Shown here piece after piece: positions 1 through 64,000 of a DNA stretch of 64,000 bases. The notes under the pieces were generated by a model that searched no databases, was not told the DNA's origin, and was given only the letters and a program-made list of their open reading frames with translations. Source of the stretch: Bacteroidales bacterium (GTDB taxonomy: Bacteria; Bacteroidota; Bacteroidia; Bacteroidales; Marinilabiliaceae). The stretch is taken from the NCBI GenBank assembly GCA_003249255.1, contig QKJP01000048.1:310001-374000 (forward strand), read 5' to 3'. Positions within the stretch are counted from its first letter, which is position 1, and each line of letters begins with the position of its first letter. The position numbers were made by a program, and so were the translations under genes.

Positions 1-107
1 TTAATCCGATTGCTCAAAACGACTCTTCTCATATAGGTGCTTTCAGAATAATCTGAAACCCCTAAAAGAGAAACATATTCCCAAATTTTATTTATTCCTT
101 CTCGCAT
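1..107 (-). CDS. N-terminus of a probable membrane signalling protein, cut by window edge
   Basis: A minus-strand reading frame opens with ATG at 107 and runs off the left edge without a stop. It begins MREGINKIWEYVSLLG and later reads YMRRVVLSNRI. The short cytoplasmic lead followed by a K/R-R-x-VLSN-I motif resembles the start of multi-pass Bacteroidota sensor proteins (histidine kinase or cyclase type) just before the first membrane segment. Only 35 codons are visible, so the function is a guess. It is divergent from the globin gene. Confidence 0.45.
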   Translation of the reverse strand, partial: MREGINKIWEYVSLLGVSDYSESTYMRRVVLSNRI

Positions 108-300
108 TTTTATTTATGCCAAATTTACACTTGTCAGATTGTACATCTAAAACAACACATTATAGATCACAGTCCCTTATTACTGGGTGAATCCAGTTAT
201 TGTTTCATTAAATTGATTAAGAAAATGTAAAACCAAATGCGCTACTTTAACGTTTTGATACTAATAAAAATCATTTATCACTCAATATTAATTACTCCCA

Positions 301-741
301 ATGAAAAAACAAGACTTAATCAACAAAGAAGAAATATCTAAATTAGTTCATGCATTTTATAAAAAAGTGAGAAAAGATACGCTTTTAGCTCCTTTTTTCA
401 ACACCATGATTCCTTCTGAAGAAGCCTGGGAAAAGCACCTTGAACTTTTAGTGAAATTTTGGGACTTAAACCTATTAGGAAATCCAGGCTTTGATGGCAA
501 TCCCGGAGAAGCTCATCACCACACAGACAAACAGTTTAAGAACACCATCACGACTGATCATTTTGACCAATGGACTAGCCTTTGGTCCGAAACAATTGAC
601 GAGCTTTTTGAAGGACCAATGGCCGAAAAAGCTAAAAATAAAGCTAAAAACATGGCTAAAGGAATGTATAAGAAAATTATTGATCGCCGACCAGGGGGCT
701 TTACTTTGCCGGGAGATATATCCGGTTTGTCGTTCGGTTAA
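301..741 (+). CDS. Group III truncated haemoglobin
   Basis: The 146-residue protein matches the truncated (2-on-2) globin fold of group III: an N-terminal helix with HAFYKKVRKDTLLAPFF (residues 17-33), a W-x-K-H segment (43-46), the His-rich stretch AHHH at 71-74 that likely carries the haem-ligating proximal histidine, and HFDQW at 87-91. Family members bind oxygen or NO in the cytoplasm; the physiological role of group III proteins is poorly defined. It stands alone, 264 bases upstream of the suf operon on the same strand, and could be co-expressed with it in an oxidative or nitrosative stress response (inference). Confidence 0.9.
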   Translation: MKKQDLINKEEISKLVHAFYKKVRKDTLLAPFFNTMIPSEEAWEKHLELLVKFWDLNLLGNPGFDGNPGEAHHHTDKQFKNTITTDHFDQWTSLWSETIDELFEGPMAEKAKNKAKNMAKGMYKKIIDRRPGGFTLPGDISGLSFG

Positions 742-1005
742 TTACCAACCCACCATACAATATCAAATATGTAATAAAGTCAATTAAGATTTTTTAAGGA
801 ATAGCTACTCCCCTCGCTAATTAAGCCTTTAAAATACTTAAATGGTCTTTATATGTTTTATAATACCCATTTAATGGGATTAAAAAGATAAATTGTTTAC
901 TATTTTTACACCCGTTAACCCCTATATCCTACCTAATATCATACTCATATTATGCCTGAACCAATGGCATAATTCGTTGTTAGATAGAAAAGATTAATAT
1001 ATCGT

Positions 1006-2454
1006 ATGGCAGAAGATCAAAATAAAATATTAGACGAAGTAACCGGCGGTGAATACAAATATGGTTTTCACACCGATATAGACACAGAGACAATCCCCAA
1101 AGGATTGAGTGAGGACGTAGTACGAATTATTTCTGCTAAAAAAGAAGAGCCGGAGTGGATGTTAGCGTTCAGGTTAAAAGCATTTGAACACTGGTTGAGC
1201 ATGAAACAACCGAATTGGGCGCATTTAAATATTCCCGAAATCGATTTTCAGGACGTTATTTATTATGCTGCACCTAAAAAGAAGCCGGAGTTAGAAAGTT
1301 TGGATGAAGTTGACCCTGAGTTATTAGCCACTTTCGAAAAGCTGGGCATTCCTTTAAACGAGCAAAAAGCTTTAGCAGGCGTTGCCGTAGATGCTGTAAT
1401 AGATAGTGTTTCGGTAAAAACAACTTACAAAGAAACATTGGCTGAAAAAGGCATCATCTTCTGTTCCATCAGCGAAGCTATTAAAGAATATCCCGACCTC
1501 ATTAAGAAATATTTAGGATCGGTAGTACCGCACACCGATAACTTCTTTGCAGCACTAAACGCAGCCGTATTTAGTGACGGATCGTTTGTGTACATCCCTA
1601 AAGGCGTTCGTTGTCCGATGGAACTTTCAACTTACTTCCGTATCAATGCCATGAACACAGGACAGTTCGAGAGAACACTGATTGTGGCTGATGATGATAG
1701 TTACGTAAGTTACCTCGAAGGATGTACAGCACCCATGCGCGATGAGAACCAGCTTCACGCTGCCATTGTAGAGATTGTAACCATGGAACGAGCAGAGGTT
1801 AAATACTCAACCGTTCAAAACTGGTATCCCGGGGATAAGAATGGGATTGGAGGTATTTACAACTTCGTAACAAAACGTGCACTTTGTAAAGGTGATTACT
1901 CAAAAGTAATGTGGACGCAGGTAGAAACTGGTAGTGCCATCACCTGGAAATATCCTAGTTGCGTGTTGATGGGCAACCATTCGGTAGGCGAATTCTACTC
2001 GGTGGCTGTAACCAACAACTACCAGCAAGCCGATACCGGTACGAAGATGATTCATCTTGGTAAAAACACCCGAAGCTTAATCGTTTCAAAAGGAGTATCT
2101 GCCGGAAAAAGCCAGAACAGCTATCGCGGTTTAGTGCGTGTGGCTAAAAAAGCCGAGAATGCACGAAACTTCTCTCAGTGCGACTCTTTATTATTAGGCG
2201 ATCAGTGTGGGGCACATACATTTCCGTATTTAGAGATAACAAACAATACAGCCAAAGTAGAGCACGAGGCAACCACTTCAAAAATTGGTGAAGATCAAAT
2301 CTTCTATTGTAATCAACGTGGATTAAGTACAGAGGATGCAGTTGGATTAATTGTAAACGGTTACGTTAAAGAAGTAATCAACCAGTTACCAATGGAGTTT
2401 GCCGTAGAGGCTCAAAAGCTACTTCAGATTAGTTTAGAAGGTAGCGTAGGTTAA
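1006..2454 (+). CDS. sufB: Fe-S cluster assembly scaffold SufB
   Basis: SufB is the scaffold subunit of the SufBC2D complex on which iron-sulfur clusters are built from SufS/SufE-derived sulfur. The 482-residue length is normal. The C-terminal beta-helix core carries [17 protein letters not shown] at 391-407; Cys392 corresponds to the conserved sulfur-accepting cysteine and His404 lies at the position used at the SufB-SufD interface in the family. The N-terminal part contains [13 protein letters not shown] (48-60), typical of SufB. First gene of a co-directional sufBCDSE-sufT set, 34 bases ahead of sufC. Confidence 0.97.
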
Positions 2455-2488
2455 TCAATTTATTTAATAACAACACAGAATTCATCAT

Positions 2489-3241
2489 ATGCTAGTAATA
2501 AAAAATTTACACGCCAAGATAGAGGATAAGGAAATTTTGAAAGGAGTTAACCTGGAAATTAAGCCGGGTGAAGTACACGCCATCATGGGACCAAACGGTG
2601 CCGGTAAAAGTACTTTATCGTCGGTATTGGCGGGTAACGATAAATTCACCGTTTGCGAAGGTAGCGTTACTTTCAACGGCAAAGATTTACTAGATCTGCC
2701 ACCCGAAGACAGAGCCCGTGAAGGTGTATTCTTAAGTTTCCAGTACCCGGTAGAAATTCCGGGAGTGAGCATGGTTAACTTCATGCGTACAGCTGTTAAC
2801 GAACACCGCAAATACAAAGGACAAGAGCCTCATTCGGCTAGTGAGTTCTTAAAACTGATGCGCGAAAAGAAACAATTGGTTGAGATCGATTCTAACCTTA
2901 CCAACCGTTCTGTAAACGAAGGTTTCTCAGGTGGTGAGAAAAAGAAAAACGAAATCTTCCAGATGGCGATGTTAGAGCCAAAATTATCTATTCTTGATGA
3001 AACAGATTCTGGCTTGGATATTGATGCATTACGTATTGTTGCAAACGGGGTTAACAAGTTGAAAACCAAAGAAAACTCAACCATCGTAATTACTCACTAC
3101 CAGCGTTTATTAGATTACATTGTACCAGATTTTGTACACGTATTATATAAAGGTCGTATCGTTAAAACAGGAGGTAAAGAATTAGCTCTTGAGTTAGAAG
3201 AAAAAGGATACGATTGGATTAAGAAAGAGTTTGAAGACTAA
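2489..3241 (+). CDS. sufC: Fe-S cluster assembly ATPase SufC
   Basis: Cytoplasmic ABC-type ATPase that powers rearrangement of the SufB-SufD scaffold. All nucleotide-binding motifs are visible in 250 residues: Walker [10 protein letters not shown] (34-42), signature SGGE (147-150), Walker B ending [10 protein letters not shown] (167-175) and the switch histidine in VITHY (His203). The E/D arrangement after Walker B (DETDSGLD) is the form usual for SufC. It lies 34 bases after sufB and 29 before sufD, so the three scaffold genes are almost certainly one transcript. Confidence 0.97.
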
Positions 3242-3270
3242 GAGGAATTCACCGGATTAAAGAAATTACT

Positions 3271-4659
3271 ATGAATGTAACTTGCCGAATAACAGATCTG
3301 CAAGAGGAATATGTAGCATTGTACGATACCCATTTATCGACACTGCAAGCCGGTGCTCCAGAAGCTATGAATGCTTTACGTGGCAAAGCCATCGAAGAGT
3401 TCAAAAAACTGGGTATTCCTTCTAACAAGGTCGAAGATTATAAATACACCAACTTACAGCCTCATTTTAAAGGTGAATTAAATGTTGCTTTTTCAAATGA
3501 AGCGGCTCAAGAAGGTGTATCAACTGACTTTAACTGTCAGGTTCCTGAATTGCAAACCCACAACATCTTTTTTGTAAACGGATGGTATTCGCATCAAACA
3601 GATGCCTGTCCTTTACCGGAAGGCGTTATCATGGGAAGCATTCGCGAAAAAGGAAATGCAAATCCTGAATTACTAGCCAAATATTATGGCCGAAGAGCAC
3701 CCATTGGTACAGATGGACCTGCTGCCATGAACACAGCATTTGCTCAAGATGGTGCTTTTATCTACATCCCAAAAAGTACAGTACTTAAGCGCCCTATTCA
3801 GATCGTGAATATCATGACGGGTGATGTGGATCGTTTGGTATTTCAGCGTAACATTATTATTGCCGACGAAAACAGTCAGGCTAAAATCATGTTCTGTGAT
3901 CACACCTTATCGTCATCGAAATTTGTGGTTAATACAGTATCAGAAATTTTCGCCAACGAAAGCAGTGTTATGGATGTGATCAACATTCAAAACCAACATA
4001 ACAATTCGGTTCAGGTGGCCGGTTATTATGCGTCTCAAAAGAAACATTCTAACCTGATGACCAACAACATGACGCTTCATGCAGGGTTAGCGCGTAACAA
4101 CGTCAAAATAAAGATGGAAGACGAGCATTGCGAAGCCTACATGAACGGTTTGTATTTATGTGACAAAAATCAACACGTTGATAACTTCACGTTTATCGAT
4201 CATGCCATGCCTCATTGCAACAGTAACGAACTGTTTAAAGGGGTGATGGATGATGGTTCTACAGGTGCTTTTACCGGAAGAGTTTTGGTTCGCAAGGATG
4301 CGCAACAAACCAATGCTTTCCAAAGCAACAACAACTTGATATTAACCGAAAGTGCTCGCATCAACACAAAACCTCAGTTAGAGATTTATGCCGATGACGT
4401 AAAATGTAGCCACGGTGCAACCGTTGGTCAATTAGACGAAGAGGCTATGTTCTATCTACGTGCCAGAGGTATCAACACAGACGAAGCACGTGTACTGTTA
4501 ATGTTCGCCTTTGCTTACGAAGTGATTGAAAAAATTAGAGTAGAACCGGTTAGAGAGCAAATCAGAGGACTAGTTGAGCGTCGATTCAGAGGTGAATTCG
4601 ACAAATGCAGCTCTTGCGTTGCTTGTGGCGATGTAGATGGTCACTTGGGATGCCTCTAG
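3271..4659 (+). CDS. sufD: Fe-S cluster assembly protein SufD
   Basis: SufD is the SufB paralogue that pairs with it on the scaffold complex. The 462-residue protein has the divergent SufD N-terminal half (EYVALYDTHLSTL) and the shared right-handed beta-helix core (INTKPQLEIYADDVKCSHGATVGQLDE near residues 364-390; the histidine in SHGAT is the conserved SufD interface residue). The C-terminus ends in an unusual cysteine cluster, CSSCVACGDVDGHLGCL, with four cysteines in the last 17 residues; such tails are not part of the E. coli protein and could bind metal (inference). Confidence 0.95.
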   Translation: MNVTCRITDLQEEYVALYDTHLSTLQAGAPEAMNALRGKAIEEFKKLGIPSNKVEDYKYTNLQPHFKGELNVAFSNEAAQEGVSTDFNCQVPELQTHNIFFVNGWYSHQTDACPLPEGVIMGSIREKGNANPELLAKYYGRRAPIGTDGPAAMNTAFAQDGAFIYIPKSTVLKRPIQIVNIMTGDVDRLVFQRNIIIADENSQAKIMFCDHTLSSSKFVVNTVSEIFANESSVMDVINIQNQHNNSVQVAGYYASQKKHSNLMTNNMTLHAGLARNNVKIKMEDEHCEAYMNGLYLCDKNQHVDNFTFIDHAMPHCNSNELFKGVMDDGSTGAFTGRVLVRKDAQQTNAFQSNNNLILTESARINTKPQLEIYADDVKCSHGATVGQLDEEAMFYLRARGINTDEARVLLMFAFAYEVIEKIRVEPVREQIRGLVERRFRGEFDKCSSCVACGDVDGHLGCL

Positions 4660-4661
4660 AA

Positions 4662-4800
4662 AGCCGCTAGCTACTAGCTGTTAGCTTCTAGCTATTTACA
4701 AAACATCATACTATCGGACTACGGACTATGTGCTTCGGACTCCGAACTAAAATACTCCGGGACTGTCGAATCCACTGCGGTTCTTCATCCCGGTTTTCTA
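4662..4800. repeat. Intergenic short repeats between sufD and sufS
   Basis: The 160-base gap holds two simple dispersed repeat types. At about 4662-4695 there is a run built on TAGCTACTAGC/TTAGCTTCTAGC units, and at about 4710-4750 a run built on CGGACT/TCCGAACT units. Both types recur in the gaps 6507-6664 and 6993-7032. No gene or riboswitch is recognisable here. Confidence 0.6.
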
Positions 4801-4819
4801 TACCAAAACAACAGACAAA

Positions 4820-6040
4820 ATGAGCATAGATATTCAAAAAATAAGAAATGATTTCCCTATTCTGAATCAAACGATTCATGGTAAACCATTAGTCTATCTT
4901 GATAATGCGGCAACTACACAAACGCCACAGCAAGTCATCGATGCCATTTCTGATGTTTATACCAAATACAACAGTAACATTCACCGTGGCGTGCATCATT
5001 TGAGCAATGTTTGTACGGAGGCTCACGAACAAAGCCGCATAAAAGTTCAGCAATTCATCAATGCTAAGCATTCGCATGAAGTCATCTTTACACGTGGTAC
5101 AACAGAAGCTATCAACTTATTATCCTTCTCTTTTGGCGAAACATTCTTGAAAGCAGGTGATGAAGTGATTGTTTCTAATCTGGAGCACCACTCCAACATT
5201 GTGCCCTGGCAATTACTAGAAACACGTTTAGGCATTAAGCTTCGCGTGATCCCAATTACCGATGAAGGTGAATTAGAAATGGATGAATTTAAAAAACTCC
5301 TTTCTGACAAAACCAAATTGGTTGCGGTGGCTCATGTTTCAAACGCATTGGGAACGATTAATCCTATTAAGGAAATCATCGACCTTTGTCATGCTCAAAA
5401 CACACCTGTGATGATTGATGGTGCACAAGCCATTCAGCACATCAAGGTAGATGTTCAGGAACTGGATTGTGACTTTTATGTTTTTAGCGGACATAAATTG
5501 TACGGCCCAACAGGAATTGGAGCTTTGTACGGTAAAGAAGAATGGTTAAACAAAATGCATCCTTACCAGGGAGGTGGTGAGATGATTCAAACCGTTTCTT
5601 TTGAAGGAACTACCTTTAACGAATTACCTTTCAAATTCGAAGCGGGCACACCAGATTACAACGGAGCGGTTGGTTTAGGAGTAGCCATCGATTACGTGAA
5701 CGAAATCGGCCTTGAGACCATTGCCAACTACGAACACGAATTACTGGAATATGCCACTGAGAAATTATTGACAATTCCGGGATTAAAAATATACGGCACG
5801 GCTAAAAATAAATGCAGTGTTGTTTCTTTTTTAGTGAACGACATCCACCCTTACGACATGGGAATGATGTTAGATAAAATGGGCATTGCCGTAAGAACCG
5901 GTCACCATTGTGCACAGCCGTTGATGCAACGTTACAACATACCGGGAACGGTACGCGCATCGTTTGCCATTTACAACACAAGAGAAGAAGTAGATCAACT
6001 GGTTGAAGGCGTTACGAGGATCGCTCAAATATTTGCCTGA
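4820..6040 (+). CDS. sufS: Cysteine desulfurase SufS
   Basis: Group II PLP-dependent cysteine desulfurase that removes sulfur from cysteine and hands it to SufE. The 406-residue protein has the PLP-lysine motif SGHKLYGPTG with Lys226, the catalytic-cysteine motif RTGHHCAQP with Cys365, and the N-terminal LDNAATTQ (28-35). The short active-site loop without an insertion is the SufS/CsdA type rather than IscS. It is followed 43 bases later by its partner gene sufE. Confidence 0.97.
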   Translation: MSIDIQKIRNDFPILNQTIHGKPLVYLDNAATTQTPQQVIDAISDVYTKYNSNIHRGVHHLSNVCTEAHEQSRIKVQQFINAKHSHEVIFTRGTTEAINLLSFSFGETFLKAGDEVIVSNLEHHSNIVPWQLLETRLGIKLRVIPITDEGELEMDEFKKLLSDKTKLVAVAHVSNALGTINPIKEIIDLCHAQNTPVMIDGAQAIQHIKVDVQELDCDFYVFSGHKLYGPTGIGALYGKEEWLNKMHPYQGGGEMIQTVSFEGTTFNELPFKFEAGTPDYNGAVGLGVAIDYVNEIGLETIANYEHELLEYATEKLLTIPGLKIYGTAKNKCSVVSFLVNDIHPYDMGMMLDKMGIAVRTGHHCAQPLMQRYNIPGTVRASFAIYNTREEVDQLVEGVTRIAQIFA

Positions 6041-6083
6041 TTAAGAGAAAAACAGCATTTTTGCAGAAAAATTACATTGAATT

Positions 6084-6506
6084 ATGACAATCAACGAAAT
6101 ACAGGACGAGATAGTAGAGGATTTTTCAGTTTTTGACGACTGGATGGACAAGTACACTTACCTTATTGAGATAGGTAATGCCTTGGAAGGATATAAAGAT
6201 GAGTGGCGATTGGATCAAAACCTGATCGAAGGTTGTCAGTCTCGTGTGTGGTTACATGCAGAACTAGAAGACGGAAAAGTTGTTTACTCGGCAGACAGTG
6301 ATGCCATAATCGTAAAAGGAATTGTTGCGCTTTTAGTAAAAGCTTTATCAGAACAAACACCGGATGACATCATCAACTGCGACTTGAGCTTTATCGAAAA
6401 GATTGGTTTAAAAGAAAACCTGTCTCCTACCCGCTCAAACGGCTTGGTATCTATGGTAAAGCAAATGCGCTTGTATGCCATGGCGTTTAAAGCGAAGATG
6501 GGGTAA
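6084..6506 (+). CDS. sufE: Sulfur acceptor protein SufE
   Basis: SufE accepts persulfide sulfur from SufS and passes it to SufB. The 140-residue protein carries the diagnostic acceptor motif EGCQSRVWL with Cys51, at the same place as in E. coli SufE, and the C-terminal RSNGLVSMVKQM seen in family members. Its position directly after sufS supports the assignment. Confidence 0.95.
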   Translation: MTINEIQDEIVEDFSVFDDWMDKYTYLIEIGNALEGYKDEWRLDQNLIEGCQSRVWLHAELEDGKVVYSADSDAIIVKGIVALLVKALSEQTPDDIINCDLSFIEKIGLKENLSPTRSNGLVSMVKQMRLYAMAFKAKMG

Positions 6507-6664
6507 ATGAGCTACTGGCTTCTAGCTTTTAGCTACTAGCTGTTTCTGCAACCAATAAATAGTCAACATTTAATGGAGGTTGCTGTTTAATAAAAATAAC
6601 ATGATGTGTACAAAATTGTTTCTACATCATTCACTTCCGGACTTCGAACTCCGAACTTCGGACT
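6507..6664. repeat. Intergenic short repeats between sufE and sufT
   Basis: This gap contains the same two repeat types as the sufD-sufS gap: TAGCTTTTAGCTACTAGCTG units at about 6517-6541, and CGGACTTCGAACTCCGAACT units at about 6638-6663. The rest is AT-rich with no recognisable gene. Confidence 0.6.
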
Positions 6665-6676
6665 AATTTTTCAACC

Positions 6677-6994
6677 ATGGAAAACGAATTTTTATCATTA
6701 GAAGCAGAAATCATCAGCGTGATCAAAACAGTTTTTGACCCTGAGATTCCTGTAAACATATACGATCTTGGATTGATCTACGAAATCAATGTAAAAGAAG
6801 ATAACACGGTTCACATTGTGATGACACTTACGTCGCCAAACTGTCCGGTAGCAGAATCGTTACCCGAGGAAGTTTACGATAAAGTAAATTCCATCGAAGG
6901 TGTGAAAGGCGTTGAGCTAAACATGACTTTTGATCCACCATGGACAAAGGATATGTTATCTGAAGAGGCTTTATTGGAGTTGGGATTACTTTAA
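6677..6994 (+). CDS. sufT: MIP18/DUF59 family Fe-S maturation factor SufT
   Basis: A 105-residue stand-alone MIP18 (DUF59) domain: DPEIPVNIYDLGLIYEI (residues 22-38), the hyper-reactive cysteine motif LTSPNCPVAE (52-61) and FDPPWTKDML near the C-terminus. Family members (SufT, PaaD-like, yeast Cia2) help iron-sulfur protein maturation. The place at the end of the suf genes supports the SufT name rather than the phenylacetate PaaD paralogue. Confidence 0.87.
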   Translation: MENEFLSLEAEIISVIKTVFDPEIPVNIYDLGLIYEINVKEDNTVHIVMTLTSPNCPVAESLPEEVYDKVNSIEGVKGVELNMTFDPPWTKDMLSEEALLELGLL

Positions 6995-7062
6995 CAGCTA
7001 CTAGCTTTTAGTCGCTAGCTATTAGCTGTATCCAACATTTGTAAATCATTTTCTTACAAATG
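6993..7062. repeat. Short TAGCT-type repeat and small palindrome after sufT
   Basis: The TAGCTACTAGC-type repeat appears a third time at about 6993-7030, starting at the sufT stop codon. At 7036-7062 a perfect 9-base inverted repeat (CATTTGTAA ... TTACAAATG) could form a hairpin with a 9-base loop. Confidence 0.5.
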
Positions 7063-7080
7063 AAGAAGCTTAATATATTG

Positions 7081-7114
7081 AAAGTGTTTCTAATATAAGA
7101 AGCACTTTTTATAT
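7081..7114 (+). terminator. Probable rho-independent terminator of the suf operon
   Basis: The stem AAAGTGTTTC pairs with GAAGCACTTT (one G-T pair) around a short AT loop and is followed by a T run. It is placed about 90 bases after sufT and before an unrelated membrane-protein gene. Confidence 0.65.
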
Positions 7115-7213
7115 TTAGTGCCATGAGTCCGATATCAAATAGCATTGGGTGAAGCCCTATGGAATAAGCATAAATCAAACTCGCCCCAAAGGGGTGATGT
7201 CAAAACAACAACA

Positions 7214-7681
7214 ATGACACCACTAAAAATAGACCTCTCCTACAATTACCCTAAAAACTACCGAAGAATATTTCTAGGCGTCACCACCATTATTCTTGCC
7301 GGAGGAAGCATGTTTCAACAAATAAAAAGTAGCGAAGTGTTAAGCACAGGACGCTTCTTGATGTTTCTGGGCTTCTTTTTCTTGGGACTTTTATACCTGT
7401 GGTTAGGTTTAGGAAAAAATCCTTTTACCGTTCTTGGTACAGCCTTCCTTTCTATTGATGATGAAAAAATCATCTTAAAAAACACTCGCTTCTCTAAAGA
7501 AGATGTTATTGATTTAAATAGCATTCTTAAAATTGACATTAAAGTATCGTCCATTCGTATTGTTGCCGGTAACAACACGGCCTACGAATTTGCCTACGAC
7601 CATATCGATGAAGAAATCATTAAAAAGTTAAAATCAACTTTAGTTAAGCTTTGCAAAGAGAGAAATATTAGTTTGGGATAG
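7214..7681 (+). CDS. Small membrane protein with PH-like C-terminal domain, unknown function
   Basis: The ATG at 7214 gives 155 residues. A TTG at 7145 is in frame but would translate a dispersed repeat, so it is rejected. Two hydrophobic segments (about residues 20-38 and 47-66) form a hairpin anchor, followed by a cytoplasmic beta-rich region (FLSIDDEKIILKNTRFSKED) that resembles bacterial PH-like domains found after two membrane helices. I do not recognise a specific family or function. It lies between the suf operon and queG without clear linkage to either. Confidence 0.75.
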   Translation: MTPLKIDLSYNYPKNYRRIFLGVTTIILAGGSMFQQIKSSEVLSTGRFLMFLGFFFLGLLYLWLGLGKNPFTVLGTAFLSIDDEKIILKNTRFSKEDVIDLNSILKIDIKVSSIRIVAGNNTAYEFAYDHIDEEIIKKLKSTLVKLCKERNISLG

Positions 7682-7954
7682 AAGCTATTTCGCTCCTTCA
7701 GAGCTTCAAAGGAACAACACTCAACATACATAGGGCGTTGCCCTATGCTATTATCAATAAGGCTTTCAGCCTTTACTATAATCAACAACAGTCTTCTTTA
7801 ATTTCAATCTTCTGACTTTTATCAAACACATCTTTTTAGTCCAATAGATATCGTGCTTAATTCTACTGGCAAAACATCGAAAAAATTGGTGGTTGCTAAT
7901 TTGCACATTATAGAATTTACACATCTGCACATTATTTTCTTCTGACTTTTCCTC
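7682..7954. repeat. Intergenic region with dispersed palindromic repeats
   Basis: Contains a REP-like element around 7731-7780 with the short palindromes AGGGCGTTGCCCT and AAGGCTTTCAGCCTT. A similar element type is seen just before the preceding gene (about 7141-7200) and around 43935-44040. The rest is AT-rich and shows no gene. Confidence 0.45.
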
Positions 7955-8887
7955 ATGAACCTCATCGCTCAACAACACCTCCATCAAATAAAAGATAAAG
8001 CCACCGAACTAGGTTTCTCAGATATTGGCTTTGCAAAAGTTGAGCATTTAAAAGAAGATGAAGAACACCTCCAAAAATGGTTAGACAATAACTATCAAGC
8101 CGGCATGGGCTATATGGAAAATCACTTCGAGAAACGTGTTAATCCGGCTAAACTTGTTGAAGATGCAAAAACGGTTATTTCTGTACTTTTAAACTATACA
8201 CCTAAAGAACTTCAAAAAGATCCTGGAGCTCCGAAAATTGCCCGCTACGCATATGGGAAGGATTACCATTTTGTGATAAAAGACAAACTTAAAATCCTCT
8301 TTGACTTCATTAAAGAAAACATCTTCTCCGACTTGGAAGGCAGGCAGTTTACTGATTCTGCCCCGGTTTTAGATCGTGCTTGGGCAGTTAAAAGCGGATT
8401 AGGCTGGATAGGCAAAAACACCAACCTCATCCATAAGAAACTAGGTAGTTTTGTTTTGATAGGTGAACTCATCATCAATAAAGAACTACCTACCAATGAA
8501 ACACCTTTAAAAGAAGCCTGCGGAGGATGCACTCGCTGTATTGACGCCTGTCCAACTGGCGCATTAGTTGCTTCTTACCAATTAGATGCTAACAAATGTA
8601 TCTCTTACCTCACCATTGAAAATCGAGATGAAATACCGGAAGTATTTAAAGGCAAGTTTAATAATTGGGCCTTTGGCTGCGACATCTGCCAGGAAGCCTG
8701 CCCCTGGAATTGGAAAGCTCGACCTACCAAAGAAAAAGAATTTGAACCTCATCCTGATTTTACGTCCATGAGTAAAGATAATTGGTATGCTTTAGATGAA
8801 GAACGCTTTCGTAAGTTGTTTAAGAAGGGGGCAGTTAAGCGAGCTAAACACATTGGACTTCTCAGAAATCTAGAATTTTTAAAGTAA
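7955..8887 (+). CDS. queG: Epoxyqueuosine reductase QueG
   Basis: Catalyses the last step of queuosine synthesis, reducing epoxyqueuosine in tRNA with cobalamin and two [4Fe-4S] clusters. The 310-residue protein has the catalytic-aspartate motif APVLDRAWA (Asp140) and the ferredoxin-like cysteine set: Cys189/192/195 and 199 in CGGCTRCIDACP, Cys215, and Cys242/245/249 in CDICQEACPWN. It lacks the C-terminal HEAT repeat of longer homologues, as is common. Its 3' end is the template of several displaced copies further downstream (10296, 13777, 15320), which suggests this end has been rebuilt during cassette insertion. Confidence 0.95.
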   Translation: MNLIAQQHLHQIKDKATELGFSDIGFAKVEHLKEDEEHLQKWLDNNYQAGMGYMENHFEKRVNPAKLVEDAKTVISVLLNYTPKELQKDPGAPKIARYAYGKDYHFVIKDKLKILFDFIKENIFSDLEGRQFTDSAPVLDRAWAVKSGLGWIGKNTNLIHKKLGSFVLIGELIINKELPTNETPLKEACGGCTRCIDACPTGALVASYQLDANKCISYLTIENRDEIPEVFKGKFNNWAFGCDICQEACPWNWKARPTKEKEFEPHPDFTSMSKDNWYALDEERFRKLFKKGAVKRAKHIGLLRNLEFLK

Positions 8888-8918
8888 AAAACGAACCTCA
8901 CAGGCTATCATAATAATT

Positions 8919-9012
8919 TTAACCCGAGAATTTTACTAGTACACTTTAGTTTTAACCCGAGAATTTCACTAGTACACTTGCGCTTTAACCCGAGAATTTC
9001 ACTAATAGACTT
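8919..9012 (+). repeat. Three tandem 33-base repeats between queG and the ATPase gene
   Basis: Three direct copies of a 28-base core beginning TTAACCCGAGAATTTCACTA start at 8919, 8952 and 8985, so the period is exactly 33 bases. The first copy has one and the last copy two or three substitutions. They sit 32 bases after the queG stop and 48 bases before the next start codon. They could be an operator array or the end of an inserted element. Confidence 0.85.
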
Positions 9013-9059
9013 CATTTTTCACTTAAAAGTAAGTAAATTTGTAATAAAAAAGTAAAGCT

Positions 9060-10295
9060 GTGATAAAGCGAAGTAACTATAACATTATTAAACGAAGCTT
9101 ACAAAAGAAAGAAGTAACCATCCTAATTGGCGCTCGTCAAATAGGGAAGACTACAGTACTACGCGAAATACTCAACGACCTATCCAAACAGAGGGAACTA
9201 TCATTATTTTTAAATTTAGACATTGAAGAAGATGCTGCTTTTTTCGAATCTCAACAAATACTATTAAACAGAATACGACTAGAGTTTGGAAATAAAAATG
9301 GCTATATCTTTATCGATGAAATTCAGCAAAAAGAAGATGCCGGACGATTTTTAAAAGGCATCTACGATATGGACTTACCGTATAAGTTTGTCGTTACGGG
9401 TTCTGGAAGTCTTGAACTCAAGGAAAAAATAAGCGAAGCATTAACCGGCAGGAAACACCTTCTTCATATGTGGCCGGTAAGCTTTTATGAATATTTAGAT
9501 TATAAAACAGCCTATAAATACAGTGATCGACTTCAGGATTTTTGCTCCATAGAAAGCAATAAACTTCAACTATTATTAGACGAATATTTGGCCCACGGCG
9601 GATACCCCAAAGTAATTACCAGTGAAGATTTGGCTAGCAAAGTTGACGTTGTAAACGAAGTATTCACCTCATACATCACCAAAGACATATCTTATTTATT
9701 GGAAGTTAGAGCGACCGATAAATTTGTGAAAATGATTAAGCTTTTAGCGGTTCAGGCTGGTGGCATTCTAAACTATTCCCAATTAGCTTCTGATACAGGA
9801 GTCAGTTTAGATACCTTAAAAAACTACTTATGGTATGCCGAGCAAACTTTCATCATTAGTCTAATAAAGCCTTATTTCACTAATGCGAAAAAGGAATTAA
9901 CGAAATCGCCTGTGGTCTATTTTAACGATGTTGGCATGTTAAACTTTGCAGCTGGTAGGTTTGGTCGCTTTAACTTTGTAGATGGTTTTGTATTTCAGAA
10001 TTTCATATTCACTTTGCTAAACCAGAAGTATAGCACTCCACTTAATCCTATCAACCATTGGCGCACCAAAGACAAAGCCGAAGTCGATTTTATCATTCAT
10101 ATAGATAACGAAGCCATACCGGTCGAGGTAAAGCATTCCAATTTAAAGAAAACTGCCATTAGTCGGTCATTCAGAAGTTTCATTAACCGCTACCAACCAT
10201 CTAAAGCTTTTGTAATAAACCTAAGTTTAAAAGACACCATGCAATTGAATGAAACAATCATTGAATTTATTCCTTATTGGGAGTTGATATTTTGA
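9060..10295 (+). CDS. AAA ATPase with DUF4143 / nuclease-like C-terminal domain
   Basis: Starts with GTG at 9060; no better start is visible. The 411-residue protein has Walker A GARQIGKTT (24-32), Walker B YIFIDEIQ, the sensor motif FVVTGSGSLEL, a central winged-helix-like region (LAVQAGGILNYSQLASDTGV) and a C-terminal DUF4143 region with a PD-(D/E)xK-like pattern (WRTKDKAEVDFII ... PVEVKHS). This family is abundant, mobile and often multicopy in Bacteroidota genomes, with no settled function. It is bracketed by intact queG and a displaced queG 3' end, so it appears to be cargo of an insertion. Confidence 0.88.
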   Translation: MIKRSNYNIIKRSLQKKEVTILIGARQIGKTTVLREILNDLSKQRELSLFLNLDIEEDAAFFESQQILLNRIRLEFGNKNGYIFIDEIQQKEDAGRFLKGIYDMDLPYKFVVTGSGSLELKEKISEALTGRKHLLHMWPVSFYEYLDYKTAYKYSDRLQDFCSIESNKLQLLLDEYLAHGGYPKVITSEDLASKVDVVNEVFTSYITKDISYLLEVRATDKFVKMIKLLAVQAGGILNYSQLASDTGVSLDTLKNYLWYAEQTFIISLIKPYFTNAKKELTKSPVVYFNDVGMLNFAAGRFGRFNFVDGFVFQNFIFTLLNQKYSTPLNPINHWRTKDKAEVDFIIHIDNEAIPVEVKHSNLKKTAISRSFRSFINRYQPSKAFVINLSLKDTMQLNETIIEFIPYWELIF

Positions 10296-10437
10296 TGAAC
10301 CTCATCCCGATTTCACATCGATGAGTAAAGATGATTGGTATACTTTAGATGAAGAGTGATTTCGTGAGTTATTTAAAAAGGGTGCTGTCAAAAGAGCTAA
10401 GTTTGGGGGATTGGTTAGAAATTTGAAGTTTTTGAAC
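10296..10437 (+). pseudogene. queG: Displaced copy 2 of the queG 3' end
   Basis: Aligns with the last ~145 bases of queG from TGAACCTCATCC onward (compare 8742-8885), with scattered substitutions and a TGA within GATGAAGAGTGATTTCGTG that destroys the frame. It begins immediately after the ATPase stop codon. Its final segment (TTTGGGGGATTGGTTAGAAA) resembles copies 3 and 4 more than the corresponding bases of intact queG. Confidence 0.88.
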
Positions 10438-10473
10438 GGTCTAAAACAATAATAATCTCAAGAAAGAATTTCA

Positions 10474-11301
10474 TTAAAACCCCTCAACTCCATCCATACC
10501 TTTCTCATAGAAAAATGTTCTAAACCATTTATTCGTATATCTAATAGCAATCATACTGGCATAATAACTCTCATCCTCTTCATTTTCGGATGTAGACAAG
10601 CAATTAAAATCTTCAATAAATCGAACTACATCATAACTTGAATAATTATTTATATCCACCTTTATTATTGTTCGACGACCAACATCCGGAGCATTTCCAA
10701 ACACAGTTGTTGACTTACTAACTTTTAGACCATTCTCTTGTCCCAAATTAATTTGCTGAGAAGAAAATATTACCACACTATTTGCAGTCAATCCGCTAAC
10801 ACCATCAATACAATTAACAGGTAAGAAATAAGGATCTTCTTTCGATCCGACATATGGATGATTAGAAAACTCTTTTCCAAATTTTAATTCTTTAACCCAA
10901 CCTATCCTTGCACTATCATTAACAATTGTTAATGGAATAGAATCTGAAAACACTACTGTTTCTCCTACAATCAATTTAGCCTCTTCTTCACTCCCTGCTT
11001 TCAAATCGAATTCAACCTTATTCAACTTTGCAATCGCTTCTATTTCTTGATATGACAAAATCAAAGCTCCACTTAAAGATGTGCCTTTCACCACCAAATT
11101 GTCATAATTATATCCACAATCCCCTTCCGCTTTGGGCGATTCCCAAGGCATATAATTATTGGAGTATAACAAACCATAATCTTTCAATTGTAGAATATGG
11201 GAAGGTAGATTTACGATATTACCATCTTGACTAATGTAAAAAGATGAAAATAATATAAATCCAACTACCAACCACAAACTTATAATCTTGTCCAATTTCA
11301 T
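10474..11301 (-). CDS. Secreted or membrane-anchored protein of unknown function (cassette 1, partner)
   Basis: 275 residues with an N-terminal hydrophobic segment (ISLWLVVGFILFSSF, about 6-20), so it is exported or anchored facing the periplasm. No known domain is recognised. It is the last gene of a three-gene minus-strand cassette (peptidase-like, LRR protein, this gene), 26 bases after the LRR gene. Its place behind a possible toxin gene makes an immunity or accessory role plausible, but this is inference only. Confidence 0.65.
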   Translation of the reverse strand: MKLDKIISLWLVVGFILFSSFYISQDGNIVNLPSHILQLKDYGLLYSNNYMPWESPKAEGDCGYNYDNLVVKGTSLSGALILSYQEIEAIAKLNKVEFDLKAGSEEEAKLIVGETVVFSDSIPLTIVNDSARIGWVKELKFGKEFSNHPYVGSKEDPYFLPVNCIDGVSGLTANSVVIFSSQQINLGQENGLKVSKSTTVFGNAPDVGRRTIIKVDINNYSSYDVVRFIEDFNCLSTSENEEDESYYASMIAIRYTNKWFRTFFYEKGMDGVEGF

Positions 11302-11327
11302 ATATATAGTTATAGAATTCTCTGTTA

Positions 11328-12611
11328 TTATTTAAACACGGCTTTATATCCTAACTCTAAATCCATTTTTTCACCGGGCTGACATTTAGCAACATTTACC
11401 TCAACAAATATTTTCGTCTTAGATACATATTCTCCTTTCTTAAAACTTTGCCAATATAAAAAACTTCTATCCTCAAAATTAGGCATTGGCAATACCGGCC
11501 AAAACGATTCATTAAAGGAATTAAAGGCAAACGCTCCGATTCCAATGTAAATTACTTTTTCATTAAATTTAATAAAACTGAGCTTATTTTTTCGAAATGC
11601 TCCTGCCCCAATTACAAGTAACTCTTTTGGAAAGACAATCTCTGACAACTCATTTTTTGCAAACGCATATGCAGATATTGTATCAATCGATAACGGCATA
11701 TGAATTTGTTGTATTTTATTACCTGCGAATGCTCCAAAGCCAATATTTTTAACCTGCTCTGGAAAAACAACATCAATAATATCATTACCTGAGAAAGCTT
11801 GTTTGCCTATTTTTTCTAAATAATCTGGTAATACCACATTGCTTAGCACTTTATTCCTAAAAGCCCCACTTCCAATCGATAGCACTTTCTCATCCTCAAT
11901 AACATTTGGAATTATTACTTCGGAAACATTTGACAAATAACAGCTAAAAATGTGATTATCATCAAATACAATATCACCATACTTAATAGAATATGGATCT
12001 TTCGCTAGATATCTTAAGTCTGCGCAATAAACTCCTGCTACACTAACACTATCATAGTAAATCCCATCACCTTTATTATTTGAGTTTTCGGCTTGCTTTC
12101 TCCAACCAATAAACTCAAATCCACTTTTTTCCAGTGTTGGTAAAGCAATATAACCTTGTCGTTGATTGCATTTCAATTCGAACTTCTTCAAACTCTTAGG
12201 CAAAGCAAACTCAACATTATTATGACAATTCTTCAATAATAACTCCTTTACTCCCTCTGAACAAATAACTTTTCTAACATTATATGGGATGTTATCAAGT
12301 GAAGCTCTTTGTATATTATTATCATTGTGATAACTTGGTATTACCAATATATCAGAATACCATACAGCAGGAACATCAGGCGAATATCTAAAGAACAAAC
12401 ATGCGTTTTCTAAAGATAACAGGTGCTTCTCTTTATATATTAATGTATAATCCCCTTGATTTTCTTCCGAAATAACTCCAGAACTCACTAAACTATCAAA
12501 TGCTTCTGGAGTAATCCTCCCATCTAAAGTGTATTCTAATTGTGCATGTAACTCGAATAGAGAAATTATTAAAAAAAATATTACTTGTAACCCTCTCATA
12601 TCTTTATTCAT
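11328..12611 (-). CDS. Secreted BspA-type leucine-rich-repeat protein (cassette 1, partner)
   Basis: 427 residues. A signal peptide (RGLQVIFFLIISLFELHAQ) follows a second possible start at 12599. From about residue 225 to 370 there are at least five repeats of about 23 residues of the LRR_5 (BspA/TpLRR) type, for example LEKIGKQAFSGNDIIDVVFP and VKNIGFGAFAGNKIQQIHMP. Such repeats usually mediate binding. The start codon overlaps the stop of the upstream peptidase-like gene by 8 bases (ATGAATAA), which implies translational coupling. A secreted partner coupled to a peptidoglycan peptidase could be its inhibitor or binding partner (inference). Confidence 0.82.
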   Translation of the reverse strand: MNKDMRGLQVIFFLIISLFELHAQLEYTLDGRITPEAFDSLVSSGVISEENQGDYTLIYKEKHLLSLENACLFFRYSPDVPAVWYSDILVIPSYHNDNNIQRASLDNIPYNVRKVICSEGVKELLLKNCHNNVEFALPKSLKKFELKCNQRQGYIALPTLEKSGFEFIGWRKQAENSNNKGDGIYYDSVSVAGVYCADLRYLAKDPYSIKYGDIVFDDNHIFSCYLSNVSEVIIPNVIEDEKVLSIGSGAFRNKVLSNVVLPDYLEKIGKQAFSGNDIIDVVFPEQVKNIGFGAFAGNKIQQIHMPLSIDTISAYAFAKNELSEIVFPKELLVIGAGAFRKNKLSFIKFNEKVIYIGIGAFAFNSFNESFWPVLPMPNFEDRSFLYWQSFKKGEYVSKTKIFVEVNVAKCQPGEKMDLELGYKAVFK

Positions 12612-13764
12612 TAGTAGGTAATGGAGCTTCTGTATTCAACCAAGTAAGTAATAATTCAGTAATACGCTCATCAGTATCATTAGCCTCTGCAAAAGCTAAT
12701 TGTCGCTCATTATTTCTCACAATTTGATCAATACTACTATCTATTGCAGTTGTTTCAACTACACCATCATCATTCTCTACTAATCTAACATTTGAATTCA
12801 ATTTATAACATGCAATCGCTGTATTTGTTCTACCTCCAAGAGCATTATCCATAATTCGAGGAGTATTATTCATATTTGTGTTATTAACAGACGGCTCTCT
12901 TCCTTCGTATACGGCCACTTCATGACTTCCGTAATAACCAAGTCGCTTTAATTGAGCTTGAATAACCCTTACCTGCTGAGCATCACCTCCTCCATTACTA
13001 TGATTGGCCATTGCAGGACATTTAAGCTCCATTGCAGCCCAACATGTTCTTGCATAATCTGAGTCAAAATTACAAGTAATATCTGCACCATTATCAGTAT
13101 ACACATCCCCTATTTGGCACTTACATGGTAAGAGCAAAGGATGATTATTCGTAGGAATAATCTTAATATTAAATTCATCAATGTGATCTCTATTCTGTTC
13201 AAACAATTGACTTGTATATGGATTAGTATCCGGATAAGTTCCAACATTAACATGTACATGCCCCGGGGTATTCACATCTCTCCAACCTAAATTCCCACTT
13301 CGACCACCAAACCCAATAATTTGTCCGGTAAGAACAGAACCATTAACTCGACCATTATTGGATAAGTGAAGGTACTGCATTGTATGCCAACTACCATTTG
13401 AAAGAGCAGTCCAGTCTAATAATACTTTAAAGTGACTAGTTCCCTGAGCTGTAGACTGTCCGCAACGTATTGCAAAAACAGGGGCTCCTATTCGAGCTTG
13501 CAAATCATACCCCCTATGAGCAGACCAATTAGCCGGATTCGAAGCTCTCCACCTAGAAGCCGAATATTGTGAAAATGCTTCCATCTTACCATAACCCTTC
13601 CCTCCATTATCATCTGTACCCTGCTGATCCCACCAATGTGTTACGATATGCATATTCATACCATGGTAATCAGCATGCTGAATATAAGAATCATCAGTAA
13701 TGGCTCCTACAGCACCACTCGCATGGTCATCTATACCATCCCATACTGGTTGGCACCATTGCAT
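12604..13764 (-). CDS. M23-family peptidase-like protein with peptidoglycan-binding-like region, apparently 5'-truncated
   Basis: An LytM/M23 zinc peptidase core is visible: HRGYDLQARIGAPVFAI (first His and Asp), MQYLHLSNNGRV and GHVHVNV (the H-x-H pair), which would cleave peptidoglycan crosslinks. It is followed by a region resembling a peptidoglycan-binding helix bundle (RVIQAQLKRLGYYG). ATG 13764 is chosen; GTG 13776 is four codons upstream. Neither gives a signal peptide, and the coding sequence meets a displaced queG end at 13777, so the natural N-terminus was probably lost at this junction. It therefore looks like the C-terminal toxin part of a larger effector, coupled to a secreted LRR partner. 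Confidence 0.72.
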   Translation of the reverse strand: MQWCQPVWDGIDDHASGAVGAITDDSYIQHADYHGMNMHIVTHWWDQQGTDDNGGKGYGKMEAFSQYSASRWRASNPANWSAHRGYDLQARIGAPVFAIRCGQSTAQGTSHFKVLLDWTALSNGSWHTMQYLHLSNNGRVNGSVLTGQIIGFGGRSGNLGWRDVNTPGHVHVNVGTYPDTNPYTSQLFEQNRDHIDEFNIKIIPTNNHPLLLPCKCQIGDVYTDNGADITCNFDSDYARTCWAAMELKCPAMANHSNGGGDAQQVRVIQAQLKRLGYYGSHEVAVYEGREPSVNNTNMNNTPRIMDNALGGRTNTAIACYKLNSNVRLVENDDGVVETTAIDSSIDQIVRNNERQLAFAEANDTDERITELLLTWLNTEAPLPTNE

Positions 13765-13776
13765 TGCAAAAAACAC

Positions 13777-13858
13777 TAGATGGTAGGACGTTTTTTGTGA
13801 GCTATTAAAAAAAGCGCCTAAGTTTTAGGGATTGGTTAAGAATTTGTAGTTTCTGAAA
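13777..13858 (+). pseudogene. queG: Displaced copy 3 of the queG 3' end, strongly decayed
   Basis: The plus strand from TAGATGG through GGGATTGGTTAAGAATTTG to TTTCTGAAAT aligns with the final ~85 bases of queG and better with copies 2 and 4. It has several small deletions. It separates cassette 1 from cassette 2 and begins where the peptidase-like gene is cut. Confidence 0.7.
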
Positions 13859-13926
13859 TAAAGGTAGAAAATACTATTGGTGACATCCTTTATAAGCACC
13901 AGTATATATTAGACTTAAAAATCCTA

Positions 13927-14387
13927 CTATTCTTCAATAAAAACAACCTTAAACTGCATACGATTGGATTCATATCCAGCTCTCTTTATATAAACCTCAT
14001 AAAGACTTTCTTCTAAAGGAAAATCTACAAACTCAAGCAAGTCAAGATTAAATGCTTTGGTCACCATTTTTCTTTATAAGCTAATCCCTTTACTGGAGCG
14101 TCATAAACAGAATCCATAGAAATTAGTTTACCAAAAGGATCTCTACCTTCAAAATTTGCTACTCCACTATATTCAATATTACTATTAAGATCTCTTACAA
14201 AAAAGTTAACAATGCAATCTTTTTTATTTAATCCTATCTTTGTCGAATAAAATGAACTTGAACAAATAGGTATTTTCAATTGATTACCAACAGTCAGATT
14301 ATAATATATTTCAGTAGGTACGTTTATATAATTACCTAACATTTGCCCATCAATTATTCGTGGATGACAAAGGCAATCTACATCCAA
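13927..14387 (-). pseudogene. Frameshifted, N-terminally deleted paralogue of the 14391-15023 gene
   Basis: The open part 14061-14387 reads HPRIIDGQMLGNYI ... FFVRDLNSNIEYSG and parallels the neighbouring 210-residue protein (YPVQPDFYGAWRGI ... IFIRDLEKDILYEE). It ends at TGA around 14061, but the other frame continues the homology to 13927 (AFNLDLLEFVDFPLEES against NFNLLDYINLPIESG). One frameshift near 14065-14075 thus splits the gene. The signal peptide is missing and the start lies 3 bases from the neighbour's stop, which points to tandem duplication followed by decay. Confidence 0.72.
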
Positions 14388-14390
14388 ATC

Positions 14391-15023
14391 CTACCCCATC
14401 ACTACATCAATAAAATGCTCAGGATAATACAGGTTTCTTTGTCCTAACGAAAATAATTCTAAATACCAATGATTTGATTCAACACCATTATACCGAACAA
14501 ATATCTCATAATTGCCACTCTCAATTGGTAAATTTATATAATCTAGCAAATTGAAATTCCTTTTTATTGTAACAGTTGAGTTTTTGTATATTGCTAAACC
14601 TTGCCCCACCTTACTTTCTAATGGGTACTTCTTTTTTGAATATGAATACTCTGAAATATCCAACAACTCTTCATACAAAATATCTTTCTCAAGGTCTCTT
14701 ATGAAAATAGTATAATCCCAACTAGACCAAAATATTTTCCTCAGTGAGCTTTTCTCATAGGTACATACAGGTATTTCTATTGACACATTATTTGATGGAT
14801 ATATGTATATTTTTTGAGGTGCATTAATAACTATGCCTCTCCATGCTCCATAAAAATCAGGTTGCACAGGATAACATTTACATAGTGTATCTATCTCCCA
14901 TCCTGTTTTTAAACTAGAAAAATAAGCAGGATAATAAGTGTTTAACTTTATTGCCTCCTGACTTAAACAGTCTATGGGAAATAAATTCAATAAACAACAA
15001 ATTATATAAAAATACTTTTTCAT
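14391..15023 (-). CDS. Secreted protein of unknown function (cassette 2, partner)
   Basis: 210 residues with a clear signal peptide (YFYIICCLLNLFPIDCLSQ, about 4-22); the cysteine at 19 makes a lipoprotein possible but not certain. The mature part is beta-rich and matches no family I know. It starts 8 bases after the stop of the truncated cysteine-containing fragment (15032-15211), the same arrangement as in cassettes 1 and 3, so it may be the cognate partner or immunity protein of that lost effector (inference). Confidence 0.68.
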   Translation of the reverse strand: MKKYFYIICCLLNLFPIDCLSQEAIKLNTYYPAYFSSLKTGWEIDTLCKCYPVQPDFYGAWRGIVINAPQKIYIYPSNNVSIEIPVCTYEKSSLRKIFWSSWDYTIFIRDLEKDILYEELLDISEYSYSKKKYPLESKVGQGLAIYKNSTVTIKRNFNLLDYINLPIESGNYEIFVRYNGVESNHWYLELFSLGQRNLYYPEHFIDVVMG

Positions 15024-15031
15024 AATAGAAT

Positions 15032-15211
15032 CTAAATAGTTGTTAAATCGACTTTCCTTAATCGATCACTACATTCACTACAGAAAGTTTTAGCTTCAGG
15101 TGCAATTTCACCATACATTAAACAACTTGCAGAACTTTTTGCTAATTGTGAATCGTAAGGAGCTGGAGAAGTAATTCCATAACTACAATGATTACCTCTA
15201 TGGCCAGGTGC
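15032..15211 (-). pseudogene. C-terminal 59 codons of a lost effector-like gene (cassette 2)
   Basis: An open minus-strand frame without a start codon reads GHRGNHCSYGITSPAPYDSQ ... LAKSSASCLMYGEIAPEA ... FCSECSDRLRKVDLTTI, stop at 15032. It contains a CxxC pair plus two other cysteines. It is cut at the 5' side exactly where the palindromic repeat at 15215 begins. The family is not recognised. The setting, directly in front of a signal-peptide gene, matches the other two cassettes. Confidence 0.62.
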
Positions 15212-15214
15212 CCT

Positions 15215-15269
15215 GCTACCGCGCGAATCCTTCGCGTGGTTCTACATCAACTAAACTAACAATTATTTA
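15215..15269 (+). repeat. Palindromic boundary repeat, copy 1
   Basis: A 55-base sequence starts GCTACCGCGCGAA and has the perfect palindrome CGCGAA-TCC-TTCGCG, followed by GGTTCTACATCAACTAAACT. It recurs almost identically at 16840-16894. Both copies abut the cut 5' end of a minus-strand cassette gene. The part after the hairpin may be a very diverged queG segment (GCATTAGTTGCTTCTTACCA in queG), but this alignment is weak. Confidence 0.75.
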
Positions 15270-15319
15270 TCACCAAGATATTGAAATTGCATTAACAAAT
15301 ACGTTCCTCTCCGACACCA

Positions 15320-15511
15320 AAGCTCGCCATTAGAATTTGAAAAATCTTCCTACCAAAGAAAAAGAATTTGAACCTCATCCGGATTTTACATCTATCAGCA
15401 AAGAAGAATGGTACTCGTTGGATGAAGAACGTTTTCGTGAGTTGTTTAGAAAGGGGCTGTAAAGCGAGCAAAATTTGGGGGATTGATGAGGAATTTGAAG
15501 TTTTTATTTTA
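15320..15511 (+). pseudogene. queG: Displaced copy 4 of the queG 3' end, the longest
   Basis: From CCTACCAAAGAAAAAGAATT at 15350 the sequence matches the last ~160 bases of queG, and weaker similarity extends upstream to about 15320. It encodes recognisable EFEPHPDFTSISKEEWYSLD, then a one-base loss in AAAGGGGCTGTAAAGCG shifts the frame. It separates cassette 2 from cassette 3 and overlaps the 3' end of the lipoprotein gene by a few bases. Confidence 0.88.
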
Positions 15512-16231
15512 ATCCAACATATCATTGGGATCGATAACAACTTCAATATTGACTTTAACAATCTTTCCTGTTACCGCATCAACTCTATAATGCTTCGACT
15601 TCCCCCACCTTTTCTTTGCTTTAATAGTCCAATAATAATGCATTCCTTGCGGATTAGGGATCTCCTGAACATTCCTATACATTCGTTCAATTGTAAATTT
15701 TCCAATCTTAGCTTGAACAAGATTTAATGCTTCCTTCCAACATATTGGAAATTTTTCCGCAACAACATTAACTTCATTAATATCTTCACCATATATAATA
15801 TAATTATCGTTTACCTCCCATTTCATCATTCCACTCTGATCTATTGCAAAAGAATAACCAATTGGCAAATAATCCGGTCCTTTTATTATTAAGAAAGAAC
15901 TCTTCTCTTTTACCATACCATCAGCCCAATATACTTTTTCAACACCTACATTCGACCGTTTATTTAAAATTGAAAACGCAAATATTTTATTTGGTTCATA
16001 CGTCAAAACTTTTAAGAAGTCTTTACTATTCTGCAAAGTATCAACCATTGTTATTGTTGTATCTATAAAATCAAGTAAAGAAACATCAATTATCTCCTCA
16101 TTTTTAGGAGATACACTATCAATACCGCAAAAACAATTATCATCATTTGAGAAATACTGATTGGTTTTTCTTGAAACAGAACAAGAACTTACTATAACAA
16201 ATATCAGAACCAGTACATAAAGCCCCTTCAT
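15509..16231 (-). CDS. Lipoprotein of unknown function with PepSY-like tail (cassette 3, partner)
   Basis: 240 residues with a type II signal peptide and lipobox (VIVSSC, Cys16). The C-terminal region from about residue 165 (EALNLVQAKIGKFTIERMYR ... KHYRVDAVTGKIVKVNIEV) resembles a PepSY-like fold, in which a helix is followed by strands and a D-A-x-T-G turn. It starts one base after the stop of the metzincin-like gene. A lipoprotein next to a protease toxin would fit an envelope-located immunity protein, which is inference. Confidence 0.75.
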   Translation of the reverse strand: MKGLYVLVLIFVIVSSCSVSRKTNQYFSNDDNCFCGIDSVSPKNEEIIDVSLLDFIDTTITMVDTLQNSKDFLKVLTYEPNKIFAFSILNKRSNVGVEKVYWADGMVKEKSSFLIIKGPDYLPIGYSFAIDQSGMMKWEVNDNYIIYGEDINEVNVVAEKFPICWKEALNLVQAKIGKFTIERMYRNVQEIPNPQGMHYYWTIKAKKRWGKSKHYRVDAVTGKIVKVNIEVVIDPNDMLD

Positions 16232-16232
16232 G

Positions 16233-16835
16233 TTAATCTTGTTTTAATGTAAATTTACTATTATGCATTACTTTCCATTGCGCATGATAGGTATGTTTTG
16301 CTTTGTTTTTATAATCCATATAATTGTCCGTTGAACCTTGGTTAAAATAATTAAACTGATAATATCCACTTTCACCAACCTTTAAAAAAGTATGAGGTAA
16401 ACTCAAACAATGCATTAACTCATGGGGGATCTCTGAATAAGAAGTCAGACCACTATTTCCCATGAACATCATCGCACGATCATGACCTGACTTAGACACC
16501 CCATTTGTATTGTGGGGTGTATCTATTGAATCTTTTGTTATGATTTTGTAGTTTTTAAAATTAGTAAAAAATAGAGTAACAACTTCTTTCCTTGAGTCTA
16601 ATCTATTTTTCATTTGCTGCATCAATTTATCAACCTGATGGTCTTCAGTTTTTGACTTTAAAGAGATTCTCGTATCAATTTTAATTTAAGTATTTAAAGT
16701 TTCTTTTATCTCTTCTAAATTAAATGGTTTAAACAGACTATCTGCTTTAAACAAGGTCAAATCCTTTAAAAGGTTACTCCACACCTCTCTATCATAAAAA
16801 ACCTTCAAAGCATATTTATCTTCGAAATACTTGGC
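16233..16835 (-). pseudogene. Metzincin-like zinc protease, 5'-truncated and with an in-frame stop (cassette 3)
   Basis: The open part 16233-16625 has the metzincin zinc motif HELMHCLSLPH (H-E-x-x-H-x5-H; the usual Gly is Ser) and a Met-turn candidate NYMDY about 35 residues later. The same frame continues upstream through KSKTEDHQVDKLMQQ to TAA at about 16686-16688, then again as FEDKYALKVFYDREVWS to the boundary repeat at 16840. So a single nonsense codon interrupts a gene whose 5' end is also missing. It was probably the C-terminal protease part of a secreted effector. Confidence 0.72.
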
Positions 16836-16839
16836 CCCG

Positions 16840-16894
16840 GCTACCGCGCGAATTCTTCGCGTTGTTCTACATCAACTAAACTAACCATTATTTA
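16840..16894 (+). repeat. Palindromic boundary repeat, copy 2
   Basis: Nearly identical to 15215-15269: GCTACCGCGCGAATTCTTCG with the palindrome CGCGAA-TTC-TTCGCG, then GTTCTACATCAACTAAACTA. It abuts the cut end of the metzincin-like gene. A structurally similar small palindrome (CACGAA-AGGA-TTCGTG) occurs at 18598-18613 after the second lipoprotein gene. Confidence 0.75.
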
Positions 16895-16946
16895 AAAAGC
16901 AAATATTATCTTTCCTGAATATTTTGCGTACCCTTTAAATCTTACC

Positions 16947-17741
16947 ATGAAAACCAACACAAAAAAATTAAGACAACTACTTACCCTATTATCTATATGC
17001 GCCATATTCAACTCCTCTTGCCAAGGTAAAAAAGAATACCATGGCTTAACAAAAGAAGAATATGACTGGCTAAAAAAACACACTTTAGAATCTCTTGTTT
17101 TTGTTGAAGGCGGAACCTATATGGAAGGTGATGTTGGGTATGACGATGAAAATGGAGTACACCATGACTTTGGAGGAAGAGGTGCGCGTGACTTACACAA
17201 ACAAAAAGTGGAGAGCTATTCTATTGGTAAATATGAAGTATCTATTAAAGAATGGGATTTATTTGCCAAATCTACAGGACTTGAACTTGGAGGGCCTAGA
17301 GAAGAGTTTAGAGGAACCGAATTATATCAACCTCACTTACCGGCATCACACGTAAGCTGGCACGAAGCAAATGACTACTGCCTATGGTTAGGCGAAGTAC
17401 TTGACTTACCCATTAATTTACCTAGCGAATCTCAATGGGAATATGCTGCCCGCAGCAGAGGTAAAGCTGTTGAGCACGCCACAAATACCGGGAAATTAGA
17501 CTATGATATTAATACCAAAGGAAGAAAAGCTCCTTTATACGGATATCCTTCAGGACATTTCCCTCCCAATCCTTTAGGAATATACGACATGTCTGACTGC
17601 GGTGACGAATGGACTAAAGAAGGTGCTGTAAGAGGATTTGGAAGTGTCGCTTCTGTTTATTCACGAGCTTTTCACAAAAAAGATAATTACGGTGGCAAGG
17701 GCATACGCTTTGTTGTTAATTTACCCAAACCAGTTAAATAA
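16947..17741 (+). CDS. Lipoprotein with formylglycine-generating-enzyme-like (SUMF1) fold, copy A
   Basis: 264 residues. The signal peptide ends in the lipobox FNSSC (Cys25). The mature part has the SUMF1/FGE-sulfatase pattern: FVEGGTYMEGD, SIGKYEVSIKEWDLF, ASHVSWHEANDYCLWLG, LPSESQWEYAARSRG, NPLGIYDMSD and KGIRFVVNLP. The final region lacks the R-G-G-S-W-x-x-x-C active-site block of true enzymes, so catalysis is unlikely. Proteins of this fold occur among T9SS-linked lipoproteins (GldK/GldJ) and in toxin-immunity settings; its place after the truncated toxin cassettes suggests the latter (inference). Confidence 0.85.
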   Translation: MKTNTKKLRQLLTLLSICAIFNSSCQGKKEYHGLTKEEYDWLKKHTLESLVFVEGGTYMEGDVGYDDENGVHHDFGGRGARDLHKQKVESYSIGKYEVSIKEWDLFAKSTGLELGGPREEFRGTELYQPHLPASHVSWHEANDYCLWLGEVLDLPINLPSESQWEYAARSRGKAVEHATNTGKLDYDINTKGRKAPLYGYPSGHFPPNPLGIYDMSDCGDEWTKEGAVRGFGSVASVYSRAFHKKDNYGGKGIRFVVNLPKPVK

Positions 17742-17792
17742 AAGCAGGTATTAACTTTCCTGAAATATTTCACTTACCCAATAAAAATTACC

Positions 17793-18590
17793 ATGAAAAT
17801 CAATACGCGAAAACAATTAAGACTACTACTTACCCTATTATCTATATGTGCCATATTCAACTCCTCTTGCCAAGGTAAAAAAGAATACCATGGCTTAACA
17901 AAAGAAGAATATGAGTGGCTAAAAAAACACACTTTAGAATCACTTGTTTTTGTTGAAGGCGGAACCTATATGGAAGGTGATGTTGGGTATGACGATGAAA
18001 ATGGAGTACACCACGACTTTGGAGGAAGAGGAGCGCGTGAATTACACAAACAAAAGGTGGAGAGCTATTCTATTGGCAAATATGAAGTATCTATTAAAGA
18101 ATGGGATTTATTTGCCAAATCTACAGGCCTTGAACTTGGTGGACCTAGAGAAGAGTTTAGAGGAACCGAATTATATCAACCTCACTTACCGGCATCACAC
18201 GTTAGCTGGCACGAAGCAAATGACTACTGCCTATGGTTGGGCAAAGTACTTGACTTACCCATTAATTTACCTAGCGAATCTCAATGGGAATATGCTGCCC
18301 GCAGCAGAGGTATGGCAGTTGAACATGCAACAGATAATGGCAAATTACAACCTGACATTAATGCAAAAGGGATAGAAGGACCTCTATATGGATTCCCTTC
18401 TGGACATTTCCCTCCCAATCCATTGGGTATATACGACATGTCTGATATTGGGTACGAATGGACAAAAGAAGGAGTTGTTAGAGGGATCAGAAGCATTGGC
18501 TCTGTTTATTCAAGAGCTTTTCACAAAAAAGATAATAACGGTGGCAAGGGCATACGCTTTGTTGTTAATTTACCCAAACCAGTTAAATAA
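17793..18590 (+). CDS. Lipoprotein with formylglycine-generating-enzyme-like (SUMF1) fold, copy B
   Basis: 265-residue tandem copy of the preceding gene, including the ~50 bases of leader sequence, so a unit of about 846 bases was duplicated. The first ~175 residues are nearly identical to copy A. Differences cluster in residues ~177-245 (GKLQPDINAKGIEGPLYGF, YDMSDIGYEWTKEGVVRGIR). Such concentrated divergence in one face of the fold would fit changing partner specificity. It has the same lipobox and also lacks the catalytic block. Confidence 0.85.
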   Translation: MKINTRKQLRLLLTLLSICAIFNSSCQGKKEYHGLTKEEYEWLKKHTLESLVFVEGGTYMEGDVGYDDENGVHHDFGGRGARELHKQKVESYSIGKYEVSIKEWDLFAKSTGLELGGPREEFRGTELYQPHLPASHVSWHEANDYCLWLGKVLDLPINLPSESQWEYAARSRGMAVEHATDNGKLQPDINAKGIEGPLYGFPSGHFPPNPLGIYDMSDIGYEWTKEGVVRGIRSIGSVYSRAFHKKDNNGGKGIRFVVNLPKPVK

Positions 18591-18648
18591 AATACCACAC
18601 GAAAGGATTCGTGCAGCAGTCTCAATAAATATGCAGAATACACTAAAA

Positions 18649-18683
18649 ACAAAAAAGCGGAACCTGCCTAACAAGTCCCGCTT
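18649..18683 (-). terminator. Probable terminator of lepA
   Basis: Read on the minus strand: AAGCGGGAC, a loop, then GTTCCGCTT followed by a T run. It lies 30-60 bases after the lepA stop codon. Confidence 0.6.
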
Positions 18684-18710
18684 CATCTATTATCTAATAT
18701 CTATCATCTA

Positions 18711-20498
18711 CTAATCTAATTTCAACACCGCCATAAACGCTTTCTGTGGTACCTCAACGTTACCCACCTGCTTCATACGTTTCTTACCTTTCTTCTGCTT
18801 TTCAAGAAGTTTACGCTTACGGGAGATGTCACCACCATAACACTTCGCGGTTACATCCTTACGCACAGCCTTTACCGTTTCACGAGCAATTACCTTTGCA
18901 CCAATGGCTGCTTGTATGGCAATGTCAAATTGCTGACGTGGGATTAATTCCTTTAACTTCTCACACATCTTACGTCCAAATATCTGGGCGTTATCAAAGT
19001 GAATTAAAGAAGATAAAGCATCAACGCTTTCTCCGTTTAATAGAATATCAAGCTTCACTAATTTAGCCGGCCTAAACTCTGTTGGATGGTAATCAAAAGA
19101 AGCATAACCCTTAGAGATACTTTTTAACTTATCGTAGAAATCAAATACAATCTCAGCTAATGGCATGTCAAACTCCAACTCAACACGGTCTGACGTCAGA
19201 TAATTTTGCTTGGTTAAAACACCACGCTTATTTAAACACAAACTCATAATACTACCAATAAACTCCGACTTAGTAATAACCGAAGCTTTAATATAGGGTT
19301 CTTCTACTTTATCCAAAACGGTTGGTTCCGGAAGTTCCGAAGGCGTATGAATATGAATCTTTTCACCTTTCTTGGTATAGGCAATGTATGGCACGTTTGG
19401 CACTGTTGTAATTACTGCCTGATCGAACTCACGATCTAAACGCTCCTGAATAATCTCCATGTGAAGCAGACCTAAGAAACCACAACGGAAACCAAAACCT
19501 AAAGCAGCCGATGATTCCGGCTCGTAAGTTAAGGACGCATCATTTAACTGAAGCTTTTCCATGGCCGCACGTAAATCTTCATAATCATCAGAATCGATCG
19601 GATAAACACCTGCAAACACCATCGGTTTCACATCCTCAAATCCTCCAATCGCTTTATCACAGCCACCTTTTACATGTGTGATGGTATCACCCACCTTTAC
19701 CTCTTTACTGGTTTTAATACCCGAAATAATATAACCTACATCACCGGTTGTTAATTCCTTACGAGGTTCCATATCCAAGCGAAGAACGCCAATCTCGTCG
19801 GCATCGTATTGCTTTTCGGTATTGAAGAACTTAACCAAATCACCCTTCTTAATACTACCATTTACGACTTTAAAGTAAGCAATGATACCACGGAATGAAT
19901 TAAATACAGAATCGAAAATCAAACACTGCAAAGGTCCATCCGGATTGCCTTGCGGTGCGGGCACTCGATGAATTAATGCTTCTAGAATATTATCAACACC
20001 TTCACCGGTTTTCCCACTGGCACGAATAATGTCTTCACGATCACAACCTATTAAGTCGATGATCTGATCTTCAACCTCTTCAGGCATGGCATTAGGCAAG
20101 TCCATTTTATTAAGCACCGGAATAATTTCCAAATCGTGCTCAATGGCCTGATACAGGTTTGAAATTGTTTGCGCCTGAATACCTTGCGTTGCATCAACAA
20201 TTAACAAAGCACCTTCACAGGCTGCAATTGAACGAGAAACCTCATAAGAGAAATCAACGTGTCCCGGAGTGTCAATTAAATTCAGAACGTACTTCTCACC
20301 TTCATATTGATAATCCATTTGAATAGCATGACTCTTAATGGTAATACCTCTCTCACGCTCTAAATCCATATCATCTAAGACCTGTGCCTGAGCATCTTTT
20401 CCAGATACTGTACCTGTAAAGTCTAACAATCTATCGGCCAAAGTACTCTTTCCATGGTCGATGTGTGCGATGATACAAAAGTTCCTTATATTCTTCAT
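18711..20498 (-). CDS. lepA: Elongation factor 4 (LepA), ribosome back-translocase GTPase
   Basis: GTPase that binds stalled ribosomes and affects translocation and initiation. The ATG at 20498 gives [20 protein letters not shown], the normal N-terminus; an upstream in-frame start at 20549 adds 17 residues not seen in the family. The P-loop is AHIDHGKST, switch II is [12 protein letters not shown], and NKMDLP is the guanine-specificity motif. The C-terminal LepA-specific domain ends [20 protein letters not shown]. The length of 595 residues is standard. Confidence 0.97.
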
Positions 20499-20750
20499 TT
20501 GCAATTGCTTTCTATCTATTCTACCAACTATACGCAGTTGGGTGCGCAAAGATACTTAAATCCTTTTAGATTTTTTCATCCTAAACTCAACTGAAATAGG
20601 TAATTGATAGAAGATTGTGTCACCACTTTATATCAACTACGGAATACACTGAATTACACGGAAGGAAACCCATAATATTCTTCCGTGCTTTTCTGTGTTT
20701 TCCGTGTTGTAATTTTTCCATTTCTTTTTGTGCCTTCCATAGTAATACTA
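20499..20750. repeat. lepA-groEL spacer with an ACGGAA/TTCCGT inverted repeat
   Basis: The ~300-base gap between lepA and groEL has no gene. At about 20638-20712 it carries a dispersed-repeat-like inverted structure in which CACGGAAG pairs with CTTCCGTG and outer ACGGAATACA-like bases pair with TTTCCGT; it resembles the ACACGGAA-type intergenic elements common in this phylum. Confidence 0.5.
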
Positions 20751-20778
20751 AAAAAGGAGCCCTTACGGACTCCTTCAA
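20751..20778 (-). terminator. Terminator of the groES-groEL operon
   Basis: On the minus strand GAAGGAGTCCG, a short loop, then GGGCTCCTT followed by a TTTTT run, about 30 bases after the groEL stop codon. Strong GC stem for this AT-rich context. Confidence 0.8.
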
Positions 20779-20804
20779 AAAAATATTGCGATGGTTTAAG
20801 ATTC

Positions 20805-22460
<1,656 letters not shown>

Positions 22461-22464
22461 TCAA

Positions 22465-22743
22465 TTAGTTTAAAATAAATAACACATCAGATTGGTTCAT
22501 CAATAAATAATCTTCTCCATCAATAGATAATTCTTGACCGCCATATTTTCCATAAAGAACCACATCTCCAACTTTCACTTCCATTGTTTCGTCCTTTTTA
22601 TCGGCACCTACTAAAACAACTTCACCTTGAAGAGATTTTTCTTTTGCTGAATCAGGAATAATGATTCCACTTACTGTTTTTTCTTCTGCAGCTTGCGGTT
22701 TTACCAAGATCTTCCCGGCAAGTACTTTTCCTTTTACTGACAT
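22465..22743 (-). CDS. groS: Co-chaperonin GroES
   Basis: 92-residue heptameric lid of GroEL. Characteristic stretches: GKILVKPQAAEEKTVSGIII (mobile loop and roof region), VVLVGADKKD and the C-terminal VLFIL. The length is typical for Bacteroidota GroES. It is the first gene of the groES-groEL unit. Confidence 0.96.
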   Translation of the reverse strand: MSVKGKVLAGKILVKPQAAEEKTVSGIIIPDSAKEKSLQGEVVLVGADKKDETMEVKVGDVVLYGKYGGQELSIDGEDYLLMNQSDVLFILN

Positions 22744-22893
22744 ATTTATAATTTTTAAAATTTGATTTTGTTTTTAATTTCCGGATGGCATTATTTCACA
22801 AAGTGTGCCAAATAAAAAAGAAAGCCATTTCCTGACTTTTTTGCAGCTTTTACAATTTAACTCCCTGTCATTTTTTCAAATTCTGATTTTTTT

Positions 22894-22938
22894 GACACAA
22901 AAAAAGTGTCAGAGACACGTAGTCTTCTGACACTTTTC
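22894..22938 (-). terminator. Terminator between secG and groES
   Basis: On the minus strand AAAAGTGTCAGA pairs with TCTGACACTTTT around an 11-base loop and is followed by a T-rich run. It closes the upstream regulator-lptE-TPR-secG operon before the separately promoted groES-groEL. Confidence 0.82.
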
Positions 22939-22959
22939 TATAATCTTTTCTGACTAATA

Positions 22960-23307
22960 CTATTCTGTAGCCTGGGCAGGTTCTTCAGCTTGATCCGCAG
23001 CCGGTGCCGCGAAAGCCGGAGCTTCAGTTTGCTGAGGTGCTTTTTCACTGATCACTGAATCAATTTCTGATCCACCAACAACTTGTTTAGGCAAAACCAT
23101 AACAGCAACAAAAGCTAAAACTAATAAAGCACCTGCAAGTGTCCATGTTGCTCTTCCAAGAAAATCGGTTGTTTTTCTAACACCCATTACTTGATTGGAT
23201 GCAGCAAAATTTGACGCTAAACCTCCACCCTTAGAGTCTTGTACTAATACAATAAGAATAAGAAGTATACTAACAAGAATAACTAGTATCGAAACAAACT
23301 GATACAT
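22960..23307 (-). CDS. secG: Preprotein translocase subunit SecG
   Basis: 115-residue inner-membrane subunit of SecYEG. Two hydrophobic helices (about 4-24 and 52-74) flank the conserved cytoplasmic SecG loop VQDSKGGGLASNFAASNQ. The C-terminal tail is Ala/Gln/Glu/Pro-rich and extends beyond the short E. coli form, as is usual in Bacteroidota. Lies 11 bases after the TPR gene. Confidence 0.94.
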   Translation of the reverse strand: MYQFVSILVILVSILLILIVLVQDSKGGGLASNFAASNQVMGVRKTTDFLGRATWTLAGALLVLAFVAVMVLPKQVVGGSEIDSVISEKAPQQTEAPAFAAPAADQAEEPAQATE

Positions 23308-23318
23308 ATTGCTTTGTT

Positions 23319-24326
23319 TTATTGATTATTAATTAATTTTTCAAGCTCGCTTATACGATCGGCAAAGTAAACATTTTTTTCGGGATATTTCAAAAGTAAT
23401 TTTTCGAATATCGCAATTGCTTTCGGATATTGTTTCTGCTTGATGTAAATACTTGCCAATGTTTCTGACATTAACTCATCGGTATCTTCAGATCTCTCTA
23501 CTGTTTTCTCAACTGTTTTCTCCGGCTTAATGAGCTTTTCAACAGACGATTTCTTGGAAGCTATCTTAGGCGACTTTATGCTTAAGAAAGAATCGATCAA
23601 TTGCTGTTTTTTCTTTGCAGGCTCCGGCTTATCTTCTTCTGCAAGTTTTGGCGCATGACGTAAAACATTTAACCAATCTGAAAAAGAACGATTTTCTTCG
23701 GATGCTTCATTTAAATCAATGGTTCCTTCCAACTGATATCCGGTTACAGTCATTGATTCATAACCTAAGAAATCGGCACTTGGCAAAACCATATTATCAA
23801 TCCCCCCAACGGCAGCTTCTTCTTTTCCTACAATAGAGAAATCGATCTCTTTGCCACTTGAAGTTTCAAACACATCATCCACCTGAAAATAATCAGATAC
23901 CGAATCAATACTGGATGTCACTTGCAAAGAAGGCCTTGACACCTCTATCACATCTTCCTTTATGACTTCTTCAACCTGCTCAACCTGAGCAATCTCAACA
24001 TTTTCAGAAACAACATTTCCCTTAGTCTCAAGAAGATCTGCCACTACGCCATCTAACGATTCATCTACCGGAGGAGCTTCTTCCTCAACAGTGAAATCAG
24101 TATTCACCAATTCGAATAATCGCCCACGATCAGGAATATATGCGGCAGCTTGCTTTAATTCACTGTTGTAACGCACATGGTCTAAATCAGAAAGATTCTT
24201 TACCAATAATGCTCGTCCTGCCTGAAACCACGGATACTCATCTACAATATCCATCAGATCAGCCAATGTCTCTCCACTCAAAAGACCAGGATTGCGCACG
24301 AATTCAAAAAATGTAGCTTTATTCAT
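23319..24326 (-). CDS. Conserved Bacteroidota protein with C-terminal TPR
   Basis: 335 residues, no signal peptide. The N-terminal ~75 residues (LMDIVDEYPWFQAGRALLVK, YIPDRGRLFELV) are the typical opening of this lineage-specific family. The middle is acidic and low-complexity; the C-terminus has a tetratricopeptide-like unit (TLASIYIKQKQYPKAIAIFE). It lies between lptE and secG in a conserved order, which suggests a link with envelope or export functions, but no function is known to me. Confidence 0.82.
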   Translation of the reverse strand: MNKATFFEFVRNPGLLSGETLADLMDIVDEYPWFQAGRALLVKNLSDLDHVRYNSELKQAAAYIPDRGRLFELVNTDFTVEEEAPPVDESLDGVVADLLETKGNVVSENVEIAQVEQVEEVIKEDVIEVSRPSLQVTSSIDSVSDYFQVDDVFETSSGKEIDFSIVGKEEAAVGGIDNMVLPSADFLGYESMTVTGYQLEGTIDLNEASEENRSFSDWLNVLRHAPKLAEEDKPEPAKKKQQLIDSFLSIKSPKIASKKSSVEKLIKPEKTVEKTVERSEDTDELMSETLASIYIKQKQYPKAIAIFEKLLLKYPEKNVYFADRISELEKLINNQ

Positions 24327-24329
24327 GGC

Positions 24330-24836
24330 CTACCAATCTGCAAAAGCCTTATTAAAAACACTTTCCGTCACTTCTTCAATCATCTCAGAAGTTAATCCGG
24401 CTTCTACCTCATTTATATTTTGCTCCGATGGATAATCACGGTAAACTGAAAAGCTGGATTCCCAATTTTGTTTTGGATCCTTATAATTTTTAAATCTTAC
24501 TTTAATGGTCATTGTCAATCGAGTTTCTGCTGATACAGCATCCGATTGAATCGCCATAGGCCGAACATCATATCCGGTTATCTCTCCTGAAAAATCAACA
24601 TCTCCCATATCGTCTCGCAAAATCAAACGCGATTCGTTAGAAATCCGATCTTTTAATCCTTCGGTAAAATTCTGACTTAGAGTAGGATTAATAATGGGTG
24701 CCCGATTATTGAAATATTGAACCGAAAAACTGGTCAGGTTCTCCGGAATGGAAGCTCCACTCATTGTCATGCTAATGGAACAAGCGCTAAGCAAAGTTGA
24801 CAAAACGCCTAAAACTAATAAATGGAATATTTTCAT
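24330..24836 (-). CDS. lptE: LPS-assembly lipoprotein LptE
   Basis: 168-residue lipoprotein with signal peptide and lipobox LLSAC (Cys19). LptE plugs the LptD outer-membrane channel that inserts lipopolysaccharide. The alternating pattern IPENLTSFSVQYFNNRAPI and later GEITGYDVRPMAI fits the alpha/beta LptE fold. The start ATG overlaps the regulator's stop codon by one base (TAATG) and the stop is 3 bases before the TPR gene, so translation is coupled. Confidence 0.88.
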   Translation of the reverse strand: MKIFHLLVLGVLSTLLSACSISMTMSGASIPENLTSFSVQYFNNRAPIINPTLSQNFTEGLKDRISNESRLILRDDMGDVDFSGEITGYDVRPMAIQSDAVSAETRLTMTIKVRFKNYKDPKQNWESSFSVYRDYPSEQNINEVEAGLTSEMIEEVTESVFNKAFADW

Positions 24837-26086
24837 TACCCTTCTATCTTGTGTTCTTTAATTTTTCGGTATAAGGTTCTTTCGGAGATACCTAACTCTT
24901 CAGCCGCTTGTTTGCGTTTACCATTGTATTTCTCAAGGGCTTTTTTAATCAATTCTATTTCTTTATCTGCCAATGAAAGCGATTCCTCCACAAATTCTTC
25001 AGTATCTTGAATCCCTTCATGCGAATGCGAATCTGCATACGTTGATGAAGGATTTGTGGTTGGAGGATTTGACACAAAATCACCATCGTCAGTTTGATAT
25101 AATTTCTGAATAATCTGAGAATGTTCCTCCGTTTGATGTACTGCGCCACTCTCTATTAATTCGAGCACAATTTTTTTCAGATCGTTCATATCTTTTTTCA
25201 TATCAAACAAGACCTTATACAAAATTTCGCGCTCCGAATTAAAGGTTGATTCTGACACACCTGAACCAGCACCGGATTTCACTAATGCCGGCAAACTAGC
25301 ACCTCCATGATAGGGCAAATAATTACGTAGAGTATCTGCATCAATTTCTCTGGCTTGTTCAATCACCGAAATTTGCTCTGTAATGTTCTTTAATTGACGG
25401 ATGTTCCCGGGCCAACGGTAATGACCTAAAACATCTCGAGCAGCTAAATCCAATTTTATCCCCGGCATACGGTATTTATTTGCAAAATCAGCCGAAAACT
25501 TTCGAAACAACAAATAAATGTCATCCGCCCGATCTCTTAAGGGTGGAATTTTTATGGGCACACTGTTTAAGCGGTAAAACAGATCTTCTCTAAACTTATT
25601 TTCCTTGATGGCAGCTTCTAAATCCACATTAGTTGCAGCCACTACCCGTACATCTGTTTTTAGAACTTTAGACGAACCTACTTTCATAAACTCTCCCGCC
25701 TCCAATACTCTCAGCAAACGAACTTGAGTAGATAAGGGCAACTCCCCGATCTCATCAAGAAATATAGTTCCACCATCGGCCTCCTCAAAGTAACCTTTTC
25801 GTTCAGACAAGGCTCCAGTAAAAGCGCCTTTCTCATGCCCAAACAACTCGGAATCAATCGTTCCTTCAGGTATCGCTCCACAGTTTACAGCAATGTAGGA
25901 ACCGTGTTTACGGGCACTCGACTGATGAATAATTTGTGGAAACACTTCTTTTCCGGTACCACTTTCTCCGGTTATCAATACCGACAAATCAGTTGGAGCA
26001 ACTTGTACAGCCACATCAATAGCCCGGTTTAAACCGTAGGCATTTCCAATTATTCCAAACCTTTGCTTTATTTGTTGTACATCCAT
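24836..26086 (-). CDS. Sigma-54-dependent transcriptional activator without N-terminal sensor domain
   Basis: 416 residues: a short N-terminal lead, an AAA+ domain with Walker A GESGTGKE (40-47) and the sigma-54-contacting GAFTGA motif (87-92), a Ser/Thr-rich linker with an acidic stretch (about 255-365), and a Fis-type helix-turn-helix at the end (KRKQAAEELGISERTLYRKI). No receiver, GAF or PAS domain precedes the AAA+ module, so regulation must come from elsewhere. It heads the lptE-TPR-secG operon, implying a role in envelope gene control (inference). Confidence 0.92.
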   Translation of the reverse strand: MDVQQIKQRFGIIGNAYGLNRAIDVAVQVAPTDLSVLITGESGTGKEVFPQIIHQSSARKHGSYIAVNCGAIPEGTIDSELFGHEKGAFTGALSERKGYFEEADGGTIFLDEIGELPLSTQVRLLRVLEAGEFMKVGSSKVLKTDVRVVAATNVDLEAAIKENKFREDLFYRLNSVPIKIPPLRDRADDIYLLFRKFSADFANKYRMPGIKLDLAARDVLGHYRWPGNIRQLKNITEQISVIEQAREIDADTLRNYLPYHGGASLPALVKSGAGSGVSESTFNSEREILYKVLFDMKKDMNDLKKIVLELIESGAVHQTEEHSQIIQKLYQTDDGDFVSNPPTTNPSSTYADSHSHEGIQDTEEFVEESLSLADKEIELIKKALEKYNGKRKQAAEELGISERTLYRKIKEHKIEG

Positions 26087-26333
26087 AAACCGAACTAGTT
26101 TTTATCATTCTTGCCTGAAAGCAAACCACTTAACAATTACAGCCTGCTTTTTTTTCAGTCCCACCTGACAAAGTTACAACTATACATTTTTTTTCGAGAA
26201 TTATTTGAGAACATTTTTCACATGGATGGATTGCAAAAAAATTATATTAAATTTACTCTACTGCGTTTTTTTGCAAGAGCCGTTTATTTATAAGGCTATC
26301 CAAATCATAAAAATTAATTTTGACATAACATAA

Positions 26334-27092
26334 ATGAGTAAAAAGCAAATACTTGGATTAATACCTGCCCGTTATGGATCAACCCGTTTCCCCGGAAAAC
26401 CTTTGGCTGATATCGGAGGAAAAACCATGATTCAGAGAGTTTATGAACAAGCAAAAAAGCAATTAGAGCATGTTTATGTAGCAACTGACGATGATCGCAT
26501 TAAAGATGCAGTAGTAAACTTTGGAGGAAAAGTAATCATGACTGACGAAGGGCATCAGAGCGGAACAGACCGATGTGCCGAAGCTTTGGAGAAAGTGCAA
26601 AAGATTGAAAATTTAAATTTCGATGCAGTTATCAACATCCAAGGTGACGAGCCATTTGTTAGCCCGGATCAAATAAAACTCCTGACTGACTGCTTCAACG
26701 ATGATCGCACAGAACTTGCCACTTTGGCAAAAATCATCAAAGAAGAAACGGAATTGTTTGATGCCAACAAACCCAAGGTGATCATGGATAAAAACGACAA
26801 TGCCATCTATTTTAGCCGCTTACCCATTCCCTTTTTCAGAGGAAAACCAGAAAAAACCTGGGTTAACCATCACAAATATTATAGTCACATCGGCTTATAT
26901 GGCTACCGCAGTGACATTCTTCAAAAAATCACTCAGCTCTCTCCCTCTTCATTGGAACTCTCAGAATCGCTGGAGCAATTAAGGTGGATTGAAAATGGGT
27001 ATACGATAAAAGTAAAAGAAACCGACCAGGAAACGATCTCCATCGATACAAAAGAAGATTTACAAAAACTAATATCAAAAGGATTAATCTAA
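26334..27092 (+). CDS. kdsB: 3-deoxy-manno-octulosonate cytidylyltransferase (CMP-KDO synthetase)
   Basis: Activates KDO with CTP for lipid A-core assembly in the cytoplasm. The 252-residue protein opens with the nucleotide-binding motif IPARYGSTRFPGKPL, followed by VYVATDDDRI, GHQSGTDRCAEA and the Mg-binding NIQGDEPFV. The late SLELSESLEQLRWIENGY is also characteristic. It is divergent from the sigma-54 regulator across a 247-base gap and is followed by glgB after 31 bases. Confidence 0.97.
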   Translation: MSKKQILGLIPARYGSTRFPGKPLADIGGKTMIQRVYEQAKKQLEHVYVATDDDRIKDAVVNFGGKVIMTDEGHQSGTDRCAEALEKVQKIENLNFDAVINIQGDEPFVSPDQIKLLTDCFNDDRTELATLAKIIKEETELFDANKPKVIMDKNDNAIYFSRLPIPFFRGKPEKTWVNHHKYYSHIGLYGYRSDILQKITQLSPSSLELSESLEQLRWIENGYTIKVKETDQETISIDTKEDLQKLISKGLI

Positions 27093-27123
27093 ACGATTAT
27101 CAAACCAAAACCTTATTAAATAC

Positions 27124-29136
27124 ATGAACACTCCAACATTAATCAAAACCGACCCTTGGCTAGCGCCATTCAATAGCGAAATAACTTCACGTATTTCGCA
27201 TTATCAAGCAAAACGAAACAAAATCATTCAACATTCCGGTTCTGTAACAGATTTTGCTAATGCCCATCATTATTATGGTTTACACAAATTAAACAGCGAA
27301 TGGATTTTTAGAGAACTTGCACCCAATGCTCAAAGTATTTTTTTAATTGGTGAATTCACAAATTGGGAGCAAGACGCTAATTTTGAACTGAAAAATATTG
27401 GGAATGGGAATTGGGAAATCTCCTTACCGCTTGATGTCATCAAGCACGAGGATAAGTACAAGCTATTGATCAAATGGAACGGTGGTGAAGGCTATCGAAT
27501 ACCGGCTTATGCCAATAGAGTGATTCAAGACGAAAAAACACTGGGGTATGATGCTCAAGTGTGGGAACCAGAAAAAAACTTTAAGTGGAGTGACCAAAAT
27601 TTTGTGCCGGCAAATGACATGCCCCTGATTTACGAGGCTCATGTTGGCATGGCTTCCGAAGAAGGCAAGGTGGCAAGCTACACGGAGTTCGAAAACAACA
27701 TTTTACCTCGCATTAAAAACCTTGGTTACAACACCATTCAATTCATGGCCATACAAGAACATCCCTATTATGGAAGTTTTGGATACCACGTTTCGAATTT
27801 CTTTGCCAGCTCTTCACGCTTTGGAACGCCGGAAGAATTAAAAAGCCTGATCAATAAAGCCCATGAACTTGGCATCACAGTCATTATGGATATCGTTCAT
27901 TCTCACGCTGTAAAAAACGAATTGGAAGGAATTGGTGCTTTCGATGGTACAGACCACCTTTATTTCCATGGAGGAGCTAAAGGAAACCACCCTGCTTGGG
28001 ATTCGCGCCTCTTTAACTATGGTAAAGATAATGTTCTTCAGTTTCTATTGTCGAATTGTAAATACTGGTTGGAAGAATTTCATTTTGACGGATACCGTTT
28101 TGATGGTGTGACCAGTATGTTGTACCACAACCATGGTTTAGAAGTAAACTTTACAGAATATTCCAATTACTTTAACGGAGCCACAGATTTTGATTCCATC
28201 TCCTATTTAACCTTGGCCAATGAAGTAATCCACGAAGTTAAACCTACTGCCATTACAATAGCTGAGGAAATGAGTGGTTACCCCGGTTTAGCCGGAAAAA
28301 TCAAAGAAGGTGGTGTTGGTTTTGACTACCGCTTATCAATGGGAATTCCGGATTTCTGGATTAAACTCATCAAAGAAAAACAAGATGAAGACTGGAGTGT
28401 AGATCATCTCTTCCATGAACTTAACCAGCACCGTGCAGAAGAAAAAATCATTGCTTATGCCGAATCTCATGACCAGGCTTTAGTAGGTGATAAAACCATC
28501 ATATTCCGCCTGGCAGATAAAGAAATGTATGACAGCATGGCTATTCACACCCCAAGTTTGGTCATTGACCGTGCCATTGCCATGCATAAAATGATCCGCT
28601 TAATTACTGCCAGCACCTCTAATGGTGGTTACCTCAATTTTATGGGAAATGAATTTGGACATCCGGAATGGATAGATTTTCCACGCGAAGGAAACAATTT
28701 CTCGTTCCATTATGCCAGACGCCAATGGGGCTTGGCGGATCATCCGGATTTAAGGTATAAATATTTGGAGCGTTTTGATAAAGCCATGATTGAATTAATA
28801 AATGATAAACACTTATTGACTCACCCATGCTACAAGCATTTTGGCAACGATCACGATCAGGTTTTAGCCTTTAGCAGAGGAGATTATTTATTTGTATTCA
28901 ATTTTAACCCGGATCGCTCATTCTCTGACTATGGTATTCCAACGTCTATTGGGAAATACACCCCGGTTCTTTCTACCGATCAATCAGATTTTGGAGGGTT
29001 TAACAGAACAGAAATAAACTACCTGTACTACACCCAACCGTTGCCATACAACAGGGAACATCATCAACTCCTATTATACCTACCGGCACGTACAGCAATA
29101 ATATTGAAAAAGGAAGCCATTAGAAGTGTTCATTAA
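27124..29136 (+). CDS. glgB: 1,4-alpha-glucan branching enzyme (GH13_8 type)
   Basis: Creates alpha-1,6 branches in glycogen. 670 residues: an N-terminal CBM48 (FRELAPNAQSIFLIGEFTNW), then a GH13 barrel with YEAHVGMASEEGKVASYTEF, DIVHSHAVKNE, the nucleophile region FDGYRFDGVTSMLY and the acid/base region ITIAEEMSGYPG. The wording and length match the eukaryote-like GH13_8 subfamily rather than the 730-residue E. coli type; both occur in Bacteroidota. A strong shared terminator follows. Confidence 0.95.
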   Translation: MNTPTLIKTDPWLAPFNSEITSRISHYQAKRNKIIQHSGSVTDFANAHHYYGLHKLNSEWIFRELAPNAQSIFLIGEFTNWEQDANFELKNIGNGNWEISLPLDVIKHEDKYKLLIKWNGGEGYRIPAYANRVIQDEKTLGYDAQVWEPEKNFKWSDQNFVPANDMPLIYEAHVGMASEEGKVASYTEFENNILPRIKNLGYNTIQFMAIQEHPYYGSFGYHVSNFFASSSRFGTPEELKSLINKAHELGITVIMDIVHSHAVKNELEGIGAFDGTDHLYFHGGAKGNHPAWDSRLFNYGKDNVLQFLLSNCKYWLEEFHFDGYRFDGVTSMLYHNHGLEVNFTEYSNYFNGATDFDSISYLTLANEVIHEVKPTAITIAEEMSGYPGLAGKIKEGGVGFDYRLSMGIPDFWIKLIKEKQDEDWSVDHLFHELNQHRAEEKIIAYAESHDQALVGDKTIIFRLADKEMYDSMAIHTPSLVIDRAIAMHKMIRLITASTSNGGYLNFMGNEFGHPEWIDFPREGNNFSFHYARRQWGLADHPDLRYKYLERFDKAMIELINDKHLLTHPCYKHFGNDHDQVLAFSRGDYLFVFNFNPDRSFSDYGIPTSIGKYTPVLSTDQSDFGGFNRTEINYLYYTQPLPYNREHHQLLLYLPARTAIILKKEAIRSVH

Positions 29137-29205
29137 TAAAATGGTACACTTTAAATTATACCGAAAGCTCCTTAAAGAATAAGAGACTCCAGAAAAAGTC
29201 TCTAC

Positions 29206-29254
29206 GCAAAAAGCCCTAAAAAAGAATTGTGATTCTTTTTTAGGGCTTTTTTTA
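29206..29254. terminator. Bidirectional terminator between glgB and sprA
   Basis: AAAAAGCCCTAAAAAAGAAT pairs perfectly with ATTCTTTTTTAGGGCTTTTT around a TGTG loop. It has A and T runs on the two sides and lies between converging genes, so it can serve both. Confidence 0.92.
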
Positions 29255-29311
29255 AGTACGTTTTTCAGTGACCTCTTTTCGCAAACGGGATTGTGCTTTG
29301 ATGTTTCTTTA

Positions 29312-32300
29312 TTATTGTGCTAACGAGAAACGGAAACTCACCCCATAATTGGAATTGGTAATTGGGTACGAGGTCGAAATATAAGGCGTATTCATATTGG
29401 TATCGTAATACAACTGCATGTTAAAACGATTGCTTAAAGCATAATCAGCTGTAAACTTAACAGTCCATATTTTCTGACCTGAGGTAAGGTCGCTATATCC
29501 TTCCTGAATTTTACGAATGATGCTTACATTATCCCGCAAGGAGAAATCTGCACGCAAGTTTAAGTCGTTATTTACAGACTTTTGCTTGCCTCCTCGCCCA
29601 AGAATCAGGGGTAGTTTATCAAATCGATAACCCAAACCAATCACTAATTCATCATTATAATTCTCAATGAGTTGATTATTACCCATACTTAAACTAATGT
29701 TTCGCGATTTCTTCACTTCCATTCGGGTCGTTAAGCTATTGACCCAGGTAATGTTAAAGCCAATTAATGGGCTTAACTGATCACTAATGGTTACAGCGTT
29801 AATATCATAGTCATATCTACCAACTGTACCGCGCTCTCCCTGTGGTAAAGATATAAATGATCCCACATTATAAGTTGATCGATACGCATGGGAAATATCA
29901 AACGACTTCATGATATTTTTGAAAATTTCGATTTTTGATAATCCATCGTAATTAACTCGCCAGTTTGGCAGCATTGATGTCCAATCAGGCATCGGGTTAT
30001 CATATTTCTTCAAATCATTAGAGCCTGAATAAGCCGATAATAAAGCCGGGATCATTGTTTCTTGTGTATTCTCATCTCCTTTGGCTTTTTTATTCTTCAT
30101 GAATTGATCGAAAGTGTCTGAAGCAAAATTTCCGGACTTTTCAACTTTATCAAAGGCTGTACTAATCATATTGAAACTCATGGAGAAATTACCTTGCTCT
30201 ACATTTCCGGTTCTTTCATAGTACTCTATAACATTTCCAATCTTATAAGTATAATATTCACGAATGTTCAAAGAACGTGTCCACTCGCCGGATAGGTCTA
30301 TACGCAAGCCTCTTATGGGTTCTAAGGTCACTTTCAACGAAAGATTATCTTTAGAGGTCATGACATAAGGATTGCTTATTGCACTTTGGGTTAACCAACC
30401 TTTTTTTCCGGCATTTTCAGCATAATCGCGATCCTGCCAACCTAAAACAAATGGAACTCCTGGTGCTGAAAACCCTTGATCGGTTCCCATAAATTTAGAA
30501 TCCGGCATATATCCGGGAAGAACAGTTCCTTCATTACGGGAAAAGTTAACACTGGCATTCTTTAATGAAGTCGCCATTAACATCGAATAATCAAGAGCCA
30601 ATTTTAATGGAGAATTATTCTCTTCTCTCTCTCCTGTGATGGACACTCTTCCGCCTTCAGAACTTGCTTTAGGAATAAACTCCACCGCATTTTTAGATAA
30701 CACATTGGTGGTACCTTGTATTGGTCGTCCGTTCTGATCAAAAGCACGCAAGTTTACTTTTTCGGTTCTTAATTTGTGATTGATGGTTAAAGCTTTTCCT
30801 TCTTCAAAATTAACCTCACGTTTATCGAACTTCACTTTTTTTGCACTGCTACTCTTGGTATTTCGACTACTCTTAGAACGGTATTTTTTATCTAATTCTT
30901 TCAGATATGAAGACTTACGGTACAAACTTGTAAAGTTTAACTGCCCGTTCGCCTGAATGGCATTTAAGTTATTAATGGTATTACCCGGAGCAAAAGCTTT
31001 TTCTCCATTATCCTTCTGTTCTTGAGTTAATGGTCTTAATTCCGGAGCAACTTTCCATTGATACGTCGCCCGATAAGATACATTGGCAGAAGTCCAATCC
31101 AACATTGGTAGTTTATCTATGGGCACCTTATAACTTACATCAACGTTATGCTGATATGTGGTCACACGACCAAAATCCATAATCCTTGCCCGGATAGAAT
31201 CTCCCCAGTAATCATAGTCTTTATTAGCAATCCCATCCGGCTCCCTAATATCAGAATTCGTAACTGATCTAAAGCTTAGTTTTAAAGATTTGGTTAAATT
31301 ATACTTTAAATCAAAATAACGATTCCAATCAAAGTCTTTCGAAACGGTGGGTTCTGGATCAGGTGCTCCAGCAATATCGTAAGGCTTTCTTAATTTTATC
31401 TCATTATACATCCGATCCAACTCCCATCGGTAAGAAATTTGACTCGGCATATAATAAAAGTTAAAATCACGAATTAGAGCCAAGCTCTTGGGTTTAACTT
31501 TTTTAAAGGGCTCTACAGCTTTTGGACGAGCATTGTAGTTATAACCTAATGCCCCTTTGTAGTTTTTGTCGTAAGAATGCTCGGTCTTTGCATCGTACTT
31601 TTCTGTGGAGTTAAAAGCATAAGTTGCAGAAAGATTTGAAGGGTCGTAAAACTGAACCTTTTCATTCTTTGGCTTTAACTTCACATTGGTAAAGTTGATA
31701 CTCTTGCGTCGTACAATACTTTGAGACAACTCTTTAATTTCATCCCGCTCTTCGGCATCCTCAGCCTCGTTTAAAGCAACTTCAAGCGGCACATCCGGAT
31801 CTAAAGCATAGTATTTTGGCGTAGCAACAGACTGCGAATAACTGACATACATGGGCACACTCAACGGAGATTCAGGACCTGTAAATTTACCTAGCTCTAA
31901 ATTAGATGAGATGTCGTATTGATAGAAATCTTCCTGACTTCTTTCCTGAACATTTTGATCGATACTACCCCAACCTACAGTACTGGTTTTTCCGGCTACT
32001 GACACGTTACCTAAATCGGCTAGTTTTACCGACATCCGAGCATTGGCAGCCCAACCGCCTTCCTCATCAAAATCGGTTAAGCGTAATTCGTTCATCCAAA
32101 TCTCGGCAGACTTAAGCTCTTTTCCACCATTACCACGCACACCAATCATAATGGTACGCACATTGCCTAAACTCGGATTACCTTTTATGGTTACATAATT
32201 AGATGGATGGTCTCGATCCACATAAGTCTTTCGTTCATTTAAATCAGCTTTATCTCTATTCCTTCTTAATTTCATTTGATGAAATAAATCTAAGGGAATA

Positions 32301-35300
32301 TCCAAATCATTTGCTGCAGGCCACACTGTTCTGCGGTCAGCCTCACTGTCATTATTATAATCAAGGGCTCGATGGGGAGTTAACTTCAACGGTATTTCAT
32401 ATTCGTAGTAGTTATCAACGTAATCACTTCCCAAACGGATAAAAGCGATCATATCATCATCAAACAATTGATTTTCTTGATTTGCGAGCGCCGCGGCATG
32501 AATAAACATTTTTAGGCGTTTATATTGACGCATGTCCATATTTGATGTCTTGTAAACGGCTTTGGACTCTCCATCCGCTAAATTTTGAACCTTTAATAAG
32601 ATGGACTGTTCGTTTAGCTCTCGCAATTGAGGGTTTGCAGGATCCACAACCCGATCAATACCAGGAGGCAATACATAGTTTACCGGTTTCTTACCACTAT
32701 TTTCCTCAATATTTACGGCAGACACCTCAAATTGTGGATTACTAGAAACAACGGTTTTATCATCATCAAATTCTCGATCGAAACGACGCCAATCGCCTTT
32801 TATTAAGTCAAGGGTGGCCATACGTAACACGATCTCCTTTTTAAAGCCTTTCATGACCATACGCATAAAACGAATGCTTCGGAAGTCACTTATACCATTC
32901 ACCGCATTATACTCTGAATCTAAGCGTATAGGAATACGGAATAAATACCAATCGGCAGTATTTCCTGCGGCATCTTTTTCAGTCCCTTTTCGTTTATCAA
33001 TTACATACTTCTGAGTTCCGTCACGCAAGGCCGTCATTGAAATTGGAACTTTATATTGGAAATATGCCTCGCTTTCGTTTAAAGTATAATCGCCATTAAT
33101 ATCTTCTACATCCGGTCTGGATTTGGATGAGGCTGAATAACCCGATTCTCCATCTTTAGCATCTGGAAGAGAGTTACCATCCGGACCATTAAAACGCTTG
33201 TAACGCTCAAGAATACCAGTTTGTGCATTATCAAAATCGGTACCTCTGAAATAATGGAAATCATCCGTTGCAGGGTCATTCTCAAGAGCGGTATATGGAT
33301 CCGAATCAACGATTGTTTGAATTCGCGCCAAAAAGTCTTTGTGCAACTTTTTCTCATTATCGCTACTTAAACCGTCAAAACCAACATCTTGCGCAAAACG
33401 GATGTTCTCGTCAGGAGAAAAACCATCTGAAATAACATCTTTATTCGAAACTGCTCCCCACTGGGTAAAGTCAATATTCAAACTTTTAGGTGGATTTGAA
33501 ATATCAATAGCATCCACATCCAAATCACCTGGCAATCCATTTTCAAATGACTTTCGCGAATCACGTAAAATATCTTCTGACACATTTCCCAAATGAAAAT
33601 ATAAAGTACCCGGATTATCTTCAGTGGCATACACATAAGGATCCATCATCCAAAACTCGATGTATTCTATATTGGCAGCTTCAAAATCCGGCACATCAAT
33701 TTTACGCATCATACCTCCCCAACGGGTTTCCGGATTCGTCAAGGTACCATCGCTATTTACACCGGCAGAATAAGCTGTTGCTTCTGCATCGAAGTTATAT
33801 GGTCCTCTTTCCTGGGGATAAAAAGCCAGGTTTAATACCGGTATATTTGATGGCTGACCATAAGGCTGCTGACGTTCAGGGAATAATTCTTTTTCATAAA
33901 TTTCACGAACGAGGTGATTTTTAGTTTCAGCATCAGCGTCATCACCTTTTAAGTGATCAGGGGTACGGCTATCGTCACGCACAAATAAAGGATCGATGGA
34001 ATACCAGGCTAAAAGTGCACGGTTTACTCCTGATGCTATGCCTGTAGAATCACCTGCCGGGAATCTATCTGTAGGATCAGGCTGAGTCCCTGATAATCCT
34101 TGAGGTGTACTGGCCAATTGCCAGGCTGTCCAGTTTCGCATATCGTATGATATACGAGTTCCTTCAAAGTCATCGATGTAAGCAGTTCCACTTTCTTCAA
34201 TTACATCGGGGTGGCCTGGTAAAATCTGAGCAAATTCACCATCGAAGGTGATGCTTGATTTCTCTTTGGTTTGAACAAATGGCAACCAGTCTAATGCTTC
34301 TGTAATGGCATTAGATTCAGTAAAGAAAGAGGTATTCATCCCCCAAACCGTATTTGAAATAGGCTCATCACCCATGCTAACTTTTTGGGTTAATGGCCGC
34401 TCGCTCAAGTGCATTACAGTAGCCCCAACATTAAAGTTCTCGTTGATGGCATAATCCAGATGTGTCCCCACTAAGGTTTTGGTCTGAAGATTAAACAAAG
34501 ACTGATTCTCTAAAGAAACCTGAATGGGTGTTCCTGAAGAAAGCAAGCCTTGGTTTAAGATACGTACACGCCCCAACATGTAATCAACGGTATAATCAAC
34601 ATTCTCTACCAACTTTTGACCACCTGCGGTAACCACAACCGACCCCTGTGGAACGTTCATGGCATTCAGAGAAATCTCAGATCCGGAACTTGACTTGTAT
34701 CGACCTTTTAATTTGTATTTGTTTTTAGATGCGTCTTTTTCGGCTTCTACCTGAGAGTTATCGTATAATGATTGGAAGACATACTTCTCATAATTTCCAT
34801 CTCCTTCTTTAAACCCACAACGTTCTGCTAAATTTCGACCAAATGGTTCCAGCACCGGGAAAATAATTCTTCCATTTTCGGTACGAATGGTCACATCAGG
34901 CACAAAGTCAAATACCCCATCCGGATTGTAATCATTCTGCGAGTTCAGGTTATCAAGATTTAATAAGCGTAAAAACAACTCACCTTTAACGCCTTCGTTT
35001 CCATCAGGCATATAATTAATATCACCACCTAACTTTTCATCGCGGTAAGTCACATTTAAAATAAAATCTTCCGGATTAACCTGATATGCATTAATGGAAT
35101 AGATGTTTTTCATCATCAAATTCCACGCTTCAGGCACTGCAGGATTTAGGTTGGTACTCTTTAAAAGTTTAAGTACTAAGGTTTGTGTTGGATCATTTCC
35201 TTCGCGGTTCGAAAACTCACCTACTGTTTTGGTTTCGCCAGTTTTAATAACAGTATACTCATAAGCAATGGCCAATACCTCATCAGCATTTAGAGATGAG

Positions 35301-36712
35301 CTTAACGAGATATACCCTAACGTTGGATGAACGCTATACTCAGTTTCTTTTAAAAGACGTGCATTTTCAAGCTTTTCGTAATCAACTGTATTTTTAAAAT
35401 CATTAATAGGCCTTAAAGTTTCAGTCACATTGTTAATATCTCTAATCCCACTGTAAGGGCTTACTGTCATTTTCTCATAAAGGGTATTGGCATCATTGCT
35501 TGGGGGTACAACACTTTCTCCGTCCCACAACAAATCGTTATGCATAAATTCCACTCCACTTTCCCCTAAATCAAGAAAAGCCACCACGTTACGGGCAGCA
35601 TCAATATCACGGCGCTTATTGGTTACCCAAACTTCTACACGCGTAATATTAATTTTACTACTAATAACGGGCAATTGCTTCAAAGCGTCTTCGTAATCAT
35701 CCCTAAATTGCTGACTTAAGAAGAAGTGACGGTTCTTATCGTATTCGTGTCCTTGAATTTCGAATTCTGAAGTAGAAGCACCGCCTTCGATATTCAACAC
35801 TTTAGATTCGCCACGCTGCTGAGAGAATACACTGGTTACGTTTAATTTACCAAACTGCATTTCGGTTTTCACCCCAAATAAACTCTGGCTACCGGTGATT
35901 AAGGTTCCCGGTAATGGCATGGTTACGTTACCAGCCTCTACGTTACGAAGAATATCATCTTCACCACCTTCGTATTCGATGTTTACCTGATTTTCGAAGT
36001 CGAAAGTTGCTTCGGTATTGTAATTGATTCCAAGTGTTAAACGCTCTCCAATGGTACCACTTACATTCATCTGAATTTTCTCTTGAAAATCGAAAGTAGT
36101 GGTTGAACGCAAACGCTCCTGAAGTGTAGGGTTATCAATTTTGGTATGCTGCACCCCTACCTTCAATTCAGCCATACCTTGTAGCTTCACGTTAATCTCG
36201 TTACTCCCAAAAATGGTTTCGAAAGCTTTACCACCCACTTTAAAAGAGGGATTAAGCAAAGAGAATCCCTTTTCGGCATAAGGAGCCTGTTCTTTTTGCT
36301 TTTGGCGCCAGTAAGATGTAACTGATCGGCGGTTTTCATGATCCATGTATTCTTCTAAAGACATGGTATATGGCATGCGCACATCCATATTACCCACTTT
36401 TTTGTAGAGGGTCACATTCCCGGTTTTATAATCATACCGTGGCGTATACTCCAGGTTACCGGGAGTTTGAAGATCTAAACCTCGTTGCTCTTCTTTTTCG
36501 AGTAAAGGATTTCCACTGTCGTCCTTAATCTTGTACTGAAGCTCTACTCGTGGAGTAACTTCTAAACAATCGGGTTCCTGATAATATTCTTCTGTTAACT
36601 CTGCAGTTAAACCTGCATCTATAAACGGAGAAGCACTAACTGCTAATAACAATAAGCAACTAGTGAATACGATAGCTATGCTATTTTTAAGATTACTTTT
36701 CAAAAGACTCAA
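29312..36712 (-). CDS. sprA: T9SS outer-membrane translocon protein SprA (Sov)
   Basis: The 2466-residue protein forms the very large 36-strand channel of the type 9 secretion system. Recognisable features: signal peptide region (SIAIVFTSCLLLLAVSASPF), repeated SprA-N segments (KVGGKAFETIFGSNEINVKL; GMAELKVGVQHTKI; FDFENQVNIEYEGGEDDIL), the PLPGTLITGSQSLFGVKTEM strand and an aromatic beta-strand end (YGVSFRFSLAQ). The only upstream start is TTG 36712. It begins 13 bases after ruvA, the usual order in the phylum. It would export the YPNP-tailed cellulases of this window. Confidence 0.96.
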   Translation of the reverse strand: MSLLKSNLKNSIAIVFTSCLLLLAVSASPFIDAGLTAELTEEYYQEPDCLEVTPRVELQYKIKDDSGNPLLEKEEQRGLDLQTPGNLEYTPRYDYKTGNVTLYKKVGNMDVRMPYTMSLEEYMDHENRRSVTSYWRQKQKEQAPYAEKGFSLLNPSFKVGGKAFETIFGSNEINVKLQGMAELKVGVQHTKIDNPTLQERLRSTTTFDFQEKIQMNVSGTIGERLTLGINYNTEATFDFENQVNIEYEGGEDDILRNVEAGNVTMPLPGTLITGSQSLFGVKTEMQFGKLNVTSVFSQQRGESKVLNIEGGASTSEFEIQGHEYDKNRHFFLSQQFRDDYEDALKQLPVISSKINITRVEVWVTNKRRDIDAARNVVAFLDLGESGVEFMHNDLLWDGESVVPPSNDANTLYEKMTVSPYSGIRDINNVTETLRPINDFKNTVDYEKLENARLLKETEYSVHPTLGYISLSSSLNADEVLAIAYEYTVIKTGETKTVGEFSNREGNDPTQTLVLKLLKSTNLNPAVPEAWNLMMKNIYSINAYQVNPEDFILNVTYRDEKLGGDINYMPDGNEGVKGELFLRLLNLDNLNSQNDYNPDGVFDFVPDVTIRTENGRIIFPVLEPFGRNLAERCGFKEGDGNYEKYVFQSLYDNSQVEAEKDASKNKYKLKGRYKSSSGSEISLNAMNVPQGSVVVTAGGQKLVENVDYTVDYMLGRVRILNQGLLSSGTPIQVSLENQSLFNLQTKTLVGTHLDYAINENFNVGATVMHLSERPLTQKVSMGDEPISNTVWGMNTSFFTESNAITEALDWLPFVQTKEKSSITFDGEFAQILPGHPDVIEESGTAYIDDFEGTRISYDMRNWTAWQLASTPQGLSGTQPDPTDRFPAGDSTGIASGVNRALLAWYSIDPLFVRDDSRTPDHLKGDDADAETKNHLVREIYEKELFPERQQPYGQPSNIPVLNLAFYPQERGPYNFDAEATAYSAGVNSDGTLTNPETRWGGMMRKIDVPDFEAANIEYIEFWMMDPYVYATEDNPGTLYFHLGNVSEDILRDSRKSFENGLPGDLDVDAIDISNPPKSLNIDFTQWGAVSNKDVISDGFSPDENIRFAQDVGFDGLSSDNEKKLHKDFLARIQTIVDSDPYTALENDPATDDFHYFRGTDFDNAQTGILERYKRFNGPDGNSLPDAKDGESGYSASSKSRPDVEDINGDYTLNESEAYFQYKVPISMTALRDGTQKYVIDKRKGTEKDAAGNTADWYLFRIPIRLDSEYNAVNGISDFRSIRFMRMVMKGFKKEIVLRMATLDLIKGDWRRFDREFDDDKTVVSSNPQFEVSAVNIEENSGKKPVNYVLPPGIDRVVDPANPQLRELNEQSILLKVQNLADGESKAVYKTSNMDMRQYKRLKMFIHAAALANQENQLFDDDMIAFIRLGSDYVDNYYEYEIPLKLTPHRALDYNNDSEADRRTVWPAANDLDIPLDLFHQMKLRRNRDKADLNERKTYVDRDHPSNYVTIKGNPSLGNVRTIMIGVRGNGGKELKSAEIWMNELRLTDFDEEGGWAANARMSVKLADLGNVSVAGKTSTVGWGSIDQNVQERSQEDFYQYDISSNLELGKFTGPESPLSVPMYVSYSQSVATPKYYALDPDVPLEVALNEAEDAEERDEIKELSQSIVRRKSINFTNVKLKPKNEKVQFYDPSNLSATYAFNSTEKYDAKTEHSYDKNYKGALGYNYNARPKAVEPFKKVKPKSLALIRDFNFYYMPSQISYRWELDRMYNEIKLRKPYDIAGAPDPEPTVSKDFDWNRYFDLKYNLTKSLKLSFRSVTNSDIREPDGIANKDYDYWGDSIRARIMDFGRVTTYQHNVDVSYKVPIDKLPMLDWTSANVSYRATYQWKVAPELRPLTQEQKDNGEKAFAPGNTINNLNAIQANGQLNFTSLYRKSSYLKELDKKYRSKSSRNTKSSSAKKVKFDKREVNFEEGKALTINHKLRTEKVNLRAFDQNGRPIQGTTNVLSKNAVEFIPKASSEGGRVSITGEREENNSPLKLALDYSMLMATSLKNASVNFSRNEGTVLPGYMPDSKFMGTDQGFSAPGVPFVLGWQDRDYAENAGKKGWLTQSAISNPYVMTSKDNLSLKVTLEPIRGLRIDLSGEWTRSLNIREYYTYKIGNVIEYYERTGNVEQGNFSMSFNMISTAFDKVEKSGNFASDTFDQFMKNKKAKGDENTQETMIPALLSAYSGSNDLKKYDNPMPDWTSMLPNWRVNYDGLSKIEIFKNIMKSFDISHAYRSTYNVGSFISLPQGERGTVGRYDYDINAVTISDQLSPLIGFNITWVNSLTTRMEVKKSRNISLSMGNNQLIENYNDELVIGLGYRFDKLPLILGRGGKQKSVNNDLNLRADFSLRDNVSIIRKIQEGYSDLTSGQKIWTVKFTADYALSNRFNMQLYYDTNMNTPYISTSYPITNSNYGVSFRFSLAQ

Positions 36713-36724
36713 ACCTTAATGCCC

Positions 36725-37306
36725 TTAAATCATTTTTAATGCTTGCTTAATCACCTCTTCAACTTTTGCGCCGGGTGATTGGCTTAAAATTTTATCAATG
36801 GCTTTTTGTGCGCTGTTTTTAGCAAAGCCTAACATCACTAATGCAGATAACGCTTCATCGCGGATAGTATTGTCCTGCACTGCGAATAATTTTTCGTCCA
36901 CAGGCTCTTTCCCAAGCTTGTCTTTCAAGTCAACAATCACACGCTGAGCCGTTTTAGCACCAATGCCTTTTACCCCCTTCAATACGTTTACATTATCTGT
37001 AAGTATTGCTCCTCGAACTTCTTCGGGAGTTAAAGAGGATAAAATCATCCGCGCTGTATTGGCACCTATACCTGATACTGAAATTAAATGACGGAACAAA
37101 TCACGCTCCAATGGGTCAGCAAAACCATACAACACAAAAGCATCTTCACGAATGTTCTCATGAATGTAAAGCTTGGCCTCTGTTTTATTTTCTAACTGGC
37201 TGTATGTATAGAGGGATATCTGAACCTGATAGCCTACCCCATTGATATCAAGCACAATATGAGTAGGCCCTGTTTCTGCAATACTTCCTTTTATGTATTC
37301 GTACAT
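36725..37306 (-). CDS. ruvA: Holliday junction branch migration protein RuvA
   Basis: 193-residue DNA-binding subunit that targets RuvB motors to Holliday junctions. N-terminal OB-fold start [20 protein letters not shown], acidic-pin region and two helix-hairpin-helix motifs ([16 protein letters not shown] and [19 protein letters not shown]), and a small C-terminal RuvB-contacting domain ([20 protein letters not shown]). Confidence 0.96.
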
Positions 37307-37363
37307 TAGATTGGGTTAAATTTTAACGACTGCAAAGGTAATACTATAAGTTTTTTATAAAAT

Positions 37364-38416
37364 TTATTTCACATCCTTTTTAATGGGATTCCACCCTTGA
37401 GCCTGAAGTTCTATTTCGTTATCATCATTTGTTACCAAATAACAACCTTTAGATTCATCTGTAATATGTCCAACAATAAAAACATCACTTTCGTCCTGAT
37501 TTTTAAATTTCTCAAAGTCCTCAAGACTAATCGTAAAGAGCAACTCATAATCTTCACCACCATTTAAACCGGCTACCACAGGGTTTATCCCCATTTCTTC
37601 AGCCAATTTAGCCGTAGAAGGATGAACAGGAATTTTGTTCTCCCACAGGCGGCAACCTTTTTTGGACTGCTTACAGATGTGCATGATCTCACTTGAAAGA
37701 CCATCAGAGATATCAATCATAGATGTTGGTTTTACGCCAACTTTATCCAACAAAGTTTTCACTTCACGACGAGGTTCAGGTTTTAAAAAACGCTGTAAAA
37801 GATAGTCGTATCCACTTAAATCAGGCTGAGCACCGGGAGCAGCTTCAAAGACTTTCTTTTCTCTTTCTAACAATTGCAAGCCCATATAAGCAGCACCAAG
37901 GTCTCCGGATACACAAATTAAATCATTCACCTGCGCTCCATTGCGGTAGGCCAGCTCGTCATCAGAAGCTTCTCCTAAGGCAGTAACACTTATGGTAAAA
38001 CCTGTGAATGAAGACGTTGTATCACCACCAATCACATCAACACCATAGCGATCACAAGCAGCATAGACACCTTCGTAAAACTCTTCCAGTGCTTCCACGC
38101 TCATCTTTGAACTCACTCCAATTGAAACAGTGACTTGCTTTGGAGTTGCATTCATCGCATATACATCACTCAAATTTACAGCAATGGACTTGTATCCCAA
38201 GTGCTTCATGGGCGTATAAGTCAAATCAAAATGAATACCCTCTAAAAGAAGATCGGTGGTCACTACCGTTTTTTTACCTTCATAATTAAGAACAGCTGCA
38301 TCATCTCCAACGCCCTTTTCTGATGATTCGTTTTTTAATTTGATCTTTTTTGTTAAATAATCAATCAGTCCAAACTCACCCAATTGGCCAATTTCCGTTC
38401 TCTTTTCGTCGCTCAT
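37364..38416 (-). CDS. thiL: Thiamine-monophosphate kinase ThiL
   Basis: Phosphorylates thiamine monophosphate to the active diphosphate cofactor. 350 residues of the PurM/ThiL ATP-binding fold: GIGDDAAVL-like GVGDDAAVLNY (36-46), VVTTDLLLEGIHFDL (51-65), SDVYAMNATPKQVTVSIG, GGDTTSS and ISDGLSSEI. The family aspartates that bind Mg are present. It is the first gene of a thiL-ruvA-sprA co-directional run with a 57-base gap to ruvA. Confidence 0.95.
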   Translation of the reverse strand: MSDEKRTEIGQLGEFGLIDYLTKKIKLKNESSEKGVGDDAAVLNYEGKKTVVTTDLLLEGIHFDLTYTPMKHLGYKSIAVNLSDVYAMNATPKQVTVSIGVSSKMSVEALEEFYEGVYAACDRYGVDVIGGDTTSSFTGFTISVTALGEASDDELAYRNGAQVNDLICVSGDLGAAYMGLQLLEREKKVFEAAPGAQPDLSGYDYLLQRFLKPEPRREVKTLLDKVGVKPTSMIDISDGLSSEIMHICKQSKKGCRLWENKIPVHPSTAKLAEEMGINPVVAGLNGGEDYELLFTISLEDFEKFKNQDESDVFIVGHITDESKGCYLVTNDDNEIELQAQGWNPIKKDVK

Positions 38417-38615
38417 GTTTAATTATATGTTTATCCTGCACACCTAAAAAAAGCATATTTTTTTCAGGCTTGTGGCAAAAATAATAAACTAAGTATAAAA
38501 GTCATGAGGATTAACAATTCGTTTAAACATTATTAATAGAAAAAACTTAACTTAAATAAAGCTTTATCCATTAGTTATAAAAGAATTCATTAGCAAACTT
38601 TTAAACCAAGCTCTA

Positions 38616-39716
38616 ATGTTTAACAAAAACAAAAGCATATTGCGCAAATTATGTACTTACATGATGGCTTTTGGCATTGCAATGGGTTTCATCTTCCCTG
38701 TATATGCAAATATTTTTGTGCAGTGGAAAGAAGGTTATTTCATCTACTTTCTGGTTGGCTGCATACTAGCCGGCATTACGGTGGGTGTGGTTAGTTATTC
38801 TTTTGTGAAAAGCATTTTGATTAAAGAACTCCTAAAAGTTTCTGACATAGCTGAAGCAATTTCCCAAAAAGACCTTTCCAAAACCCTGGACATCAAGAGC
38901 GAGGATGCTGTTGGGAAAATTGCAGCCGGCTTTAACACCGCCATCTCTTCCATTCAATATCTTCTTGCCGATATTGAAAACATTTCAAAAGCTACAAAAG
39001 CAATTACTGGTAGCAAAAACCAATTAAACAGTGGAAGTATCGCAAAATTAAATGATGCATTAAAAACAGTTAACCAAGCTGCTTCGAACATCTCCAACCT
39101 TTCCGAAAACATTAATCAACAAATAATTCAACGTCAACAAATTAGCCAATCTACTAAAAGCAATTTATTGCACACACAACAGAGCATTGACCACCTAGGC
39201 ACCACTCTTCAACTTTTAATGGCTAACACTAAAAAGATTAATGACTTAACCGAAACAGTAAAAGACATTGCAGATAAAACCAACCTATTGGCAATCAATG
39301 CCTCAATAGAAGCAGCTAGAGCCGGGATACATGGAAAAAGTTTTGCTGTAGTTGCAAATGAAGTCCACATGCTATCGTTAAATACTAATGAATCTGCCAA
39401 CTGCATTTCTTCAACCATCCAGGAAATCAATCAACAAACGAAAGAATTAGCTCATGTAAGCAACAATATCTCGAAACAAAACACAAACAACATTGAAGAA
39501 AACAACATAAGCTTAGAAATTGCAAATTTAATCGATGCTTATTCGCTCCAAAACATTGATGAAAACGAACAATTAAAAGAAACGATACAACGCTTAAATT
39601 TAACGGTCGACCACATCAACAGCACGTTCAACACTCTGATAAACACATCGAATCAATTGCAGAATGTAGTAAATCAATTTATCACAAAAAAAAAGACCGC
39701 AGTAACTTATTTATAG
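38616..39716 (+). CDS. Methyl-accepting chemotaxis-like protein lacking a periplasmic sensor domain
   Basis: 366 residues. Two membrane helices (about 12-34 and 41-64) are separated by only ~6 residues, so there is no extracytoplasmic sensor. A HAMP-like region follows (about 65-118), then a coiled-coil signalling domain with the hairpin-tip sequence DKTNLLAINASIEAARAG (about 221-238), the segment that contacts CheA/CheW in chemoreceptors. The second coil is Asn/Gln-rich. No che genes are in the window. A role in gliding or another signalling output is possible. Confidence 0.85.
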   Translation: MFNKNKSILRKLCTYMMAFGIAMGFIFPVYANIFVQWKEGYFIYFLVGCILAGITVGVVSYSFVKSILIKELLKVSDIAEAISQKDLSKTLDIKSEDAVGKIAAGFNTAISSIQYLLADIENISKATKAITGSKNQLNSGSIAKLNDALKTVNQAASNISNLSENINQQIIQRQQISQSTKSNLLHTQQSIDHLGTTLQLLMANTKKINDLTETVKDIADKTNLLAINASIEAARAGIHGKSFAVVANEVHMLSLNTNESANCISSTIQEINQQTKELAHVSNNISKQNTNNIEENNISLEIANLIDAYSLQNIDENEQLKETIQRLNLTVDHINSTFNTLINTSNQLQNVVNQFITKKKTAVTYL

Positions 39717-39738
39717 GTTATTTACAAAAATGTGTTTT

Positions 39739-39954
39739 TTATGCAGAATGCAACAAACTATCAGGCAATTCGAGGTAATTGTAAAATATTCCCAACAACA
39801 ACTTGCTATCCATAGATGGAGTTAAAGGAATAATTAAATCCGCAAAAGTATCTTCAAACCGAATGTATACTTCATTGCGCTTAGGAAATTCTATCCCTAT
39901 CACCTTTTTGTGCATTTTAATCTCCCCAACAGCTCTGATAAAACCTAAATCCAT
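39739..39954 (-). CDS. Small protein of unknown function
   Basis: The ATG at 39954 gives 71 residues: MDLGFIRAVGEIKMHKKVIG then IEFPKRNEVYIRFEDTFAD and LIIPLTPSMDSKLLLGIFYN. A longer frame to 40023 would add a hydrophobic lead (FVVIFVALHGGG) that may be fortuitous. The alternating beta pattern looks protein-like, slightly reminiscent of DUF2442-type small domains, but I cannot assign it. Convergent with the chemoreceptor-like gene. Confidence 0.45.
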   Translation of the reverse strand: MDLGFIRAVGEIKMHKKVIGIEFPKRNEVYIRFEDTFADLIIPLTPSMDSKLLLGIFYNYLELPDSLLHSA

Positions 39955-40807
39955 ATTTAATCCCCCTCCATGTAACGCTACAAAAATAACCACAAACAAC
40001 CTATATACCATACATTTAAACAAACTTTACACAAAGAAGTTATTTTCGTCAAGAAATCGAGATATTAATTAGACAAACCTTTTGCCTAAGGATAAAAGGA
40101 ATAATTTTTAGGATCAAACCACTTTTGAAACCTTTAATACTTTCTAAATCCTATATTTTTCAAGTGACTCAACAAAAATTTATAAAAACACATGTATACT
40201 CGTGTAACAGTCTTAACGACTTATCTTAATCTCAGTTTACTTTATCAAAAAAACTGCTGACTCTCCCACCAACAGAATTTTTCTATCTTTTTTTGTGGAT
40301 GGCTTTTAAAAATCTTCTTTATCCAATTCGTAAAGCTGCTGCACAAGTTTTTTTTGTATTGCCAATTAAGCTTAAATAAATGGGTTAAACCCGGAATATG
40401 CATTAGAAATCCTATTCCGCACTGAAACGGCTTCAAAACAAGATGTTTCACTAACTTACTTCAACTCACCAGAGCGATGCTATGCCTCATTTCATCAAGT
40501 TCTTATCTTATTGCATTTTCAATGCTCATTACGAACTACTAATGCATAAACCGGGTTAAATATTAACCAATAAACTTCTTCATCCCAAAAACAAACTACA
40601 ACTCAACCACACTACTAAAGTTTAATCTCTAGATCAAACACCTCTTACACGTAAAGTTTTTTGAAAGATATTCCACAAAACTTTCTTAAATACTTAACAA
40701 AAACACTTTCCCATATAGGGTTAATTCACCCTAAAAGGTCATATATATTAAATAAGTATCAAAACCGGATCAGATCCGGCCACACGCATTTAAAAACTAA
40801 ATACACA
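39955..40807. other. Long non-coding region upstream of the GH5-like gene
   Basis: About 850 AT-rich bases without a convincing gene. A 68-codon minus-strand frame at 40245-40451 has no recognisable protein features and is probably chance. The last ~100 bases form the leader of the GH5-like gene and include a GC-rich palindrome at 40765-40779. Confidence 0.5.
40765..40779. promoter_or_regulatory. Perfect palindrome in the leader of the GH5-like gene
   Basis: CCGGATC-A-GATCCGG, a perfect 7-base inverted repeat with a single central base, lies 29 bases ahead of the chosen ATG in otherwise AT-rich DNA. It could be an operator or an mRNA hairpin masking the start region. No other exact copy was noticed near the other cellulase genes. 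Confidence 0.45.
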
Positions 40808-42955
40808 ATGAGAAAAATTCTACTCGCATTGGTCTTAGCTTTAATGGCTTTTGGGACTCATGCTCAAAAAGTTGAAATTTCCGGCAACAAATTTACCGTT
40901 AATGGAAATGAAATTTGGTTTAACGGAATAAATATTCCTTGGGTTGGCTTTGGTAGCTTTGGTCGACAAGACTGGAGTGAAGCTAAATGGGAAGAACAAT
41001 TTATTCGCTGTAAAGAAAACAACATTAATTTAATTCGAATCTGGATTCACTGCGGAGGTGAATATGATCCGGACATAAACGAAGCTGGACTTGTAACTGG
41101 TGCAAACAGTTATTTTTGGACGAATGTTGACAAAATAATGAAATTAGCACAAAAGCATAAAATGTATATTATGCCAGCCTTGTTTTCGTTTGATATTGTG
41201 AAGTTAAACTATTCAACCGGCGGACGATGGAGAAAATGGGTTGAATCTAAAGAAAACGTTCAAAGTTACATCGACAAAATATTAATTCCTTTAGTAGAAA
41301 AATATGACAATTTTGACTACTTATTAGGATGGGAAATATGCAATGAACCAGAATGGATGGCTGATAACAATGCAGGTAATCATAATTACACAGAGCTGAT
41401 CCGATTTCATGGGATGATGGCCGCTGCTGTGCATAAAAACGGGAAAAAACCGGTAACTACAGGATCTGCGGGCTTTAAATGGCACAGTCCAATAGCCGAA
41501 TCAATGAACAACCCAAAATATCCACCACCAGCAGGTCACTTATGGGCAGCAGATTCCTTAAAAAAATACAGTGGTGAAGATTTAGCATTTCTCGACTTTT
41601 ATCAAGTACATTGGTATCCTTGGCAAATTCCATGGTGGGAACCTCCATATACCGAAAAAGGAACTGCTGATTATTTTGAAATCAATGATCGCCCAATCAT
41701 TATTGGTGAAACGGAAGGTTCAGATGTTGATGTGAGCGATCAGGTTGACAACAAGCCATATTCCTTTAAAATGACTCTGAAAGACATGTATGAAAATGCC
41801 TACAAAAATGGGTACGATGGAGTTTGTGCCTGGATGACATTGGAAGGCGATGGACATGGAACCTTTCAAGAAATCATTACTGCTACTAATCCTTTTTTCG
41901 AGAATCACAAATATTTGGTTGACCCATCTTTAATTCCGGTTCCTGTAAAAGGGATTGCATTTACACAAGCAACACTCAGCATTGAAGTAAACGATGATTA
42001 TCCTTTAAAACTTCAATTTACTCCGGCCAATGCCACAAATAGAAATGTAACATACAGCCTGGAAAACAACAATCTTACCATTGACGAAAATGGCTTAATA
42101 GTTGGAAAAAAAATAGGCACATGTAAAGTAACTGCCACCAGTGAAGATGGAAGCTATAAAGCCTCTTGTGTAGTAACAACCACAGAAGATCTTCCCCCAA
42201 AACCATTAACACTAACCATTACAAAAACCGGAAACGGGAAAGTAACCAGTAACGTTGCAGGATCTACCGTTATGGAAGGAACTGAAGTTACGCTTACGGC
42301 TCACGATGGAGACGGCTTTGCATTTAATGGATGGACTGGTGATATAGTAGCTAATACTTATAGCATTACTTTTACCATGAAGCGAAACACTAACATCACT
42401 GCGAAATTTTCTGAGCACCCGGGAATCTGCAGCGATCCTACACCTATTACAGAAACGAACTTAAGATTATCTAACCTAAATGGTTCTTTCTGTTATGTGA
42501 TTGATGGCACAATAGAATATGTAAACTCCTGGAATGCATCAAGTCTCACCATTAATGGCGAAGAATTTGCAAACCAATATGCTAACGGTAATTTACCAAA
42601 TTCCATCAACGGAAAGTTTTACATTCATTTACAGACAGATAATAATGCCGGCATTGACATTAAGGTGAGTAGCTTTAATGAAGGTAGCGGCATTGTAACC
42701 AACATTGATGAGGAAAATGAGGTATTCTCAAAAGCCTATCCTAATCCTTTTGATGATCAGTGCATCATAGAACTTTCAAATCCTAAAGAAGTAAAACAGA
42801 TTCTGATCCTTGATCAACTAGGAAGTCCAATTGAAACCATTTCAGAAACCATTAGCAATAAAGTTTCGTTTGGTAGCGATTTAGCGAGTGGTTTATATTA
42901 TATCGTTATCCAGACTAAGGATTCGATAAAAACCATTAAGGCTCTGAAGAAATAG
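40808..42955 (+). CDS. Secreted GH5-like glycoside hydrolase with Ig-like, InlB-repeat and T9SS sorting domains
   Basis: The ATG at 40808 gives 715 residues starting with a good signal peptide (ILLALVLALMAFGTHAQ); the frame to 40661 adds 49 unlikely residues. The catalytic clan GH-A barrel (about 20-375) has WEICNEPEW (acid/base Glu) and IIIGETEGSD (nucleophile Glu); the substrate is beta-mannan or beta-glucan, not decidable here. Then come a Big_2 Ig-like domain (~378-462), an InlB-type repeat (GDGFAFNGWTGD, ~463-538), a cysteine-containing module shared with the GH48 enzyme (~540-630) and a T9SS sorting domain (AYPNPFDDQ to the end). Confidence 0.9.
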   Translation: MRKILLALVLALMAFGTHAQKVEISGNKFTVNGNEIWFNGINIPWVGFGSFGRQDWSEAKWEEQFIRCKENNINLIRIWIHCGGEYDPDINEAGLVTGANSYFWTNVDKIMKLAQKHKMYIMPALFSFDIVKLNYSTGGRWRKWVESKENVQSYIDKILIPLVEKYDNFDYLLGWEICNEPEWMADNNAGNHNYTELIRFHGMMAAAVHKNGKKPVTTGSAGFKWHSPIAESMNNPKYPPPAGHLWAADSLKKYSGEDLAFLDFYQVHWYPWQIPWWEPPYTEKGTADYFEINDRPIIIGETEGSDVDVSDQVDNKPYSFKMTLKDMYENAYKNGYDGVCAWMTLEGDGHGTFQEIITATNPFFENHKYLVDPSLIPVPVKGIAFTQATLSIEVNDDYPLKLQFTPANATNRNVTYSLENNNLTIDENGLIVGKKIGTCKVTATSEDGSYKASCVVTTTEDLPPKPLTLTITKTGNGKVTSNVAGSTVMEGTEVTLTAHDGDGFAFNGWTGDIVANTYSITFTMKRNTNITAKFSEHPGICSDPTPITETNLRLSNLNGSFCYVIDGTIEYVNSWNASSLTINGEEFANQYANGNLPNSINGKFYIHLQTDNNAGIDIKVSSFNEGSGIVTNIDEENEVFSKAYPNPFDDQCIIELSNPKEVKQILILDQLGSPIETISETISNKVSFGSDLASGLYYIVIQTKDSIKTIKALKK

Positions 42956-42978
42956 ACCTTTTTTCACACTATACAGTT

Positions 42979-43017
42979 ACTCCCCAAATATCAATAAATA
43001 TTTGGGGAGTTTTTTTA
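42979..43017. terminator. Terminator between the GH5-like gene and its convergent neighbour
   Basis: ACTCCCCAAATAT pairs with ATATTTGGGGAGT around a 6-base loop, followed by a TTTTTTT run on the plus strand. The T run overlaps the last codons of the minus-strand gene ending at 43015. Confidence 0.88.
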
Positions 43018-43695
43018 TCGTGTTGTTAAATCCATACTACTCGCTTTCTTTTCCGACGGATTAATATCTCCTGAAAGTGTATCAAACGAATGGATAATGT
43101 TAAATATGCGGTACTCTCCAATACGCGCATCATAAAATTCCTGAGATACATAAGTTATTTTAACCAAATCATCTACTAAAGATTTATACTTAAAAGACAA
43201 CTCGATATTTGACTCTACAAAGGTTAACCAATAAAACTTGGTATTCCTTCCCAACTCATTTTTCACAGAAAAAATAACAAACTGATCGTCCTCTACCTTT
43301 GAAATCACGCCCTGATACTCTTTCAGTTCTAACATATTCAGATCATTTTGCTGATCAACCTCATTCACCTTATCAGCCATTTTCATTAAACCTTCAGGAC
43401 AAACGCCTACCATCTTTAAAGCAATTAATTGCCCTAAAGCCTCACCTTCGACGTCTATTTTATTCATATCAACGCCATGATCTTTCTTTAGCTGCTTTTT
43501 AAAAGGCAATGCAGCCTCGATCATACAAAAGCCTAATTTCATATTGTATTCTTCTGCATCGAGCTGTTCGGGTATTTGATCCAAACATGCACAAGCTTCT
43601 TTTGCAATTTCATCCATATAATCCTGAGCAAATACACCAGGGGACAAAAACAATAAAAATAGGATCGGAAAACGTAGGAAGAATGGAAGGTTCAT
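43015..43695 (-). CDS. Secreted protein of unknown function, conserved-looking in Bacteroidota
   Basis: 226 residues with a signal peptide (FLRFPILFLLFLSPGVFAQ, about 6-24). The mature N-terminal half is helical with a conserved-looking cysteine pattern: KEACACLDQI, GFCMIEAALP and GVCPEGLMKM. The C-terminal half is beta-rich (YQGVISKVEDDQFVIFSVKN). This domain pair is seen in uncharacterised Bacteroidota periplasmic proteins; the function is unknown. It is convergent with the GH5-like gene and probably unrelated to it. Confidence 0.75.
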   Translation of the reverse strand: MNLPFFLRFPILFLLFLSPGVFAQDYMDEIAKEACACLDQIPEQLDAEEYNMKLGFCMIEAALPFKKQLKKDHGVDMNKIDVEGEALGQLIALKMVGVCPEGLMKMADKVNEVDQQNDLNMLELKEYQGVISKVEDDQFVIFSVKNELGRNTKFYWLTFVESNIELSFKYKSLVDDLVKITYVSQEFYDARIGEYRIFNIIHSFDTLSGDINPSEKKASSMDLTTR

Positions 43696-44126
43696 AGCTC
43701 AAGTGTTTTTATGGTTTAACCAGGCATTATCAAAATTTAAGTTAAAGCATAAAAACATAAATAGCACTCAAAAAAATGTGAATGTCAGAAAGTATTTGAG
43801 GAATGAATTTATATCCATAGATCGTTAGACTTTGGACAATAAACCAAAAACCCAAAACCCTGACACGAAATTAAAAACATAGAGATAAGTAGTTAAATAC
43901 TTATCAATAGTAAGCTTACGTTAGCATCAAAGATGCGGTAAAATTAAGCATAGCTGAAGGGCTATGAAATAAAATACCTGATTAATATCCTAACCCTTAC
44001 AGGCTAGGCTTTAGGATATCGCCCACTTTGGGGCTTTTTTAGATTTATGCAGAAATGTATGTACTTATCTACTGACCTGAATAAAAATAACTACCAGGCA
44101 CTCCTATTCTCTCAAGTAATAGTTAC
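43696..44126. repeat. Non-coding spacer with REP-like palindromes
   Basis: 430 bases without a gene. Around 43935-44045 there are dispersed-repeat-type palindromes, including TAGCTGAAGGGCTATG and GCCCACTTTGGGGC followed by TTTTTT, of the same kind as at 7141-7200 and 7731-7780. The last could act as a terminator on the plus strand. Confidence 0.45.
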
Positions 44127-46691
44127 CTATAAACTTAAACTCAACTTAAGCGTGTAGGTTCTGGCTTGTGGATATTGACTATAATCTGTCGGCGTAATTT
44201 CTTCCGGATTTTGACCGGAATATGCAGTGAACACATAAGCATTTTGTACAACCGCTGACAAACCCAAGCTTAATCCTTGATGAAATAAATCCTGAAACTG
44301 ATAACCCAGACTGACATAATCAATTTTAACAAAATCAGCCTTTTCAATGAAATAATCAGAAGTTTCGTTACTGTTAAACATCAGTTCATAACCGGAATCA
44401 TAGGGTTTTAGAACATTTAGCAGATGCTTTCCACTTTGACCTTCGAATAAGGCAGAAACAGTCCATTTTTCATATCTTAAACTCGTACCCAAAGAACTAT
44501 AATAAACATAATTATCGAGCTTTCCTATTTGCCTATCCCGCGCATCGGTTAATCCATCATGGGTGTGATCAACGTATTCTCTCCAAAGCGGATTTCCTTC
44601 CCGGTCATATTTTTGCTCAAGTACATTATAGGAATACATTCCATTACCTTCTTCTGAAACAATAATATCATTAAAACGACTTGTTCCCAACCAGTCACCG
44701 TGGCTATATATTTTCATATCCGGGCTCGACTCAAAAATAACTCTTTGAGCTGACATGTTTGCAAAAACACTCCACTCAACATGCTCATCTTGAATAAGCC
44801 GGGAGTTAATCGCAAAATTACATCCCGTACTACTCGAAGATGCGTTTGTTTCGTACTGAACAGCATCCCCGCTGTATGCAGGAATAGTTACAACATTCGC
44901 AAGCCCTTCCCGTTCCTTATAAAAAAGCTCAACACTTCCGGATAACCTATGCTTAAATAAAGAAAAATCCATTCCAACACTTCCAGTATGACTCACTTCA
45001 TAAGTAGAATTTTTATTCCTTAAAATAAAAACATGTTCTGAATATTGATTATCCTCATAAGGATAGTTCGCTACTTTACCAAGATTAAACCTGAGCTTTA
45101 ATAAATCAATCACTCGTTGATTTATTAAGAAAGATTCATTGTGCATATTCCACGCAATTCCACCGCCATAGGTAAAAACACCCTGGACTTCTTCATTATA
45201 AAAACGCGAATCCATATTATAACGTGCCTTCACACTGAATGAATAACGCTTAAACAAATTATAATCGCCTCCTAAATACATGCCCGCCATTGGTTTCTTG
45301 GCGTTAAATTCGGAATGATTAAAAGAATACAAGCCATTGGAATAATAACCATCAACATCCTTTTCGAAACTTTCATCAGACGAAACATCGTACCGCTGAG
45401 TACCTGCATTGAGCTCAAAATAACTATCCCAGGCATTCAATTTATTTCTATATCGCGTATACAATTCAAGATAATTATTATTTAACTCTACATTTCTCCT
45501 ATTATTGTAATACTCAATATCTTCCTCCTTAGGCTTACCAACCAAGCGCTCTTTAACAGTATACTTAGTCACATTGGTTATTAAACCTAAAGACAACTCG
45601 GGCAGTTCCTCAAAATGATAATCAGCTTTAAGACCCATATTCCTTTTAAAATAAACTAGACCTTCAAACTGATTTTCCACATAATCGATTGGACTCAAGG
45701 CAGGTGCATCATAATCACTCCGGTAAAAATCAGTTTCCTGAGTTGGATCTGCAAGAAGCGCATTGGCAATTACATCTGAAGGTGTTAGACGGTTTTTCTC
45801 ATAGAACAATCCTGCCGAAACATCAACCTTCAAACGTTTATTAAAAAAATTGGGACTAATTATTAATTGGCCGGTTGTCCGGTTGATTTCATCATTTTTA
45901 AGAATCCCATCCACGGCACTATTTCCAATGGATAAACGCCAAGGCAAATCAACTTTTTGCTGAACTCCTCCTACTCCCAGGTAATAATCCTTATGAACAC
46001 CTTGTTGAATAACTTTATCAACCCAGTTTGTATTGGCATCTCCCAACACTTTATATTCATTGGAATTAAGTCCATAATTTCTACTGATCCGAGAACGGTA
46101 TTCATCGCCAGTTACCAATTCATAATCTCTCAAAAGATGAGAAAAGCCAAGCTCTTCGGAAAAGCTTACCTGCACCTCTTTTTGTGCTCGCTTAGTTCGA
46201 ATTACAATTGCACCTTCGTTTGACATACCCGGATAACAACCTGCCGAAGCAGGATATTTCAAAACTGAAAAACTCTCAATATCATTGGAATTCAAGTGAA
46301 GAGGCAGATTATACAGCGGCACATCATCTACGATAATCAAAGGTGTACCTCCCAAACCTAAAAAAGAAGTAGTTCCATTTATGGAGGCTGCAGTACCACT
46401 GTTAAAACGTCCGTTGATAGAAACGATATTAAGGCCGGCCACTCGTCCTTTTAAAAGCATCAATGGATCCATATAGAATCCGGAATTAAAATCTGAGGAA
46501 AAAACTACATCACTTGAAGAAGATGAATACTCGAAAGGAATTTGATATTGCCCCATATCAACCATTTTATTTTTGGCTCGCAAAGAATCAACTCGATCAG
46601 GACGATATTTCCGGTATTTGGTGCGTGCATGGGCGACATTTGTAAATGCAACTACTGCTGCGAAAGCAACAGTTAAGTAAATTAATTTCAT
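44127..46691 (-). CDS. SusC/RagA-like TonB-dependent outer-membrane receptor, solitary
   Basis: 854 residues with a signal peptide (LIYLTVAFAAVVAFTNVAHA). A plug domain is visible (LLKGRVAGLNIVSINGRFNS, GTPLIIVDDVPLY, SNDIESFSVLKYPASAGCYP, NEGAIVIRTKRA) followed by a long beta-barrel ending in aromatic-rich strands (YPQARTYTLKLSLSL). Unlike typical SusC proteins it lacks the N-terminal carboxypeptidase-like domain, is shorter, and has no SusD gene beside it. It lies between the GH5-like and cellulase genes and could import cello- or manno-oligosaccharides (inference). Start ATG 46691. Confidence 0.88.
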   Translation of the reverse strand: MKLIYLTVAFAAVVAFTNVAHARTKYRKYRPDRVDSLRAKNKMVDMGQYQIPFEYSSSSSDVVFSSDFNSGFYMDPLMLLKGRVAGLNIVSINGRFNSGTAASINGTTSFLGLGGTPLIIVDDVPLYNLPLHLNSNDIESFSVLKYPASAGCYPGMSNEGAIVIRTKRAQKEVQVSFSEELGFSHLLRDYELVTGDEYRSRISRNYGLNSNEYKVLGDANTNWVDKVIQQGVHKDYYLGVGGVQQKVDLPWRLSIGNSAVDGILKNDEINRTTGQLIISPNFFNKRLKVDVSAGLFYEKNRLTPSDVIANALLADPTQETDFYRSDYDAPALSPIDYVENQFEGLVYFKRNMGLKADYHFEELPELSLGLITNVTKYTVKERLVGKPKEEDIEYYNNRRNVELNNNYLELYTRYRNKLNAWDSYFELNAGTQRYDVSSDESFEKDVDGYYSNGLYSFNHSEFNAKKPMAGMYLGGDYNLFKRYSFSVKARYNMDSRFYNEEVQGVFTYGGGIAWNMHNESFLINQRVIDLLKLRFNLGKVANYPYEDNQYSEHVFILRNKNSTYEVSHTGSVGMDFSLFKHRLSGSVELFYKEREGLANVVTIPAYSGDAVQYETNASSSSTGCNFAINSRLIQDEHVEWSVFANMSAQRVIFESSPDMKIYSHGDWLGTSRFNDIIVSEEGNGMYSYNVLEQKYDREGNPLWREYVDHTHDGLTDARDRQIGKLDNYVYYSSLGTSLRYEKWTVSALFEGQSGKHLLNVLKPYDSGYELMFNSNETSDYFIEKADFVKIDYVSLGYQFQDLFHQGLSLGLSAVVQNAYVFTAYSGQNPEEITPTDYSQYPQARTYTLKLSLSL

Positions 46692-46984
46692 ATTGTTAAC
46701 AAGCGTAAGTCGAACACAAAATTAATAAGCCTCGATCTTCAGGCAAACCCCATAACACTGTTTAACATTTTAATAAGTCAACTCTCACCTCTAAATACTC
46801 ATCACTGTCACCTGATAACCAGAAAAGAACAGGAATTATACACATGAATTACTGCATCTTTTTACCACAATCATTTAAGTATTTTTAACCAGATAGACTA
46901 CACGTTAAACACTTAGCAATCTGCTTTTTATACTAAAAGAGATAACAGAATTAAATTTTTGACTACAAATTTAGCACGCCTTTA

Positions 46985-47100
46985 CTGAATAATGATCGGG
47001 ATCGAATGGACGTTATCCAATTTGCGGATATAAAACCTATCAAAAACTAACTTTTACCTGCATATACTCTTCCCCCTTTTCTGGTCACTTTGCGTCTACT
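46985..47100 (-). pseudogene. Heavily decayed third unit of GIY-YIG gene end plus tRNA half
   Basis: The plus strand GATCGAATGGACGTTATCCA ... GCGGATATAAAACC ... AACTTTTACCTGCATATACT follows the same order as GAACGGACGT ... GCGGATATGAGCCC ... AACTTTTGACCATAC in the two fresher units at 47295 and 47653. Many substitutions are present and no frame remains. The rest of 46692-47258 is AT-rich leader and spacer DNA upstream of the SusC-like gene, with nothing else recognised. Confidence 0.5.
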
Positions 47101-47258
47101 GCACTCTAATATTCGTTTTCAGGATCGAACTCAAAGCCAATAATTTAGTCACTGATTTAATGTAAGATAGGAAGGCTAATTTAAACCCAGTTGAAAACAC
47201 TGTCCTGAATGTAATGGAATACAAAAAAAGGTTGAAAACAGGAAAAGGAAACCATCAA

Positions 47259-47290
47259 AAAAGCCGAAAGAAATTAATCTTTCGGCTTTT
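47259..47290. terminator. Hairpin terminator, tRNA-unit A
   Basis: AAAAGCCGAAAGA pairs with TCTTTCGGCTTTT around a short loop. It stands directly downstream (minus strand) of the displaced tRNA 3' half of unit A, where a tRNA terminator would be expected. Confidence 0.8.
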
Positions 47291-47294
47291 CTAG

Positions 47295-47343
47295 TAGCGG
47301 GGCCCGACTCGAACGGACGTCCACCAGCTGGCGGATATGAGCC
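47295..47343 (-). repeat. Displaced 3' half of tRNA-fMet, unit A
   Basis: Contains TAGCGGGGCCCGACTCGAAC and GGACG, identical to the T-arm and acceptor of the intact tRNA at 48011 except for one missing G, then a 16-base palindrome variant (TCCACCAGCTGGCGGA) where the anticodon-stem 3' strand and variable loop should be, then TATGAGCCC, the anticodon loop and stem. It cannot form a full tRNA. Confidence 0.85.
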
Positions 47344-47349
47344 CTGCCT

Positions 47350-47592
47350 CTATTGAACTTTTGACCATACACATTCTCTTCCTTTTCCACTTTTCAATTG
47401 CTTTTCACGCTTCATCGCTTCTGATTTACTTTCAAAATCTTCAGTAAACAATATTTCCCAAGGCCGATACCTTACTGTATAACCTTTGGTAGCTAGCTTA
47501 TTATGAGAAAGGAATCGAGATTTAAAATCAGATGTATAACCAATGTAGATTTTGTTAAACTTTGATGAAAATAAGACATAAACGGTGTAGAT
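47350..47592 (-). CDS. GIY-YIG endonuclease-like protein, unit A copy with damaged start
   Basis: An 80-codon GIY-YIG domain: YTVYVLFSSKFNKIYIGYTS with the GIY-YIG signature tyrosines, KSRFLSHN, RYRPWEILFTEDF (catalytic Glu region), SKSEAMKREKQLK. It differs from the unit B copy at only a handful of residues. The codon equivalent to the GTG start of unit B is ATC here, and no ATG lies nearby; the next in-frame ATG is at 47727 and would translate the displaced tRNA half. This copy is therefore probably not expressed properly. Confidence 0.75.
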   Translation of the reverse strand: MYTVYVLFSSKFNKIYIGYTSDFKSRFLSHNKLATKGYTVRYRPWEILFTEDFESKSEAMKREKQLKSGKGRECVWSKVQ

Positions 47593-47613
47593 AGGAAGAA
47601 GATTTAGGATAAT

Positions 47614-47645
47614 AAAAAAGCCGAAAGAAACTAATCTTCCGGCTT
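47614..47645. terminator. Hairpin terminator, tRNA-unit B
   Basis: AAAAAGCCGAAAGAAACTAA then TCTTCCGGCTTT forms a hairpin with one mismatch. It is the equivalent of the 47259 hairpin and lies just downstream (minus strand) of the displaced tRNA half at 47653. Confidence 0.7.
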
Positions 47646-47652
47646 TAACTAG

Positions 47653-47703
47653 TAGCGGGGGCCCGACTCGAACGGACGTCCGCCAGCTGGCGGATATGAG
47701 CCC
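47653..47703 (-). repeat. Displaced 3' half of tRNA-fMet, unit B
   Basis: The first 26 bases (from TAGCGGGGGCCCGACTCGAA) are identical to the 3' end of the intact tRNA gene. The perfect 16-base palindrome TCCGCCAGCTGGCGGA then replaces ten bases, and TATGAGCCC restores the anticodon loop and stem. The distance to unit A and to the intact tRNA is about 358 bases in each case. Confidence 0.88.
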
Positions 47704-47708
47704 TGCCT

Positions 47709-47951
47709 CTATTGAACTTTTGACCATACAAATTCTCTTCCTTTTCCACTTTTCAATTGCTTTTCACGCTTCATCGCTTCTGATTTACTTTCAAAATCTT
47801 CAGTAAACAATATTTCCCAAGGCCGATACCTTACTGTATAACCTTTGGTAGCTAGCTTATTATGAGAAAGAAATCGAGATTTCAAATCAGATGTATAACC
47901 GATGTAGATTTTGTTATACTTTGAAGAATATAAAACATATACCGTATACAC
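47709..47951 (-). CDS. GIY-YIG endonuclease-like protein, unit B (intact copy)
   Basis: 80 residues starting at GTG 47951 (VYTVYVLYSSKYNKIYIGYT); an in-frame TTG at 47996 would add 15 hydrophobic residues encoded by terminator DNA and is rejected. Motifs: YTVYVLY/KIYIGYT (GIY and YIG), Arg in LKSRFLSHN, Glu in WEILFTEDF, and the C-terminal basic KREKQLKSGKGREFVW. Single-domain GIY-YIG proteins of this UvrC/SLX1-like type are common in Bacteroidota. It lies between the intact tRNA and a displaced tRNA half, as if it were the cargo or agent of insertion. Confidence 0.85.
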   Translation of the reverse strand: MYTVYVLYSSKYNKIYIGYTSDLKSRFLSHNKLATKGYTVRYRPWEILFTEDFESKSEAMKREKQLKSGKGREFVWSKVQ

Positions 47952-47976
47952 TACAAGATGGATTAAGACGAACAAA

Positions 47977-48006
47977 AAAAAGGTTACCTTAAACAAGATA
48001 ACCTTC
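47977..48006. terminator. Terminator of the intact tRNA-fMet gene
   Basis: AAGGTTACCTT and AAGATAACCTT form a hairpin with an A run on the left, which is a T run on the minus strand. It lies directly after the intact tRNA gene. Its stem sequence differs from that of the two other units. Confidence 0.75.
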
Positions 48007-48010
48007 TAAG

Positions 48011-48083
48011 TAGCGGGGGCCCGACTCGAACGGACGACCTTTGGGTTATGAGCCCAACGAGCTGCCAACTGCTCCACCCCGCA
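48011..48083 (-). tRNA. Initiator tRNA-Met (anticodon CAT)
   Basis: Read on the minus strand, 73 bases fold into a full cloverleaf: acceptor TGCGGGG/CCCCGCT, D-arm GAGC/GCTC, anticodon arm TTGGG-CTCATAA-CCCAA, T-arm GTCCG-TTCGAGT-CGGGC, discriminator A. Two initiator hallmarks are visible: the 1-72 position is unpaired, and the anticodon stem ends in three G-C pairs. CCA is not encoded. Displaced copies of its 3' half follow downstream. Confidence 0.96.
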
Positions 48084-48249
48084 ATATATTTTTATACGTG
48101 TTGTTTTCTTTATTGCGGCTGCAAACATACAACACTTATTTGGCATTTCAAAACAAAAATTAAGAACCAACCCTTAGAACCTAAAAACTACCTCCAATAA
48201 CAAATTAGATCCCTTTGGGTTAGCTCTAAAATAACCTCTGAAAATATTT

Positions 48250-48459
48250 TTATTTTTTATTAACCTGAATGGATTTCGTGCCCGATAATAATTTAGCCGT
48301 TTCAAAACCAAACCAATTAACACCGGTTAATCGAACTTTGTTACCATTAGAATCTACAATAACATTTACCTTTGTGCTAAGCCAGTTTTGGGCATTATTC
48401 AATTGTAAAACAGTGAATAGGCACAGTCAAATAACAGCTATTTTATTTATTCTTTTCAT
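48250..48459 (-). pseudogene. Remnant of a GH5 cellulase gene (signal peptide and first strand only)
   Basis: From ATG 48459 the minus strand reads MKRINKIAVI, a TGA stop, LCLFTVLQLNNAQNW, then NGNKVRLTGVNWFGFETAKL, before stopping at 48250. The V-R-L-T-G-V-N-W-F-G-F-E-T motif is the hallmark first strand of GH5 cellulases, preceded by a normal signal peptide. All later catalytic parts are missing. It lies just downstream of the GH48 gene. The rest of 48084-48678 is AT-rich and shows no other gene. Confidence 0.75.
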
Positions 48460-48678
48460 AAAAACTTAATTGCTTAAGATTAACTGTAGTGCGTTATTTT
48501 AAAAGTATTTTTCTAACTCGATAGCGAAATGTTTTAAGGGTTAAAAATTAAATGGCAAAAACTTTTGACATAGAGCCTAAAAGAATTCGCCATTTAATAC
48601 CATTTACTACTAACATGAATTATGAAGATTCAAACTTGAACAATCATAAGGCAAGTAGTCCTCCAGGTCAGTTTTATT

Positions 48679-48712
48679 AAAAAAGCACCATGTAGAGCAT
48701 GGTGCTTTTTGT
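48679..48712. terminator. Terminator of the GH48 gene
   Basis: AAAAAAGCACCATG pairs with CATGGTGCTTTTT around TAGAG. On the minus strand the T run follows, 10 bases after the GH48 stop codon. Confidence 0.9.
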
Positions 48713-48720
48713 ATGATTTG

Positions 48721-51700
48721 TTACTGCTTAAGAATTTTAGCAACATACTCACGAGTAGCAGTTGTAATTTTCACAAAATATAATCCTGTAGATAACTCAG
48801 AACCTAATTCAATTTTTTCAGTAAGTGCAGAACAAGAAACAGCTTTTAATACTCTTCCTGATTGATCAAGTAGTTCAACTTTTTCTACTTCATCAATGTT
48901 AGTTAAATCTACATTTACATTATCGTTAAATGGATTAGGATAAACTGAAATTTGTACTGTTTCAGTAGAAACAAATGCATCTTCAATTCCAGTAGGGATA
49001 CCAACGATATCTTCTTTACTCTGAATATCCAGGTGACCTCCGGATTTACCATTGTACTCTACATAGTATTTACCACCAACAGCAGCAGGAATCGCATTAG
49101 TCCATTTGTTAGTTAAATCTACGCCGTTAATTTTTAAAGAATTCAAGTTATAAGAATTAACATGATCAATTGGCACATTAATTTCAAAACAGTATGTACC
49201 TGATCCTTCAAAGTCAAAAGGTAACTCTTTTACCTGAGGACTAGAACAAGCCACCGTACCACGTTTGAAATTAGCAGTTAAAGTAGTATTACCATCAACT
49301 TTCACAGTAGTTGTAGCACCTTCTGCTTCTGAAGCACCACTCCAACCATCAAAGATATAACCTTCTTCAGCATGAGCTGTGGCAGTTACAAATGTACCTT
49401 TTGCATAACCACCATTGGTTGGTGCAGGATTTAATGTCACTGAACCTCCCATTGAAGCTCTCGCATTAAGCGTATAACGTGTAATAGAACCATTACCCAC
49501 AACTTGTACCGCACAATCAGCAGTATAGTTTCCATCAACAGTTTTTACGGTTACTTTCGCATTTCCGATAGATACACCAGTAATAACACCATCTTTTACA
49601 GTTACAATTGCCGGATTTGATGAAGTCCAAGTTACAGATTTATTATCTGCCATAATAGGATCTACAATGGCTTCCAAAATAAATTTCTCACCAGTCTCAA
49701 TTTTAACTGTTTCAGGTTTCATTCGAACATCAACAACTGCAACAGTCTCATCAGCTGCACTTTCTCCAAAGAAACGACCATACTCTCCAAACGCTAACAT
49801 GATGTCAACCTGAGCCCAGAAACGGTGGTATCTCATAGTAGCCTCACCATCATCTTTAATATCAGCTTCAAATTCAGCCCAACCCGGAAGTTTTTTGTAA
49901 TTCGAACGAATATCGATAAAAGAAACACCTGGTTTAATTTCATCACCATTAGGCATTGTACCGGTCCAACCATTTGGAACATATAAAGAATCGGTTGTAA
50001 AGAAACGTTTAAAGTCGCCTCTTGTCTCTTCAGTAGAGAACCCTTTTCCATTATCTCCTTCGTAGAAGTTCTTATACATTCTATCTAGGATTTCTTTGGC
50101 AGTTTTCTGAGCTCCAAAATCACTATCTTTATCATATTTCTTATTAGCAGCTGCATAGTAAATTAATGCTTTAGCTAAACAACCCGAGATACCTAAATCA
50201 GTACCATGTTCTTTTACCTTAACATGTAAACCTGTATTTTCTTTTGGATTTTGAGGATCCCAAGTTTCTGGCTGACCGCTCCACTCTAAAGTTGCTGGAA
50301 TTTCAAAAGTTCCATCGTTATAGAATTTAACTTCACTAACTGCCCATTTCGCCCATTTATCACATACTTTTTTAACACGTGGATCATTACTTAAGTAGTA
50401 TAATTCACACATACGTTGCATCGACCAAGCTTGCATACCAAACCACTGGTTAGAACCCGGATCGTGATATACTGGGTGCTCTTGGTAAGCCATTCCGTAG
50501 AAAGTAGCCATACCTGAAGGGTATTGAGAATAATCACCATTGTAGCTATTAGTTGCACCACCGGCGATACCACCTTCTGCAGATTGTAACCATTGGTATA
50601 ATTCAACCTGACGGTTAAGCGACTCGTTCCAATCACGAAGACCATTTTCTGATTTTGGAGCAAATTCTGGAACCTGGCTCATTGCATACGCACAAACTGG
50701 GTTTTGGTAACCAAAGTGAGCATGAGAAGAACCAATTCTCCATGACCATGATGCTTGCGCTCCAATTCCACCACCCCAGCTATAATACCAAGACACTAAG
50801 TAGTGAACACTTTCATAACCATTACCGGATGCTTGCTTATTTTGACATCCAATTTTCTTAAAATACTTATCACTGAAAGATAAACGTACAAAATCTCCTA
50901 ATTTTGAAATTTTATCCATTGGGAAAATTTCTGCAGGATCTTGATTTTGTTCTTTAGCCATATCAACAGCTAACATCATGGCTTGTACGACACGAGCATC
51001 AGCATCAGGCGCATTTGTATATCTCCATTGTTTGGCGTAACCATTAGGATCTTTGGTAAATAAAGAAAGAAATCCTTCGCCCGGCTTACCCCATTTTTGC
51101 TCTTCCCATGATGGGTGAGGAATGGCTTCCCAAACCGACTCCTGAACACCACGCTGGAAGTTGTTAATATATGAGCAGGTACTAGTACCGTCTCCCATAT
51201 TACCAAATCCATAGAAGTTATCTAAATCGAATAACCAATGCATACCGTAAACTTGCGAACCATAAGCAGCCGTTAAATCATTAGAAATTCCATCGCTACC
51301 TACAGGAACACTTCCTTCTAATGCTACCGGATATTGACGAGCAGTTGGCATTTCTGATGCATAAGTAGCAGGTGACGAAGGTTTATAATTACCCACATTT
51401 GGCTGCATTTCTTTGGTAGGAATCGTAAATTTCTCCATTAAATCGATAGAACGGTTTAATTTACTCCAGTCTTTGGTTAAACCACCATAAAGAGCATCGA
51501 TCCAAATCCAATAAGAAACAGCTTCACTAGTCGATTCATGACCATAATCAGGTGCTTCAACCATAAATTTCTCAATAGAGTGATATGGAAGACCATCTGC
51601 ACTGAAATAACCATTATTAGGGTTATAAATAATATCATACATTTTTAAGAACTTCTGGGTGTACTCATTGTACTCAGAATAGTCCTTGGCCATTGAATTA

Positions 51701-51744
51701 AAGCCCAAACAGGCCAACAAGCCAATTGATAAAAGTTTTTTCAT
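48721..51744 (-). CDS. GH48 cellulase with Ig-like, InlB-repeat and T9SS sorting domains
   Basis: GH48 enzymes are processive cellobiohydrolases acting from reducing ends. 1007 residues: signal peptide (1-19); GH48 catalytic domain (~22-655) with EAPDYGHESTSEAVSYWIW, where Glu74 matches the known acid and Glu63 a second conserved Glu; also WSWRIGSSHAHFGYQNP and LEWSGQPETW. Then a Big_2 Ig-like domain (~668-752), an InlB-type repeat (GYIFDGWSGA, ~757-832), a cysteine module shared with the GH5-like enzyme (~833-910) and a T9SS sorting domain (SVYPNPFND to the end). No CBM3, unlike the neighbouring GH9 enzymes. The family is typical of Firmicutes and Actinobacteria, so transfer is likely. Confidence 0.94.
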   Translation of the reverse strand: MKKLLSIGLLACLGFNSMAKDYSEYNEYTQKFLKMYDIIYNPNNGYFSADGLPYHSIEKFMVEAPDYGHESTSEAVSYWIWIDALYGGLTKDWSKLNRSIDLMEKFTIPTKEMQPNVGNYKPSSPATYASEMPTARQYPVALEGSVPVGSDGISNDLTAAYGSQVYGMHWLFDLDNFYGFGNMGDGTSTCSYINNFQRGVQESVWEAIPHPSWEEQKWGKPGEGFLSLFTKDPNGYAKQWRYTNAPDADARVVQAMMLAVDMAKEQNQDPAEIFPMDKISKLGDFVRLSFSDKYFKKIGCQNKQASGNGYESVHYLVSWYYSWGGGIGAQASWSWRIGSSHAHFGYQNPVCAYAMSQVPEFAPKSENGLRDWNESLNRQVELYQWLQSAEGGIAGGATNSYNGDYSQYPSGMATFYGMAYQEHPVYHDPGSNQWFGMQAWSMQRMCELYYLSNDPRVKKVCDKWAKWAVSEVKFYNDGTFEIPATLEWSGQPETWDPQNPKENTGLHVKVKEHGTDLGISGCLAKALIYYAAANKKYDKDSDFGAQKTAKEILDRMYKNFYEGDNGKGFSTEETRGDFKRFFTTDSLYVPNGWTGTMPNGDEIKPGVSFIDIRSNYKKLPGWAEFEADIKDDGEATMRYHRFWAQVDIMLAFGEYGRFFGESAADETVAVVDVRMKPETVKIETGEKFILEAIVDPIMADNKSVTWTSSNPAIVTVKDGVITGVSIGNAKVTVKTVDGNYTADCAVQVVGNGSITRYTLNARASMGGSVTLNPAPTNGGYAKGTFVTATAHAEEGYIFDGWSGASEAEGATTTVKVDGNTTLTANFKRGTVACSSPQVKELPFDFEGSGTYCFEINVPIDHVNSYNLNSLKINGVDLTNKWTNAIPAAVGGKYYVEYNGKSGGHLDIQSKEDIVGIPTGIEDAFVSTETVQISVYPNPFNDNVNVDLTNIDEVEKVELLDQSGRVLKAVSCSALTEKIELGSELSTGLYFVKITTATREYVAKILKQ

Positions 51745-51765
51745 TATAAAAAAATTTAAGATGGA

Positions 51766-51798
51766 AAACCATACTCCCTGTAGGAGTATGGTTCTTTT
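51766..51798 (-). promoter_or_regulatory. Stem-loop in the gap between GH9 and GH48 genes
   Basis: AACCATACTCC pairs with GGAGTATGGTT around CTGTA. Read on the minus strand it follows the GH9 stop by about 7 bases and precedes the GH48 start by about 20. The following T run is short and interrupted. It may be a weak terminator or an intercistronic stem-loop adjusting GH48 expression within one transcript. Confidence 0.6.
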
Positions 51799-51804
51799 GC
51801 AAGT

Positions 51805-54800
51805 TTATTTAATTACTAATTTGATATTTTCTGAAACAGATTCACTCTGAACACTAATCACATAGATACCGGCTTCCAATTTACCTGCTGGAATTGTATA
51901 TTGGTTTTGAGCACTTGATTGAAGAGCTACTGCACCTGCTAAGTTGTAAACCGTAACTACAGATTCTTCGCCCGAACCAAGAGCTACATTAACAGATTCA
52001 CCTCTTGAAGGATTTGGATATACTTTAACAGTTGCTTCTGCTTTTTCTGACACACTTGCTGTAGGCGTAGTATTAACCACTGGCTCAATACCATAAGCTA
52101 ATACGCCATTTTGATAGACGGTAACTTTCTCCCACTCTGCAAAACTTGTAGATGCAGTATAAGAATAATCAGCTGTAGGATTAAAAGCATTTGCATAAGG
52201 ATTTAAGTGTAATCTACCTTGAATCTCACCCGACGTGGTCTTCGCAGCAAGTTGACCTGTACCCGCTTTAAAGCTAATCTCTAAGTATTGGTTAGCATCT
52301 TCAGATGCTTTCTCCATTTGTACAACTTTAGCAGAAACATTAGAGCTCTTAATGCTTTCATGAACATAATCTAAGTCAAATACCATTCCTGATTTCAAAT
52401 CAGATTTAAACCAATAACGAAGAGTTAATTCATCCATATTTACAGGTTCATCCCCGGCATTTACAATTTTAAATTGAGCACCAATTGCATCAGCACTTGC
52501 ATTACCCATTTTAAACTGGGCTTTAATATCACCCATTAAACTTGGGTCACGAACAGTAATAACTGTCGAATAAGTATCTTTTCCTAAAGTCGCATGTGCA
52601 ACGGTTAATACAGCAGTAAATTGTCCGTATTCAGTATAGGTATGCGTTGCTGTTTTTCCGGTTCCGCTTTTTCCGTCACCAAAATTCCAAGAGTAAGTTA
52701 AAGCTTCACCATTAGCGATGTAAGAAGTGCTAGCATCAAAGTTAACTTCAAGAGGTCCGGCACCACTTAGCGGAGTTGCAGTAAACGAAGCTACAGGAGG
52801 ACTATTCTTATCTTTTACTGTAATCTCTGCTGTTTTAGTACTAGACTCACCATCTGCAGAAACCGTTAATGTAATTGTATAACTACCCGGATCAACATAC
52901 TTATGTGAGGCTGTTTTACCGGTTCCTTTAGAACCATCACCAAAATCCCATGCATAAGCTAAAGTAGCGCCTTCCGGTCCGGTAGATTCGCTTGCATCCA
53001 CAGCAACAGTTAAAGGATTCATACCCATTGTTGGAGTCGCAGAAAATTTAGCGCGAGGACGGAAACCTCCTACGGCACATCCTTCGTGCTCGATACCAGC
53101 TAAATAGTTACCATCGTCGAAAATAGCGACCTTATCATTTCTTTGTCCAAAACGGTCTTCACCGGGACCAACAAATTCATAAGAAAAATCGTTGGAAGCA
53201 TCCCACTTATATTTCGATGCATGATCTGAGAAACCAACTCTCAACTGAACTTCTCTATAACAATTACTTTGACCAGTAGGAGCAATCTCCTCTCCGGATA
53301 AATCTACTTCTACGTAATAAATATGATTAGCTTCATCACACACTTTAATACCGGAAACAGTTCCCACTGCACCATTTTTAGTAGCTGCATAATCTGCTAA
53401 AGTAGCACCCGACTCAAAACCTTCTGATAAATCAACGTAATAACGGAAGGATAATTTATCTGTCATACGAGCAGGCCATGCTGAACGGTTGTGAATATGA
53501 ACCGCAACCTCTGAGAATACAGCACCCGCAGTATTTTCTTTAGTGGTTGTGATAAACTCATCTACGGGCTGTTCTTCGATTGGGAAGTTAGCTAAACCTG
53601 CTCCGCCATATAGATCAACCATTTTTGCCATACAACCAGTAAATGCAGCATTATAATCACAAGCTACCTCGTTTAGAATATAATCCCCTCGATCATTTTC
53701 AAAACCATCTTCAGTATCAGGACCTCCTACTAAGGCACCATATAGGATATGACGACTATCTACAGGACTTGTTTTACTATCATTCCATGATCCATGCATG
53801 GTACGGTGGTGAGGAGCATTGGGAGGATTATTACCAAACCCACACACATAACTACTTTTACGAGGGTTATCACCCAATGCATAATTCATTTGACGAGTTG
53901 CAAAGTCAATGTAAGCTTGTTTCTTAGCAGCAGGCGCCATATCACTATATACCAACGCAATAAATGATATACCAGAGGCATAACGTAACGACCCCCACTT
54001 AGCAGGTTCTACATAAGCTAACCCACCACGCGTATATGGTGCGGCTTTATCATTTGGATTAACCTTTTCACCTCTCCAAAAGTCAAGATGTCTCTCAACA
54101 TCTTGTCTATATTTTGCCTCACCTGTAGCTTGAGCCATTAAGGTATAACACCCATAACATTTATTATCCCATGCTAAGGCCCATTTGTAAGCATGGCCTT
54201 TACTAACATCACGAGCATCATCATACTCCAGGTATTCGTCGTAATTGGTTTTCGCATAGTCTAAATAGGTTGCATCCCCTGTGGCCTTGTGCAACCATAA
54301 AGCCGACCAGATTAACTCATCTTTATAACCACTCCAAGAATTATAAAAAGAAGATGCATCTTTAATCGACTCTGAATATTTTCCTTGATATGTTTTTGCA
54401 AAAGTAAAAAGCTCCTTTGCATGCTTTAATAATTCAGCAGCATAAGCAGTTTGTCCGGCAGCTTTAAATACCATACTTGATGCAGCCATTGCAGCAGCAG
54501 TCTCACCTGCTAAATCAGATCCCGGGTTTTGAGCATCAATTTTGAAAGCTGGTCTGGCAATTTTTGCAGGATAAACCTCTGCTGATCCCCACCATGTGTG
54601 ATCTGGTCCACCTTCACCTACTTGCCCATACAATTCATTTGGAGCAGTATGACATTTAATAAAATAATCATTTACAAACTTAAGGTTTAAAAGCAATTCA
54701 TCCATTTGTCCGGCTTTCTCATAACCTTCTTTGAATTCTAATGCACCCCACGATAACATGGTAGTGGAGAATGCCATTGGAAAGTTAAATTTAACATGAT

Positions 54801-55032
54801 CACCGGCATCAAACCAGCCACCGGTTAAATCAACGCCAACATCTTTTCCATCATCCATAGCTGAATTACCACGCCAAGTAACGCGGTTCCAGTCCGGCTT
54901 TGGTCCGGATTGCTGACATTCATAGAAGAATATCGATTTTTGAAGAACTTCTCCATAATTGTATTTCGGATCTGCTGCGCTCATAACGAACCCCAACATT
55001 AATCCCAGTACTAACAATGTAAGTTTTCTCAT
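51805..55032 (-). CDS. GH9-CBM3c endoglucanase with two PKD domains, CBM3 and T9SS sorting domain (copy 1)
   Basis: The ATG at 55032 (MRKLTLLVLGLMLGFVMSAA, signal peptide) is preferred; the frame to 55065 adds 11 residues. 1075 residues: GH9 catalytic domain (~22-485) with GGWFDAGDHVKF (Asp75, Asp78), VCGFGNNPPNAPHHRTMHG and NEVACDYNAAF (acid Glu); CBM3c (~490-655; NRSAWPARMTDKLSFRYYVD), which in this enzyme type makes the endoglucanase processive; PKD domains at ~662 and ~747 (YAWDFGDGSKGTGKTASH); a CBM3 (~832-985; FAEWEKVTVYQNGVLAYGIE) that would bind crystalline cellulose; T9SS sorting domain (VYPNPSRGE). Paralogue of the 55729 gene. Confidence 0.95.
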   Translation of the reverse strand: MRKLTLLVLGLMLGFVMSAADPKYNYGEVLQKSIFFYECQQSGPKPDWNRVTWRGNSAMDDGKDVGVDLTGGWFDAGDHVKFNFPMAFSTTMLSWGALEFKEGYEKAGQMDELLLNLKFVNDYFIKCHTAPNELYGQVGEGGPDHTWWGSAEVYPAKIARPAFKIDAQNPGSDLAGETAAAMAASSMVFKAAGQTAYAAELLKHAKELFTFAKTYQGKYSESIKDASSFYNSWSGYKDELIWSALWLHKATGDATYLDYAKTNYDEYLEYDDARDVSKGHAYKWALAWDNKCYGCYTLMAQATGEAKYRQDVERHLDFWRGEKVNPNDKAAPYTRGGLAYVEPAKWGSLRYASGISFIALVYSDMAPAAKKQAYIDFATRQMNYALGDNPRKSSYVCGFGNNPPNAPHHRTMHGSWNDSKTSPVDSRHILYGALVGGPDTEDGFENDRGDYILNEVACDYNAAFTGCMAKMVDLYGGAGLANFPIEEQPVDEFITTTKENTAGAVFSEVAVHIHNRSAWPARMTDKLSFRYYVDLSEGFESGATLADYAATKNGAVGTVSGIKVCDEANHIYYVEVDLSGEEIAPTGQSNCYREVQLRVGFSDHASKYKWDASNDFSYEFVGPGEDRFGQRNDKVAIFDDGNYLAGIEHEGCAVGGFRPRAKFSATPTMGMNPLTVAVDASESTGPEGATLAYAWDFGDGSKGTGKTASHKYVDPGSYTITLTVSADGESSTKTAEITVKDKNSPPVASFTATPLSGAGPLEVNFDASTSYIANGEALTYSWNFGDGKSGTGKTATHTYTEYGQFTAVLTVAHATLGKDTYSTVITVRDPSLMGDIKAQFKMGNASADAIGAQFKIVNAGDEPVNMDELTLRYWFKSDLKSGMVFDLDYVHESIKSSNVSAKVVQMEKASEDANQYLEISFKAGTGQLAAKTTSGEIQGRLHLNPYANAFNPTADYSYTASTSFAEWEKVTVYQNGVLAYGIEPVVNTTPTASVSEKAEATVKVYPNPSRGESVNVALGSGEESVVTVYNLAGAVALQSSAQNQYTIPAGKLEAGIYVISVQSESVSENIKLVIK

Positions 55033-55682
55033 AGTAAAAAAATTTATTTCTAGTTGATTTTTCAATTCTTAAATCGGAAATGATCACGCTTGAATTCCCC
55101 ACCTCGATCAATTCAGACAATCCTATGACATAAATTTAAAGCCTCACCCTAGACCGAAAACAAATCTTTTTTTTAAAAATTCAGAAACACAAACATTAAA
55201 CCCTGATAATGAATATTTTATTTGTTAAAAAAATACAATTCATCAGTTATCTACAATCATCAGTACATCATTTTGCACGATAAATTGAAAGGTTTCATTG
55301 ATAAAAACAACATTCGAATTGGAACAATTCCCTAATAGTTAGATTATGGACTACCCACATCTATTAGGTAAATTCATAAAGCCTATTAACCCTTATGTCG
55401 TTTATTTTTAACCCATTACAAAAAAAGGCTAACAAGCCTATTTGAAATTCAATTATTATACTTGACCAACAATCAACGAAATACCAGGCTTTTATAAAAG
55501 AAAGATGGCTATATATAGCACAAATAAAACCTAACAAATAGAGTTTAGAAGAAGAAGCTGAGGGAGACCAATAAGCCTGAAAAATAAACAGTTATGCCCT
55601 CAACAAAAGAACTGCAAAGTCACTCATTAAAAGATAAAAGCGCTCAAGAAACGGTATTTTACCTATAAAAGAAGAGATACAA
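55033..55682. other. Non-coding region between the two GH9 genes
   Basis: 650 AT-rich bases, no gene seen. The part nearest the start codon of the GH9 copy 1 gene contains GATCATTTC (minus strand, 55077-55085) and CTAGAAATA; both also occur in the leader of GH9 copy 2 (58973-58981 and about 58952-58960). Upstream promoter likely, but no confident -33/-7 pair could be fixed. Confidence 0.45.
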
Positions 55683-55720
55683 AAAAAGCCACGTCCTCAA
55701 AACTGAGAACGTGGCTGCTT
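55683..55720 (-). terminator. Terminator of GH9 copy 2
   Basis: On the minus strand GCCACGTTCTCAG, TTTT, then GAGGACGTGGC and a run of T. It starts about 10 bases after the GH9 copy 2 stop codon, so this gene is likely transcribed separately from copy 1. Confidence 0.9.
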
Positions 55721-55728
55721 TTATTCAT

Positions 55729-58700
55729 TTACTTAACCACTAATTTAATGTTTTCAGTAACAGATTCACTCTGAATACTAATCACATAGATACCTACATC
55801 TAATTTCCCTGCAGGAATTGTCAATTTATTTTGAGCAGTTGCCTGAAGCACTAGTGTTCCAGCCAAGTTGTAAACAGTTACAACAGACTCTTCACCTGAA
55901 CCAAGAACAACATTGACAGCTTCTCCTTTAGACGGATTTGGAAAAACACTAACCTTTGAGATTTCTGTTTCTTTCACTGAAACAGATCCATTATTTGAAA
56001 ATTTAGGCTCTATCCCGCCGATTAAGATTTCATTCTGATAAATGGTGATATTATCATACTCTTGTAAACTTGATGGCGCATTTATTTGAGAGTAAGAATT
56101 AGCCCTATCAAAATCTTGTGGATAATAATCTTCTACATGGAGGGTGAAATTAATTTCGCCTGTACTCGAGTTTGCAGCTAATTGACCCGCACCAGATGCG
56201 AAAGACAATTCAATATAATGGGTAGCATTTTCGGCTGCATTTTTCAGTTTAACCAGCGTGGCTTTGATATTATCTTTACCTATACCGCCGTCATTATCAA
56301 CACGGATTGCAACAGCATGTTCAGCTTTCATGGTTACCCAATACCTTATAACCATCTCATCTAAAGAAACAGCATCGTCACCTTCATTAGCCATTTGAAT
56401 GGTTATTGGAATCTGGGCATCATCACCTTTTTCTACTTTGATAAGTAATTTAACGTTACCTACTAAGTCTGGATCTTTAACAGTAATAGTTTTGGTTGCT
56501 TTACTTGTACCGGTAGAAGAAGTTACCGTTAACTCTACGGTGAAAGTTTCAAATCCGGTAAAAGTATGAGAAACCTTTACGCCAGAAGCAGTTTTACCAT
56601 CTCCAAAGTTCCATGAGTAAGTTAATTCTTCACCATTTGCCACATACGAAGCTGAAGCATCAAAATCTACAGCCAGTGGAGCAACACCATTTGTTGCATT
56701 GGCAGTAAATGAAGCTACCGGAGGACTATTTTTATCTTTTACTGTAACACTAGATGTTTTTGGACTTGATGATTCTCCATTTGCTGTTACTACTAAAGTA
56801 ATCACATAATTACCAGGATCAGCATACACATGAGAAGCAGTCTTGCCAGCCCCTTTTGAACCATCGCCAAAATCCCAGGCATAAGTTAAAGCAGCGCCTT
56901 CAGGACCTGTGGACTCACTAGCATCTACTTTTACAGTCATTGGATTCATTCCTAAAGTAGGTGTCGTTGAGAATTTTGCACGAGGACGATAAGCTCCAAC
57001 AGCACATGCATCAGGCTCAAAACCACCCACATAATTACCATCATCAAAAACCGGCATGTTATAATTCCGACCTTCATCTTTGGTACTGTAACTACCTTCT
57101 ACATAAGAAAAGTCATTATCAGGATTCCAGGCACCTGTAACTCCACTCTTCAATCCAATATTAAATTGAATATCAGCTACTGAAGGACCATCACCAATTG
57201 GGGCATACATTTTGCCAGACAAATCAATTTCGATATAATAAATGTGATTAGCTTCATCGCACGCTTGAAAATTAGAAAGCTTTCCTGCTGAATTATTACT
57301 AACTGTATAATCAGCCAATGTCAATCCGGCATCAAATCCTTCGGATAAATCAACATAATAGCGCGTAGATAATTTATCTGAACCACGTGCCGGCCAAGCA
57401 GAGTGATTGTGCAAGAAAACTTTAACGCTAGTTGTATTACCTTGCGTTTTAATATCATTAATCGCACAATAAAATTCATCTACAGGCTCTTCTTCAATGG
57501 GAAAATTAGCCAAAGGTGCACATCCGTCAAAGGCTTCACATAACCCTGCTAAAACAGATGTAAAACTGGCATTATAATCACAAGCTACCTCATTGGTGAA
57601 ATAATTCCCACGATCATCTTCGTAACTATCGTCACTTAATGGCCCTCCAACCAATGCTCCATAAAGAGTATGGCGGCTAGGATTAGGAGCTTTAGAAAAA
57701 CCATTTCCCCATGTACCATGTACTGTACGGTGGTGAGGATTAACCGGAGGATTTTTTCCAAATCCACAAACATAACTACTTTGACGTGGATTATCTCCTA
57801 GCATGTAATTAATTTGATTAACAACAAAATTTTGATAATCAGCCTTTTTTGATGCCGGAGCCATATCTGCATACAATTGTAATAATATACAAACATTGGC
57901 AGTATAACGAAGTGGTCCCCACTGATAGGACCAATATAAACCACCACGTGTAACTACATCATCACCTTTATTAAAATCATAAACCCAATAATCCAAGTGA
58001 CGCTCTAAATTTTCTTTATACGTAGCTTCTCCTGTAAGTTCATACATTAAATAATGACATAGTCTTCCTTTATCATCCCAAGAACCGGCCCAAATATACT
58101 CTGGTACTTTTTCCTGCCCTTCCTGATTAAGATTTGGATACTCTTTTTTCGCGTAATCAAGATACTTCTCCTCACCTGTTGCTTTATACAGCCAACACGC
58201 GGCATAAACTAACTCATCATAATACCCACTCCAGGAGTTATAATAGGTAGTCGCATCGGTAATTGCTTCAGGATATTTTCCACGATAGTTGTAGGCAAAA
58301 TCATATATTTCTTTAGCATGTCGAATTAATTCAGCCGCATAAGTAGGATCATCTTCTTTCAATAACATACTTGTTGCAGCCATCGCTGCAGCTGTTTCAC
58401 CGGCTAAGTCTGACCCGGGATGTTCTGCATCAATTTTATATGAAGGACGATCTACACCAGCCAAATGATATACTTCAGCAGAACCCCACCAACCATGGTC
58501 AAGACCACCGTTACCAACTTGTCCCCAAAGAACATTAGGTTCCGGATGACATTTAATAAAATAGTCGGTAACAAATTTCAAATTTCTTTTAAGAATCTCA
58601 AGTTGTCCCATATCCTGATAACCTTGCTTAAATTCTAATCCACCCCAAGCAAGCGTAGTAACAGTCCAAGCCATTGGAAAGTTAAATTTTACGTGGTCAC

Positions 58701-58929
58701 CGGCATCAAACCATCCACCATTTAAATCCAGTCCAACATCTTCACCATCATTCACGCAAGCATCACCACGCCAAGATACGCGGTTCCAATCCGGAAGCGG
58801 ACCAGCCTGTTGAGCTTCATAAAAGAATAATGACTTCTGAAGAACTTCTCCATAATTGTATTTCGGACTTGCTGCATGCATCATGAAACCAAGCAATAAG
58901 CCGAATACTATAAACGTAAGTTTTTTCAT
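55729..58929 (-). CDS. GH9-CBM3c endoglucanase with two PKD domains, CBM3-like and T9SS sorting domain (copy 2)
   Basis: 1066 residues with the same layout as copy 1: signal peptide (1-19), GH9 (~21-480; GGWFDAGDHVKFNF, VCGFGKNPPVNPHHRTVHG, NEVACDYNASF), CBM3c (~485-645; NHSAWPARGSDKLSTRYYVD), PKD domains at ~650 and ~736, a CBM3-like domain (~822-972) and a T9SS sorting domain (VFPNPSKGE). The last CBM3-like domain has diverged more: several aromatic and acidic positions kept in copy 1 differ (LQEYDNITIYQNEILIGGIE), so its cellulose binding may be weaker or altered. Tandem duplication followed by divergence is the simplest origin. Confidence 0.95.
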   Translation of the reverse strand: MKKLTFIVFGLLLGFMMHAASPKYNYGEVLQKSLFFYEAQQAGPLPDWNRVSWRGDACVNDGEDVGLDLNGGWFDAGDHVKFNFPMAWTVTTLAWGGLEFKQGYQDMGQLEILKRNLKFVTDYFIKCHPEPNVLWGQVGNGGLDHGWWGSAEVYHLAGVDRPSYKIDAEHPGSDLAGETAAAMAATSMLLKEDDPTYAAELIRHAKEIYDFAYNYRGKYPEAITDATTYYNSWSGYYDELVYAACWLYKATGEEKYLDYAKKEYPNLNQEGQEKVPEYIWAGSWDDKGRLCHYLMYELTGEATYKENLERHLDYWVYDFNKGDDVVTRGGLYWSYQWGPLRYTANVCILLQLYADMAPASKKADYQNFVVNQINYMLGDNPRQSSYVCGFGKNPPVNPHHRTVHGTWGNGFSKAPNPSRHTLYGALVGGPLSDDSYEDDRGNYFTNEVACDYNASFTSVLAGLCEAFDGCAPLANFPIEEEPVDEFYCAINDIKTQGNTTSVKVFLHNHSAWPARGSDKLSTRYYVDLSEGFDAGLTLADYTVSNNSAGKLSNFQACDEANHIYYIEIDLSGKMYAPIGDGPSVADIQFNIGLKSGVTGAWNPDNDFSYVEGSYSTKDEGRNYNMPVFDDGNYVGGFEPDACAVGAYRPRAKFSTTPTLGMNPMTVKVDASESTGPEGAALTYAWDFGDGSKGAGKTASHVYADPGNYVITLVVTANGESSSPKTSSVTVKDKNSPPVASFTANATNGVAPLAVDFDASASYVANGEELTYSWNFGDGKTASGVKVSHTFTGFETFTVELTVTSSTGTSKATKTITVKDPDLVGNVKLLIKVEKGDDAQIPITIQMANEGDDAVSLDEMVIRYWVTMKAEHAVAIRVDNDGGIGKDNIKATLVKLKNAAENATHYIELSFASGAGQLAANSSTGEINFTLHVEDYYPQDFDRANSYSQINAPSSLQEYDNITIYQNEILIGGIEPKFSNNGSVSVKETEISKVSVFPNPSKGEAVNVVLGSGEESVVTVYNLAGTLVLQATAQNKLTIPAGKLDVGIYVISIQSESVTENIKLVVK

Positions 58930-59290
58930 ACTTATAAAATTTGTTTAAATTCATTTCTAGATTTTCGATACAGAAATGATCTCGAATAATAAATTTTATT
59001 AGTGATCAGATCCCATACGCATATGACCTTAAACCACTAAACTCCCCTAGATGAAGTACCGTTTTAAGTTTTACAAAAAAACAAAGCCACGCTCTTGTCG
59101 CTAGAATACAACAACTTACACAAAATACATTTTCAATAAATAATTACATTCGTTTCTTTTTTGCATTTCAATGAAACATTTCACCATAAAAAACATATAA
59201 GTCAAATTGTATGTAATAGCATCAAACTCTTTTGAGCTAATTACATTTAATTATATTTGATACGAAAACATTTACAATAACCTTTTCAGA
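58930..59290. other. Divergent promoter region between GH9 copy 2 and the ECF sigma gene
   Basis: 360 AT-rich bases holding the promoters of both directions. The GH9 leader shows GATCATTTC (minus strand, 58973-58981) shared with the other GH9 gene. A confident -33/-7 box pair could not be assigned for either side. No small gene is seen. Confidence 0.5.
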
Positions 59291-59872
59291 TTGCAACCTT
59301 ACAGCGACCATACAAATCTAATAGCAGCTCTATCTAACGGTGAACAACTAGCCTTCAAGCATTTATACATCGAATACTACGATGACTTATGCTTTTATGC
59401 TAATCGCATTCTCAACGACATGGATGAAGCTCATGATGTTGTTCAGTTTGTGATGGCAAAAATGTGGGAAAACAAAACTCAGCTTTCTCACATCAATGAC
59501 ATTAAACCTTATTTATACCGATCGGTTCATAATAATTGCCTGAATAAAATTAAAAAGGCAAAAAACTTTGCCAACTACCAAGATGAAACCTGGCATCAAA
59601 TCAAGGAAATTGAATTGGATGGCCATGAAGAATTAAAAGCCGAAGAATTGGGAGAAAAAATCAATGCATCAATTGAAAAACTTACTCCACAATGCAAAAA
59701 AGTATTTATGATGAGTCGCTTTGAGTACAAATCATACAAAGAAATTGCCGAAGAGCTACAAATTGGAGTAAAAGCTGTGGAAGGCAACATTTCAAGGGCA
59801 TTAAAGGTTTTACGAGAAGAGTTGGTTGAATTTTTTCCTCTTTTTATAATTCTTTCTTCATTTCTCATGTAG
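59291..59872 (+). CDS. ECF-family RNA polymerase sigma factor (FecI-like)
   Basis: 193 residues beginning at TTG 59291; no ATG in a suitable place precedes region 2. Sigma region 2 (LAFKHLYIEYYDDLCFYANR ... DEAHDVVQFVMAKMWEN) and region 4 (LTPQCKKVFMMSRFEYKSYK ... EIAEELQIGVKAVEGNISRA) are clear. It belongs to the Bacteroidota FecI-like group usually controlled by a neighbouring FecR. Followed by fecR after 33 bases. Divergent from the GH9 cellulase gene, so it may control it, the downstream barrel/secreted genes, or both. Confidence 0.93.
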   Translation: MQPYSDHTNLIAALSNGEQLAFKHLYIEYYDDLCFYANRILNDMDEAHDVVQFVMAKMWENKTQLSHINDIKPYLYRSVHNNCLNKIKKAKNFANYQDETWHQIKEIELDGHEELKAEELGEKINASIEKLTPQCKKVFMMSRFEYKSYKEIAEELQIGVKAVEGNISRALKVLREELVEFFPLFIILSSFLM

Positions 59873-59905
59873 GGGTAATCTGAATGAACTTGTCATAAGG
59901 GTACA

Positions 59906-60862
59906 ATGGGACACATAAATACAAATATTGAGAATATAGATGAGCTCATAACAGCTTATCACCTCCAAACAGCCAGCAAGGAGCAAAATGAAAATTTGCT
60001 CAATTGGCTCAAGGAAAGCGAGGAGAATAAAAAGTATTTTCAAAAAGCTTCAAATATTTGGCATTACACTGCTGCTTTTAAATCAGAGAGAAACCACACG
60101 GCAAGTAGTGCATTTGAAGAGTTTTCTAATACTACAATAAATCCTCAAGCAAAAGGAAAAAGCATTTCTTTAAAAGTAATGCAATGGGCTGCAGCAGCTG
60201 CAGTTTTAACTTTTGTTTTCATTGGAGGCATAAAGTTTACCGAAAGTGAAATTCACCTTACGGCGTATAGCAATGCGGTGACTGACACGTTGCCGGATGG
60301 AACTATTGTTACCCTTAATAAAAATTCGGAGTTATCTTATCACCAATTTGCATTTTGGGGCAATCGATCAGTAATCATGAATGGTGAAGTTTACTTTGAC
60401 GTAGCTAAGAACAAGGCCAAACCATTTATTATTTCGGCAAGAGATATTAATGTTGAAGTTGTTGGCACAGCATTTAACATCAATGCCAACACTGACAATG
60501 TTTCAGTTTTAGTGGAAGAAGGTATTGTTAATGTTACCTTAAAAGGAGATCCATCCATTAATGAGCGTCTAACAGCAGGGAACAGCATCTATTTAAATGT
60601 TGACAACAATTCATTAACGGTTGAAGAATCTTTTAATAGCAATCAACTTGTATGGAAAACACATCAGATTAACTTTGCGGATGCACCATTAATTGAGGTA
60701 ATCGAAATATTGGAAGGGATTTATAACGTAACAATTAACACGTCTGATTCCACTGAACTCCACCGAAAATTAAATGCAAGTTTCTCCGACACCACAGACA
60801 TACAGATAATTCAGAAAGTGATTCAACTGAGTCTGGGCATTGAGTTAGAAATTAAAAAGTAA
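59906..60862 (+). CDS. FecR-family anti-sigma factor
   Basis: 318 residues: a cytoplasmic sigma-binding N-terminus (1-90), one membrane helix (about 91-109, VMQWAAAAAVLTFVFIGGIK), a periplasmic FecR domain (~120-215; DTLPDGTIVTLNKNSELSYH and VEVVGTAFNINANTDNVSVL) and a C-terminal DUF4974-like domain (INFADAPLIEVIEILEGIYN), which is the part expected to meet an STN domain of an outer-membrane partner. That partner is plausibly the STN protein encoded next. Confidence 0.95.
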   Translation: MGHINTNIENIDELITAYHLQTASKEQNENLLNWLKESEENKKYFQKASNIWHYTAAFKSERNHTASSAFEEFSNTTINPQAKGKSISLKVMQWAAAAAVLTFVFIGGIKFTESEIHLTAYSNAVTDTLPDGTIVTLNKNSELSYHQFAFWGNRSVIMNGEVYFDVAKNKAKPFIISARDINVEVVGTAFNINANTDNVSVLVEEGIVNVTLKGDPSINERLTAGNSIYLNVDNNSLTVEESFNSNQLVWKTHQINFADAPLIEVIEILEGIYNVTINTSDSTELHRKLNASFSDTTDIQIIQKVIQLSLGIELEIKK

Positions 60863-60891
60863 AATTACAAACCTTGCATACAAAAAAATTA

Positions 60892-60929
60892 GCACCGCTG
60901 TATTTTATAAAACACAGCGGTGCTTTTTA
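60892..60929 (+). terminator. Terminator after fecR
   Basis: GCACCGCTGT pairs with ACAGCGGTGC around an AT loop, then CTTTTTAG. It separates the sigma/anti-sigma genes from the STN-barrel gene, which must then have its own promoter or depend on read-through. Confidence 0.88.
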
Positions 60930-61085
60930 GTTTTTAACAAACACAACCCTTAAATTTAAAGGCACTTGTTTTTTATCTAACCTTCTAATATTATTGTTTA
61001 AAATTTAATTGGTATTTTTACACCCAAAAGGCTTATCCTTAAATTCAACGGATAGATTTTGACGACAACGAGCTGTAAAATTCTG

Positions 61086-62591
61086 ATGCGATATTGGTTT
61101 ATATTTATAACATTCTTTTTTTTACCCCTTGAAATAACCTATTCTCAAGCGGATAAATTGGATCAAACCATACGTCTTTCGCTAAGTAATGCAAATCCTA
61201 TTAATGTCATCAGTGAAATCAACAGGCAAACAGGTCTAAACTTAGCTTTTGAAAGTGCACTTTTAAATTCAAATCAAAAATTTTCTTTTGACGGATCAGA
61301 AAACAAACTCATCAATGTCCTCAATAAACTCTTTTCGGGCACAGAAACAAGCTTTTCTATCATTGCCAATCAGGTTATTGCAATAAAAAAAGATCCCAAT
61401 CAGAAGAAAGTACAAGCGCAAGTTTCGAAATCTAACATGTCTTTTATAAGAACAAAAGCCAAAGAAGCCCCCCTCGAAAAAGTAGAGACTATAGAAATAC
61501 ACAAAGTCTTTTTTGATCAAGAGGAATTTATGGTTATTAATGACTCCATACTAAAAGCAAATACCAAGGATGATAATGCAATCTTATTTTACCACTACGA
61601 ACCAAGCAGTTATAAATCATACATCTCAAACAAAAAGTTAAAACTGGATAACATTGCAAGCTGGGGTATAACAAAAACAGCCAATACGATTGAATTGCAC
61701 GAGAAAAGCAAGGAGGTTCTTAATAAGAAAAGATTAAAAGCATCAAAGGTAAAACCTAAAAAACTAAAAGCCAGAAATAGAAAATCAAAAATACCATACA
61801 ACTCCTACATAAAACTGGAGCAACATAAAGTCATTCAAATTGGAAGTGACTTTGGGTACCTGGATTTCATCAACCAAAGCAATACTTTTGACGAATTCCA
61901 ATTCGATTTCAACAAGCGAAATTCAGGGTTTAGATTTAATGTTAAATACGCCATAAATAACTTCTTTGCCTGTACCGGTTTTGGATTTCAAAACCTTCAT
62001 GCTACGCTTACTGATCATGGCTACACTTCTTTTTCGGACACAATCTCATCAGAACAAGTCCCTTATGCGACGACTGTTTTTGATGACTATTATACCATTT
62101 CTGAGAATGGTGAAAAAATATGGCACAAAGCAGAACAAACAGTCACTGAATACAAAACAGTTTATGACGTAAAAAACTACGAAAAGCAATTATTCAAAAC
62201 AAACACCTACGACGCTCAATATTTTCAAATCCCCCTATCATTTGGTTATTCATTTAAACTTGCCAAACCTCTAAGGTTCGATACATATACCCAAATTGTA
62301 TATTCCTTTAGCCATCAGCGAACGGCTTTTTTAGAATTTGAAGATGATTATAACATTGGAAAAAACATCTTCAAGCAAAACTATTTTAGTTACAACTTTG
62401 GAGCTTCACTGGAACTAAAATTAGGCCATTTATTAACCTTATATCTATTTGGCCAATACAACAAGGCTGATATCATCAATAACACAAAAATAAATTCGAA
62501 TTACTTTGATACTTCAGGATATTATTACGGATTTGGAACCAGTTTTAACATCGAATGGTACGCCGCTCCATCGAAGTATAAATATAGATGA
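61086..62591 (+). CDS. Outer-membrane protein with N-terminal STN signalling domain and a non-TonB beta-barrel
   Basis: The ATG at 61086 gives 501 residues (TTG 61059 is also in frame). The signal peptide is MRYWFIFITFFFLPLEITYS. An STN domain follows (~24-105; NANPINVISEINRQTGLNLA ... NVLNKLFSGTETSFSIIANQ), the domain by which FecA-type transducers signal to FecR. A basic, helical linker (KKRLKASKVKPKKLKARNRK) leads to a C-terminal region of amphipathic, aromatic strands (~255-500; FFACTGFGFQNLHATL, FNIEWYA) that looks like a small outer-membrane barrel. No TonB plug or TonB box is visible. Placed after fecI-fecR, so it may be an unusual receptor for them. Confidence 0.72.
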   Translation: MRYWFIFITFFFLPLEITYSQADKLDQTIRLSLSNANPINVISEINRQTGLNLAFESALLNSNQKFSFDGSENKLINVLNKLFSGTETSFSIIANQVIAIKKDPNQKKVQAQVSKSNMSFIRTKAKEAPLEKVETIEIHKVFFDQEEFMVINDSILKANTKDDNAILFYHYEPSSYKSYISNKKLKLDNIASWGITKTANTIELHEKSKEVLNKKRLKASKVKPKKLKARNRKSKIPYNSYIKLEQHKVIQIGSDFGYLDFINQSNTFDEFQFDFNKRNSGFRFNVKYAINNFFACTGFGFQNLHATLTDHGYTSFSDTISSEQVPYATTVFDDYYTISENGEKIWHKAEQTVTEYKTVYDVKNYEKQLFKTNTYDAQYFQIPLSFGYSFKLAKPLRFDTYTQIVYSFSHQRTAFLEFEDDYNIGKNIFKQNYFSYNFGASLELKLGHLLTLYLFGQYNKADIINNTKINSNYFDTSGYYYGFGTSFNIEWYAAPSKYKYR

Positions 62592-62622
62592 CACAACACT
62601 CGTAACATACAAATGCTTGAAT

Positions 62623-63732
62623 ATGAAAAAAACATTCCTCATACTATTCTTACAAAGTCTGCTATATGGCATGATGGCACAAGCTCCAGAGGCTTTTAAA
62701 TACCAAGCTGTTGCACGAAGTTCCAACGGAGAAATAATTTCGAATCAAAAAATTTCATTGAAAATCGAAATTAAAAATGAAAACTCGACCGTTTACTCTG
62801 AAACACATAACACAGAAACTAACCAATATGGCCTTATCAATCTGGAGGTAGGAAAAGGCACTCAAATTAGTACAAATGATTTTTCTGAAATCAATTGGGC
62901 AAACGGATCTCAGTATATATACATTTCTATTGATGAAACCGGGGGTAGCAATTTCACTCCCATAGGCAATGCACAGCTGTTAAGTGTACCTTATGCCTTA
63001 TTTGCAAAAACATCTTCGAACGCAACCCAACCTTTGCAGTGGAATAATGATTTAAACGAGAATCTCTATGTTACTGACCAAACGGTTGGTATTGGACGCG
63101 AAGCTAGCACTGACACTGCTCTTGTTGTTAATGGCAACATCAATATTTCAGGTAATATTTATCAAAATGGAGTATTAATTTCGAGTTCAAATGCGTATTG
63201 GCAAAACGTTGGAAGCAATCTTTACTATCCGAATCGCGTAACAATCGGAAGCACCAATAATTTTTCGGCTAGTTATTTTCAAGTAATTGATGAAACAAAC
63301 GATGACATTACAAAAGGCAATGGTGCCGGAATGGCTTCATTTGCAAGATCAAAGGATGGCTCATCTTCTGAGCTTGAAATTAGATGTTATCCAAACATAA
63401 GCTCGTTGGATCCATTTATTCAAAGATCAGTATTAATAAAAGCTACTCAAGATGCCGAAGACTTAATTATTAGCCCAGGAGACATTAATGGACAGATTCG
63501 CTTTTTCACACAACAATTATCTCCTGAAAATGAAAGATTAACAATCGATAGCGTTGGACATGTAGGGATTGGAGTGACAGACCCACAAAGATCACTTCAC
63601 ATCAAAGATGTAATGCGACTCGAACCAAGAAACAGCGAACCGCAAAATCCGGTAGAAGGCGACATTTATATGGATGGTACAACCCACAAACTAAGAGTTT
63701 ATGATGGCTCTCAATGGCAAAATTGCTGGTAA
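62623..63732 (+). CDS. Secreted surface protein of unknown function (fibre-like Bacteroidota family)
   Basis: The ATG at 62623 gives 369 residues with a signal peptide (KKTFLILFLQSLLYGMMAQA); the frame to 62506 overlaps the upstream gene and is rejected. The N-terminal ~125 residues (FKYQAVARSSNGEIISNQKI, TETNQYGLINLEVGKGTQ, QLLSVPYALFAK) are a domain seen at the start of many large Bacteroidota surface proteins. The rest is beta-rich, with VGIG turns (TVGIGREAS, HVGIGVTDPQRSLHI) as in tail-fibre-like proteins, ending GDIYMDGTTHKLRVYDGSQW. No T9SS sorting domain is seen. 31 bases after the STN gene. Confidence 0.78.
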   Translation: MKKTFLILFLQSLLYGMMAQAPEAFKYQAVARSSNGEIISNQKISLKIEIKNENSTVYSETHNTETNQYGLINLEVGKGTQISTNDFSEINWANGSQYIYISIDETGGSNFTPIGNAQLLSVPYALFAKTSSNATQPLQWNNDLNENLYVTDQTVGIGREASTDTALVVNGNINISGNIYQNGVLISSSNAYWQNVGSNLYYPNRVTIGSTNNFSASYFQVIDETNDDITKGNGAGMASFARSKDGSSSELEIRCYPNISSLDPFIQRSVLIKATQDAEDLIISPGDINGQIRFFTQQLSPENERLTIDSVGHVGIGVTDPQRSLHIKDVMRLEPRNSEPQNPVEGDIYMDGTTHKLRVYDGSQWQNCW

Positions 63733-63735
63733 ACA

Positions 63736-64000
63736 ATGACTAATTATTTAAAACATCTAATTACAACACTAATACTTCTTATCACTTCTTTGGGAATAAC
63801 GGCTCAAAGTTTTGATAGAGAAGTTATTGCAAGTTCCGGCACAAGTGGTAGCAATAGCAGTATCACCTTGGATTGGACACTTGGTGAAAGCATTATTAGC
63901 ACGGCTTCTAATCCAAATACAACATTGGTTCAAGGCTTCCATCAACCTCCTACTCAAACCATTATTAAATTACATTCCATATCAGGTCAAGTATTTATAA
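63736..64000 (+). CDS. N-terminus of a secreted Bacteroidota protein, cut by window edge
   Basis: The ATG at 63736 lies 3 bases after the previous stop codon and the frame is open to the window end (88 codons). The signal peptide is about MTNYLKHLITTLILLITSLG; the mature part has SITLDWTLGESIIST and LVQGFHQP, the conserved opening of small secreted Bacteroidota proteins that usually end in a T9SS sorting domain. The last visible residues (TIIKLHSISGQVFI) may already enter such a domain. Probably one operon with the preceding gene. Confidence 0.72.
   Translation, partial: MTNYLKHLITTLILLITSLGITAQSFDREVIASSGTSGSNSSITLDWTLGESIISTASNPNTTLVQGFHQPPTQTIIKLHSISGQVFI

Follow-up and report, generated by a model that had tools for sequence, protein, structure and literature searches.

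Description of the locus

The window, i.e. the whole stretch of 64,000 nucleotides analysed, carries one GH48 gene and two GH9-CBM3c-PKD-PKD-CBM3 genes in a row at 48721-58929 on the reverse strand (ORF list and profile search), exactly as claimed in a preliminary description of this DNA (Table 1). GH9 and GH48 are on separate genes, i.e. no single polypeptide of the CelA type is present there. The lower GH9 gene ends 60 bp ahead of the GH48 gene. Its true start is probably the ATG at 55032, not the TTG at 55065, since a signal-peptide-like start was read from the translation. The terminator-like hairpin between the two GH9 genes suggests that the upper GH9 gene and the lower GH9-GH48 pair are separate units.

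PKD and T9SS domains occur together in both GH9 proteins but not in the GH48 protein, in which the T9SS tail is accompanied by Big_2, InlB-like and CBM64 domains and no profile match to PKD or CBM3 was found. Dockerin families gave no match at E 0.001 in the GH48 and both GH9 proteins. The GH5 mannanase-like gene, located 5.8 kb from the GH48 gene on the other strand, encodes a fourth T9SS-tailed enzyme of the window, also CBM64-bearing. In a SusC/SusD test, ORF 44127-46691 scored 279.7 bits against TIGR04056, below the cut-off of 368.25; no SusD match was obtained among the neighbouring ORFs scanned by profile.

Table 1. Coordinates of the features described in the window.
Feature	Position	Strand	Content or basis
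sprA, T9SS outer-membrane channel	29312..36712	-	SprA_N 684.5 bits
GH5 mannanase-like + Big_2 + InlB-like + CBM64 + T9SS tail	40661..42955	+	likely start ATG 40808
GH48 gene, 1007 aa	48721..51744	-	signal-peptide-like start, GH48, Big_2, InlB-like, CBM64, type A T9SS tail
T9SS type A sorting domain of GH48	48724..48945	-	TIGR04183
CBM64 of GH48 protein	49042..49227	-	profile match
Flg_new_2 (divergent InlB B-repeat) domain of GH48 protein	49261..49476	-	profile match
Big_2 Ig-like domain of GH48 protein	49510..49737	-	profile match
GH48 catalytic domain	49768..51663	-	profile, alignment, model; E63, E74, D247 = Cel48F E44, E55, D230
Lower GH9 gene, GH9-CBM3c-PKD-PKD-CBM3-T9SS tail	51805..55065	-	profile matches
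T9SS type A sorting domain, lower GH9	51808..52023	-	TIGR04183
C-terminal CBM3, scaffoldin-like, lower GH9	52081..52533	-	profile match
Two PKD domains, lower GH9	52540..53058	-	profile matches
CBM3c fused to lower GH9	53086..53580	-	matches 1js4, 8u49, 2xfg_B
GH9 catalytic domain, lower gene	53632..54957	-	profile; T. fusca Cel9A (E4) nearest among solved structures
Terminator-like hairpin (13 pairs, T-run) between the two GH9 genes	55687..55716	-	pattern match only
Upper GH9 gene, domain order as in lower GH9	55729..58929	-	56% identical paralogue of lower GH9
T9SS type A sorting domain, upper GH9	55732..55947	-	TIGR04183
GH9 catalytic domain, upper gene	57550..58854	-	profile match

Sorting domains and secretion genes

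All three enzymes end in T9SS sorting domains, as had been proposed. TIGR04183 (cut-off 23) is matched with 40.8 bits by the GH48 tail, 41.6 bits by the lower and 42.0 bits by the upper GH9 tail; the GH48 tail also matches PF18962 with 44.5 bits (cut-off 27). The YPNP motif, originally assigned to every tail, is present in GH48 and the lower GH9, whereas the upper GH9 has FPNP. TIGR04183 was matched by 35 of 36 C-termini tested. The N-termini of the window enzymes, as read from the sequence, resemble Sec signal peptides. Of the host's T9SS genes, SprA lies in the window, as reported earlier, and two PorU homologues over cut-off were found in the genome.

GH48 enzyme

The GH48 protein matches Glyco_hydro_48 (PF02011) with 919.6 bits over positions 1-619 of 619. 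Equivalents of Cel48F E44, E55 and D230, which we take to be the catalytic residues, are kept in all 60 GH48 rows of the alignment. The model built from a 46-row alignment has a pLDDT of 91.8; an earlier one from 9 rows (pLDDT 52.7) was set aside. The 46-row model superposes on C. bescii GH48 (4l0g) with a VIA-align Z of 58.1 and 1.4 A over 619 residues, and Z ranges from 47.0 to 58.1 over the 17 GH48 entries listed. Tunnel positions, placed by hand from motifs, match at least one of the five enzymes given in Table 2 of PMC5707792 in 36 of 36 cases. Predicted fold and tunnel positions are those of an (alpha/alpha)6 barrel with a substrate tunnel. Only one of the five aligned tryptophans of the solved CBM64 5e9p is kept in the window CBM64 (four of five in a Geofilum CBM64), so that the GH48 enzyme by itself may be a weak cellulose binder.

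GH9 enzymes

Glyco_hydro_9 is matched with 495 bits by the lower and 488 bits by the upper gene product, each with two CBM_3 and two PKD_4 stretches. The lower GH9-CBM3c finds its best solved match, over both domains, in Thermobifida fusca Cel9A (678 bits); 1js4 aligns across residues 32-634, with CBM3c directly following GH9, i.e. the Cel9A type. Both genes contain the motifs GGWFDAGD and NEVACDYNA (NEVACDYN), which presumably hold the catalytic Asp/Asp/Glu of GH9.

Distribution and linkage in Bacteroidota

GH48 is rare yet recurrent in Bacteroidota. With the window's genome counted at each rank, matches over cut-off came from 3 of 395 genomes sampled across the phylum, 2 of 395 across the class, 1 of 393 across the order and 5 of 71 in the family; the rarity assumed at the outset is thus borne out. 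A genome scan was confined to the best 80 GH48 loci ranked by likeness to the window. It yielded at least 25 Bacteroidota loci in at least 24 genomes titled Bacteroidota, a lower bound, since the ranking favours window-like GH48s. The set had been expected to lose its novelty if the GH48s of Bacteroidota formed a clade of many members, and with at least 25 loci this is largely so.

Among the 25 Bacteroidota loci listed, GH9 and GH48 are joined in one protein in 17, with the catalytic order of CelA; GH9 is adjacent to GH48 in five, and no GH9 was found in the flank examined in three. The fused state requires at least four changes on the GH48 tree (7 rows without assigned state left out). GH9 is present in all 17 Bacteroidota genomes queried. 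Of nine scanned neighbour ORFs of Bacteroidota GH48 genes, six are GH5 (PF00150). Mannanase-like homologues adjoin GH48 in Saccharicrinis and Labilibaculum. In a same-genus genome a GH9 gene directly precedes GH48, the latter 70% identical to that of the window.

Predicted function

The locus is likely to be an extracellular set for attack on crystalline cellulose, one instance of the GH9/GH48 cassette met repeatedly in Bacteroidota as neighbour genes or as a CelA-like fusion. This reading is based on domains, catalytic and tunnel residues, predicted fold, tails, two T9SS genes, clades (see below) and linkage, from which we infer activity, synergy, export and surface location. GH48 would be a cellobiohydrolase, presumably working from the reducing chain end, and the two GH9-CBM3c enzymes processive endoglucanases. 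They would reach the periplasm by the Sec route and then pass, by means of their type A tails, through SprA of the type IX system; PorU would cut the tails, after which the enzymes would be fixed to the cell surface or set free. On the fibre, where CBM3 and CBM64 would keep the enzymes bound, GH9-CBM3c would open chains and move along them, and GH48 would take chains down to cellobiose. For CelA, the GH9-CBM3c and GH48 modules have been published as synergistic, according to the text available from PMC3865294.

A main target other than plant-type crystalline cellulose (chitin, algal or bacterial cellulose, mixed-linkage glucan) or another task is the less probable reading, although it has points in its favour. 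The mannanase-like partner, near GH48 in the window and beside it in two other loci, suggests a composite wall as target. Many holders among the listed loci belong to genera that we take to be marine (Aquimarina, Tenacibaculum). Some GH48s are listed as chitinases in the part consulted of PMC11238990, a paper that takes in GH48s of Bacteroidota. Three Fulvivirga species listed as having one GH48 and one GH9 each, their GH48s filed under chitin, were cellulose-negative in vitro, as stated in the available text of PMC10113389. On the other side, the tunnel residues are throughout those of GH48 cellulases, and the catalytic domains come with CBM3 and CBM64. The frequent GH5 neighbours also speak for cellulose, a substrate which they alone leave unproven.

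Phylogeny and origin

The GH48 tree had 60 rows, made up from 47 of the 80 scan loci (near-duplicates removed), 10 loci from another genome search and the window; in a further run 4 long or divergent rows were left out. The GH48s of Bacteroidota fall into a single clade (100/98), in which one Verrucomicrobia MAG is nested and which lies outside the main Bacillota clade (100/99; if the outgroup is omitted, 100/100 for nine named rows). Of the 95 sources in which GH9 was matched, 59 entered the GH9 tree; 23 near-duplicate or repeat loci were skipped, and 13 sources with fewer than 150 bits or fewer than 400 aligned positions were dropped, so that distant GH9s are absent from it. Bacteroidota GH9s also form one clade in this tree, apart from clostridial GH9-CBM3c.

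The preliminary description derived the catalytic parts from Firmicutes by transfer, with dockerins replaced by PKD and T9SS domains. A recent transfer of this kind is improbable. The pairing of GH48 with GH9-CBM3c is well known in that phylum (CelA, in the text available from PMC3865294), and two trees placing Bacteroidota GH48 with Bacillota subsets were not rejected by AU tests (p 0.102 and 0.112). Against it stand the separate GH48 clade and the rejection of a grouping of GH9 with clostridial GH9-CBM3c, a group set by the earlier prediction (AU p 0.0008). Three GH9s on neighbouring branches were scanned, from Herpetosiphon, Planomonospora and Roseateles; they have CBM3 and CBM2 modules, in two cases together with fn3, and no dockerin match, which gives the proposed exchange of domains no support. 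The best solved GH9 match, T. fusca Cel9A, is an enzyme we regard as actinobacterial. That the locus stems from assembly contamination or is an isolated recent import is scarcely credible: contamination of the genome is put at 4.23%, but the contig spans 528,846 bases, sprA lies in the same window, related loci occur in the Bacteroidota genomes counted above, and the GH9-GH48 neighbours of the same-genus genome largely refute it.

Within the fused proteins the GH48 halves stay one clade, and the GH9 halves belong to at least two lineages (p 0.0002, for an AU group named after the tree was seen). Rather probably, T9SS-exported GH9/GH48 cellulases make up a lineage proper to Bacteroidota, in which GH48 is a single clade and a paralogue has taken the place of the GH9 partner at least once. 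The single GH48 clade with a replaced GH9 module would mean that the CelA-like giant arose in Bacteroidota apart from Caldicellulosiruptor. If this is true, selection keeps the linkage of two activities, not a particular sequence.

Comparison with known systems

Caldicellulosiruptor bescii CelA (GH9-CBM3c-CBM3b-CBM3b-GH48) has the same catalytic pair, with CBM3c on GH9 and GH48 last, and the one-polypeptide loci described above share its catalytic order. The window differs in having the pair on separate genes, PKD, Big and CBM64 spacers with a T9SS tail, and both GH48 and GH9 in clades other than those of the Caldicellulosiruptor rows. T. fusca Cel9A (E4) shares GGWFDAGD and NEVACDYNA with the window GH9s. 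T. fusca Cel9A and Cel48A are actinobacterial, secreted to the medium and not known to have a T9SS tail. Clostridial cellulosomal Cel48F/CelS and Cel9 agree in GH48 family, tunnel and catalytic residues, but the window proteins are without dockerin match and fall in other clades. Candidatus Paraporphyromonas polyenzymogenes and Aquimarina CelAly likewise have a T9SS sorting domain on multimodular cellulases; the enzymes characterised in the accounts available are GH5-based, unlike the window set.

It has long been a puzzle, known from Cytophaga, how Bacteroidota degrade crystalline cellulose without classical exocellulases. In the available text of PMC5831590 no GH6 or GH48 exocellulase was found, in line with other Bacteroidetes genomes; the GH48s described here contrast with this published view that the phylum lacks that half of the pair. 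A GH48 with a T9SS tail was not found described in the literature searched, i.e. in the accessible texts exclusive of supplementary tables, and the set appears to be a known synergistic pair in a T9SS-dependent form that was not found described there.

The genomes holding the 25 listed GH48 loci, 22 of which have GH9 fused or adjacent, provide a defined set for questions on the processive pair and on T9SS. To our knowledge, the genera of the fused-protein holders are not known as thermophiles. In the fused proteins there is a second series of CelA-like enzymes, and what linking GH9 to GH48 brings about can be compared there with the split forms of related species.

Gene content of the locus

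As judged from sequence, the locus encodes a genuine set of cellulases from known families; each step of catalysis by the GH48 and GH9 proteins and of their export by the type 9 secretion system (T9SS) is predicted on that basis. The three open reading frames of the preliminary description are present (Table). Domain profiles bear out the T9SS tails claimed for all three proteins and the GH9-CBM3-PKD-PKD-CBM3 order claimed for both GH9s. Lower GH9 and GH48 genes separated by 60 bp. A terminator-like hairpin, recognised by pattern match only, lies 3' of the upper GH9. At 56% identity and as sisters in the GH9 tree (98/84), the two GH9 proteins look like a duplication within the window's lineage. 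The window's genome contains one GH48 (genome profile search) and four GH9 matches. Close homologues of the mannanase-like GH5 adjoin GH48 in Saccharicrinis and Labilibaculum.

The ECF sigma/FecR group reads away from the GH9 genes and might switch the cellulase set by surface signalling. No SusD match among the neighbours of the SusC-like gene scanned.

Table. Features of the window, of its genome (G000) and of GH48 loci in other genomes.
Feature	Position	Strand	Description
GH48 gene	48721-51744	-	Full GH48 profile (919.6 bits), then Big_2, divergent InlB repeat, CBM64, type A T9SS tail
Lower GH9 gene	51805-55065	-	GH9, CBM3, two PKD, second CBM3, type A T9SS tail
Upper GH9 gene	55729-58929	-	GH9, CBM3, two PKD, second CBM3, type A T9SS tail
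GH5, mannanase-like	5.8 kb from GH48	opposite to GH48	Fourth T9SS-tailed enzyme of the window; solved matches 3vup, 2c0h
SusC-like TonB-dependent receptor	44127-46691		Between mannanase-like gene and GH48; score under family cut-off
ECF sigma/FecR group	59291-62591		ECF sigma factor, FecR-type anti-sigma, 510-aa protein without Pfam match
GH5 match (PF00150)	G000:C42:5481-6245		One TAA inside
Two PorU homologues	G000:C44:148148-154762		1110.6 and 994.1 bits
Verrucomicrobia MAG protein	L014:5277-12320		2347 aa: GH5, CBM6, six Big_2, GH48, CBM2, Cel124
Chloroflexi MAG frame	L054:4848-9887		GH9 and GH48 in one 1680-aa open frame
Tandem GH48 protein	L012:5745-10898		GH48 pair within single protein

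Catalytic domains and binding modules

Cel48F E44 and E55 were located through two solved mutants with Q at those sites (1g9j, titled E44Q, and 1f9d). In alignment, E44, E55 and D230 of Cel48F correspond to E63, E74 and D247 of the window's GH48; the equivalents are kept in 60/60 rows of the GH48 set. Tunnel residues are tabulated at 36 positions for five GH48s (PMC5707792, Table 2); assigned on the window's GH48 by motif, 36/36 match at least one of the five. AlphaFold model (46-row input) with mean pLDDT of 91.8, superposed on C. bescii GH48 (4l0g) at Z 58.1 and 1.4 A over 619 residues. Among the matches listed, 17 GH48 entries score Z 47.0-58.1 and the next fold 24.9. Of the five tryptophans of CBM64 5e9p with an aligned partner, one is kept in the window's GH48 vs four in Geofilum GH48; this low retention in the alignment is a weak point of the cellulase reading.

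Among solved structures, T. fusca Cel9A (1js4, 678 bits) matches the lower GH9-CBM3c across the two domains, followed by 8u49 (645 bits) and Cel9G (549 bits). The C-terminal CBM3 of the lower GH9 aligns with 2l8a and the CipA scaffoldin CBM (1nbc). PMC10113389 gives one GH48 per species, classed under chitin, in three Fulvivirga species negative for cellulose degradation in vitro, which speaks against taking GH48 with GH9 as proof of cellulose use.

Export

The T9SS channel SprA, already recognised in the window, is confirmed (PF14349, 684.5 bits). PorU sortase is usually expected once per genome. The window's genome encodes two neighbouring homologues, both over the curated cut-off of 420. 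Neither a GH48 with a T9SS tail nor a fused Bacteroidota GH9-GH48 was found described in the literature searched, which covered few subscription papers, preprints or supplements; the T9SS export context is new to the GH48 literature within reach.

Distribution and arrangement

Bacteroidota are listed among phyla with GH48 in PMC11238990. GH48 over cut-off occurs in 3/395 genomes sampled from the phylum, 2/395 from the class, 1/393 from the order and 5/71 of the family, the window's own genome included in each count. Yet the best 80 GH48 loci from a scan of titled genomes hold at least 25 Bacteroidota loci (assigned by record title) in at least 24 genomes, several of them from uncultured isolates. 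Holders among these are Geofilum, Saccharicrinis, Labilibaculum, Fulvivirga, Aquimarina, Tenacibaculum, Flavivirga, Flammeovirga, Cyclobacteriaceae and one more Flavobacteriaceae. Bacteroidota GH48 is therefore rare, as first supposed, but recurrent.

Within flanks of up to 8 kb, some shortened by contig ends, GH9 and GH48 are fused in a single protein of 1690-2343 aa in 17 of these 25 loci and adjacent in 5; GH9 is absent from the flank in 3. Of the other 55 loci, L014 included, 1 is fused and 16 are adjacent; 1 has a non-adjacent GH9 in its flank, and 37 have none. L054 is another occurrence of fusion. Pfam scans of three fused proteins give the order GH9-CBM3-PKDs-GH48-T9SS tail, with GH9 before GH48 as in Caldicellulosiruptor bescii CelA. 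GH9 present in 19/19 genomes queried, 17 of them Bacteroidota. Six of nine neighbouring ORFs scanned are GH5 (PF00150); in five of the six the T9SS tail passes the Pfam threshold of 27, and in the other it scores 24.4. TIGR04183 matches 35/36 C-termini submitted; the exception must be L014, whose protein ends in a Cel124 domain with no tail motif. No T9SS tail profile match in the L014 protein.

Tandem GH48 pairs within a single protein occur in L012 and in L006/L009 (genome G824); six architectures with two GH48 domains are listed in PMC11238990. The tandem domains pair with each other within each genome (100/98 and 100/100), by which they would either have arisen twice or been homogenised.

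Phylogeny and origin

The catalytic parts had been proposed to come from Firmicutes, with dockerins replaced by PKD and T9SS domains. In the GH9 tree (midpoint root) Bacteroidota fall in a single clade (100/96) that neighbours Actinobacteria and Chloroflexi, with clostridial GH9-CBM3c in a separate group; forcing Bacteroidota together with that group is rejected (AU p 0.0008). No dockerin match was obtained in three GH9s scanned from neighbouring branches, which have CBM3, CBM2 and, in two cases, fn3; this goes against the proposed replacement.

An IQ-TREE tree of 60 GH48 rows joins the 25 from Bacteroidota and L014, nested inside them, in one clade (100/98). Seven titled Bacillota and a Caldicellulosiruptor pair, recognised by near-identity to 6d5d, form a nine-row clade (100/99), which with outgroups removed is split from the other rows in 100% of bootstraps. 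Another Bacillota MAG and an identical row group next to Chloroflexi and Actinobacteria (93/83), and one copy from Acetivibrio lies outside on a long branch. The Bacteroidota GH48s thus fall outside the main Bacillota clade; forcing them with the Caldicellulosiruptor pair (AU p 0.102) or other Bacillota (p 0.112) does not reach rejection. On these tests and the dockerin-free neighbours, a Firmicutes source with dockerin loss is unlikely for GH9; for GH48 it is unproven. The window's set belongs to a lineage recurring across the phylum, not to a single transfer.

Flavobacteria/Cytophagia-side GH48s form one group of 16 rows (100/100). The corresponding 16 GH9 rows from the same proteins or genomes (L074 omitted, having no GH9 in its flank; L029 added, absent from the GH48 tree) do not; forcing them together is 246 log units worse (AU p 0.0002), the group having been picked after the tree was seen. 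The simplest reading would be a GH9 half swapped for a paralogue with linkage to GH48 retained. GH9 halves of Aquimarina spongiae, A. amphilecti, Aquimarina 2201CG14-23 and one Tenacibaculum join GH9s that are not fused to GH48 (100/100), one from A. amphilecti (L104) and the other from a genome of Cyclobacteriaceae (L111).
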